Assembly (NCBI GenBank): GCA_021234155.1
Contig: JAJEKV010000008.1
Span: 9,204,445-9,268,444, forward strand
DNA from: Isoetes taiwanensis
Taxonomy: Eukaryota; Streptophyta; Lycopodiopsida; Isoetales; Isoetaceae
Direction: 5' to 3'
DNA length: 64,000 nt
Positions 1 to 64,000 of the stretch are shown piece by piece; positions within the stretch are counted from its first letter, which is position 1, and each line of letters opens with the position of its first letter. The position numbers were made by a program, and so were the translations under genes. The notes under the pieces are model-generated. The model saw only the letters and a program-made list of their open reading frames with translations, made no database searches and was not told the origin of the DNA.

Positions 1-1319
1 AAAGTTCCCTCGTGTGCAAATCGCAATGGAGATTCAGGATTGAATGCATGTACACAATGGATCCGTCTAGTGTCCAAAATCCTTTCGCACCCCCCATGCT
101 TTCTTTCTATCTATATCCTCCACCTTGACTTCCCAAAAGAACCTTTTTATATTCTTCCTCTTACTGGTTTCAGATGTGTTCATCCACTCGGATGTTCCAC
201 AAGTAAACATCTCTTCGGCAACTTCTACCACTTCGTGAGCATTACCCAGTTTTATGCTGCTGTATTTTAATTGCAGTTGTCTTAACCATCTCTTCAACTC
301 AGCAGCTTTGCTATCGTGTTCACTTTTCCCGTGGTTAGAACAAAAAAAATTCCACATCATATAGACATCAGTGTCGTTTGTGTACCTAGCCACAAAGTAA
401 AATGGTCTAGAAGCCTTGAATTGAGATGCTGCACCATCTGAAAACACATAATGTCTCTTTGGCACCCTTTCTTTCTGCTCCAGATATTTGTGGTGCTTCA
501 TGAAGCAGTGTTGCACGAACAAAGTATCGTGTTCCCTATCATCTGATACATAGTAATGTGTTTCCTTGATAATCTCATCTGCCACTGAGTCGTACTGATA
601 TGTTATTTGAACCAAAATGGTAATCTGGTTATTGACCCAGCGCATTGACTGCACCTCCTCTTGTTCCTTGAATGTATAGTTCTCTGCAAAATCCACTACC
701 GAGAGACATGCATCTGCTGGGAGATTCTCTAGAAGCTCCTTAAACTGTTTTGCCTGCCATTGGTACCTGAAATTATGCAGTGGAAAGATTTTTAGACGCT
801 CTTTTAGTTTATCCAGAAGCTCCTTGGGTTCTGTCTCATTGTACTGATGAGTAAGTCTCCTACCGAACTTCGAGGCGTTGTCTTTTCATAGTCAATGTAC
901 TCCCATTTCACTTTCCCTCTTGCCACTTCCTTCCGTGTCCTAAACTTCTTGATTCCACACAACTCACAATTTCCAAGGATGCACGCCTTCTTGTGAAACT
1001 CATCTAATTCACTCTTTGGACACAATATAGATCTCCACAAGCTTCCTGTACTTGCAATTTTATGCTGGTGTGCCCTGCATTGACCAAGTTCATGTGATCT
1101 ACAAACATCGCAGGTGCAAGTGCAATTCTTCGGATGTTTGGTTCTCATTCCATTGAGTCCATCCACTAGCATTTGCATCCTCACGTGCTGAATGCAACAA
1201 CAACTATTGAAGTCCTTCAATTTCACAACAAACCAGGGTTTTAGCTTCTCAAAAGCTCGAAGACGAATCTTAATTTCTGGATGTTGGTCCAGAAACCTCT
1301 TGAACAATAGCATCTGCAT
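1..1319 (-). pseudogene. DDE-like transposase gene, left copy, broken and running off the window edge
   Basis: Two open stretches (1319-804 and 696-67) in different frames read as one protein. The upstream part holds a cysteine-rich segment (C-T-C-T-C-D-V-C around 1090-1110, more CxxC pairs to 940). The downstream part has DFAENYTF, then SDGAASQFK, then NHGKSEHDSKAAE, whose acidic residues are spaced like a DDE/RNase H-fold transposase. Coding similarity continues across 804-696 in a third phase, so there is a one-base shift near 885 (an A4 run), and another near 55 where the frame reaches a stop while similarity-like sequence continues to base 1. A splice acceptor (CAG at 1316-1314) sits exactly where the related gene at 58.6-60.9 kb begins its fifth exon, so this is a spliced gene. 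The family resembles uncharacterised DFAENY/SDG/HGK proteins common in animal and other genomes; the DDE assignment is inference. The upstream exons are separated by the gypsy insertion and were not found. Confidence 0.7.
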
Positions 1320-1362
1320 GAAATGAACACTAAACTGTTAGGATGTGTATACCACACTAAAC

Positions 1363-1367
1363 CATGC
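1363..1367. repeat. Target-site duplication CATGC (left)
   Basis: The five bases before the LTR are CATGC, repeated exactly after the other LTR at 14615-14619. Confidence 0.9.
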
Positions 1368-2993
1368 TGTGACGCTCCCTGAACATATACGACCCTCGGC
1401 CGTATACATACGGGGACTTTCCCCTCCCATGGCAACCAACTTGCCATAAGCAGGGCCCTCCGTCTAACTCGGGCCGTCTATAATAAGACGCTCAAGTGAA
1501 GGACACAGAGGGGTCATTCGGCCCACGCCTTCAATGGGCGCCTACGTCGCGGAAGCGTGAATACAAGGGTTAGCACACAGCATAAATCATATATAATTAA
1601 CCACCACGAAGGGTGGCACATCCATCCAAATACCAACGGCAAAGAATATGCGTCTAAACCTAAGAAAACACCCCAAACCCAAGGTTCTACCCCTGTCCGA
1701 CTCACGTGAGGGTAAACCGGCGGCTTGGCCTCAAGAGATCAGCAGACAGAGGTATAACCTGGCGTTGGCTGGCATAGAACATCGGCTAGGGTGGTCCACT
1801 CCATCCGCCCCTCCTGTGCACACTTTGCAGATGGGTCAATTCACGCTATGGCTTCGCTATAGCCTTCCGGAGACGCAGGCTCGAGGCATCACCCTGCTGA
1901 GCCTACTCCAGGGTTCATGAAGCCCCCGGGCCCCGATGAGGCAGGTCGGGGAAGCGTCCCCTTCGTAATCACAGGTGGTTCCATGGGTGAGCTAGAGAAT
2001 ACGTGCGCATCAGCGACCCCGCATCCGTGCAGAATTTACTCACCCTAAATCTACTCAAAGTGCAAGGTGCCCCATACGGGTCACACCTCTACACCAGTGT
2101 CGGACCCATACCCGCCCCTCTCGTGGACCGGCTATCGCCTAGCTCACTTTGTAGGAGTCTCGGGAGCCTTTTATGTTCGTGCAAGACCCCACCCCCACTT
2201 TACCACTGTGTTCCTTGTCTGGTGCTAAGCCAGTACCATAGCATCTATGACCCGGTGGGCTCTTGTGCACAGGCCGCAATTAATGGGATAATATAGGGCT
2301 CTATCTAGGAGCATACTACAATAAATGGCTCAGAGGTCTCTACCCCCCTTAATTCCCCCATTTCCAGAGTAATACTAAGCCAAGAACCATCAATCCATCC
2401 TTTACGAGCAAAACCAGAATCAGAATATAAAGAGAACTTACCTTTGCAATCAAGGGTTAGTTCCTACGAGTAAAACACAGAGAGAACAGACCAACAACCC
2501 AAACAGGTGCCCAACAGGGGCGCTATCCTAAAATTCACAACTACTCTAGCCACCCACCTGTGTTTCTGCTGGACCCATTGTCATTGGGGATTTCCATCTT
2601 CTTGGTCTTGGTGTTCAGCTCGTGTCAGAAGGGTGGCGTCCAACTGCTCAAGGTGGCGCTCAGCTCCGGTCACAAGGGTGGCGCTCCACTGTTCAAGGTG
2701 AGTTGTGGCTGATATGGGGGTGGTGATCCACCCTATGGATCCCAATTAGCATTACCATGTTAGCCAATCGGGGGTGGCCACGTGGCGCCTTCCCAAACCA
2801 TAATTAACTTAATTATGGCTTTTTAAATATTAGTTCCTTAGTTATAGGTTATTATCCTTAATAATTAAATTAGCATAGCTAATTTAATCCCTTTTAAGTC
2901 AACCCCCTAGGTTCCCATACCCCATGATGGAATATACTCGGTGATGTGTCAAAGTATTTATACTTATACCGTATAAATACTTGGAACGTCACA
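1368..2993 (-). repeat. 3' LTR of the gypsy element (1626 bp)
   Basis: Aligns along its whole length with 12926-14614, with the same TGTGACG and CGTCACA ends. The segment 2160-2990 is almost identical to its partner, with only a few substitutions. The segment 1540-2160 differs by many one- to few-base indels and substitutions. It has one copy of the 54-bp terminal unit that is doubled in the other LTR. Confidence 0.95.
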
Positions 2994-3006
2994 TTCTCCC
3001 CACCTT
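2994..3006 (-). promoter_or_regulatory. Polypurine tract for plus-strand priming
   Basis: On the minus strand, AAGGTGGGGAGAA directly abuts the TGTGACG start of the 3' LTR, the expected place for the polypurine primer. The following 570 bases (3007-3577) lie between the LTR and the end of pol and hold no supported gene. Confidence 0.85.
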
Positions 3007-3577
3007 AGAATTAATGCTGTCCTCAGCATTGGGGTTAGATACAAATATAATAAATGACACTTTGAAGGAAGGAATTCCTTATTTCAGAAGGTAATATATT
3101 AAAACTTCAAAGTTTAGAACAATCTAAGCACCCAAGTGCAGTTCACATGATTATCATAAGCAACAAGTTCAACGACCAAAGTCCAATATCAAATAGCAGC
3201 GTAACAATAAGGAATTATATGTAAACACCATGAAAACGGAGAAAGTCGGGTCATCAGCAACCCCCTATACATGGCAGGTCACGTACTGCTCACTGGCCTG
3301 CACATGTCAATATATCAGTTTCCATAGATAAAATAATTAGGTTGTGGTTGAAGGGTCCACCCCCTAGAAGAAAATTTATCTACAAGGAACCTATCATGCC
3401 TATGGTTCGCAATTCATTGCGGCGTAAGGAATGGTCATGTTCCTATTATAGCCAAGATGAATGCGGCTATGAACTACATGCTTTAGTTCGTGGTCGTGTC
3501 CACATTGACAGTACACCACGTCCTAAGGAACACGAAGGTGATCCCATCATCGGTAACTGTTGTTAACTACGATGCAT

Positions 3578-5977
3578 CTACCCCTCTACTGATTCTCGGC
3601 GAATCAAGTCTTCAAGCTTACCGCCGGGAGCGGGGTTGATAGCATCGTTGATGGTGCGGCCTTGAGATTCGCGCATGAAATCCGGATAGTGCTTCTCAAG
3701 ATCTGTTTGCATCACCCACGTAGCATCCTCCACTGGCAAGTGTTTCCACTTGACCAAGTATTGCAACATTTGAGTCCTCCTGGTCTGTTTATAAGCTCGA
3801 TCAAGAAGAGCTTCAGGCACTATTTCTAGCTGCTCCTCTGTCATTTCCAGGAGGGTTGGGGTTTCCAAAACCTCCTCTGGATCAGGGGTGTGCTGCTTTA
3901 GAAGACTCACATGAAAAACCTTGTGGATCTTTAAGCGGGGTGGCAAGTCCAGGCGATATGCTTGCTCCCCAATACGTTCAGTGATTTTGAACGGTCCAGC
4001 CCATCTGGGTGCCAATTTCTTGCAGTTACCAATCTTAAGCTTGGCTTGTTTTACCTTAATCTTAAGCCAAACCGGTTCACCCACCTGGAAGACTCGTGGG
4101 GTCCTGTGCTTATCTGTTACACTCTTTTGACGACTGCGTGCAGCTAGCAAGTACTCACGTACTTCCTCGACCAAAGCTTGCATCTCCAGGAGGAGTTGTT
4201 GAGAAACCTCCACTTTCGACACGGGGTTGTGCCATGTGTCAGGAGTAAGGCATTGATAACCATAATTTATCATGAAAGGAGACATTCTGGAAGACTCCTG
4301 CTTCATACTGTTATAGGCAAACTCTACCAGATAAATATAGTCAGCCCATTGGGATTGCTTACTCCACACATAACTTCGTAGCATATCCTCTATAATACGA
4401 TTGGTACGCTCTGTCTGACCATCTATCTGAGGATGATATGCGGTACTCATAGCAAGCTTGGTCTGGATGGTGGTGAAGAAATCTTTCCAGAATGCACTTA
4501 CAAATTTGGGATCTCTGTCAGATACAATGACCCGTGGCATTCCGTGCAACCTGAAGATCTCCTTTGCGAAAAGCAAGGCGGTGTCGGTGGTACGACATGG
4601 CAAGAAGTGAGCCATTTTTGACAATTTGTCGACGACCACCATCAGTGCATCATAGCCACGGAGAGTTCGTGGCAGTCCCACAATGAAATCCATGGTTATT
4701 ACTTCCCACTTTGCGTGGGGCACATCCAAAGGCTGTAGCTCTCCTGGAAGTCTTAGTTGCTCCGCCTTGGTTTGCTGACACACTTGACACTGCTTAATAT
4801 ATCTAGCAATATCCTTCTTCATCGAAGGCCAAAAGTAGCTAGAACGGATTTTAAAATAGGTTTTCATAAATCCTGCATGTCCAGCTATAGGGCTGTTATG
4901 TGTGTCATGGAGGATTAACTTACGCACTCCGGAAGTCTGAGGTACACACAACTTATCCTTGTGATATAACAGATTGCCCTCTTTCTTATATGAACGGAAA
5001 GCTTCACGTTCTTTATCTGTGCGTGCCTCCTTACTCAAACTAGCCCATATTTCACAGAACTCGGGATCCGTAGCCAAGGTCTGTTCTATCTGTTTCCCAA
5101 ACTCACTTGTGAGTGTAGAAATTGCATTACAATGGGTTCGGGTTACCGAGGGGTGGCGTGACAATGCATCCGCAACCACATTGTGCTTTCCAGGCTTATA
5201 CATGATCTCAAAATCATATTCTTCAAGAAATTCCATCCATCTCCTCTGACGGAGGTTGAGGTTCGGTTGGGTGGATAAATAACGGAGACTTTGGTGATCC
5301 GTGTCCAACTGGAATCTTCTACCAAGGAGGTAGTGTCTCCATATTCGCAAGGCGCGAACAACAGCTAACAACTCCTGATCATGGGTAGGATATCGCTGTT
5401 CTGTCTCGTTCATCTTCTTTGAATCATAGGCAATAACCCTCCCTTCTTGCATGAGGACTCCACCAGTGGCAATTTGACTGGCATCTGTGGCCACTAGCTT
5501 ATCCTTGTCAGGATCGGGCAACGTGAGAACGGGTGCTGACGTTAAGGCATCTTTAAGCTGCTGGAAACTTCCCTGAACCTTAGTCTTCCAGTGCTCCATC
5601 CAATCCTTCACCTTCGCATGCTTCGTAAGATTTGTAAGAGGTGCTGCAATCCTTGCAAAATCCTTTACAAACTTTCGATAGTATCCTGCTAATCCCAAGA
5701 AACTTCGGACCTCGGAGACATTTTCTGGAATAGGCCATTCCCTTACGGCCTCTATTTTTGCTGGATCTGTAGCAATTCCCTCTGCAGAAATGATATGGCC
5801 CAAATAGTCAACCTTTGGAGTGGCAAACTTGCACTTAGAGAACTTGGCAAAAAGCTGATGACGTCTTAACTTTTGTAGGGCCAATTTAAGATGTTTCTCA
5901 TGCTCTTCTAGAGTCTTACTGTAGATGAGAATGTCACAAAATGACAACAAAATCATCCAAGTATTGTCGGAAAACAT
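3578..5977 (-). CDS. pol: Gypsy pol, C-terminal part: RT thumb, RNase H, integrase, chromo-like domain
   Basis: This 799-codon frame covers the second half of the polyprotein. It opens just before the reverse transcriptase catalytic motif. It continues through the RNase H segment (VATDASQ near residue 167, TDHQSL near 232, ending [10 protein letters not shown]) and the integrase zinc finger (H-H-C-C, ending CQVCQQTK). The integrase core follows, with [16 protein letters not shown] and DGQTERTNR carrying the D, D and E. A GPF module (RWAGPFKI) precedes a chromo-like end (EYLVKWK-type motif, here [16 protein letters not shown]), which is typical of plant chromoviruses. The catalytic F-x-D-D motif reads SFCDILIYS: one of the two Asp codons is missing (about 5932-5943), so polymerase activity should be lost. 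The apparent start is not the real start; the frame continues from 6055-6813 across a damaged stretch. Confidence 0.93.
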
Positions 5978-6054
5978 CGTTCATTAACCGCATAAATGTT
6001 GCGGGGGGCATTAGTTAATCCGAAGGCATAACGGTAAACTCATAATGCCCATAT
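5978..6054 (-). pseudogene. Damaged RT fingers/palm segment of gypsy pol
   Basis: Between the two pol frames, RT-like coding continues in pieces ([11 protein letters not shown], then GLTNAP in another frame), separated by at least two frame changes. Together with the missing Asp just downstream, this concentrates damage on the polymerase active site. Confidence 0.8.
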
Positions 6055-6813
6055 CTAGTCTGCGGCAGATTTATGGATGTCCTCCTCTTTAATCCTTATC
6101 GATGATATCCCCCGGCGAAGGTCAATCTTTGAAAAATAATTGGCCCCTTGCAACTGATCCATTAGATCATCTGCTCTCGGCAAAGCATAGCGATTTTTGA
6201 TGGTATGCTTGTTGAGTTGCCGATAATCAATACACATTCTCAAGGAGCCGTCCTTTTTCTTTACAAAAAGAATAGGGGCGCCAAAGGGCGAAACGCTAGG
6301 TCGAATAAAACCTAGGTTTAGTAGCTCTTGAAGTTGCTTCTTAAGCTCTGCCAACTCTGGGGGACTCATACGGTACGGGGCCTTGCTGGTAGGCTTAGTG
6401 CCTGGCTCTAAAGCTATCTCACATTCTACCCCTCTAAAAGGAGGAAGCTTCTGGATCTCGTCTGGGAAAAGATCGCTAAATTCATGGAGAATACTGGCAA
6501 TCCCCCGTGGCAAGGTGTTGATTACTTGGTTTTGCTTAGCATCTGACTCAATGGAAGCAAGTCTAATAACGCAGAGGAGCTTTTGCTTGCGTATAGCTTT
6601 ATCTAACTGTCGAATGGACATAGACTGCATGATAGGGTTGAATGGTTCACCTTTTATAGTTACGCGGGCTCCATTAGCTGCGTTGAAGGTAACTTCTCTC
6701 TTCTCGCAGTCTATGTTGGCTTTTGCAGATGCCAAGAATTCCATTCCAACAATGAGGTCGTATTTGCCAATATCCATTAACTTCGGCACCCATAGCAACC
6801 GGTGCGCTGGCAA
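6055..6813 (-). CDS. pol: Gypsy pol, protease C-terminus to N-terminal half of RT
   Basis: This 252-codon frame begins within the aspartic protease domain ([10 protein letters not shown], the ILG/VGM-type C-terminal motif), runs through the linker and enters reverse transcriptase. RT motifs are [52 protein letters not shown] and FSKIDLRRG. The last contains the first catalytic Asp, usually in F-S-K-I-D-L-R-S-G-Y, here with RGIS in place of SGYH. The frame ends at a TAG within the region that normally reads [12 protein letters not shown]. It is continuous in content with the protease remnant upstream and the pol frame downstream, so it is one segment of a fractured polyprotein. Confidence 0.9.
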
Positions 6814-7260
6814 ACCGCATGTTAAGGTTGATCACGGCGACCATGAGTATGTCTAACCTTACCATTTGGCTAAAGTGACAGGCCTCGATTAAATGACCTT
6901 AGGGTTTCCAGTTGTAGGACCTGGGCCATTCTAGGAGAAGCAAAATTATGTGTACTCCCCGTATCCATAAGAATTACAAAAGGCTTACTGTCTACTTGGC
7001 CTATGGTGGAAATGACAGCAGGCTGACTTTCAGCATTGCCAGTTTCTATAGCTGCAAGGATATGAGACGCACCGTGAATGTACTCGGGGCGTCCTCGTCG
7101 GCGAGTAATGTTGACTCAATATCGTCCCAAAATTCGAGGTCGGCCATGGCGGTAGGGCGATCTGGGGTAACATATGGACAATTCTGCATGAAGTGTCCAG
7201 GCCTCATACACCTGTAACATGCCTTATCTCGGTACCGGTGTTCTCGCGGCTTCTTTAGGA
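6814..7260 (-). pseudogene. Gag zinc knuckle and aspartic protease, frame-shifted
   Basis: The minus strand near 7166-7222 encodes CYRCMRPGHFMQNCPY, a C-x2-C-x4-H-x4-C nucleocapsid zinc knuckle. About 200 bases further, near 6935-6970, is the protease active-site motif MDTGSTHNFAS, followed by NFxSPRMAQ-like sequence and a stop near 6880. The pieces are in different frames, so they are remnants of the gag-protease junction. They lie in the expected order between gag (7356-7874) and the RT frame. Confidence 0.8.
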
Positions 7261-7355
7261 ATGGATCAGAAGAGGTTTGAACTTCCTTACCAGCATTGTT
7301 ACGCTTTATCTGGCGTGCTAAAAGCGACTTTCTTCTCCCCGGGCGGCCGTAAGAG

Positions 7356-7874
7356 TTACTGGCGAGGGGCCCCGGACTTGGAGAGGGGGTTTGTAAGGTG
7401 TGGGCGGCCGTAGGCTGCGAGTAAGGAGCGGGGCGGATCTTGATTCCTTGGTATGTCCTCCTCGAGGCTCAATGCTTTAGCCTCGGCTTCTGCAACTGAT
7501 TTCGGGTCGATGGCCTTAACCATCCGTTTGATCGATGGTGCCAAACCCTCAATATAGCCTTCCACTGCCCTTTTCTCATTCATACCGGTACATACGGTCT
7601 CCGGTAGCATAAACTCATCCGTATAAGCCTCAGCGGACATACTCTTCGCTCCAACTTTGTAGAAAGTGCGGATCTGTTGGCATTTATGTGCACGGGGCAC
7701 ATAATGCGATTTGAAGGCCTTGGCAAACTTTCTGAAGTTGCATCTACTCCTGTCCAGATGTTTGGCTCTGGCATAGCCCTTCCACCAAATACGGGCAGCT
7801 CCGGTAAGGTTTGTGGTGGCAACCTTGCCTGTATCCTTCTCTGTCATGCCATAGGACCTGCCGAACTCCTTCAT
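7356..7874 (-). CDS. gag: Gypsy gag (retrotransposon capsid domain)
   Basis: The 172-codon frame contains the retrotransposon gag core: ARIWWKGY near residue 28, FAKAFKSHYVPR near 50, the Q-x-RTFY pattern and YTDEFMLPETV near 85, then EGYIEGLAPSIKRMV. This is the standard Ty3/gypsy capsid layout. The true N-terminus is upstream: similar low-complexity gag sequence continues to about 8275 in other frames, including a Pro- and Ser-rich stretch at 8231-7989. At least one shift is therefore present near 7875-7990. The zinc knuckle lies downstream in a separate frame. Confidence 0.85.
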   Translation of the reverse strand: MKEFGRSYGMTEKDTGKVATTNLTGAARIWWKGYARAKHLDRSRCNFRKFAKAFKSHYVPRAHKCQQIRTFYKVGAKSMSAEAYTDEFMLPETVCTGMNEKRAVEGYIEGLAPSIKRMVKAIDPKSVAEAEAKALSLEEDIPRNQDPPRSLLAAYGRPHLTNPLSKSGAPRQ

Positions 7875-7988
7875 TTAGATCCGGCCGGGATTAGGCATTC
7901 AAGCGCCTCTAGATTTCCCATCAAAGCGGGCCAATTTCCTATTCTTCCATATACTAGTTATGGTCATCAAGCTGTCTTGCGGTACTCC

Positions 7989-8231
7989 TTATCTCGGGCT
8001 TTGCATGGCCACCGATGATCTGGATGATTCGGATGACACCGAAGTGGCGGACTTTGAGGAGGTGGCACTGTCTCTAGAGGAGCTCCGTCGGCATTTAGAC
8101 GGGGGTCTCTTTCGCGCAGGTACCGGGCTAGTTTGTGGTGGGGACGGCTGCTGTGTAGGCGGACTAGGCGGCAACGGAGGTAACTCCGGTCCGTCTTCTT
8201 GTACATGCTGTGGTGGGTTAGCATGCAACAC
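7989..8231 (-). pseudogene. Proline-rich N-terminal gag segment, out of frame
   Basis: An 80-codon open stretch rich in Pro, Ser and Arg (PPLPPSPPTQQPSPPQTSP near its start) lies just upstream of the gag core. Disordered Pro-rich N-termini are common in gypsy gag. Assignment rests on position and composition only. Confidence 0.4.
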
Positions 8232-8606
8232 ATAGGCCCATAAATTCGCCTAGCTTGTCTTTTCATTAGCATCAATTCTTGTTCGGTTAACCGAACAATG
8301 CGTTTGAGGGTGTCCCGCCAGGCGGCATTGCGTCTGCAACTCTATATTAAACATCGATGATGATATAAGAAAGAGTACGATAACAGTAAGTGTTATAACA
8401 AAGTCATTTAGGGTAGTATCGAGAAACACAAAGTGAACACGAAAAAGGACGGAAGATTCAAATTACAAGCGAAATAACGATTACATTAAAGAAGTTCATA
8501 CTGAACACAGTTATAAACTTATAGTTATATAATACATAAAGGGGCCTGATACAGGCCATTTCCTTATTTCATACTGAACATAGGAACACAAAGTGGAGGA
8601 TTCGGC

Positions 8607-8994
8607 TTAGGGGTTTGCAAAGGGATACATGACGGAATAGCGCACACTCTCACGCACAGCTCGGACGAGCTTGTAGCGTGTCCAAGCCTGGATGATAACG
8701 GGTTGATAATCCCAAGTGGGGCTAATGATGAGAAGGTTGAAAAGCCTCCGTAGCGCGTAGAAGATTTGCCAGAGGTGATCATTGGCATCCTCGAAGGCTT
8801 CATGTCTGGTCATATTCCAGTAGTCCCATGTGCGGCAGAGGGTCCATTTCAAATCATCAAAAGCCCGTTCTCGGAGGAGGGTAACTATCGCCATCCCCTT
8901 GTCCGGATCATATGGTTCTTCTGGCTCTGCAGATTTCTCATCTCGTCTCCACTTTCTCGCTCCGGATACTCGCCGTACCTTTGCCCGTAATCCT
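8607..8994 (-). CDS. Unknown gypsy-borne ORF (extra ORF 4)
   Basis: The 95-codon frame from 8894 is open a further 100 bases upstream (to about 8994), where it reads an acidic stretch EKSAEPEEPYDPDKG before the first Met. The rest is rich in aromatic residues (DDLKWTLCRTWDYWNMTRH, then FYALRRLFNLL). I recognise no domain. It lies on the coding strand of the gypsy element, between the acidic ORF at 9277-10077 and gag. It could be a separate accessory protein, an exon, or a remnant of a longer polyprotein N-terminus. Bases 8276-8606 contain nothing recognisable. Confidence 0.4.
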
Positions 8995-9276
8995 GCTCAG
9001 GAGGTCCTTATCTGTTCTGTGATCCTCTCTTCATACTCCTCCAATGTTTCTTCTGCAGAACGGCGCGATGAGCATATAGTACCAAAGAATTCCAAGAGAT
9101 ATAATGATGCATCATGGAAGAGATCCATTCAAAATTATATTGGCATTACATCTTGATTGATACAATAGACAGTAATCATAAAGGGTAACACATCACGAGT
9201 GATAACCATGGCTTAAGACATTGCCAAATGAAAATTTTACAGTGATTTCAGAATGCAAAATACATAATACAATCAT

Positions 9277-10077
9277 CTAGGAGCTAGGTCCCTCGTCTTC
9301 GTCCATTGGCTGAGGAGGTGGACGATAACGCATCAAAGTGGCGCTAGGGCTAGCAGAAAGGGCGGCTCGAGCTGCTGCCTCAGGTGGTAAGCAAGTAGCC
9401 AAAGGCGCTGCCACAAGGAGGCGCATGTTAGCGCAGCCCGCCACGTCCCCCAATGCTGCTATAGCCAAATCTCTACGGACCAAAGTAATGGTGGTGATGT
9501 GATAGTCAATCTTCTTATGGCCCGCTGAAGTAGATATGGCTCGGAGCGCCCACCAAGAAGCTTCAGAAGAAGTCCCTAGGTTCTTAGAGAAAAATAGCAC
9601 CTCTCCTTGGCGGAAGGCTGAGAGAAAGAATCGGGCCACATGGTTGCCCATTGCCCTAACCTGAGGGTCGGTGGAGGTTTCCGCTTCCTTTTCCAAATTG
9701 ATGGGGAGTTTCTCCTCTTCTTCCTCTTCCCTGTCATCCTCAAGGCTGACCTTGGTGTCCCAAAGGTCTTCCTCGTCCTGATCCACTTCTCCCATGGTGA
9801 TTCGCAGAGGCGGTTCCGAGAGAGATGGCCATGTCGGGGCCGCAAACTGCACTTCTGGAGGCTGGGGTGTGTCAGTTAGTAAGAACTGGCGAAGTGACAA
9901 AAGAGTCTCAATGGGCTCTTGCTCTTCGGGCCGATATGCCAAGAGGCTCTCTACTTGGGCAGGTTGCACAACCGGTGTGGTGAAATCGATGAAGTCATCT
10001 TGGCAATACTCCATAAGATCATAGAGAATTTCTATTTTCTTCTGGCGAATCCCCGATAAAGAACGCGGTAGGCCCAC
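9277..10077 (-). CDS. Unknown acidic gypsy-borne ORF (extra ORF 3)
   Basis: A 266-codon frame, one of the longest between primer site and gag. The N-terminal third includes KKIEILYDLMEYCQDDF. The middle is highly acidic (QDEEDLWDT, then DDREEEEEEKLP). The C-terminal half is Ala-rich and hydrophobic, ending in a Pro- and acid-rich tail (RPPPQPMDEDEGPSS). There is no signal peptide, transmembrane segment or known motif. It has the same strand and general position as the ORFs around it, so it probably belongs to the element's accessory block, not to an inserted host gene; no internal target duplication or LTR was seen. Confidence 0.5.
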   Translation of the reverse strand: MGLPRSLSGIRQKKIEILYDLMEYCQDDFIDFTTPVVQPAQVESLLAYRPEEQEPIETLLSLRQFLLTDTPQPPEVQFAAPTWPSLSEPPLRITMGEVDQDEEDLWDTKVSLEDDREEEEEEKLPINLEKEAETSTDPQVRAMGNHVARFFLSAFRQGEVLFFSKNLGTSSEASWWALRAISTSAGHKKIDYHITTITLVRRDLAIAALGDVAGCANMRLLVAAPLATCLPPEAAARAALSASPSATLMRYRPPPQPMDEDEGPSS

Positions 10078-10233
10078 ATGATATCCTCAAGATCGGTACT
10101 CTTGGTCATTCAAAGTACCTGCAGAAGAAGGTTTAACCCTTCGAGCTTAAGGGCTTTTTGTCTTTGGCGGGGGGCTTCGCCGCAGTTCTTTCCATCTTCA
10201 CGAAATCCTCGCTCATTGACTTACTTCGTCATC

Positions 10234-10587
10234 TTAAAGGTCGGGAGGTAGAGGCGTGAAGAATGCTCGTGAAATCTCCTCATCCTCTATGTAATGATCC
10301 ATAATGACGGCCAGTCTGCGAATCGGCCTCAAAACAGGGTTTCCCGATCTATCGTAGCAATAGGGAGGTCGGTCCCTCGCCGTCGATGCCTTTGATGACG
10401 TTGCGGGCATGCTCATCACCCCTAACATCCGTGCGGGTGTGAAAATCAAGATAGAGCTGCCCATCGTCTTCATTGCAAACGCATGCGGTACAATCTCCTC
10501 ATAATAGAACCCGAAGGAAAGCGGATAATCTGGATGGGCCCGCATGTTGGAGATAAGGTCTACCTGCTTTGAAGCGTAGGGTGAAGA
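10234..10587 (-). CDS. Unknown gypsy-borne ORF (extra ORF 2)
   Basis: The 103-codon frame (Met at 10545) is open upstream to a stop near 10588 and includes FGFYYEEIVPHAFAMKTMG, then ILIFTPARMLGVMSMPATSS and a charged C-terminus with DHYIEDEEISRAFF. No family is recognised. It lies between the H3-fusion frame and the acidic ORF, on the element's coding strand. A Pro/Arg-rich frame overlaps at 10499-10702 and could be its continuation after a shift. Bases 10588-10901 hold AT-rich sequence with no supported gene. Confidence 0.4.
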   Translation of the reverse strand, partial: SSPYASKQVDLISNMRAHPDYPLSFGFYYEEIVPHAFAMKTMGSSILIFTPARMLGVMSMPATSSKASTARDRPPYCYDRSGNPVLRPIRRLAVIMDHYIEDEEISRAFFTPLPPDL

Positions 10588-10901
10588 AGATCAAAGGGAA
10601 CCGCAGGGGTCCCAATGCTCTCCGCCTAAGTACCACCTTCTTTGCGGGGTTGGGCGAGCCATGAAGAGTGAAGGCAAAAGGAGGAGAAAGGAGGCCAAGC
10701 AAGAAGGGAAAATGAAACCCTAATGGCCAAAAAGGGGTTTTATACTTTTTGGCACGTTTCCCAAAATTATTATTAAAATTTTTATTTACTTAATAATATA
10801 TTTCCAAAAAAAATGTTTTTATATTCACAACCCCAAAAAAATGGGACTAGTACATGGATAAGTTACAAAAAATTTTTCAACAGAAAAAGACGGTCGTGTC
10901 A

Positions 10902-11885
10902 TCACCTAAATTCCCCTCGGATCCTTCGTGCGAGCTGAAGGTCCTTGGGCATAATAGTGACCCTCTTCGCGTGTATGGCGCAAAGGTTAGCGTCGCTCAA
11001 AAGTTCAATAAGATAGGCCTCGGCAGCTTCCTGTAAGGCAAGGATCGCGAAAGCTTGAAACCTTAGGTCGGTCTTGAAGTCCTGAGCAATCTCCCGTACA
11101 AGGCGCTGGAAGGGAAGCCGGCGGATCAATGGCTCGGTAGTCTTCTGATACTTACGTATCTCCCGAAGTGCTACCGTGCCCGGTCGAAACCTGTGGGGTT
11201 TCCGCGGCTTAAGGGTCGCCTTAAGCGACGGAATGGTTTTGCCGCCTGTGTTAGGATGCTTTGTCCGCTCAACGATGTGTTCCCGTCTCTGAGCCGATGT
11301 CTTCTTGGCGATGGTTGCATCCTGCTGCAGTCGGGTCTTATAGTGCACCCCACTCTTAATAGGCCGGGACTTCGTTCTCTTTAGTCTCCGATTACCTTGC
11401 CCGCTCGGCTGCTGTGGGTCTGCCGATCGGTTAACGTCGACAGGGTTTTCCTGAGGATTAACATTCTGGGCAACACCTAGGTCCTGCTGGTCAACCTGCT
11501 GGTGATCTTGCTGGCCCCCCTCTTGATTCCCGCTCTGCTGGCCATGAAGGTCCTCCCCTTCCTCTTGGAGCCGCTCTCTCTCTTCATCCCTGGCCTCTTT
11601 GTCCGGGGCACGCATTTGTATCTTGTAGAGCAATCTCGGTGTGGTACTGTCGGCCCGTGCTTTCGCATGTCCTCTGCCGCGATTCCGGTGGCCTTGACTA
11701 AACCTTGGCGGGACATTCTCAAAGATGAAGCTGTTAAGGTCTTCATTCCAAGAGAAGGTAGGAAGATTAAAGTATTCTCGGTACGTAAGTATACGACCTT
11801 TCCCCAAGTAATAAAAACGTTCCATTCTTATGTCTGGTGGAGCAGCGGCTATCCGTGCAAGTCTTCCACTCTCCAAGATGCATGA
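10902..11885 (-). CDS. Retrotransposon ORF with a C-terminal histone H3 domain
   Basis: A frame of about 324 codons. Its first part is novel ([20 protein letters not shown], then [20 protein letters not shown]). A Gln/Asn/Glu-rich linker follows (residues about 95-165, many Q-Q and D-Q), then a basic stretch. The last 121 residues (11267-10905) are histone H3. A shortened tail keeps RTK at the start and TGGK, then comes the near-canonical core: [74 protein letters not shown]. By eye about 14 of roughly 98 core residues differ from plant H3. H3 Lys4-, Lys14-, Lys56- and Lys79-equivalent residues appear kept, while most of the Lys9-Lys36 tail is deleted. The core has Phe at position 41 and Leu at 90, and no lengthened loop 1, so it is H3-like and not CENH3-like. 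It overlaps the upstream frame by about 37 bases in the -1 phase; no slippery heptamer is evident. Confidence 0.93.
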
Positions 11886-12262
11886 TCCTCACGGGCTTCA
11901 TTCCGACTAAGCTCTGGGTCGTCATCTGGTCCTGGCGAGGGGTAAAACTTAACCACAGCCCATGCACGGTCCGGCTGCTCCACGAGAGTGTAGTCCTGAC
12001 CGGCTTCGTTCAACTTGAGGAGGAAGCGCTCGTTGAAGTGGAAGATAGGGTAGGGGACTCGTCGGCCCTCGACAAAGTGCTTGACAAAAAGGTTAAGAAT
12101 GGTATCTATCATAGGGTCTTCCTCAGCAAGATGCTCGACTAGGGCGGCAAATAACTGGAATACGCTCAACTTCTTCAAATCCACGGTTAGCTTGAAGCGC
12201 GGCATGGCTATACTAACAAAGAACAGCAAAGAAGGAAGGAGGAAGGTGAGGCGCTCAAGCAA
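11849..12262 (-). CDS. First ORF of the gypsy element, probable N-terminal part of the H3-fusion protein
   Basis: A 137-codon frame. The likely start is the internal Met at about 12205 ([16 protein letters not shown]), because the preceding residues are hydrophobic and lie in the leader. It encodes [35 protein letters not shown] and [14 protein letters not shown], then an acidic end. No family is recognised. The frame stops at 11849, inside the open start of the H3-fusion frame, in the phase one base behind. I infer one protein split by a frameshift, either a mutation or, less likely, programmed. If joined it would be about 440 residues, starting some 700 bases after the primer site. Confidence 0.55.
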
Positions 12263-12912
12263 GGCGGGTCGGCGCTAAGAAGTAAGTAAGGGCACCGAGG
12301 TGTAGGGCAGACGCAAAGGAGGCGTGGAGGTCAGCTATGGCAAGTTTGGAGGTTAAGTCCGGCGGCTATGGCGGAAAAGGGTGCTCAGAGAAAGCACACG
12401 CCCAAAAATATAGTTCAAAATTCAAATTTCAACTTTTAACTTTTTATAAAAATTTTCAAAAAAAAAAATATTAATTTTTTTTATAAAAATTTTAAGCAAA
12501 GGCGATATAAAAATATCTGCGACCAGTATGGGGCCGCCAATTTGCTTATCTGCAGTTTTATTTTTGAAAAGAAACACCTCTGAGTAAGGCAGCGCCCCTT
12601 TCCATTTTTCGGCGGCCTGTTGTCCTTTTAACCTCGGGAGATGTGCCCCCTAGGGTATTTGAGAGGTGCCCGATCCATTGGAGCCATTTTCGCCTTCATC
12701 CGAGCTACCTACAAAAAGTTATAGCTCTTCGAAACTTGGGTCTTCCAGTCGGCCCAGACTTGTTAAGGAATTACAGTCTATTACATTAACCTAGCACTAA
12801 ATCAAACATCAAAGACTTAAACAATCACTCTTGCTTACTCTCTCTCTCCTAACTACCGAACTAGCGAGTTAGGGTTTAGTCAGTGCTATGATTTCGAGTA
12901 TCCGAAATCACG
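12263..12912 (-). other. 5' leader of the gypsy element
   Basis: About 650 bases between the primer site and the first frame, with A/T homopolymer stretches around 12420-12500. No gene is supported. The next feature is the primer binding site. Confidence 0.6.
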
Positions 12913-12924
12913 GCTCTGATACCA
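12913..12924 (-). promoter_or_regulatory. Primer binding site (initiator Met tRNA type)
   Basis: On the minus strand TGGTATCAGAGC lies one base inside the 5' LTR. It is the standard plant retrotransposon primer site complementary to the 3' end of initiator methionine tRNA, and identical in 12 bases to the site in the copia element at 21134-21145. Confidence 0.93.
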
Positions 12925-12925
12925 C

Positions 12926-14614
12926 TGTGACGCTCCATGAACATATACGACCCTCGGCCGTATACATACGGGGACTTTCCCCTCCCATGGCAACCAACTT
13001 GCCATAAGCAGGGCCCTCCGTCTAACTCGGGCCGTCTATAATAAGACGCTCAAGTGAAGGACACAGAGGGGTCATTCGGCCCACGCCTTCAATGAAGCCT
13101 CACGTCGCGAAGCGTGAATACAAGGGTTAGCACACAGCATAAATCATATATAATTAACCACCACGAAGGGTGGCATATCCATCCAAATACCAACGGCAAA
13201 GAATATGCGTCTAAACCTAAGAAAACACCCCAAACCCAAGGTTCTACCCCGGTTCCGACTCCTGTGAGGGTAAACTGGCGGCTTGGCCTCAAGAGATCGG
13301 CGAGAGACAGGTATAACTTTGGCGTTGGCTGGCATAGAACATCGGCTAGGGTGGTCCACTCCATCCGCCCCTCACATTGCACTTTGCGGATGGGTCAATT
13401 CACGCTATGGCTTCGCTATAGCCTTCCCGGAGACAGGGGCTCGAGGCATCACCACTGCGAGCCTACTCCGGGGTTCATGAAGCCCGGTCCGATGAGGCAG
13501 GTCAGGGAAGCGTCCCCTTCCAGAATCACAGTGGTTCCATGGGTGAGCTAGAGAATACGTGCCGCATCAGCGACCCCCGCATCCGTACCCGACTTACTCA
13601 CCCTAAATCTACTCAAAGTGCAAGGTGCCCCATACGGGTCACACCTCTACACCCAGGGAGTGTCAGACCCATACCCGGCCCTCTACGTGACCGGCTATCA
13701 GGCCTAGCTCACTGTAGGAGTCTCAGGAGCCTTTTATGTTCGTGCAAGACCCCACCCCCACTTTACCACTGTGTTCCTTGTCTGGTGCTAAGCCAGTACC
13801 ATAGCATCTATGACCCGGTGGGCTCTTGTGCACAGGCCGCAATTAATGGGATAATATAGGGCTCTATCTAGGAGCATACTACAATAAATGGCTCAGAGGT
13901 CTCTACCCCCCTTAATTCCCCCATTTCCAGAGTAATACTAAGCCAAGAACCATCAATCCATCCTTTACGAGCAAAACCAGAATCAGAATATAAAGAGAAC
14001 TTACCTTTGCAATCAAGGGTTAGTTCCTACGAGTAAAACGCAGAGAGAACAGACCAACAACCCAAACAGGTGCCCAACAGGGGCGCTATCCTAAAATTCA
14101 CAACTACTCTAGCCACCCACCTGTGTTTCTGCTGGACCCGTTGTCATTGGGGATTTCCATCTTCTTGGTCTTGGTGTTCAGCTCGTGTCAGAAGGGTGGC
14201 GTCCAACTGCTCAAGGTGGCGCTCAGCTCCGGTCACAAGGGTGGCGCTCCACTGTTCAAGGTGAGTTGTGGCTGATATGGGGGTGGTGATCCACCCTATG
14301 GATCCCAATTAGCATTACCATGTTAGCCAATCGAGGGTGGCCACGTGGCGCCTTCCCAAACCATAATTAACTTAATTATGGCTTTTTAAATATTAGTTCC
14401 TTAGTTATAGGTTATTATCCTTAATAATTAAATTAGCATAGCTAATTTAATCCCTTTTAAGTCAACCCCCTAGGTTCCCATACCCCATGATGGCGTATCT
14501 ATACTCGGTGATGTGTCAAAGTATTTATACTTATACTGTATAAATACTTGGAATATACTCGGTGATGTGTCAAAGTATTTATACTTATACCGTATAAATA
14601 CTTGGAACGTCACA
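12926..14614 (-). repeat. 5' LTR of the gypsy element (1689 bp)
   Basis: Partner of 1368-2993. It is 63 bp longer, mostly through a doubled 54-bp unit at its outer end (about 14501-14607). It carries the promoter for the minus-strand transcript; a TATAAATA sequence lies within the terminal palindrome. Confidence 0.95.
14501..14607 (-). repeat. Duplicated 54-bp LTR unit with perfect 12-bp palindrome arms
   Basis: Two copies of a unit beginning TACTCGGTGATGTGTC. Each contains AAGTATTTATAC, a 7-base spacer, then GTATAAATACTT, an exact inverted repeat (the first copy has CT where the second has CC in the spacer). The other LTR has one copy. Confidence 0.85.
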
Positions 14615-14619
14615 CATGC
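14615..14619. repeat. Target-site duplication CATGC (right)
   Basis: Exact partner of 1363-1367. The sequence beyond it is the CA-rich start of a simple-repeat region. Confidence 0.9.
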
Positions 14620-14689
14620 ACCATACCATGCCCCACACTCATCATATTCACCAGAACGAGCACCTTAGTGCTGTGTACATTACCACACA

Positions 14690-15210
14690 CCACACCACAC
14701 CCCACCACACACCACACCATTCACCACACACCATACACCAAATGGTGGAGTGTGGAGTGGTGGTGGAGTGTGGTGGTGGTGGTGGGGGTGGTGGTGGTGG
14801 AGTGTGGTGGTGGGGGTGGTGGAGTGGGGTGTGGTGTGGTGGTGGGGGGGTGGTGGTGGGGGCGTGGTGGTGGTGGTGGTGGTGTGTGTAGTGGTGTGTG
14901 GTGGTATGATGTGGTGTGGTGGTGTGTGGTGTGGTGTGGTGTGGTGTGGGGGGGTGTAGTGGTGGTGGTGTGGTGTGGTGTTGTGGATTGTGGTGTGATG
15001 TGGTGTGGTGGAGTGTGGTGGTGGAGGGGTGTGGTGTGGTACATGGTTGAGTGTGTTGGTGGTGAAGTGTGGTGGTGGTGGTGGAGGGGTGTGGCGTGGG
15101 ATGTGGTGGGATGTGGTGGGATGTGTGTGCATGTGGTGGTAATGTGGTGGTCGCAAAGATGTGGTGGTAGTCTATGGTGGTGGGATAGATGATGGGGTGT
15201 GGTGGGGTGA
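14690..15210. repeat. CA-rich then GT/G-rich simple-repeat tract
   Basis: From 14690 to about 14740 the plus strand is ACCACACC-type. From about 14745 to 15210 it is TGGTGG/GTGTGG-type with runs of 4-7 G. The switch creates inverted CA/GT arms around the AAATGG centre and many G-runs able to form G-quadruplexes. Apparent long ORFs here are Trp/Val/Gly or Pro/Thr/His low complexity and are not genes. Confidence 0.9.
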
Positions 15211-15458
15211 GGGGGGAGAAATGATGTTTTCCTTCGTTTCACCGAATAGAAGGAAAACAAGGTTCTAGAACTACGAAGGTAGTTAGCAGTTAGTTTTTGT
15301 TCTTTCCCCTTCTAGCACCTTATTTAGGTTCTTTTTCGTTCCTTGCTTCCTTATCGGCTCTTTTCGCATCTCCCCTTTCTCCTTCAGTATGTTTTGGCCC
15401 ACCCCCCCCCCCCCCCCTTCTCCACGCTTATATAACTTGTTTGTAAACTAACACTTTG

Positions 15459-15622
15459 TTGGAGGCCTTGTGCCTAGTTGGAGGCCTAGTGCCTGGTTGG
15501 GGCCTTTGTGCCTGGTTGAGGCTGGTGTGCCTGGTTGAGGCTTTTGTGCCTGGTTGGAGGCCCCAGTGCCTGGTTGGAGGCCCTAGTACCTGGTTGGAGG
15601 CCTTCGTGCCTGGATGGCCTTG
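15459..15622. repeat. Minisatellite of about 21-bp units
   Basis: Seven to eight imperfect copies of a unit like GGTTGGAGGCCYNNGTGCCT. It follows a C-run at about 15402-15417. Bases 15211-15401 and 15623-16083 show no supported gene. Confidence 0.8.
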
Positions 15623-16083
15623 GTGGCTTTTGTTCGTCTTTCTTGTGTATGCAGGGTTTAGCGTGGCTGTTTGGAAGAGAGCTTTGGATTCGAAGCACAA
15701 GATGAAGATCAATGGAGGAGACAATTCAAACATGTTTCGTCTTTTGGCAACTTCATTGCCGTGATGTATTTTCACCCAATAAGGCTAGTCAGCAAGAGGG
15801 TACAAGTTCTATTATATTTTTCGACCTAGCATTGGTTAGTGATCCCATTATTGTCAGGGTTTTTCCTCGAAAACCCGAAAGGGCGAGGTTTTTTAATCCC
15901 GGCCATAATGGTTTCACTAGCTTGCTATTAGTATGTACTTGTTTGGTTATCAAGGAGATGCCCATGAGAGAGCATTCATTCGCATCTCCCCTTTCTCCTT
16001 CGTACGTTTTGGCCCCCTCTAGTGTTTCACCGTTTCTTTAGAATTTGGGCATCACGTTTCTTTGTGTCTCCACGCTATTTACT

Positions 16084-16635
16084 ATGGCTCCAAAAGCTTG
16101 TGTGTTAAGGCTTAGGAAGAGGCGGGCGGCTGATGCTCCTTCTGATGCTCCTTCTGATGATGTTTTGGCATGGCTTAAAGCCATTGAGGACAGGTTGGAA
16201 GCCAAGATAGATGGTTTGAAGGGCGTCTTAGAGAGCAGGTTGGAGGCAAGAATAGACGATCTGAAGGGCTCAAATGCGGAAATTGCTGTGGCATTAGAAT
16301 CTAAGATCTCATCTCTTCAAGAGGAGATTCATCGGAAGAACAAGAAATCAAGAGCTCCTATCCTGAAGTTCCATGAAAATATCAAACAATTTGATCTCTT
16401 GAATCAATTAGAGGACTCCTTTGCAGATTTAGAAGCCCATTTGCAGTTGCACAAGACCCTGGACGCAGAAGCCAAGGACATCATTGATAGAGGTAATTCT
16501 TTAATTGCTAATAGGAAAAATCTAGTATGCATCAGAGATCGAGAAGGGCCGAGAGTTGCAGAATTTTATGAGATGGGGTCTTTAACCCTTTCTGATGTGA
16601 AGAACGACCCAGATATGGGGATTTTACCGTGCTAA
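16084..16635 (+). CDS. Hypothetical coiled-coil protein or exon
   Basis: An open frame from ATG at 16084 (an in-frame Met also lies at 16045). It starts MAPKACVLRLRKRRAAD, then a duplicated APSD, then a long heptad-rich helix (WLKAIEDRLEAKIDGLKG, with the related ESRLEARIDDLKG repeated about 16 residues later). A second helical part follows (NQLEDSFADLEAHLQLHK). No family is recognised. Such N-terminal coiled coils occur in plant retroelement gag-like proteins and in many host proteins. It may be the first exon of a gene continuing at 18.3 kb, but I see no decisive splice pair. Codon use and absence of stops support real coding. Confidence 0.45.
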   Translation: MAPKACVLRLRKRRAADAPSDAPSDDVLAWLKAIEDRLEAKIDGLKGVLESRLEARIDDLKGSNAEIAVALESKISSLQEEIHRKNKKSRAPILKFHENIKQFDLLNQLEDSFADLEAHLQLHKTLDAEAKDIIDRGNSLIANRKNLVCIRDREGPRVAEFYEMGSLTLSDVKNDPDMGILPC

Positions 16636-18264
16636 ATGCTTTGCTATATATTATCTGGCTCTAAGGTTCTGTGGTAAGTCTTCCGAAAGGCTCATAATGG
16701 TGCCAGTTCATGCTAAGAATAATTTCGATTCAGTTATTTTGCTTAAAGAAAAATAATTTCGGTACAGTTGATCAATCCATTTGTTTCTGCTTAAGTAGTT
16801 TCTTTCTTTTCGGCTCAGTTTGTCTGCTTTTGAGAAATAAGGTTGTGTTTTGGCTGCCTTAGATTGAGGCAGAGTTTCAGACAGATATTTTTGGAATCGT
16901 TGGTTTCCAGAGCTGTTATAATGCTAGATCTTGTTCCTGTTCTTTGGGTTTTCAAGAATGCCAGCCGAATCTCAATAAATGTGATCTCTGTTGCTATCTA
17001 CATACAGTCTGCATAAATAAAATCTTGCCCTGTGTTTTAACATGTTTTTCTATCTGCTTGTCTTTACCATGTCTGCGTTTTTGCCGAAGCTTTTACTGTA
17101 TTACCATGTACTTACTTCGCAACCAAGACATGCGGCGTTCAGATCTGCCTATCTTATGAAGCCTTTTACCCTATTTTTGCTTCGCAGCCAAGATATGTGG
17201 CGGCGAGATCTTTGCATGCTTAGATGTGCGGCGGCCAGAACTCCCGCCCCCTGCAAGAAACCTAACTGACAACAATCCTCAATAATACATCATCACATAT
17301 TCATATAACTTTCCACATTTCCGAAATTTCATAACCTTAACTGCTTACTCTATTTACGCACTTTACAATCTATCTCATTTAATACCCCATTATTTTTATC
17401 ACACCCGTTTTCAGTTTTTTCCATTCTATTGCCTGTCGCTCCTGTAGTCCGATAGTAGATGTCATGTTAAAAATGTATTATTTATTGCTATCTAGTAGTG
17501 TGTGCTATATGCTCAAATTCGATGTGATGGTTGACTAGATGAGACCTTCCTAAGGTTATATTGCTATGGTTGGTTATTGATATCTAAAGGAGGTTGGTTC
17601 AATTGTTGTTCTATGGCTAGGTAGGCTTGCTTGATATGCCAAACTGTGCTTTTCCGTATCCTTTGGGCCTCCCATCTACAACCCCAACCTTTACCATGGA
17701 TAATTTTTTCGGCCTTGTTTTGCTATACCATTTGTTCTTGTTATTTGCCAGGTATTCAGGATCTTCAATTGCTCTTGGAGATTTTTTTTTTGGAAAGTAT
17801 GTGACCTTCTATGGGAAGTTCTTTATTTCCCCCCAATACCTTCTATGGGAAGAAGTTATTTCCTACCCAGTTTTCAATGCTTACGAACAACTTTTAGTTT
17901 TTATTATTCTTCGTCATGCTTTTCACGTTGTTTTGTTCTGCCTCTTCTTCAGCATTCTTGTCTGTGTTTTTCTGTAGTAGTTCTAGAATAAATAAAATTG
18001 AATCCACACATATCATACATTAACATGCACACACCTACATGACACCATGGATATAACGCACACCACACCACACCACACCACACCACACCATCACGACACC
18101 ACACATCACATCACATCACTTTTATCCTATTTCGTCTGACATAAAAAATCTGCCTAGCCTGCTCTCATAAACACTTCAAATTCAGACACCCCGATAATAA
18201 TTACATTCCTCTTCTAATCATTAGAAAAGGATCGGGTCCTAAATCCTGTTCCTACGTCTGATTT
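16636..18264. other. T-rich intergenic or intronic stretch
   Basis: No supported gene. The tandem pair near 17115-17230 (two imperfect copies of a unit with CTTCGCARCCAAGAYATG) and an ACACC microsatellite at about 18059-18091 are the only structure seen. A 116-codon Phe-rich open frame at 17627-17977 looks like chance. Confidence 0.5.
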
Positions 18265-18309
18265 TTGGCGTTTCATTCCCAATTCGAACAAGTTCATTCC
18301 GGCAACATG

Positions 18310-18807
18310 GTAGGAGGGATGTTCAGAGATCACTACGGCTATTGTAGGGTGAGCGAGGAGGGCATTCGGCACATGTTAAACATGGCTCGTGATCAATCTC
18401 TGAAGGTGGATATGCCTAAATCCACCTTCTTTGCTGATTTCGAATCCAACGTAAAGGCATACAACAGACTGGATGCTGGGCCTTCAATGGCTATGCTTGG
18501 AGTTAGATTGACAGGACGTGAGCTCTTAGACAAGGTCCATGAGCTTATGTTACATGCTGCTACAAGGGCAGCTGGTTTATTTGTTCTCTGTCACTTGTCC
18601 GCTCTGACTCTGCAACAGCTGGAATTACTGGCAGGGTTGCGTTCTTACCACCAGGGGATGCAGGAAGCACTGGCAAACCTCATCCCCGTTAAATTGATGA
18701 TAGCAGAAAGCTTAGATGCTTTAGTGCGAGAAAACAATAATTTTGGATGCACCGGTTCTCGAGCCGATCATACCAAAGATTTCCTGTTGCTTAGGAAATG
18801 CATGTAA
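18310..18807 (+). CDS. Hypothetical protein or exon
   Basis: A 166-codon frame from Met at 18310 (in-frame Met also at 18265), MVGGMFRDHYGYCRVSEEG, followed by a mainly helical Leu-rich region (LLDKVHELMLHAATRAAG, then LTLQQLELLAGLRSYHQGMQ). No domain is recognised. It is flanked by AT-rich sequence and lies on the same strand as the coiled-coil frame at 16084. The balanced amino-acid composition, unlike the neighbouring chance frames, suggests genuine coding ancestry. Confidence 0.4.
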   Translation, partial: VGGMFRDHYGYCRVSEEGIRHMLNMARDQSLKVDMPKSTFFADFESNVKAYNRLDAGPSMAMLGVRLTGRELLDKVHELMLHAATRAAGLFVLCHLSALTLQQLELLAGLRSYHQGMQEALANLIPVKLMIAESLDALVRENNNFGCTGSRADHTKDFLLLRKCM

Positions 18808-19149
18808 ATTTAGTTCTCGCACGAGCTTTCAATGGAAAGCCAAATTTTGTAAAGCCAAATTTTGTAAGATCCTTTTTTTAATATATTATACTTTCCAACA
18901 GAGTCATTTTTGAATCGACAAAAAATTGTCTTTATTCAACAAACAGCTTAGTTATCATTCTCAAATATTTTTAGACTTGTACACACACCCAAGAAAGGAG
19001 TACTCAATTACGTCATGTTCTAATAATATTCCAAACATTAAATATTGCATTTCGGACTAGAGTCAACTACACACAATTCACATCTTTGCATACAAGACAC
19101 CACAATCAACAGTACAACACAATAACCACCACATGCACCACCACACTAA

Positions 19150-20007
19150 GCACCATAACTAAGAAAACATGAATAACAAAAATAAACTAACCTTTGTGAT
19201 TCCTCCGGATAGTGGGCGATGTGTTCTTCTCTTACATTTCTCTCCAATCTTCTAGTTCTAACATCCTTTGTGTTAGGAGACACTCGTGTTCTCAATCCAA
19301 AATTTTGAATCTTTTCTATATGTTCATCCGAAATTGCAATCAAATCTTTTAGCCCTCTTGTAAGAAACCCATTTCCCACCATTGTAATCGATCTCTTCCC
19401 TCTTTTTCTTTTTTCTTTTGCGGGTTTCTTGGGTGAACACCTAATACCTTTCCAAGATCTCATTGGCTGATTTTGTCACTTGTTTCAGAATCGCATGGCG
19501 TGGTACGATTTTATTGCAAGGCGACTATTCTTGGGTGCTAGGCGGTCATTCTTTGGTAGAGAGTTTGACAGTCTGCATGGAGTCCCAGAGGCTCCTTATA
19601 ACGATGCTCTTGGCTTCCAAATCCTTTAATTCTTCACCTATGAATTTTTCCAATGTTTTATCCCTCAAAAACTCAAGTAACTTCGTGCTATCCTCCATTC
19701 TTTTGGTCTGTTTATGGAAAGACGTTAGCAAATTAAGGACAATACGGCGTTTACTGTTTGCACTTCTTGATGAACCGGATCCTTCTGCCAATTCTGCAAG
19801 CTCCAATTTTTCTTCTCTTCTTCTTTTCCTCTGGCGTCTTTTCTTCAACATTTCTTGTTCCTTGGTTCTTCTTCGTTTCTCCCATGCGAAATGCCGGGTT
19901 TGTGGACATATTACCTCATTGACATCCATATCCACAATGGATTGGAGCTTGCAGCGAGGAGGGAGCCAAAGAAACGGGGCGTGAGCAAAAGAACGTGAAG
20001 GGGCCAA
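19150..20007 (-). pseudogene. Hypothetical basic coiled-coil gene in two frames
   Basis: Two frames, 20007-19546 and 19463-19146, point the same way. The first has KRRRTKEQEMLKKRRQRKRR, an Arg/Lys/Glu-rich helix with a likely nuclear signal, then SFHKQTKRMEDSTKLLEFLR and DKTLEKFIGEELKDLEAKSI, which looks like a Myb/SANT-adjacent or transposase-associated helical region without a clear match. The second is Lys/Arg-rich (KKPAKEKRKRGKRSITMVG). The 80 bases between contain stops in the first frame. It could be a broken intronless gene or two exons. Function unknown. Confidence 0.35.
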
Positions 20008-20781
20008 AGAATAGGAATTTGAATTTGAATTTTAGTTTTTGAAATTAGAATTTCCCCCACAAATTGGGACTCTATTCTTAAATAACGGCAGCTGAGCGGT
20101 GCCATAATTATACTTTCATACCACAAAAGTGGTGGATGCAACGCCACATTTTGGGGGGACAGGGGGGACAGCCGAATTGGAACACCACAGCGTGCTTTTA
20201 CCGATCCCAGAGCTCTGATTTAGTGACACGATTTAAGATTTAAGCAGTGAGATTTGAGATTCAAGCAACAATTTAAGCTCCGATTTAAGCAGCCTTCAAG
20301 ACTGCAAGGCTAGAGCTCCAAGACTTCCAAGACGGCTGCTCCAATTTAAGCAAAGCCTTCAGGACGACTGGCCAGAGCTCTGTCTTCGCTGAGATGCTTG
20401 TTTGGAAAATATTTGATAGCTGAGATGCTTCGCAGGCAGTTTATCAAGCTAAACAGGCAAGCAGATGGTTTATCAAGATAAACAGGCTGAATATGAGCTG
20501 TTACGGCTAATAGCTGATTTCAATCTAATGGCTAAGATCTGAAGTAGTCGAGGAACTGCCGGTTAAGATAGTAGAATATTCACACAAGGCGAGTAAAATG
20601 TTACTTGACAAGGTTTAAAGAATAAGCACAATGATATGCTTATATATGAAGATATTAGGTTAGGTATGATCTACTAGAGATAAGCATTCAAGTTATCCCA
20701 ATGGTCGGAGGTGACTATCTTAGATACACCATATTAAGGGATATGAAAAGAGTTTAAGTCAGGGAAAATAAGTCTAGCATA

Positions 20782-21131
20782 TGTTAGAATTTTGAAGGTT
20801 CAGCACATAATTATAGGGCATGAAAGCTTGATCCTGCAATGCAGAGACTGTTAGAATCAAGCTGTACATTAGAGTACATAGATGTACATTATATACATTG
20901 ATGTACATTAGAGTACATTAGACACGTTGAAGTACACCATGTACATCTCTGGCCTTTGGCCTTCTGTTTCCCGGCTGTTGGCCTTTCAGTGCCATTTACT
21001 CCATGTATTTACAGATTACACGGAATACACAGCGTGTGGGGGTGATTGCCCCTATCCTATTATTGTTTTTGGTTTGGCTCACTTGATGTTGCAGGTTTGC
21101 ATCAGTTCATAGCTGATACATTTTTCCAACA
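20782..21131 (+). repeat. 5' LTR of the copia element (350 bp)
   Basis: Starts TGTTAGAATTTTG and ends TTTTTCCAACA. It contains a run of GTACATTAGA/GTACATTGAT-like direct repeats (about 20865-20935) that is about 50 bp shorter in the 3' LTR. Confidence 0.93.
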
Positions 21132-21133
21132 TT

Positions 21134-21145
21134 TGGTATCAGAGC
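21134..21145 (+). promoter_or_regulatory. Primer binding site (initiator Met tRNA type)
   Basis: TGGTATCAGAGC two bases after the 5' LTR. Confidence 0.93.
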
Positions 21146-21157
21146 AGGAAGATCATC

Positions 21158-22243
21158 TTGTCTCGTACAATGACTAGCAGATTTGGAGCTACTCTTTTGA
21201 GCACTATAGAAGTCTACAATGGTGGACCAGGATTTCAAGTGTGGAAAGATGCTATAAAGCACATCTTGGAAGTAGAGGACATCTGGGATCTAGTTGATCC
21301 AGATGGTGGTACAAATGTGAACATAAACACATTGTCAAGGTCAGTATCTGAAGGATCTGTTAACATGAGAATTAATGATGGTACATGTCAGGCAAAAGCT
21401 GAAGGCAGCAATCTAGGAGGAGGAAGATCATTGTACTCAAAGGTCAAAGAAGCCCAGGGGATAATCTCTTGTAAGGTCAGTCCTACTATACGGCTTAAAC
21501 TAAGAAATTTAAGTCCAAGGCAGATGTGGTCTTTTTTGCTGAAACATTTTGAAGAAAAGAGATCATCACAAATTAATTTGCTCGAAAATGAATTAAGGGG
21601 ACTAAAAGTAAAAGAGGATGGAGATGTAGCAGAATTTTTTAACAAATTTGATAACATTATTGCTGACCCATCTGGGGCTGGTATGAATGTGTCAGAACGA
21701 AGTCAAGTATTACAGATCTCTAGGGCTATTAGTGAAAACGAAAATCTTGCCCTATTTATTAGAAATATGAGTACGACAAGGGAAGAAGCTGAAAACATTC
21801 TTAGAACAGAATTTGAACAAAAGAAAATAATGAGAGAAGGAGATGAGCCCCCTGAAATTTTGTTTACTGGAAAAAGAGACAAAATCACATGCTATAACTG
21901 CCATCAGATTGGACACTTTAAAAATGAGTGCCCTGAGCTTCAAAAGGAGTTTAACTGCTACACTTGTGGAGGAAAAGGGCATGTGGCAGCAAAATACCCC
22001 ACTCCAAAAGATTATGGACGTGGCAAAAATCAAGGGTTTGCAATCAGAGGGGGAAGAGTAAACTCAAGCAGGGGACGAGACAGAAAACCAGTCGGAGCTT
22101 ATGTTGCTAAGGAAAAGGAGGAGAAAGATACATCTGGGAATGAAGATGATGATGAGGTAATGCATGCTTTTGCTCTTATTGACAAAAATATGGATGCTAA
22201 CAAATGTGATCCTCTAGTAGTTGATAGTGGAGCTGAAAGATGA
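21158..22243 (+). CDS. gag: Copia gag and start of protease, ending at an in-frame TGA
   Basis: 361 codons. The capsid region (residues about 10-240) begins MTSRFGATLLSTIEVYNGG and includes FQVWKDAIKHILEVEDIW and FLLKHFEEKRSSQINLLENE, a UBN2/copia-type gag. Two zinc knuckles follow: CYNCHQIGHFKNEC is intact (C-x2-C-x4-H-x4-C), whereas the second, CYTCGGKGHVAAKY, has Tyr for the last Cys. After an acidic linker the protease motif VVDSGAE appears and the frame stops at TGA 22241-22243. The same frame stays open beyond the stop to 23893, so this is a single nonsense codon or a leaky stop, not a normal gene end. Met at 21170 is also possible; the first Met lies 13 bases after the primer site. Confidence 0.9.
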   Translation: MSRTMTSRFGATLLSTIEVYNGGPGFQVWKDAIKHILEVEDIWDLVDPDGGTNVNINTLSRSVSEGSVNMRINDGTCQAKAEGSNLGGGRSLYSKVKEAQGIISCKVSPTIRLKLRNLSPRQMWSFLLKHFEEKRSSQINLLENELRGLKVKEDGDVAEFFNKFDNIIADPSGAGMNVSERSQVLQISRAISENENLALFIRNMSTTREEAENILRTEFEQKKIMREGDEPPEILFTGKRDKITCYNCHQIGHFKNECPELQKEFNCYTCGGKGHVAAKYPTPKDYGRGKNQGFAIRGGRVNSSRGRDRKPVGAYVAKEKEEKDTSGNEDDDEVMHAFALIDKNMDANKCDPLVVDSGAER

Positions 22244-23893
22244 GTAGTCCAATCTACTGGTCTGCTCAAGAACTTAGCAACCACAAGTTCTAGAAGAATT
22301 CAAGTGGGAAATGGAAATCTTCAAGAAATCAAAGGAAAGGGGTTGCTGCAATTAGTAGATCTTGATGGAAATATTGTTGACATTGAGAATGTTCTATGTG
22401 TTCCTACAATCATAAAAAATCTGATTTCAGTCAGCCAGTTGGTAGATTTGGGTTATAGAGTTACCTTTGACTCAAAAGCTTGTTACATTTATCTTGGAAA
22501 TGAATTGAAGTTTCTTGCAATACGTTGTGGAAATTTGTTCCAAATGAATGACTCAATTTGCAATAGCTTGAATCTTTTAAATTCAGCTGAATTTGAGCTC
22601 TGGCATAACAGGTTGGCACATACACACTCTAACAATGTAAAATACCTTGCAAAGAAGGGATGGATCAAGTGCAATGATGTAAAGGCTGATAAATTCATGT
22701 GTGAAGGATGCATTCTAGGAAAATTAAATAGATTACCATTCAAGCAGTCAAAAACAAGATCTAATGAAATTCTGGAACTAGTGCACACTGATTTGTGTGG
22801 TCCCTTGAATGTAAGGGGGAGAACAAATAAAAGGTATTTTATCTTCATTGATGATCATAGCAGAAAAACCAAATGCTACTGTCTGGAAAGAAAATCCCAA
22901 GCATTGGCAGCATTCAAACAATATGTTACAGAAATGGAAAGAGAAACTGGGAAAAAGCTAAGGTGTATCCGATCTGATCGAGGAGGAGAGTACCTGTCTA
23001 CCAAATTTAAGCTTTTTTGTATTACTAATGGCATCAAAAGGCTTTTTTGTATTACTAATGGCTTTTTTGTATTACTAAGCTTTTTGTTGAGGTACAACCC
23101 TCAACAAAACGGAGCAGCAGAAAGAAAGAACAGGACCATTATGGATGCAGTAAGATCAATGATCAAACACAGTGGGCTGCCAAACTACTTATGGGAGGAG
23201 GCCTTGAAAACTGCAATTCTTGTACAAAACAAACTTCCATCATCAAGCTTAAGAGGTAATGTACCAGATCTGATATGGTCAAAGGGAAATAAACAGATAA
23301 ATTATAACATGTTTAAGACATATGGATGTCTGGTATATGCTCATGTTCCAAATGAATTGAGAAAGAAACTTGACAATAAAGTTGAGATAGGTTTTCTTGT
23401 TGGATATGATGAGGAAACAAAGGGGTATAGAATCTATATCCCAGAAAGCAAGAAAGTAATAATCAGTAGAGATGTTTTATTTCATGAAGACACTCTGTAC
23501 AAGGACAGATTTGGAAAAGGTAAAAAGGAAAAAGCTAGTACAGTGGACAAAGTTAAGCCAAATGTAGATATTGACTCTGACCATGAAGCAGATGATGAAT
23601 TAAACAGCAATAACCATAGCGCTGTGGCAGCAAATGATGAATCAGATGTGGAAAGTAATGGTATGCAATATAAAATACAGGAAGTGCCTATCAAAAGAAA
23701 GACACAAGCAGAGAAACTGCTGGAAGAAGCTGGAATACAAACTGAAATGTACGGCATAAATATATTTGGTAAAAGCAGACGTATTGAAAAACAAAATATG
23801 AAACCAGATCAAATCATGGCAATTCTAGAGGATGTGATGATTCCCAAATCCTTTGAGGAGGCAATGGAAAGTAATGATAAGGAAAGATGGTGA
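22244..23893 (+). CDS. pol: Copia protease remainder and integrase
   Basis: In frame with gag, with no stop from 22244. The integrase zinc finger has H-x-x-x-H and C-x2-C (HNRLAHTHSNNV, CEGCILGK). The core has HTDLCGP, IRSDRGGEY and NGAAERKNRT, carrying D, D and E. Between the second D and the E a 22-base unit (GCTTTTTTGTATTACTAATG) is present almost three times (about 23020-23085), inserting Phe-rich residues that should disturb the core fold. The frame ends at TGA 23891-23893 in the sequence NDKERW, where RT-like coding resumes one base out of phase. Confidence 0.9.
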   Translation, partial: VVQSTGLLKNLATTSSRRIQVGNGNLQEIKGKGLLQLVDLDGNIVDIENVLCVPTIIKNLISVSQLVDLGYRVTFDSKACYIYLGNELKFLAIRCGNLFQMNDSICNSLNLLNSAEFELWHNRLAHTHSNNVKYLAKKGWIKCNDVKADKFMCEGCILGKLNRLPFKQSKTRSNEILELVHTDLCGPLNVRGRTNKRYFIFIDDHSRKTKCYCLERKSQALAAFKQYVTEMERETGKKLRCIRSDRGGEYLSTKFKLFCITNGIKRLFCITNGFFVLLSFLLRYNPQQNGAAERKNRTIMDAVRSMIKHSGLPNYLWEEALKTAILVQNKLPSSSLRGNVPDLIWSKGNKQINYNMFKTYGCLVYAHVPNELRKKLDNKVEIGFLVGYDEETKGYRIYIPESKKVIISRDVLFHEDTLYKDRFGKGKKEKASTVDKVKPNVDIDSDHEADDELNSNNHSAVAANDESDVESNGMQYKIQEVPIKRKTQAEKLLEEAGIQTEMYGINIFGKSRRIEKQNMKPDQIMAILEDVMIPKSFEEAMESNDKERW

Positions 23894-25413
23894 AGGCCAT
23901 GCATGATGAGCTAGATTCCTTTAAAGAAACCGAGACTTATGAACTGACAAAATATCCAGCAGAACACAATGTAATAGGAAGCAAGTGGTTTTATAAAGTT
24001 AAAGTAAATTCTGATGGAAGCAGAGGATACAAGGCACGCCTTGTAGCACAAGGGTATACTCAGGAAAAAGGAAGAGATTATGATGAAACATATTCTCCAA
24101 TTGTTAAACTAACAAGCATAAGAATTTTATTGGCACTTGCAAATGCCTCAAATCTTGAACTGCACCATATGGATGTAAAAACAGCATTTCATAATGCAAA
24201 ACTGGAAGAAAAGATTTTTATGAATCAGGCCCCAGGCTTTGAACAAGGAAAAGACATGGTATGGAAACTTAATAGGGTAGTATATGGGTTGAAACAATCC
24301 CCTCGAGAATGGTATCTTTGTATGGACAAATTCCTCAAGGATCAAGGTCTTGAGAAGCTCAAAAATGATGGAAATCTTTATAGGTATAATTCTGGAAAGG
24401 ATTTTTGCATCATAGCCTTGTATGTTGATGATTGCATTATGGCAGCAAACACTCTTCATGTGTTGAATAAATGCAAAGAACTTCTGAAATCTAGATTTCA
24501 AATGTCGGATCTCGGAGAGTTAAAACAGTTTTTAGGAATAGAAGTGATCAGAAATAGGGAAAGAAGAATCCTGCAATTGAAACAGAGTATACATATTGAG
24601 AACATGCTCAAAAGGTTTAATTTGATTGAGCCATATCCTGCTAAAACTCCAATAGTACCAGGGCACAGATTAACAACAGAAACACCTATTTCAGAAAAGG
24701 ATATTAGAGAGATGGAGAATATCCCTTATCGGGCTTTAATTGGGCGTCTACTATTTTTAGCTAATAATACAAGGCCAGACATCTCATATGTGGTTAATAT
24801 CTTGAGCAGAAGGTGTCACAATCCAACAAAAGAGCATTGGATGGCATGGAAGCGTGTTTTGAAATATTTAAATGGCACCAAACATCATGGAATTACTTAT
24901 GACTCAAAAGATCTGACATTATATGCTTACAGTGATGCTGATTGGGGAGGAGACTTGTCTTGCAGAAAATCCACATCAGGTTATGCAATATTCCTAGGTG
25001 GTGGTGTAATTGCTTGGAGAAGCAAGAAACAAACTGCAATAGCTATGAGCTCAACAGAAGCTGAATATGCAGCTTCATCCTTAGTGGCAAAAGAAATATC
25101 ATGGTTGAGAAGACTACTTAATGAACTAAATTGCCAGCAAACAGGGCCAACTCAAATATTAACAGACAGTCAGATCTGCATTGCCATTGTAAAAAATCCC
25201 GTAGATCATGAACGCACCAAACACATTGAATTAAATATTCATTTCATTAGGGATCTGGCAGCTAAGAACTATGTGCGGATGCAGTATGTCAATACAGCCC
25301 AGCAGATTGCTGACTTATTCACAAAAACCTTATCAGAAAGCAAATTTCAACAATTCAAGGCTGGCTTGAAAGTAGCAGAATTATGTGCTGAAGGAGGAGT
25401 GTTAGAATTTTGA
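23887..25413 (+). CDS. pol: Copia reverse transcriptase and RNase H
   Basis: 508 codons. RT begins with KAMHDELDSF and shows NVIGSKWFYKVK, YKARLVAQGYTQ, HHMDVKTAFHNAKL (first catalytic Asp), GLKQSPREWY and the catalytic YVDDCIM. RNase H has YAYSDADWGGD, RKSTSGYAIFL and AMSSTEAEYAA, then ILTDSQICIAIVKNP. The C-terminus reads IADLFTKTL. The stop codon TGA at 25411-25413 lies 14 bases inside the 3' LTR. All RT and RNase H catalytic residues that I can check are present. The apparent start is only the reopening after the -1 shift from the integrase frame. Confidence 0.93.
   Translation: MVKAMHDELDSFKETETYELTKYPAEHNVIGSKWFYKVKVNSDGSRGYKARLVAQGYTQEKGRDYDETYSPIVKLTSIRILLALANASNLELHHMDVKTAFHNAKLEEKIFMNQAPGFEQGKDMVWKLNRVVYGLKQSPREWYLCMDKFLKDQGLEKLKNDGNLYRYNSGKDFCIIALYVDDCIMAANTLHVLNKCKELLKSRFQMSDLGELKQFLGIEVIRNRERRILQLKQSIHIENMLKRFNLIEPYPAKTPIVPGHRLTTETPISEKDIREMENIPYRALIGRLLFLANNTRPDISYVVNILSRRCHNPTKEHWMAWKRVLKYLNGTKHHGITYDSKDLTLYAYSDADWGGDLSCRKSTSGYAIFLGGGVIAWRSKKQTAIAMSSTEAEYAASSLVAKEISWLRRLLNELNCQQTGPTQILTDSQICIAIVKNPVDHERTKHIELNIHFIRDLAAKNYVRMQYVNTAQQIADLFTKTLSESKFQQFKAGLKVAELCAEGGVLEF
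25390..25399 (+). promoter_or_regulatory. Copia polypurine tract
   Basis: GAAGGAGGAG directly before the 3' LTR, and also coding for the last residues of pol. Confidence 0.85.
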
Positions 25414-25701
25414 AGGTTCAGCACATAATTATAGAGCATGAAAGCTTGATCCTGCAATGCAGAGACTGTTAGAATTCAAGCTGTACATTAGAGTACATAG
25501 AAGTACACCATGTACATCTCTGGCCTTTGGCCTTCTGTTTCCCGGCTGTTGGCCTTTCAGTGCCATTTACTCATGTATTTACAGATTAAACGGAATACAC
25601 AGCGTGTGGGGGTGATTGCTCCTATCCTATTATTGTTTTTGGTTTGGCTCACTTGATGTTGCAGGTTTGCATCAGTTCATAGCTGATACATTTTTCCAAC
25701 A
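25400..25701 (+). repeat. 3' LTR of the copia element (302 bp)
   Basis: Matches the 5' LTR apart from a loss of about 50 bp within the GTACATT repeats and a few single-base changes. Confidence 0.93.
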
Positions 25702-25706
25702 GCATA

Positions 25707-28700
25707 TACGGTGGTGTTATATTCAAAAACATCCTGAGGATGGTTGGAATAGAATTGAAATTACAGATAATGGGAATTTGACTTAAGGTTGTAAATACTG
25801 ATGAATTAAACCAGCATTATAAGCTGAGAGTATCTATTGGGTTTTGGGAATAACAAGATGTATAAAATATCATGTCCAATAATGGAAGAAGAGAAGGATG
25901 GTGACTTTGCTGATTATACCTTAGGGATAACTGACAAGAGGGTAATACATAGCAATTCTAAGTCCGAATAAGAATCAGGACGAAGTGTATAGAGTCAAAG
26001 GGGTGAGATTATATAGACCAACAGTCCATATATCCTAAGAGCTACCCTACTCACGGGGAGCAATTCTAGACCCCGAAGTAGAGGCTGGAGGATCCCTTGC
26101 TATACACCTCTTATGGAGTATGACTTTAAGACTCTTAAGGGGGTAAAGAGTTGGATAACCATATGGCAGTTACTAATGAAGTCTTGAACATAGAGGTTTT
26201 CTATTATGAGATTGAGAGGGTCTAATGCCTCCGTCTCATTATGAGGGGGCCAAAGACGACAACATTTGAAAACCAATCAAAAGTCGAAGTTGACATGATA
26301 ACTTAAGAAAATAAGTAAATTGTGACAAAACATGGTTGATATTGGGAACACAAAGGATATTTAGGTGAAGGAGCCTTTAGAAAAGTTCATCGATTTGGGT
26401 AGTAACCTTGGAATTATGGCACAATCCCGTGAAGAGGATCATAGTTTATGTATGAGACTGAAGTACCAGAAGGCACTAAAGGAATGATTGAAGTATCTGG
26501 GGACCCTATCAAAATGTAGGCATCATATACAATTCCAACATAGAGTTGTCCTTTTCATTTGAAAAGTCGGTGGCTCAGCCACATCATAAAGGCACATAGG
26601 CAATGGGTTTTGTTTCAAGGAACTACCAAGGTCACACTTTAGCTAATAGAGCAGAGCTCTAGTATTGTGGGATGTGGACGTATGCTTATTACGTACGTAC
26701 CATGTACACATACGATAAACATCTTGGTGAGGTAATCTATGCAGTGACACAGGGAGAGAAAAACGAGTGTACCCCAAACTTACCAACGAAGGGTCTGGAG
26801 TATGTCTGAAAGTGAAGATAACAGTCAATCCATTGCATGTTAAGGTAGGATGTTGCAGTTGGCACTTGAAATAAATGTCAATGGGCAATAGAATAAAGCT
26901 CAAGATGATGGGGTTGAATAGTACAATAGTACAATTCCAGGATGGGTAGCGAATAGCAATTACCTGCTAGAAGCTCGAATGTGTCTTGCATAGAAACCGA
27001 AGACTAGATCTCCCACATGATCCTTGCTTGGATCAGGCAGAGGTGAATTCCATGGGTTTCACGGAGGCGTAAGTTAGAACATATAGGGCTAGAACATTGA
27101 TACAAGCCGGGGTAGCAAGAAAATAATCGCCCGGGTTATACCAGACGTAGGAATTTTAGGAAGATTTAGAAAAATGCAAGCCAGGCGCCCTTATGACTCT
27201 AGGTAACTTACGATTCTTATGAAGGCTCACTCACTAACTTAAGGCATGATTATGGCTTATATGAGGATGACAAGTCATTTGTAATGCCACAACAGCGGCA
27301 TGAAGTCATGACAGAAGAACCCAATGACTAATATTTCTCGGGTGTACGACAACGTTGAAGCATAGCCCCCAATGTATGGGTTAAAAGACATAAGGGAAAA
27401 TCTAACGCATAGCTATAACCTTAGGACATAGACATTTATATAATAGTGGCTTAGAAGCCAACAAGAGATTAAAGAGTATCTGAAGGAGTAAAGGTCGATG
27501 ACCCTAAGGAATAAGGCTCACAATGAAAGGGTGTGGATATGCTGTGTTACGTGTACAGTCGATGAGTAATGTTGAAATTAATAAGCAACACGCTTCAAGG
27601 ATCGGGGTAACGAAAATCGACCATGGACATAGAAAACATATTAAAAAGGAATATAAAGGACTATTATTCGTTAGGTGTAGACCAGGGGGTGCTCTCTACT
27701 AGCAGGCGAAGAGAGATGTCTGTGTCGAAAGGCGGCAAGGGGTTTAAAAATCCTTCAAAGATTTAATACGTGGCTTAGGGGGAAAGAATTTCAATTTTTA
27801 GAACAACATGGTGGATTGAATTCACCAAGAACCTTTAGAGGGCCCTTGTGAGAGGTCCTTAAGTGGTACTATCCTTTGGGATATTCACATAGTCCCTTGG
27901 AATATGTAAGTTCATTTATGGAACTTAATGACACTTAGGCACTAATGTAATGGTTGGAAAACACTTTGCCCCAAGCATATCTAAATACCCTAGAAGGAGG
28001 TGACTAGTCAACAATGGTTGGATGACATTGGACCGTTACGGTAGAACAACTCCAAAAGAGGTAGGCCATCGTCAATTTGACAAGCGTGTGGCACAGACAA
28101 ATAATCACAGCCATATAGGCGGTGAAGTTTGGCACAAAATAATACTAAAGCTTATACTCTAGATAAACTAGAGTAAAGTGTTGACATTGTTGTGGGGGGT
28201 TTTAACACAAGCACGCACTATGTGTTACAGAGTCCCTAGAAATATCACCATCTCAACCCCCTGATGCACGGGGAGTGATCCATAAAAGGAACACGACCAT
28301 TGAGAAGAAGTATGGAAGGGTGATAGGACTAAAGAAATCCAAACCCATGGCCTAGAGGGGTGCTGCATGGCAGTCCCTAGTCGGTTGCGCCAAAAGAGAT
28401 CCGTTCTCTGGGAAGTGAGACGAGTCAAGACTTGGACACTAAAGGAAATAGCGTTAGCTATGGTTATCTCTATGAATTTTACTCAACCTGAGTATATAAA
28501 GTCAAGTAAGGCATAAGATAAAGTACATGAATGTAATATAGATTAAGTCATGGCAGGGCTGAAAGAAATTTGTTACTAAGGCATGTGCTAGGGGAAAAAT
28601 ATTTGAGCATCTACACTGGAAATTTCGGTACTTCTAGATTATTGTTGTTACACGATGCTTCTCAAAGAGGATAGTGTATTGGGGTCCTACTTAGAAGTTT

Positions 28701-28900
28701 CTACCTCACTCAGAGGAGTTTCCTTAGATCGCTCATTGGCAAGGTTCGATAATATGGTAGGGGGAATCAATTCTTGATGACAATAATAACCTTTAGGGTG
28801 AGCGCACCTTGCCATGTTGCACAAGTCTAGCGGATTTGTTGCTACGACAGCATTGGGGAAAGGGTGATTACTAGGGTTCGAAATTAGAATTTGCCCTAAC
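25707..28900. other. 3.2-kb stretch without recognisable gene
   Basis: AG-rich, stop-rich in all frames, with only short chance frames. It may be the remainder of an older repeat into which the copia element inserted, together with 20640-20780. No ends or domains could be identified. Confidence 0.5.
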
Positions 28901-28922
28901 CATTAAAAATGCCTGCTTATAT

Positions 28923-31629
28923 TTAAGGCTGCCGGAAATACATGAAATTATAGTGTTGCTTCATCAATACGACTTTTCTTTTCAAGTCGGATGCAACTTT
29001 CGTGTGAATCCCTTTCAGGTTTGCAATGTTCTTCAGCTTGTGCTGTCTGACAAAATCTTTGGACCAAAAGACATATTTCTTCAGATCGTCGTTGGAGAGT
29101 TGTATTTTTGCATGAGTCCTAGTAGCTCCGACAACGACCACTCCTCTGTAAGCCTTTATAATTCCTCTCCAACAGCCTTCTTGAGCACTCTAATATATTT
29201 CAGTTGGTCGCAGGTGTCTTCAAATGATTCTCTGTCTTTTGTTGCTGAGCTTTTCTTGTAAAGGACTTCCTTTCTAATGCACCTGTCCAGAACTGAGATC
29301 AGTTCTTCATCGTCTAATCCCTGGGCCTTCCTCATCTCTGTTGTATTGAGATCAAATATTGATGTGTCGACATGAGGAAATCTGCCTTGTGAATCGGGCA
29401 ACTTCTTCTCCACATAGGCATCCCAGAATTCATTCCATTTCTCCCAGACCTGGTCCTAAGCAAAAATTATTTTGCAGGCATCCTTGGGTACAGTTTGGAT
29501 TTTTCTTTGACCTGGTGCTCTTAGTCTTGTCCTGTATTATTGTCTGACAAAGTGTCCTTTCCAGCAACTTGAATTCAACACTTTTGGACGGGCTCTGTCT
29601 GGTCGGCATTGGTTTACCATATTCAATCCATTGGTTACGAGCATGCCGCAGTTGCTCTATATAGGGACTGCAAAGAATAACTTTGTTAGTTCCAGGTTAA
29701 CAACAATTCCTGGATTCGGGCAATCCTTCCATTTTGAAATCGCGCCTGACGCGATTTCATAATAGAATGGAAATCGTGTCAGGCGCGATTTGCCTACTCT
29801 GAAGAGAAACGACTGCCTTGAATGCTAGCCGTTTCTCTTCAAAGTAGGCAAATCGTGCCTGGCGAGATTTCCATTCTATTGTGAAATCGCGCCTGGCGCG
29901 ATTTCAAAATGGAAGGAAATCGCACTTGGCGCGATTTAACTTACCAGAAATCGGTTAACGTATCGAGTTTCTGATTAGGCAAATCGCGCCTGGCGCGATT
30001 TCCAAATACGAAAACAAAAAACGAGGGAAGAGAGTTACCTTTTGTACAAAAAAGTTTTTCCCATGTCGTTCAGGAGTGCACTGATTTCGGCTAGCTCGGC
30101 AGATGTTGTTGAGCCGCTCAGGAACCGGTCGTTTCTGACCGAATACAGCCTATAGAACAGCTGATTTCCAGTATTCTGTGCCTTCCTAATTAGAATCTTC
30201 TGAGCCTCAATTGACTGCTGGCCATCTATTATCATGAAATGTACGTCCTGGTTGTCGGTGAAGTCCTCCAGCTTGCTCCACATGAGTACCTTCCTTGTTT
30301 TCGTATCGTAAGGCACTACATCTGCCGGCATTGGCACCTGCCCTGGATTTTCGATCATGCTGTTCACTATCTCCAAGGAGTGCTGCTTGTCGTACCTTCT
30401 GCTGACATAAATAGCTTTAGTGGACCTGAAAAGCCTATCCACGTGGACTGGATGGGTGATGTCAAGGCCCAGTGGATACTTGTCAGCATATTTTTTTCAG
30501 TTTGCTCATTGCCTCCAACTGCCTCTGATCTTAATGCAGTCTCTTTAAAACAGCTAGAACTGCATCGATTAATCTTCTTTAGGCTCTTATTATGTTTTTG
30601 GCCCACTTCAACTAACAATGAACGACATGAATCGTCCTGTTCTTCGCATGTGATAACAATTCCCTGCTTCTTCATTTGATCAGTCTCTTTTACCCTAGAC
30701 ATGAATATAAGATCTGTCTTCCCACTAGTCTTGAAGATCTCGACATACCATTCTGACCCCTCTATAAGATCCTCTTCTGGATATGGAGGTTCTACCTGAG
30801 CCTTTATTATTCCAGATGTATCTTCTAACGTCAACACATGCGGCAGATCTGTAACGGTAACGTCTTCATCTGTCATTTGCTTTTTCTGGGTTGAAGACGT
30901 TTGACTGAGTTTGGTTTTCCTTTTGATTGTTTTTTGTGTTCCTGCAGAATTACAGCACATGGGTTAATCTTTAAATGCCAAAATATATGGTAACTTGCAA
31001 CGTATGCAACAAAAATGCGCTTGGCGCGCTTTGAAACTTGAGAGATTATAATCTTATTAAAATTGCGCCAGGGGCGTTTTGTCCGAAACAAAAGGGGTTT
31101 GTCAATATAGAATCAAAAGATAAGAAACTAACGTAATGCTTGGAATATATGCAACAAATACGCGCTTGGTGCGCTTTAGAAGTGACCTTAAAGATTTCAA
31201 TCTTCATCTGAAAATACATCTAACTATAGAAAGCACAACTAACTACTGAATAATGTTCAACTAACTATACAAGATTAAAATACCAGATACAGCATTGAAC
31301 GAAAACACAACATGAAGAAACATTCAAGAATAAAATTAATATATCTCGTCATAGCATATATTTGAATACATTTTGGGACATATGAACTGAAGTATTAGAG
31401 GACATATGCTTCTTAGTGGATAATAACTCTACTATTAAAGAAAAACATCCTGAAAACCTAACAAAAAGAGGGACACAGAAATAAAATACAAAAGAAAAAA
31501 CTGATTAATACCTGAGTCGCTAGCTGGATTTGTGCTTTCAACTTGTTCAGCAAGCTCCTGGGTTGCTTTGGCATGTCGCCCACCTCTACCTGCGCCTCGG
31601 CCGCAGCTGCCAGATCCTCCAGACACCAT
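28923..31629 (-). pseudogene. Multi-exon gene of unknown function with DGQ motif, probably decayed
   Basis: Exon 1 starts at Met 31629 (MVSGGSGSCGRGAGRGGRH) and ends at the donor near 31512 (GACTCAG/GTATTA). It joins in frame to exon 2 at the acceptor after CTGCAG (exon start 30942), which runs to the donor AAAAG/GTAACT at 30039. Exon 2 encodes PHVLTLEDTSGIIKAQVEPP, GSEWYVEIFKTSGKTDLIFM, and after a one-base shift in an A7 run (about 30490) IYVSRRYDKQHSLEIV and VHFMIIDGQQSIEAQKIL. The last motif recalls ParB/DGQHR-type IDGxH segments, but this is only a resemblance. A further exon starts at 29667 (CTTTGCAG/TCCC); later coding (WNEFWDAYVEKKLPDSQGRF at about 29440, THAKIQLSNDDLKKYVFW at about 29100) needs another splice (TTGCTTAG near 29455) and at least one more shift near 29150. 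Function unknown. The shifts suggest decay or sequence error. Confidence 0.55.
29724..29918. repeat. Long imperfect fold-back (arms about 88 bp) built from GCGCC palindromes
   Basis: The left arm 29724-29811 is the reverse complement, with few mismatches, of the right arm 29830-29918, around an 18-base centre. Within each arm lie 21-bp palindromes of the type AAATCGCGCCTGGCGCGATTT. It lies in the intron between exon 2 and exon 3 of the minus-strand gene. Confidence 0.85.
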
Positions 31630-31889
31630 AGAACTGCAAGTTTGGAAGATATGAGACTGGAGTTTTGGTTTAAATTTATATGTATGCGTTGATAATCTAA
31701 GCCGTCAGATTAGAACCGTAAATTTAAATTCGCGTCATTTTAAAATTTATACCGCCTAAGTTAACCGCCCGTCCCGCTCATTTACAATTTTTAAATGTGC
31801 TTTTCTTTATAGTGCAATTTCAAGAAAATAATTAATTCTTATTTTCAAGAAACGTATATGTGGCAAGCTACTTCCACCTAATCGACCAT

Positions 31890-32035
31890 ATAATCTCCCA
31901 AGATCACCGAGCCGCCTTCAATCAACCCGCCTTCAATCCCAAGATCATCGACCCGTCTTGAGCGCCTTCAATCGACCCGCCTTCAATCCTAAGATCATTC
32001 GACCCGTCTTGAGCGCCTTCAATCGACCTCAATAG
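31890..32035. repeat. Tandem repeat of about 50 bp
   Basis: Units containing GCCTTCAATCGACCCGCC and AAGATCATCGACCCGTC are repeated two to three times just upstream of the start of the next exon. Confidence 0.75.
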
Positions 32036-32042
32036 ATCATGT

Positions 32043-32381
32043 CGGCTGAACTACGGTGAGTATCATTCTATTCTGAATATGCACAGCTTCGTCCTGTTTT
32101 TTTCCAATGAAAATTCTATCATTCTGGTTGTTTATCAGTGTCGGAGAAGAATGCTATCTTTTAATAGCAAACTTGCAGCGCCGAGTAGGATTATGTAAGG
32201 TCGAAGATCTGAATCCAAGTTCTATGTGCCATGGTGTTCCTCTTGGAAACAGTTTCTGTAAGATTTCCATTATAAATTGCAATTATGAGGATGAGGCTCT
32301 TCCATGAAGACATCCCGGTGGCGATACAATTGGGAAAAGCGTGGGCACATTTGTAGCATGGCCAAAAGAACGTCTGAAAAA
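32043..32381 (+). pseudogene. Plant transposase-associated (Ptta/En/Spm-type) C-terminal domain, with an in-frame TGA
   Basis: A short first exon reads MSAEL before a consensus donor (GGTGAGT at about 32058) and joins to an exon after TTTATCAG near 32138. The joined protein has VGEECYLLIANLQ, MCHGVPLGNSF, then GKSVGTFVAWPKERLKK ending at a donor GTATGTA (about 32382). The GVPLG...G-x-F-V-A-W-P-K pattern is that of the domain seen at the C-terminus of plant Ptta/En/Spm-related transposon proteins. One TGA (32305-32307) interrupts the frame between them. The neighbouring residues and the family pattern suggest a former Arg codon. No catalytic domain is present, so it is either a fragment or a small derived gene. 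Confidence 0.6.
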
Positions 32382-32774
32382 GGTATGTATATGAAACAAC
32401 TGAAAAAAAATATGAATATATCATAACATCTGCGTGATAGTGTGAATGTTGAATTCTTTGATGCTCTTTAGCCAGTCTTATCAACCCCAGAAAACCACAT
32501 ATTAATCAAAATGTGTAGTTTCTTGGGGTTGGTCAGACTGGCTAGAGGGCATTAAAGGATTTCAATGTTTTTGACATTGCGTATAAAAAAAAACATTATA
32601 AAATTCTTGTGACATAAAAGTCTGCAATACAAAATTGCGCCAGGCGCGAGATTGTATTAATATTCAAAAAATAAATATACATTTCTTCTTCTGTGAAAAT
32701 GCGCCAGGCGCAAGTTCTTTCCAAACTAACATAGGAGGCTGTACATATCTAACACAATGAGGCTGTACATATCT

Positions 32775-33151
32775 CTACAAAATGTCACATATGCCCACTT
32801 CATCGGCTAGATACCGAGTCACGTGGCCACTATACCACTCTGATATGACACCATCCTCCCATTCATTGGGAATGTCGAGTCTCCATATCAAAGTGTCCCC
32901 TCGCGTCGATCTCTGGCCTTCCTAATCATATCCTCATATTTATTTGTTTGCATGAGATATACCAAGATCATGAGGAGCCGCATAAACCCCGTGATGCGAT
33001 GGTAGCATTCCCATGGCCTTTGATACAGATTGTCGTATGGATTGTCCACCTCTCTTTGTAGGTTTTGAACAACACAATTTAGAAGTATCTTGTAGAGGGT
33101 CCAGCGTTGATTGTCGTCCAAAGAAAGTACAGTTGAACGAGAATCAGCCAT
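32775..33151 (-). pseudogene. Small hypothetical gene, one frameshift
   Basis: The frame starts at Met 33151 (MADSRSTVLSLDDNQRWTLY) and continues with YDNLYQRPWECYHRITGFMR and a hydrophobic helix, reaching a stop at 32888. Sense coding continues one base out of phase (IWRLDIPNEWEDGVISEWYS) to a TAG at 32775-32777. No family is recognised. It lies among the GCGCC palindromes, two of which flank it on each side. Confidence 0.4.
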
Positions 33152-33439
33152 GTGTAATGCACTAGAACGAGAGAAATTAACTAATTAGAAAATGATATTC
33201 CTCTCCCCAGAAAATAATTCTAAAGGTTCAAAATAGTTCAAAACGCGCCAGACGCGTTTTCTATAGTGTGTTTTTTTCAAAGTTCTACTTCACACACGCC
33301 TGGCGCGATTTGATTAAACTAGTAGGAAATAGAAAGGCCAAACTAGAAATGCGCCAAATGCGATTTCGTCCATTCTAACATATCATATTGTAGAAAAGAA
33401 ATAAGCATAAAAAAAAATAAACATATCTACTTACGGGCA

Positions 33440-34000
33440 AAGAGCATTATTCATGGGCAGAGAGCAAGGATAAAATACTAGAAGCTAGTGAATATGAATA
33501 GATATATGAAATGGAATAGAATAAGAGCATATAGCAATAGAATAAGAACAGATAGAACAAGAACAAATATAATAAGAACAGATAGAATGAAAAGCAGATA
33601 GCAATAGAATAAGAGCACACAGCAATAGAATAAGAGCAAATAGAATAAGAGCAGGTAGCAATAGAATAAGAGATGCAGCAGATACAGCAGATATACAGAA
33701 TTAGAAGAGAATTAAAATTAGAAAAGATACAGCAGCTACAACAGATATATAGAATTAGCAGATACACAGTATTTTGTTTATTTTCTGAATGTATCTTTTC
33801 TAAACATAAGAAGACCTAGAAAAGAAATAAGAATAAGAGATAAGAATAGGAGAACTAGAAGAATATATCTGTTCTTCAAATACGAGAATAAAAATAAGAA
33901 TAAGAATAGGAGAACTAAAGAATGTATAGAATAGGAGAATAGGTAGGTAGAATATAGGAAAAAGATAGAATAAGATAGAATAGGAGAATAGATAGATATC
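33440..34000. repeat. A/G-rich degenerate tandem repeat
   Basis: Dozens of variants of AGCAATAGAATAAGAGCA and ATAGAATAAGAACAGAT. The plus strand is nearly all purine plus T. Ser/Tyr-rich open frames on the other strand are artefacts. Confidence 0.85.
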
Positions 34001-34339
34001 AGAGATTCAGAAAGCTTGCCGAATAACAGACTTTAAATAACAGATAGGAAATACCAACCTTTTCGAGTTCTTGAGTCGAGATTTGAGCCGAAACCAAAAC
34101 CAAAAGCTGAAAACAAAAGCCAATTTGAGCTAAGATCGATTGCAATAGAAGCGACTGCAAATTGATTGCAATAGAAGCCGAGATTTGGAAGCGATTGCAA
34201 TAGAAGCGCCAAAAATTAGAATAGCGTTCGAGAGAGAAATTTGGATGGAGAAAAGTTCGAAAGAGATAGTAAACTAGAAATAATAACTGCTTTAAAAAAT
34301 CGTACCATGCCATAATAACTGCCGCGAAAATTTATTACA

Positions 34340-34755
34340 TATATTTATTTAAAGGTTAGAAGGTTAATATAGGTTAGAAGTTAGAAGTTAGAAGGTTATA
34401 TAATGAATTAGAATTTAGAAATTAAAAGGTTAGAAGTTTTAAGGTCCTACTTTTAGTGTTAGAACTTTCAAGGTTGACCTTAAGGTTAGAACTATTAAGT
34501 AGAACTTTTAAGGATCTTCTTTTAATAGAACTTTTAAGGTTAGAACTTTTAAGTAGAACTTTTAAGGATCTTCTTTTAATAGAACTTTTAAGGTTAGAAC
34601 TTCTAAGGTTATAACTTTAATGATTATAACTTTTAAGTAGAACTTTTAAGGTTCTACTTTTAAGGTTAGAACTCTTAAGATTACAACTTTTAAGGTTAGA
34701 ACTTTTAAGGTCATTATAGGTTAAAAGTTAGAAGGTTAGAAGTTAGAGGGTTTTA
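34340..34755. repeat. TTAGAACTTTTAAGG minisatellite
   Basis: Many copies of a 15-20-bp unit, with a larger nested duplication of a block containing GGATCTTCTTTTAATAGAAC. Confidence 0.85.
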
Positions 34756-34759
34756 TTTA

Positions 34760-35075
34760 TATATAATGTTGAGGAAAATAACTTGGGTAATCCCATTATA
34801 TAAATAGAATGATCAAATAGAATAAGACATATGAGGCCTTTATGACATACATAGTCCCTCTTACAATTTTTTTCAAAGCATGCTTTCCTTTATTGATTAA
34901 GAAAAGAATGCTTATATAATGTTATAAAAGCTGAGGAAAATAACTTGGGCAAGCCCATTATATAAATAGAATGAGAGCATAGAATAAGACATATGAAGAA
35001 TTGATGACATCCATAGTCCCTCTTACAATTTCTTATAAAGTATGCTTTCCTATATTGATTAAAGAAAGTATGCTT
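34760..35075. repeat. Tandem duplication of about 160 bp
   Basis: Two copies (about 34762-34910 and 34918-35075), each with GAGGAAAATAACTTGGG, then CCATTATATAAATAGAATGA and TAGTCCCTCTTACAATTT. Confidence 0.85.
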
Positions 35076-35159
35076 TCATTTAAGAACATGTTGGGGAGAT
35101 GTTATTTGGATATACTAACTTATTCTATGTTTTTATGCATTTTAGGTCAATGGCATGCA

Positions 35160-37659
35160 ACATGCTAAAAAAAATGCCCCCAATGATGCTGACCAAGGCA
35201 AGGAAAAATCCCCAAATGATGTATCGGGAATAGGGAAGAGAAAAACGATCGAGAGAATTCGCTTGATTCTATGATAATAATTTAAGACTTAAATTATTTT
35301 GTTCATTAATCAAAGAAATATATCTATGTCAGTGAAAAAAGACTACAAATGATGTTGATGATGGCAAGGGAAAGGAAAAGACTCCAAATGATGTTGATGA
35401 TGGCAAAGGAAAGGAAAAGACCACAAATGAAAAGGATGATGCCAAAGGAAAGGAAATTGTACTCTATACTCGGGTTGATTGGAAAAACAAAAAGGTCAAA
35501 GATCCAGCATGCATGCAACAGAGAGGCAGTAGGAGAAGGGATTATTGTTCTAGCAGATCCTATCAATGCAGTCAATGATGAAAGATTAGGGGATGACAGG
35601 TTAGGTGTGGCAATCTCAAAATTATATGACAATTGGAAGGAAAAGGGGTCAGGCAAACAAGAATGCCTTGCTTGTGTGAAGCAACTAGAGGTTGCAACTA
35701 CTGTTGCATGGCCTAGGGACAGTATTCAACTGGAGGGGAACTACATGTTTCCTATAGATGCAGAACCATTGTCAATAATGTTCACACAGTGTAGCAAGAG
35801 GCCACTTCCAACTTTCAAACATTATCCCACCAAAAGATGCAAGTCAGATTATGATTGTTCTCCTGAAGCCCTGATGAAGGTTAGAGGAAGCGAATGTTGT
35901 TGGGCCTCTTGTATTAGAATGTTCACAATAGACGAGATGGTGGGAGCAAGAGCTACATATCAGGAACATAAGTGTGATAGCAGGAGGAATTTCATGTACA
36001 CCATATTTGGCTATGCAATTCAGGATGAAAGATCAAAGAAGAAAAAGATATTTATTGAATGGAAAGTGGATATGTTCAAAAGCATGGATGGCTATACATG
36101 GAATTCCAACCTCTTCTTGGCACAACTGGCAAAAGAGACATGAAAATGGTAGTAGAATTGCATTGCACGGGAACACTGGCCTGGTAAGGCCTACCTCAAG
36201 AACTATAGCTGCAAAGGAAATATTTGAAAGATATGTGGATTTCAATGCAGAAAACATGCCATATAAGAGTAAGAAGGATGAACAGGGTAGCGGTTGTTGT
36301 TGAAAAGAGATTGCCATCCCATTGTACCCAGAAGAGCATATTCGAAGAAATAAATGCATTACTTCGGGAACTTGGAGTGGCCTCTATATCCCAGCCTAGT
36401 TTTAGTAGGCTATGCATTTCAAGCATGTGACCATAGCAACTTCAAACAACTTTGCAAAGTACAATTTATGTGCTAAGCTGAAGGAGACACTAGATAAAAC
36501 TGTGCAACCAAGTCTAAGGGCAAAGATAAGGGAACATATGAAGGACCATATGACAGATCAACTATCATGTAGATAAACTTATTGGATGTGGAGGACCTTA
36601 TCTGCAATGGAACCTAATAACTATCTATGTATTATACATGATAAAATGCACCAACAAAAGACTTGTCTTCCACAATTCAAGTACATACCTAAGTCATGTG
36701 GAAGATCATACCCTTTGCAGATTTCAATGACTGGGGCAATCTTGCATGGGTAGTCTCAAACCTACTATGGGCATTTCAGTCTAGAGTTGTGGAGTGATGG
36801 TCTAGATTTTCACATTGGGAGTATCATGAGGTGTTTAAGAAACTATGAGAATGGTTATAATGGTCACCTCCAGGATCCTACAGCTAGCCAGGCACTACAT
36901 AGTGCATTGTTGGATGGAAACCCTAATAGTATTGAAAAGTTTAGCAAGGCAAGGTTTAGGAGGCATAGACCTAATGAACATGTTGGAGCTTCAACATCTC
37001 GTGCTAAACCTTGAGATCTGCCTAGAAAGCTCCTCTTGCAACTTGATAATTGTGCTGGTCAAAATAAGAACAGGTGGATGTTTTCTTTCCTATCCTATTT
37101 AACAGCTGTGGGTATTTTTGAAAGAGTCAATTTGGGGTTCCTAATGCCCGGACATACTCATGAGGATGTGGATGCATTGTTTGGAAAATATAGTCATGTC
37201 TTGAGACAGCAGACAGTGACTAACTTTCCTAGGCTACTAGAAATATTTCATGGATGTACTACTCCATCTCCTATAGGATCTCTCATAGAAGAAGTGCCTG
37301 ATTGGAAGAGTTTTGTAGATGGTTATGCTCTCGACATGGAAGGTCATTCTAGATCTCTTCAATTCACTTTTGGGTGAGAGAAAGGATTCCAATCATGCAA
37401 TGGAAAATGAGACCTTCAGAGGAGAAGTGGAGAGGTGGGGCAGAAATTTTGCACAGGGATGCAAATGGCAAGTACCTCCTGGACAACCAAAAGCTCTAAA
37501 ACCAACTGAAGAAGTGAAGCAATTGGGATTGACTAAGGATGGCATCAATAACTACATTAAGCATTGGCAAACTAATTCGGATGAGACTAATCGTGCATTG
37601 ATAGATTACTGGAAGAAGGTGATCAACTTATTGGATGAGGTAGACATATCCTCAGAAGA
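35160..37659 (+). pseudogene. DUF7869-like transposase gene, decayed and cut off by an LTR
   Basis: It starts with a 42-45-bp coding repeat (about 35190-35460, units encoding NDVDDGKGKEK). The frame shifts near 35520 and then reads GIIVLADPINAVNDERLG, RGSECCWASCIRMFTIDEMV and a helical region to 36143. After several shifts and stops come HDKMHQQKTCLP (about 36640), a segment in 36787-37014 (SDGLDFHIGSIMRCLRNYE), and the diagnostic block LQLDNCAGQNKN...GFLMPGHTHEDVDALFG (37036-37220). The D-N-x-x-x-Q-N-K-N and GHTHEDVD pair matches the plant and protist DUF7869 family, whose conserved acids look like a DDE-type core. The tail (37319-37659) ends at residue ISSED where TGTGACG of an LTR begins. 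Confidence 0.75.
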
Positions 37660-38775
37660 TGTGACGTCCCCTACTCATATACGGTGCACTCACCGTATAC
37701 AAACAGGAGTTCATCCCCCATACCAGCTCCATGCCGATACAGGGCCCTCCACATATCACTGCAACCGTAATGAGTTCCAGTGGGAAGAATGAAGGGGTCA
37801 TTTTACCCCTACCTAGCTGCGGAAGCGTAAACATACATGTCAGTATACAACATCATCACATATCCACCTCGAAGGGTGGTACATCAACATCTGCATAGAC
37901 AAAGATCAGCACAATACATATGGGTTCCTATCCAAGGCTCAGACTCCAGGGGATGACTGGCGACTTGGATCTCCAGAGTTCATTGCAGACATAATTCATG
38001 ACAATGGATTTGGCTGGCATGAGAACATGGCATAGGGTTGTCCACTCCATCCGCCCCTCCTGTGCACACTTTGCAGAGTAGGTTGAAGAGTGTTGGGACC
38101 TGACTGTAGCCCGCCGGATGCATAGCCAAAGGGGCTATTCTTGGGTTGCATCTCCCCAGTTCCGATGGGGCAGGTAGGGATCACTCCCTCCAGAGATCTC
38201 CATGCTGACTCAAGGTGACTAGAGGGCCACTGCCCTTATTCGACTTGAACCCACTGGAGAGTGACGCATCACCCCACGGGTGTCGAGCCCATGCCTTGCC
38301 CACACTCAGTGGCAAGCCATTAGACCTAGTCCACTACGATCCCCGGTAGACTTTACACACCAGAGGGATTGGTCAAGAGTCAGAACACGAACCTCCTTTT
38401 GAGCCAGTCTGGCCCCTTCACCCACAACCAGGTGTGGTTCTTGTACACAGGCCGAATCTACAGTGTGCTAAGGAGGCTAGCTAGGAGCATCTACTACTAG
38501 GCTTTAGGGTCTCTACCCCCCTTCCCAATACAATGAGTCCACAGAGTAACATCATCCATCTACATCACAGCAGAACTAAAGAATTAGATCTAATCTATAT
38601 CATGGAGTTAGGTTCTTTAGTTAGGGCTGGTGTCTGGGGATCTACTTGGCTACTATGGGCAATTTAATAGGCTAAACCTATTGGTTCGATGGCTGGAATA
38701 CGGTTTAGGCTATTAGATTGACTAAATATCTGATCCCTGGTTCACTCCTCTTGATCTGAATGCGTCCATGTCGCC
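37660..38775 (-). mobile_element. Truncated gypsy LTR, divergent relative of the LTRs at 1368 and 12926
   Basis: Begins TGTGACGTCCCC and then follows the same order of landmarks as the complete LTRs: a CCGTATAC palindrome, CAGGGCCCTCC, AGGGGTCATT, GCGGAAGCGT, CGAAGGGTGG, GGTTGTCCACTCCATCCGCC, CACAGGCCG, TCTCTACCCCCCTTCC. Overall identity is well below that of the two LTRs of the complete element, so it is a different subfamily. The CGTCACA end is missing; similarity fades after about 38580. No internal region is present. Confidence 0.8.
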
Positions 38776-38790
38776 CCCTCTCTCTCTCTC

Positions 38791-38985
38791 TAGTGGTAAT
38801 ACACTAGGTCTAGCAACTATAGGTCTCGAGTTCGAGACTGCCCAGAATCGCACTCTGAACTGTTGGGTGTCAAAACCCACAGACGCAATGTAAAGTGGTT
38901 GGGGGCAGGGCCCAACAAAGCAATGTAGTGTGGTGTGTGGTCACATGTCCAGTTGGATGTTGCCTAGTGGCGTGACGTTAAAATA
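38791..38985 (+). mobile_element. tRNA-derived SINE
   Basis: About 195 bp. The head looks like a tRNA gene: AGTGGTAATACACT for the D arm (A-box region), then AGGTCTAGCAACTATAGG, then GTCTCGAGTTCGAGAC for the T arm with a B-box (GAGTTCGAGAC). The body ends GTGACGTTAAAATAC followed directly by (TATC)n. It is preceded directly by a CT run (38777-38790). No tRNA 3' half or CCA is present, so it is not a functional tRNA. Confidence 0.65.
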
Positions 38986-39051
<66 letters not shown>

Positions 39052-39080
39052 CCCTCCCTCCCCTCCCTCCCTCCCTCCCT

Positions 39081-39124
<44 letters not shown>
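38986..39124. repeat. Compound microsatellite (TATC)n-(CCCT)n-(CT)n
   Basis: TATC units to about 39049, CCCT/CCTC units to about 39087, then CT to 39124. It links the SINE tail to the first LINE copy. Confidence 0.95.
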
Positions 39125-50924
<11,800 letters not shown>

Positions 50925-51359
50925 AAATTAATATAGCCATGTTGATATACAAACAATTAAATTGCTAAAAGCAACTATTAAAAACAATGGAAAAAGAACT
51001 CACAATTCGCGTGCAATTCATGAGACAAAATTCACTTAGAAAGAAAAAACCTAAGCGAGAATAGAGTGCGGGAGCAAAAGCCACATTATTGCTTCTGTCC
51101 TATTTGACACCCATACCAAGAGGCAAAGGCATTGCCAAACCTACCTATAAGTGACACCTGGAAAGCACTTGGAAAGCACTTAAGAGGCTCGGTATAAAAA
51201 CTTTATATAAGCTCGGCTCCCCATTGTCCGCGCATTTTTTGATGTGGCATGGAGTTTTGATCCTTATTTGATTCTATATATCCTCTAATGTATAGAGGAT
51301 CTTTGGCCACGGACATCAACTGATGCAGGTCATCCTCTCAATGTTTAGGAAGGCAATTG

Positions 51360-51560
51360 CTTCAGATGTGCAATATCTTTGTGTTGCTTATTTACAATGG
51401 CCTCATACAATAACCATCATTGCCCTCCTATAGTTGTCTCAGGAGAATCAGTGTGGGGGAACCAGCATAGTGGATTATTTGCTCGTGGCCGTGCCGAGCA
51501 AGATCTGCATTTTCTCATACATGTGCAGGTGGGAACATACAACAGGGATGAGGAGGTCGA
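51360..51560 (+). mobile_element. Old LINE endonuclease relic
   Basis: In shifting frames it reads MCNIFVLLIYNGL and GGTSIVDYLLVAV, which match the order of NMCSGLDLLLYNG and RGKSVVDYFIAA in LINE copy D at the same spacing. No endonuclease start or RT is visible nearby. Confidence 0.4.
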
Positions 51561-52304
51561 TTTGGATAATGGAGGGTACTCGTGCCTAAAAGGAATCCCT
51601 TAACTAATATTTGTAGCAAAGAGGATTGAATGTGAACATAAAGTCTGAAAGATGTTGAATTGAAAATATGTAGCAAGATGTGGATCCCTTATGTGATCGT
51701 AATGATGTCAGACATGCAATGCAAAATTGTCAAGAAGATGATGAGACGTTCTTTGCATGTAGTTCAAAAGAAACACATCAATATTTATGGGATGAAGGAA
51801 ACCCGGCAAGATAATAGTATTCTTCTAAATGATTCGTCTAAATGATTCGTCTCAGACTACACCGAAACTAAATGATTCGTCTCAGACTTCGTCCGGCAGG
51901 TGCACCGCTCTTGCCTGTAAGCATCATCCGTCAGTTTTGAGCTTTTAACGGATCTCACCTGATCATTGTTTCGTAAGCTTTGGACTTCTTAGTTTAAACT
52001 TCAGGTATCTGCATCAGAAGAATCTGGGTAAGTTTGTTTCAAAATAGGGATGAACTAGGGTTTCTCTGCTATGATGAACTATCAGACCTGAAGATTATGT
52101 TTGTGTTTCATCCAATTAAGGAGTTTTCTTTGCTTTTTACTATGTTTGATTCATCTATCATTATTGGCGATATCCATATTCAAAGTATAGCTCTGTGAAT
52201 TTGCAAATCCAGCCTTTCCAATCTTTGCAGCTATCACGTAATTACTCTTGAAAGCCATTATACCAGGGTCTCATTTAGGAGGTGCAATTACATGTTATCA
52301 CCAA

Positions 52305-52615
52305 GGTATTTTGAGGTTTCTCCATTTCACTTTGTCTTTGGATTGCAAGAATGCAACAGAAGCTAGATCTTCTTTCTTTTTTGAAGTACTTTGCATTTCT
52401 TTCTGATCTCTGTGCAGATGTTATAGCTTGATGGATCTGGAAGTACAAGTGCAATTTTAGACTCTACAAACCTTGCAAGCATAGTCTTGAAGGTAATTTG
52501 AGGTTTTTCCATCTCCCTTTATCATTCCGAGGATTGCGAAAGTGCAGCAGAAGTCTGCATCTTCTTCCATCCTTGGAGTACTTTGCATCTCTTTTCTATC
52601 TCTATGCAAATAACT
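52305..52615. repeat. Diverged tandem pair of about 115 bp
   Basis: Two copies (about 52308-52425 and 52490-52612) share TTTGAGGTTTYTCCAT, GATTGCRARARTGCARCAGAAG and GAGTACTTTGCATYTCTTT-like blocks. Confidence 0.7.
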
Positions 52616-54869
52616 ATTTGACTCTCTAAACCATTTGCCTCTATAGATCTTCCTGTTTGACGGATCTACAAGGCATCATCATATTTGTGTATTTTTACTT
52701 TTTGAAGACGTGTTGATGAAATATTAGGTGCGTTGTGAAATTCTTTCCAGCTTATAATAGTTTATCTAGGGCATCATGTAATGTAGTAATTTCTTTGCAT
52801 ATGTCTTATGCACAACAACTTGAGCATGAAAAGTCTGGAAACTAGCACGTATGATGTTTCAATTTGTCAAATCTTGATGCCAACAATGGCATATTGCCAA
52901 GCCATATATTATCACTTTCTTATATTTTTTTTATGCTACTATTGCTATTGGACAATCTTTATCTTTTCTCTTGCTTGCATCTAGGAACAATTAAATTGAA
53001 GAGGAATGTGGCTGCAATTTATTGATGCAATGGCTAGATGGACCCAAGACGTGACCAACAAATTTCACATACCAAGGGGTGCCTCCTTTCTCCTCCAGAT
53101 TATATTTCACAGATATGTTCCTCTCAATGCACGAGGTAAATAACAGCTGCAAATTTCCTTCTCTTCTAGCCATTTAGATTTCTATTGTCCAATATCAATG
53201 TTTCTTTGTTTTGTGATCTGTTTAAAACTAGCTACGGCTCTGGATCACAGAATCCAATTTCTTTATGCATCTATTTCTTTACAAATATGTTTTCTTTTTT
53301 GCATGAGGCATCCCATAAATGTGAATGCATGCGAGCCTTATAAATGAACCAGATTAAAGATTTCATTTCCAATACCATATCAAGAATCAAGAGTCATCGA
53401 TGGCATTTTCAAATTGTCTATAAATCTATGTGAAGTTACAAATTCTAAAGTTTGAGTTTTATTTCCTAAATGATAGTATAATGAGCAGGGGTAATAAGCT
53501 ATTTCTACCTTCTATTTTTGTTTCCTATCTTCTATTTCTGGTATTTCTTTTATGATTTCTATCTGGCTTTGCAATTTGCTCAGATATGACATGGTTAGAG
53601 ATTCATGAACTTACTATTTGCTCATAAACCATTGTTTCTGATGTAAAGGGGAGGGAATGTTTAACTTGAATGCAACGAATGATAGTTGGATCAAGTAAGT
53701 TGAATCTAATACTCTACTTGACATTCAAATTCTTTAGGTTAGAATGAGGTATGATAAATAACTATTGGGAATTGGTCGTAACAGGATATGCCTTCACTAA
53801 CAAGATATGTTTTCACTGACGATGAAGTGGCAGAAAGATGATAATCTTTCTTTGGCTTTTCACAAAATCCATGCAAGCAAGAGACGGTAAATGTCTCTTC
53901 AAATGGGGTTTGTTACTTTTGTAGTGAAGTGTTTATAACTCTGTCAAATGCCTAGAGATCTTGGTTATACATTTGAATGTTGAAATGATTTGTAGACTCT
54001 TAAGCCATGTCATGATGGAGTGTAAAACATTAGCACATTGCGCTTTAAACTGCAGATTATTCAGCTATATGAAATTTGTTGAAACTCAGTTTTCAAAGGT
54101 ACTATTTTGTTCTATTATGTCTTCCCAGGTGGCATACCTATATCGTATGATCGAGACAGTTGCAGAAAGAATTGAACTGAGTTTTGGATTTAGTAATGGT
54201 GATGGTATGCTACATCCACATCAATGTAGAGCATTTTGAGATTCCCTTCAAGTACACTATGCTTTAGTTTGTTTTGACTTCAAGGTGATTGTCGAAATTG
54301 ATGGTTTTTTTTTTCAGCAATGAACTTTCGCACTTCTTTGCACTTCATGGAGAGGGTCCTTATATTTGACGCCATATCCAACTTCAAGTGTGACCCGACA
54401 CTTAGTTGACCTCACAGCGAACCTTGCATTTTATGCATGTCAGCCATTGGAATATTTTATACTGTATGTCTGTAAGCCATTTATGCATGTCACCCATTGG
54501 AGTCTTTTATATTTTTAAGGTGATCCGAAATGAAGTTGAGATGTTTGGTCCATCTCAACCAAGTAGACATTTCTTATTTATGACTAATCCATGGCATTGA
54601 ATTCTGTTGCAACTTCATGTGTTATTTAAATTTTAAAATAACTGGCTCAAGCAGAGATTTTGATTGACTCATGTCATGATGATACCTATAATCACTACAT
54701 TGTGAGGAAAAAATTTCGCATGATATATCTACTAATTTATTAGACGAAATATCTATTGTTTAAATTTGGTTTTCTTTTTCTTTCACATTGAGCACTATAT
54801 GGAGCAAGCATTAGTTGATTTGAAATTTAAATAATACATTTCCTCTATCTGTTTGCCTTTTAATAAAAG

Positions 54870-54900
<31 letters not shown>

Positions 54901-55351
54901 AACGAATTTTTTTGTATTATATAGATAAAAAAGTACAATGTATCATGCTCATAGAGAATTACTACAGGAGTAATCTCAACTTCTTCATTCTCTATTTTGC
55001 AGAAACTTATTAGATGCTCTACAGCAGATATACATAAAGCACATGAATTGCTCTGATAGCTGATATGCTTGACGTCCTCGGATTACTCTTCCCACCTGGT
55101 AACTAGAAGATGTATGACAATACAAAGGCTAACCATGCAGGCTCCTGAATGATGTAATCCTCTTAGAGGAAGCAATTGAATACTCCAAAATTTCTTAGGA
55201 GAGAATAGGAATATCTAACCTTACTCAGTGCAAGGTATAGCTGAATATCTGAATGACACAACAACAGACTAGAAAGAAGCTCAAGCATCAGTACCTGAGC
55301 GAGCACTTCCTCAAATATATATTTTAGCATAACCAGTTAAGCGTCAGTACT

Positions 55352-55510
55352 TATTCTGGTCATGAGATTCTTGGCATAGCAGTACCAAGAACCGAGTGCT
55401 TAGAATAATCTTTCACTCAAACATATATTTGAGCACAGCCAAGCATCTTCTGGTCATGAGGTTCTTGGCATTGCAGTACCAAGAACCGAGTGCTCAAAGA
55501 TAATCTTTCT
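55352..55510. repeat. Direct repeat carrying a hairpin
   Basis: Two copies about 95 bp apart of a 58-bp unit starting CTGGTCATGAG. Each contains GGTTCTTGG, a 10-base spacer and CCAAGAACC (9-bp stem; one mismatch in the first copy). Confidence 0.8.
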
Positions 55511-56074
55511 GCCTGCAAATTAGTCATAGAACCTGTTGTCTTTGCATTTCCAATTCAAATCTCAGAAATTATGTACTGTTCAAAAGGGTTCCCCTATCTG
55601 AAAAACATCTTTCTGATCATCCAATACATCTACAAGACATTTCTGCTAGAAAGAAATGGTGGAAGAGAAAGACCATGAATGGATTTTTCCAAGAAACTGG
55701 ATTTTACTTTCTATATGATATAAATCAAAACTTTTTCAAATCTTACAGCTTCATTCCTTCTTCACCTTATAGGCCGACCTCCAACTGCTCTGCTGGATTT
55801 ACCCTTTCAGCTTGTCTACTCCAGAAGAATAGATGTAAAAAGAAGGAAACCACGTTAGTGGACCTGCTGTAGAATTGCCGCCGGAAAAAGAAAGAAATAC
55901 ATGCATCTGTTGTTCAGTCCCAGAAAAAATCTGTCCATCTGCCTTGCTAGCATACAGAAGCACTGATTTTGCTGCATAGATCCGCTGTGATGGCTTGCGG
56001 GAGGGAGGGCGGCCGCTGCCCCCTAGCCGGCCAAGAACGGCGCCTTAGGCGCTAACGGCATTTTTTCAAACTTG

Positions 56075-56640
56075 GCAAAAATAGATTTAATAAAAGTTGC
56101 TTCCAATGCTATCCCTTGCCTAACACTTTGTTGAGTTGCTTCGTTGCAAGCACTTGATAGGAAAACCTAGCCTTTTGGACATATGATCTCCATGTCACTG
56201 AGTTGCTTCCAATATTACACCTTTCCTCGACCACTTTCTTAGCACTTAACATTTAAGTCAGTTCAATAGATTCGTTGCTTGCACTTGATAGGATAAATCT
56301 AGCGTTTTGGACTTATTATTTGCATGTCACTCATCAAAGTTCTTAAATACTAGAATTAGAGCTAATTTATCATGTCTATGGGTTACTATAGAACGGATAA
56401 TTTGGAAATCCAATTTTGGAATATGTACATCAGTTATAAAGTTTTATGAATATGAGGTTATACCAATTGGACTTATGATCTGCCTGTCACTAAGCAAAGT
56501 TCTTAAAACACTGGAATTGGAGCTCATTTACCATGTCTATCAATTACTACAGAATGGATAATTTGGGGATCCTATGTATAATCAGTTAGAAAGTTATACA
56601 AAAGTTATAAAGGTGGATACCTTAAAGAAGGTATTGTTCT
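56075..56640. repeat. Diverged repeats of about 165-190 bp
   Basis: Blocks at about 56090/56250 share GTTGCTT...GCACTTGATAGGA and CTAGCSTTTTGGAC. Blocks at about 56330/56495 share CAAAGTTCTTAAA, CTRGAATTRGAGCT and GGATAATTTGG. Confidence 0.7.
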
Positions 56641-57805
56641 GAAGTTCTTACTAAGAACTTTCTATCGGGACTAATATGAGAATACAATAGACAGACACTC
56701 AAAGCAAACATCATAGCCAGTTAGGTTTTTAAGTATGAATATTAACCAGAGTATACAAACCAGACTTGATGGGAACCTCTGTATGTTTAGGCAGTTATAT
56801 ATGAAGGTATTAAATAGCAAGATCACAAACCTTTGTATTTAAGCAGTTATATATGAAGGCATGCACTGGCAAGATCACATAGTAAACGCTCCATGAGGTT
56901 GAACAAAGTCTCAGGTTCTATGTAAGGCATGCTGAGACCGAGCATTGAGCACAAAAAATTCCATAAGCAATAGAATTGCTCAGCTTTTATAATTGTAGAG
57001 ACAATGTATTTGGTATTATAGAAGCGATACATTTGTACACTTCCATTGCGTTGAGCTGCTGAGAATAATTAGATGCACAACACAATTTACGTAGATTAAT
57101 TATATTTGCAATACTTGAACAACTTGTTGTGTTGTCATATCTAATGAAGATAATGGAATGGCTCTTCCGGAAAGATCTAGACAAATTAACTTGGTGTTTG
57201 GAAGTCCAACCTGCAACAACCCAAATAACTCCCTAATGTTAGTCACTCTTACAAATAACTCCAAGTAGACTGAAGTCAATACAGAACTATCAACTTTCAA
57301 CAATAACTCCAATTAGGATCAAAGGATACAGCTATTGCATTATAAAAGCAAACTTCTTAAGTTCCAATTTCATGTGTAGTATTGATTGAACACCAAATGA
57401 ACTTATACTAGAGAAACCATGTCTGTAATTAATATGTAGTAAACTTAAATTCCATGTCCAACCCATATGTATCTTCTTATGGAAAATCAAATTCCAAGTC
57501 TCCTTGCATATGTCCAATTCTAGAGCAAGTCAACAATGCCCCCTCTTTTAGTATCATGTTCAATGTCCCAGCTAAAATAGGTCAAATGATGAGACTACCC
57601 CAAAGTTAATGCACCTCCTCTCATTTGTAAGGTTAGACAATATTTTTTTATTGCCCACCTCGAGATTTATACAACTCAAAGTTAAAAGTCATAGGAATCC
57701 GTAGGGTACCTAAAAGAAGAAATAACTAATTATCCAAATGCAACAAGAGGCAACATCATCTAAAATGCAAGGAATTAAGTTCAATCTAAATGGAACTGTA
57801 TTTCT

Positions 57806-57834
57806 GCCCGGCAACGCCGGGCACCCATTACTAG
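57806..57834 (+). mobile_element. Helitron-like 3' terminus
   Basis: GCCCGGC-AAC-GCCGGGC, a perfect 7-bp GC hairpin with a 3-base loop (57806-57822), then eight bases and CTAG (57831-57834) followed by T. Hairpin plus CTRR-T is the standard Helitron 3' end. The 5' TC end was not found, so the element's extent is unknown. Confidence 0.55.
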
Positions 57835-57907
57835 TTAGAATTAGAATTAGAATTAGAATTAGAATTAGAATTAGAATTAGAATTAGAATTAGAATTAGAA
57901 TTAGAAT
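57835..57907. repeat. (TTAGAA)n hexamer array, about 12 units
   Basis: Perfect hexamer repeat starting immediately after the CTAG of the Helitron-like end. It differs from the plant telomere repeat TTTAGGG. Confidence 0.95.
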
Positions 57908-58592
57908 GGAATTGATATTTATCGTCCACGGAGGCCAGATGCCTATGCGACCCAAAGAAAGAAACAAAGAACAATTGGCCTATAAGAACCCTCGGCCTTT
58001 TCACGAGAAAAACCTTAGCAGTAATAAGCTTATTGATAAACTGTAAATTAGTAGATGTAAGTGTAATGATCAGGGGCACAATTGTCCACACATCTAGTAC
58101 CTCCTGAATGTAAGATGCTAGTGTCCTTACAGAACCCTTATTCATTATCACATGTAGCAATTGATTAGGTCTAACCAACCTATTATATCATACCCATATA
58201 AATGTAATTGTTGGGCAATTTTGAAGAGTTTGGCACTCTTTTCAATAACTCCCAGCTAGCAGCATTGTAACCCCTGTTTCTTCGCTCTTCCTGGGCCCCA
58301 TCGACCTGTCTCAATTCTAAGATGGCAGTGTGATCCTCTGTGAATGGATGCAATCGTTCTCTACGGGTCTCTTTTTGTTGGTGGTGTATAATAAAGCAGT
58401 GCACGACATAGGGTGCTTAATGGGTGCTGGCGTACTTTCATCGTGACGTCCTGGCACCCGTCACTTTTTTTTTCCCCATCCCCACCATTTTTTCCCAACC
58501 TCCAGAACGGTTGATCTTGGATCAATTTTGGAGGATCGACCGATTGTTTGTCCAAGTCAGCAATCCCTGGAATGTAGCTATTCGGGTGGTGC

Positions 58593-60930
58593 TTGGAATT
58601 TACATTGGCGGGCAAATTTTCCAAAGCTCCGTTTGTTTGGGAGAATGCAGCTGCTGCTTTTCTTTGCAGATGTTTTCCAACGCATGCGAATTGGGAAGGC
58701 GCATTCCTTTTGGCCATTTCTAAGAATGGAACAAGATTTGATCCTGAGATTTTACTGTCCAGTTTGCATAATCTTGAAGAGCAATCCCAACAATTTAAGC
58801 AGCTATGTGGTCGGCTGGCTTCCAAAATTGCTGGGAGTACGCCATATACTCAGCCTCTTGCAAATGTTCCCGATGTTCCAGATCAATCTTTTGGCTATGA
58901 ATGCATTCATGGTAATCAGTAGTTCAGTAATCAGCAGTTCATGGGTCATTGAATTTGCTTCTGTTATTTATTTGTTCTTAATTGGCAGAAGCTGAGAAAG
59001 ATATAAACTTTTCAATCTATGATGCTATAGGTGTTGAATCTGCAGAAGACATTCAAGACCAGCACATGCAGGACCAAGTTGAAGCAGGTTATTGCTTTCA
59101 TGTGCAAATTAATTTATTGCTTAATTTTCAGAAGTTTTATTAATTGCAGAATCTGGAAGACAGAAAGAAGAGGATTTCTTAGTCCATGAGGACGATACAA
59201 ACTTTTCAACATATGATGGTACAGTTTCTGATTCTGTAGAGGACATCCAAGACCAGCAAATGGATGACAAAATTGAAGCAGGTTATTGTACTAAAGTGAC
59301 TTCCTTTGTGGTGCTTAAGTTATGTCCATTGTGCTTAATTTTCATAAGTGTTGTTATTTGCAGAATCTGAAGCACAAGAAAATTTGTTAATCTATAGGAA
59401 AATCTGTGCACAAAAAAGAGGGCAGCAGAGTGCAAGAAAGAGAGCAAGGGATGCTGAATTGTTAGAAGATGACAAAGATCTGGAAGATATTTTGAGCAAG
59501 TGAAGAAAACAACAAATGTCGAAGTTGTTTGCAGAACATGCTAATCAGGTATGTCAAAAACTTTCAAAAAAAGAGAGGAAAGAAGTTCTTCAAGGTGCTG
59601 CTAAGTTGCTGCCAGAATTTGAAATGTTGACATTGAAAGAATTAGAGACAATGACTAAGATAGTCAACAACGTAAGGAATTCTCTTGCAAAGCATAAGTA
59701 TGCCAGGTCGACGGATGTGCTTACAGCAAGGACCTCAGCCATGGTATATGCTGTTGTCCCTGGCACTAATTGCTTGGGAACTTCAAAGTGCCTCAGCTTA
59801 AATAGAAGATATGTGACTACAGCAGTTCAGAGGAGGAAAACAGCAGAAATTGGTGATGGCCCATGGTCAATGTTCAAAAAGAAAACCAGATCTGATAAAC
59901 TAAGCATGAAACAACAAAAATTAGTAACTGACTTTTGGACTTTTCAGACACGAGTTTCACCATGCAAGAAACATGTTATTAAGATTAGGCTTGGCAAAGG
60001 AAACAAGATAATGCATGCTCTTCACTTTCTGGAGGAAACTGAGGTGTTTTTTTTTTTTGTTTAAAATTTATCATCTCATTTCTTCACAATGCTAATAACT
60101 TGTTGCTTTTAATGCAGTGCGCAAGATTTCGAAGAGAATATCCAAAATTTGAAGTATCTTTCTTAGCATTCCATGCACTAAGACCTCCATTCGTTTGAAA
60201 AGTAAAGGATAGAGAAACTTGCTGTTGTGTATACCACATGAGGCTTGACTATGTCAGACAAGCACTAAACAAAATTAGGCTGGACAAAAATATTCATGGT
60301 GCTGACTATAGTTGTACTTGTTATGTCTGTGGTGCTGGACCGAAATATGAAGCAAATGCAATGATCTACAAATCATCAAGTGATTTGTGGAGGTCAATAG
60401 TATGTCCTAAAGATGTTGCAGATGAGTGGTATGCTCATGATTGCATGTTGCTGAAATGCACTGCCTGTGGCCCGTCTAAGTTACCTATGTGTCCTAAAGA
60501 ACTGAGCAAGACTTCGGGGCATTTGGTAGAATGGAAAACCTTTGACAGGGTAGGTGAGGCACATTTATTTTCTTCATTTGTGGTTGTGTTAAACTTCTTT
60601 TATGGTTGTATTTCTTCTTTTCAGGTTTTTGAATCAGCAAAAGAGGTTGATGACAATGGTGAGACAAAATTGGTTCCAAAGCAATTGTGAAGCTTGTATA
60701 CAAGACCAGTTCAACAGCAGATGTGCTGTCTTATGCCAAAAAGATTGTGACTGAATTCATTCCTCAGAACTATGAGGCAAGATGGCAAGCAAAGCAATTC
60801 AGAGAATGTCTAGGCACTTTCCCAGAAAACATTGTGGTATCAGTCATAGATTTTGCTGAAAACTATACCTTCAAAATACAGCAAGAAATCCAAAGCTTAC
60901 ATTGGAGAAATGATCAGTGCACAATACTGT
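58593..60930 (+). pseudogene. DDE-like transposase gene, right copy, six exons, truncated
   Basis: Splice-consistent exons: to 58911 (from about 58593, MEFTLAGKFSKAPFVWENAA), 58989-59087, 59150-59281, 59364-60043, 60118-60549, and 60625 onward. Exons 2-4 join in the same phase (G/AA); exons 2 and 3 are duplicates (NFSIYDAIGVES versus NFSTYDGTVSDS, each followed by EDIQDQ). Exon 4 has a basic segment, an in-frame TGA near 59501, then MSKLFAEHANQVCQKLSKKE. Exon 5 has RFRREYPKFEVSFLAF, a TGA near 60197, then DRETCCCVYH, YSCTCYVCGAG and LWRSIVCPKD. Exon 6, after a shift near 60680, has WQAKQFRECLGTFPENIV and VIDFAENYTFKIQQEIQSLH, the first catalytic-like block, then ends abruptly near 60930. The SDG and HGK blocks present in the left copy are missing. 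Confidence 0.75.
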
Positions 60931-61850
60931 TCTCCTGATTCCTCGGAGACATCCAATTCAAGAGCACTACTCTGCTCAGTGACATGGCCAAGCTCAACAA
61001 GCAGTGCATGTGGCACTGATTCATTACACCCTGCAACCACACAGTGCATGCTAACCAAAACAGCACCAAAGCATACTAGATGCCATTTGTGATTGCACTT
61101 GAGCTTTACAAGCATGCTGTACTCTTTACTAAATTGCAGACCACAAAGGTCACATGTATCAGAAGTAGAAAAAAGAGGGAGGTTATAAATACCCATACTG
61201 ATCCGCATCTCCTGTAATTTTTTGTTGTTCTTCAAAACATTAACTTGACTGGCCTTGGAATGCCATGACTCAATGCTCACTTCATAACATTTTACATCAC
61301 GTTTAAGCTGTGAGATTTCTTCAATAAGCTTAGAATACCTTTCTTTACCCATGCTTTGAAGCGTGTCCTGCAGAAGCCCCCTCAGCAGGTCCTCTTCGCT
61401 CTTGAAAACTGCTACTTGCTTTTGATACTCGGCTTCATCTGCAAAATCCCTTTGCAAGTCACACCTAAACTTGTACTTCTCTTCTATGGCATCTGCTAAA
61501 TGGCTACAGTAAGTTTCAGAAAAAGATAGGCTTCCTTCCATCCTTAGAGCTTCCTCTTCGATCTTCACGAGTCTGCCCTCGGCCTCTGCCTTCATCTCTC
61601 GAAGTTTTCTCGTCCTGCTCATGAGGCTTTGGATGTTCCTGTCAAATGCATTCAAAGGGGTTTTCTTCGACTGTTTTTTCAGTGAATCTTTATAGGAGTC
61701 CGCTGCAAACGAAGCCCAATTCACAAGGTACTCTTTCTTGTTTGCTAAAGCTTTGCTTGGATGCTGCCAAGCAAAAGCCCTTGCAAACTGTGTTCGAACT
61801 TCATTGTTTACCAGTTTCTTCTGGTAGACTTTGTGGACAAGCTCTCCCAA
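60897..61850 (-). CDS. Coiled-coil protein with RING-like C-terminal zinc domain
   Basis: An uninterrupted 317-codon frame. Residues about 60-200 are charged helical coiled coil (MSRTRKLREMKAEAEGRLVK, SKLIEEISQLKRDVKCYEVS). The C-terminus has CDLCGLQFSKEY, then LKCNHKWHLVCFGAVL and HCVVAGCNESVP. This is C-x2-C, C-x-H-x2-H, C-x5-C spacing like a RING or related cross-brace finger, so it could be an E3-type or chromatin-associated protein. Immediately upstream on the same strand, in other frames, is a LINE RT relic, so the start at 61850 may be artificial. It overlaps the broken end of the plus-strand transposase gene by about 34 bases, and that junction marks an insertion or rearrangement. Family unknown. 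The intact length in a decayed neighbourhood suggests recent arrival or constraint. Confidence 0.6.
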   Translation of the reverse strand: MGELVHKVYQKKLVNNEVRTQFARAFAWQHPSKALANKKEYLVNWASFAADSYKDSLKKQSKKTPLNAFDRNIQSLMSRTRKLREMKAEAEGRLVKIEEEALRMEGSLSFSETYCSHLADAIEEKYKFRCDLQRDFADEAEYQKQVAVFKSEEDLLRGLLQDTLQSMGKERYSKLIEEISQLKRDVKCYEVSIESWHSKASQVNVLKNNKKLQEMRISMGIYNLPLFSTSDTCDLCGLQFSKEYSMLVKLKCNHKWHLVCFGAVLVSMHCVVAGCNESVPHALLVELGHVTEQSSALELDVSEESGEQYCALIISPM

Positions 61851-62105
61851 TTACGACCTAAAAGCTGGTCTGTCGCGTACCTCTGTTTCCTCTGCCCATG
61901 CCATCAATTGCTGCTCAAGAATAGCGACGAACAGTTTTGCCAATAATGAGTTGGCCATGATTGTGCGATAGTTGGCAGGGCAGTGTGGAGATCACCCACT
62001 TTATACATTAGAACCACTATGCTTAAGGTCTATTGTCAGGGGAAGTCTTCCAGAGGGACCATATTGAGCAAACTGGTAAGAACGGGGACAATCTATGGTC
62101 CACAT
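61851..62105 (-). pseudogene. LINE reverse-transcriptase relic
   Basis: The minus strand reads in shifting frames MYKVGD, then NYRTIMANSLLAKLFVAI and LEQQLMAWAEETEVRDRPAF, matching the RT block NNYRMVMVGNLFAKLYATIV...WAEEKNVR...AGF of LINE copy D. The similarity is partial, so it belongs to a different, older LINE. Confidence 0.65.
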
Positions 62106-64000
62106 TTTAACAGTTTTGTCTGCATGCCAACTAAATCCACATTCTTGCCATTTGTAAGACTTTACAAGCCTTTAATGACATTTGGCTTTCTGACAACCTC
62201 ACTACAAATCTTGTTTGAATCGTAAAGCTGCATCAATTAATGCTTCCACTATTTTTGAAGATGCATAGGTTTCTACACTAATCTTCTGCAAAATGTCTTG
62301 GGGTGACGATCAAAAGAGTAGAACATTTCTCGTTGTTTTTCTGCCATATATTGTGGCTTTTTTCCGTTGAGGAAAGCTTTTTATTGTTTGATCGCCTGCA
62401 ACAACGGGTTTCAACATCCTGAGCTGAGCGAGAGGAATAATTCAAATGTTTGAAGGAATAAAATTCTATTTGAGTCAATATCTTGCAGCTACATCACCTG
62501 CAACTATATAAAGGTTGTGTCCTTCAACTAGAGGATCTTATGATGAAATCTTAGCTTCCAGAACTGCTAAAACTTTGGTTGACAGATATATGGACTAGGA
62601 AAAAAAAGATGGTTGGTTGGTTGGCTAATGTCACTATGTCTATATTGTGTGCAAAGAAACTGCAGATTAACCATATAGATTCAGAGGTATGCTTAATTTT
62701 CTACTTCAATTCGTGAGTGTTACGCACTTATAATGGTCAAGAAATTGAGAACACGTTGCATTAAATCTCATAAATATCATGCAATCGTATAACTGTTGAG
62801 TGAGAGTTTAAGCTACAATTTCTGCCGATGGTACTGGTGATGCGGGTGGGCTATTGGTCGTATGGGTTCAATTCTTTTTGCCCCATTTTATTATGATATA
62901 GGAGTCCTATATAATAGGTCTACAATATGCGCGAAAAGGTGCAATTATATTGAGGTCTCATCATTTCATGAGACAAAAAGGACAAAATATCAATCTATAG
63001 AAAGAAACTAATAAACGTGTGCCTAGCGTTGCTGCGCAAATTTGGTCGCACATAGGTTTGGGTTGCATTTTTATATGGGCACACATAAGTTTGGGTCGAT
63101 GTTCATGTGGGAGCTCAACCCTAGACAAACTTAATGTTAACCCTAAGATCAAAGTGGCAATGGAGGAGGGGCATCAATGGTTGAGCCGTTATGGGCATCG
63201 TGAGCCATTATGGTTCACAAAGGTGCTGATGTTGCTGAGGTAGATAATTGGGTGTTCATACCGTTTTTCCAACAAAAAAAAAAAAAAAAAAAACTAACAG
63301 CAATTGAATATGTTCCATGTGCACCATTGATTTGACATGTGCTTCTAGATGATAAAAGAAAAAAAAACATACAACATGAATCATGATGGCGTATTGCTTA
63401 TTCCAAGGCAAAGAAAATAAAGACGTAAATCTAGGACGGGTACCAACAGAGGAGCCTTTAATGCGGCCGTTTTACACACGGAGGACTGTACCTCCTCACT
63501 TACCCCACTCACGAGACCTCGTCGTAAAGCCCCTACGTCGTACTATAAGCCCTTGCCACCTCACGTCAATCATTCTCCACTACCCCCACTTTCTCTGACC
63601 ATTAGATTTTATTGGAGATCTCCATTTTATTTCTATCTCTATTTTCATTTTTGGCCCTTTTGTTTTTGTTTTTTTGCCAATTGTCCCTTTCCTTGTCTCA
63701 CCAGTCCTGACCAAATACACTTGTACATGGCTTAAGTCACCCTTGCTCAAGGTTTGCTTACATTAATTGTTTGGTCCACAAAATTCAATGCTTCCAACAT
63801 CTCCCCACTACATCACATCTCATCTTCACATCATGCTTGTATTTATCTCTTGTTCACTTTGAAAAAAAAAAGCAGATGGGCAATTTGGAAATGGCATCAT
63901 GATCCTTGTCATGATCTTTGTCAGAATTTGAGCCACATTCTATAGCCCAGATAAACAATGTGTCCATTTATGCATTGAGAGATTTACAGATTAAGGTGGC
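62106..64000. other. AT-rich stretch without recognisable gene
   Basis: Only short chance frames. A poly(A) run lies at about 63273-63292, and GCACATARGTTTGGGT is repeated near 63050-63095. Confidence 0.5.

Follow-up and report, generated by a model that had tools for sequence, protein, structure and literature searches.

A predicted histone H3 fusion gene carried by a Ty3/gypsy chromovirus lineage of the lycophyte Isoetes taiwanensis

Results

Structure of the element

The window (the whole 64,000-nucleotide stretch of Isoetes taiwanensis DNA analysed) contains an LTR element on the minus strand at 1368-14614. It is flanked on both sides by CATGC as a target site duplication (TSD; left 1363-1367, right 14615-14619). 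LTR comparison placed the 3' LTR at 1368-2993 (-) and the 5' LTR at 12926-14614 (-). The primer binding site (PBS; TGGTATCAGAGC) lies at 12913-12924 (-), one base inside the 5' LTR, and a polypurine tract (PPT; AAGGTGGGGAGAA) at 2994-3006 (-) adjoins the 3' LTR. The outer end of the 5' LTR carries a 54-bp tandem duplication (14495-14614) that is single copy in the 3' LTR according to the repeat listing, and a GGT/GTG low-complexity tract (14602-15192) directly adjoins this LTR. The LTR pair differs by 63 substitutions over 1619 aligned sites (K2P 0.040). At plant substitution rates of 6.5e-9 to 1.3e-8, this gives a very rough insertion age of about 1.5-3 million years for this copy.

Downstream of the PBS, and on the same strand, three ORFs precede gag. 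ORF1 is present in two parts: 11852-12205 (-) runs from the start codon to a frameshift, belongs to a novel N-terminal domain (N-domain) and matches the start of open ORF1 copies elsewhere; 10902-11876 (-) is a 324-codon frame encoding the rest of the N-domain, a Gln-rich linker, a basic stretch and histone H3. ORF2 (9277-10590 (-)) is broken here and encodes about 450-500 aa where open in other copies, whilst ORF3 (8607-8996 (-)) encodes about 170 aa in other copies; neither matches a known family in Pfam or PDB sequences. By eye, a TATA-like AGTATAAA followed by a 5'UTR-like stretch lies ahead of ORF2 (10730-10790 (-); also in copy L031), as if ORF2 had its own promoter.

These are followed by a gag fragment (7356-7874 (-); Pfam Ty3_capsid/Retrotrans_gag), a gag CCHC motif in the frame at 7049-7468, a protease and RT fragment (6055-6813 (-); Pfam) and a stretch encoding RT, RNase H, integrase and chromodomain (3578-5977 (-); Pfam RT_RNaseH 6.4e-33, Integrase_H2C2 2.5e-20, Chromo 7.6e-09). 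The pol order is thus PR, RT, RH and INT with an integrase chromodomain (PF08284, PF00078, PF17917, PF17921 and PF00385). Judged by these pol domains and by its LTR features (two LTRs, TSD, PBS and PPT), the element is a Ty3/gypsy chromovirus. By eye, its chromodomain does not have the group I aromatic cage residues, as that group is defined in the accessible text of PMC3350952. The window copy is broken, with ORF1 frameshifted within the N-domain and ORF2, gag and pol split over several frames.

Other repeats were seen by eye in the window. A Ty1/copia-like element whose gag, integrase and RT frames are long and open lies at 21158-25413 (+), and several LINE-like reverse transcriptase ORFs at 39472-50696 (+), one of 1034 aa at 47592-50696. 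Two ORFs, at 804-1319 (-) and 60238-60690 (+), have an SLWRSI-CPK motif in common and form a repeat family.

ORF1 encodes a predicted fusion ending in histone H3

The initial annotation, made from the window alone, placed histone H3 at the end of the 324-codon frame, between primer site and gag and within LTRs bearing a perfect target duplication. This was borne out on both counts. LTRs, CATGC, PBS and chromodomain-bearing pol are all present on one strand, and residues 217-322 of the frame match solved H3 chains (best E 7.9e-51, PDB) and Pfam PF00125 (Histone; 1.9e-42), far beyond chance. The H3 moiety itself (10902-11267 (-)), delimited by these matches and by the alignment of copies, comprises a degenerate tail and a complete core fold. 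The 324-codon frame does exist but is only the 3' part of ORF1 in a frameshifted copy. In open copies the full gene encodes about 440 aa, mostly starting MPRFKLT, and consists of a novel domain of about 220 aa, the Gln-rich linker, the basic stretch (about residues 279-321) and H3.

Relatives of each part were then sought. A search with the whole ORF returned 7920 proteins, and all 120 listed carry Pfam histone annotation. The N-domain gave nothing significant in PDB (best E 0.12) or Pfam (best E 0.029, in one of 15 copies). In 5.8 billion proteins, its window piece had no match at E <= 0.001 among 316 candidates, and the alignment of 15 copies none at E <= 10 among 7997 candidates. As no outside homologue was found, the N-domain is known from one species only.

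ORF2 had been suspected by eye, from its C-terminus, of being a degenerate H2A; Pfam, PDB and profile searches do not support this. Two copies gave no Pfam match at E up to 10 and a profile of seven copies nothing at E up to 10, and one copy searched against PDB sequences matched only two annexin chains (E about 0.7). ORF3 gave only single non-significant matches (E 0.91 and E 1.5, and Pfam E 0.057 in one of three copies). No relatives were found in the 2/8 of the viral contig set scanned. Structure predictions were too poor for use, with a mean pLDDT of 40.2 for the AlphaFold model of ORF1 and 33.7 for ORF2.

The fusion is present in many copies at a fixed position

The whole genome assembly (1,658,258,908 bases, 1110 contigs) was searched with the fusion ORF. 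At least 139 matches were found at at least 123 places, 16 rows being second pieces, with main-piece identity down to 60%. Of the 123 listed places, 115 reach residue 300 or beyond, into the H3 core; of the other eight, seven stop within H3 and one (query 6-211) stops short of it. An internal stop is absent from 68 of the 123 and present in 55. Frames of single copies may hold assembly errors; the assembly was made from Nanopore and Illumina reads (PMC8566536).

Canonical H3 was also used as a query, and the best 150 of 9022 candidates were considered. Fifteen places match all 136 residues at 96-98% identity without a break and represent the host H3 genes. The two host genes that were fetched (L053 and L054) encode an identical protein, with Y41, E77 and L90 together with S87, a combination of residues that in angiosperms are H3.1-like or H3.3-like. 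Below these 15 genes, the remaining 135 places match at 71-86%, nothing else lying above 86%; 12 are already among the fusion ORF matches listed and 123 are additional. Frames of at least 400 aa hold 51 of the 135 and frames below 200 aa hold 41. In all, at least 246 non-host places match the fusion ORF or H3, and the sequence before H3 was read in part of them.

The check for further H3-bearing copies suggested in the initial annotation was thus positive in the element's own genome. A one-off insertion of H3, which the annotation had entertained, is ruled out by the at least 123 fusion ORF places and the 135 non-host H3 places among the best 150 of 9022 candidates.

To place the fusion within the element, 9.9 kb was fetched around each of 20 copies, selected mainly for their open frames. 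Sufficiently complete copies (e.g. L024, L025, L026, L031 and L037) have the order PBS/LTR side, ORF1, ORF2, ORF3, gag-pol; in the rest frames are broken or interrupted. The PBS was found upstream of ORF1 with at most one mismatch in 17 of the 20 (15 exact). Its distance from the ORF1 start is 0.55-1.33 kb, mostly about 0.7 kb, and the LTR end CGTCACA adjoins it in 16 of these 17. It was not found with at most one mismatch in L022, L029 and L031. The recurrence of the same PBS strengthens the proposal that H3 is cargo of the element.

Three fetched copies (L030, L032 and L038) have no ORF2 or ORF3 between ORF1-H3 and gag, and retain ORF1-H3. The ORF1-gag junction of L030 differs slightly from that of L032 and L038. 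Conversely, among the best 143 ORF2 places scored, 60 are preceded within 6 kb by a listed ORF1 and the other 83 are not. For the 12 of these 83 with the best scores we inspected the kilobase upstream and found H3 in 11, several in broken frames. The upstream H3 of L042 is much decayed, and L044 has copia-like sequence in place of H3. Since H3 was present in 11 of 12, most of the 83 ORF2 places lacking ORF1 among the matches listed probably do have H3 upstream.

Two of the 123 additional H3 places were read, and these copies, L055 and L056, represent a second branch (branch B). They have the same N-domain-H3 architecture and are 42% identical to the main branch (branch A) over the whole ORF. 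In L055, the LTR end GCGTCACA and an exact PBS lie 761 bp upstream. Judged by these features, this is an old, high-copy Ty3/gypsy chromovirus lineage in which the first gene after the PBS is a fusion of N-domain, linker, basic stretch and complete H3 core.

The H3 core is complete and the tail is replaced

At the score of the histone family, the core runs complete from alphaN to alpha3. The initial annotation had counted about 14 core differences by eye; within K37-E133, the window copy differs from canonical H3 at 13 positions and from host H3 at 14. Across 34 branch-A copies, 77 of the 96 core positions (38-133) have the canonical H3 residue in at least 90% of copies. K56 and K79, two of the modification sites noted as kept, are present in 34 of 34. 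The K4- and K14-like residues are less secure because the tail stretch RTKHPxTGGK has two possible alignments, one at each end of the H3 tail. Since this stretch sits behind some 320 residues, there is no free N-terminal ARTK tail. No recognisable K9 or K27 motif was found in the tail, in line with the initial annotation: the replaced tail of branch A is a conserved 39-letter protein stretch behind the N-domain and linker.

Relative to the two fetched host H3 genes, all 34 branch-A copies carry K64R, S86A, S87F, G102E and E105S, and residues 86-105 hold four of these five fully fixed changes. T107A (33/34), L60P (32/34), F104L (31/34) and V101I (30/34) are near-fixed. Branch B has S87F, T107A and I124L in common with branch A, where I124L occurs in 28 of 34 copies. 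Its two copies have T at 86, A at 102 and G at 105, and retain K64 and L60. As both branches are changed at the same stretches, the common shift is at 86-87 and 102-107. A90L was dropped as an element-specific change because the two fetched host genes also carry L90.

Most fixed changes thus fall at 86, 87, 102, 105 and 107, in the L1-alpha2 region, and other core contacts are kept. We take the L1-alpha2 stretch to determine chaperone and deposition specificity, as for H3.1/H3.3 and CENP-A. R49, R63, R69, R72, R83 and T118, which we take to be DNA-contact residues, are kept in 31-34 of 34 copies. A weaker H3-H4 dimer is a possible consequence of L60P (32/34 copies) and of the substitutions at 102-107. 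In CENH3, loop 1 is longer and the stretch from alphaN to alpha2 has diverged; identity with CENH3 was rejected, the core K37-E133 aligning without insertion and being canonical around loop 1.

This pattern bears on two alternatives to a role in nucleosomes. As a decoy, the fusion would titrate H3 chaperones or H4, whether cytoplasmic or nuclear, and disturb host H3 deposition with no nucleosome entry. That the two branches are both changed at 86/87 and 102/105/107, within the region read by chaperones, would suit this, but the retained DNA contacts would be needless and we consider a decoy improbable. A nucleocapsid-like role, with the histone part binding element nucleic acid in the particle and compacting cDNA, is suggested by the basic stretch plus histone and by ORF1 being the first ORF after the PBS. 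However, H3 needs H4 to fold, gag has its own CCHC motif and core conservation is greater than charge alone requires. Packaging is therefore, to our minds, highly improbable.

The H3 core is under stronger constraint than gag or reverse transcriptase

Selection on ORF1 was assessed by NG86 with Jukes-Cantor correction on the 34 branch-A copies, including broken ones and not sampled at random. By this simple method, in which pairs are not independent and sites may be saturated, the H3 core gave dN 0.044, dS 0.687 and omega 0.065. Median omega was 0.057 for the 313 pairs with dS of 0.3-1, and omega was 0.044 in the 15 intact copies. The dN/dS check proposed in the initial annotation therefore gave values not near 1. 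Within the same ORF, omega was 0.154 for the H3 tail, 0.171 for the basic stretch, 0.368 for the linker (32 copies) and 0.137 for the N-domain. For the other genes, omega was 0.195, 0.301 and 0.200 in the first, middle and last part of ORF2 (30, 29 and 25 copies), and 0.092 in ORF3 (13 copies). Both gag (0.157, 14 copies) and PR-RT-RH (0.137, 13 copies) exceed the H3 core.

Synonymous divergence of the H3 core follows that of the rest of the element. Its dS correlates with that of gag (r 0.81, 86 pairs), RT (r 0.79, 76 pairs) and the C-part of ORF2 (r 0.67, 294 pairs), and more weakly with that of the N-domain of the same ORF (r 0.56, 420 pairs). The dN correlations of the H3 core lie between -0.07 and 0.12 (gag r 0.06, RT r 0.11). 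Compared with the two host H3 genes, branch A has a median pS of 0.889 and pN of 0.114; corresponding values are 0.787 and 0.105 between the branches, and 0.919 and 0.093 between branch B and host. The high pS and low pN in all three comparisons indicate that synonymous sites are saturated whilst the protein is held. Thus, on the evidence of these rates, H3 is inherited along with gag and pol and is kept by strong purifying selection.

Repeated recapture of host H3, or gene conversion from it, would give low dN and keep the domain H3-like with no selection at the level of the element. It is already contradicted by the five changes that every one of the 34 branch-A copies has and neither fetched host gene has, by pS saturated against host and by H3 dS following gag and RT; we find it scarcely credible. 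LTR elements are known to capture genes (PMC7264820), and the stops in 55 of the 123 listed copies would fit a captured host H3 that has no function for the element. Such a passenger fails family-wide given an omega of 0.065, saturated synonymous sites against the host, the same architecture in two branches and retention of H3 where ORF2 and ORF3 are lost. It holds only for single dead copies and is otherwise very improbable. Purifying selection is evidence of function, not of which function.

Discussion

On balance, we incline to an element-encoded H3 variant that enters nucleosomes, with anti-silencing or tethering as its possible benefit. A host H3 coding sequence would have been captured once, before the split of branches A and B; the 15 host H3 genes match without break. 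The ORF1 protein would pair with host H4 and be built into nucleosomes, a step we think probable from the retained core contacts.

Plant genomes silence retroelements via H3 tail marks. In plants this involves an H3K9me2/CMT loop (PMC9033089). Nucleosomes containing the ORF1 protein may break the loop between H3K9me2 and DNA methylation around the element or, alternatively, may offer the N-domain as a point where element complexes can anchor. Either is proposed because the tail has no recognisable K9 or K27 and carries a large domain, and these are the steps of which we are least sure. Anti-silencing as the main benefit is a tentative suggestion, somewhat short of probable.

A purely targeting role deserves separate consideration. 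Here H3 would serve only to grip nucleosomes or H4, so that the N-domain, and the integration complex with it, is delivered to chosen chromatin; the selected trait would be integration targeting rather than silencing. Chromodomains have been proposed to target chromovirus integration (PMC3350952), and another handle could help where, by eye, the group I aromatic cage is absent. Conservation of the N-domain (omega 0.137) also fits. A full H3 with its core contacts kept would, however, be an unusual tether, and there is no sign of ORF1 travelling with integrase. We regard this as unlikely, if still a serious contender.

The element-encoded nucleosomal variant can be extended further. The lineage might maintain a self-propagating histone variant, with its own H3, a replaced tail and an effector domain, such that chromatin over its copies could not be marked at K9 or K27 and would stay permissive. 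ORF2 and ORF3, conserved and with no known relatives, might be further parts of this chromatin module. We offer this extended version as possible rather than probable. If true, a tail-altered H3 under stronger constraint than RT would serve the element directly as a molecular weapon or passport in the silencing conflict. The element H3 would also show, as an experiment of nature, which H3 surfaces an outsider cannot afford to lose, and would offer hosts new H3 variants.

Comparison with known systems

We found no report of a histone domain in an LTR retrotransposon in the open-licence literature, a scope mostly exclusive of subscription papers and preprints. H3-linked retroelements in Phytophthora were likewise not found in the open-licence literature. 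The term 'histone' is absent from the main text of a review on additional ORFs in plant LTR elements (PMC7264820) and from the accessible text of the I. taiwanensis genome paper (PMC8566536) and of the I. sinensis paper.

Plant chromoviruses with group I and II chromodomains (PMC3350952) have the same gag-PR-RT-RH-INT order and C-terminal chromodomain. In the accessible text no H3 ORF is described for them, whereas the Isoetes element has three extra ORFs before gag. Ty3/gypsy elements of orchids carry an ORF for an m6A RNA demethylase (2-ODD), found in a survey of angiosperm genomes (PMC9289625). There, too, an acquired domain has been kept as an additional ORF in Ty3/gypsy elements that later diversified. 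The domain in that case is an RNA demethylase, however, and the hosts surveyed are angiosperms.

VANDAL elements are DNA transposons, and their VANC proteins are not known to contain a histone. VANC of Arabidopsis VANDAL transposons is a TE-encoded anti-silencing protein (PMC10398659). It counteracts host epigenetic silencing and is a functional analogue of the proposed ORF1 role only: VANC proteins are sequence-specific anti-silencing proteins and come from another type of TE than the Isoetes LTR element.

The closest precedent is in Dothideomycete fungi, where hAT DNA transposons captured histone H3 from a transcript or retrocopy (PMC6710886). In Pyrenophora tritici-repentis 23 of 26 hAT H3 copies are reported as still coding, whilst in P. 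fijiensis most are truncated, only 11 of 784 being nearly full length, and RIP has inactivated every copy except the original (PMC6710886). As in Isoetes, a TE has multiplied H3 coding sequence to tens or hundreds of copies. Where the fungal elements have a hAT transposase, TIRs and an 8-bp TSD, this one has LTRs, a 5-bp TSD and reverse transcriptase. The fungal case is thus a DNA transposon with no fusion to another domain described in the accessible text, whereas the Isoetes element is an LTR retroelement whose H3 is fused to a novel domain and, by the rates above, has been held under long-term selection.
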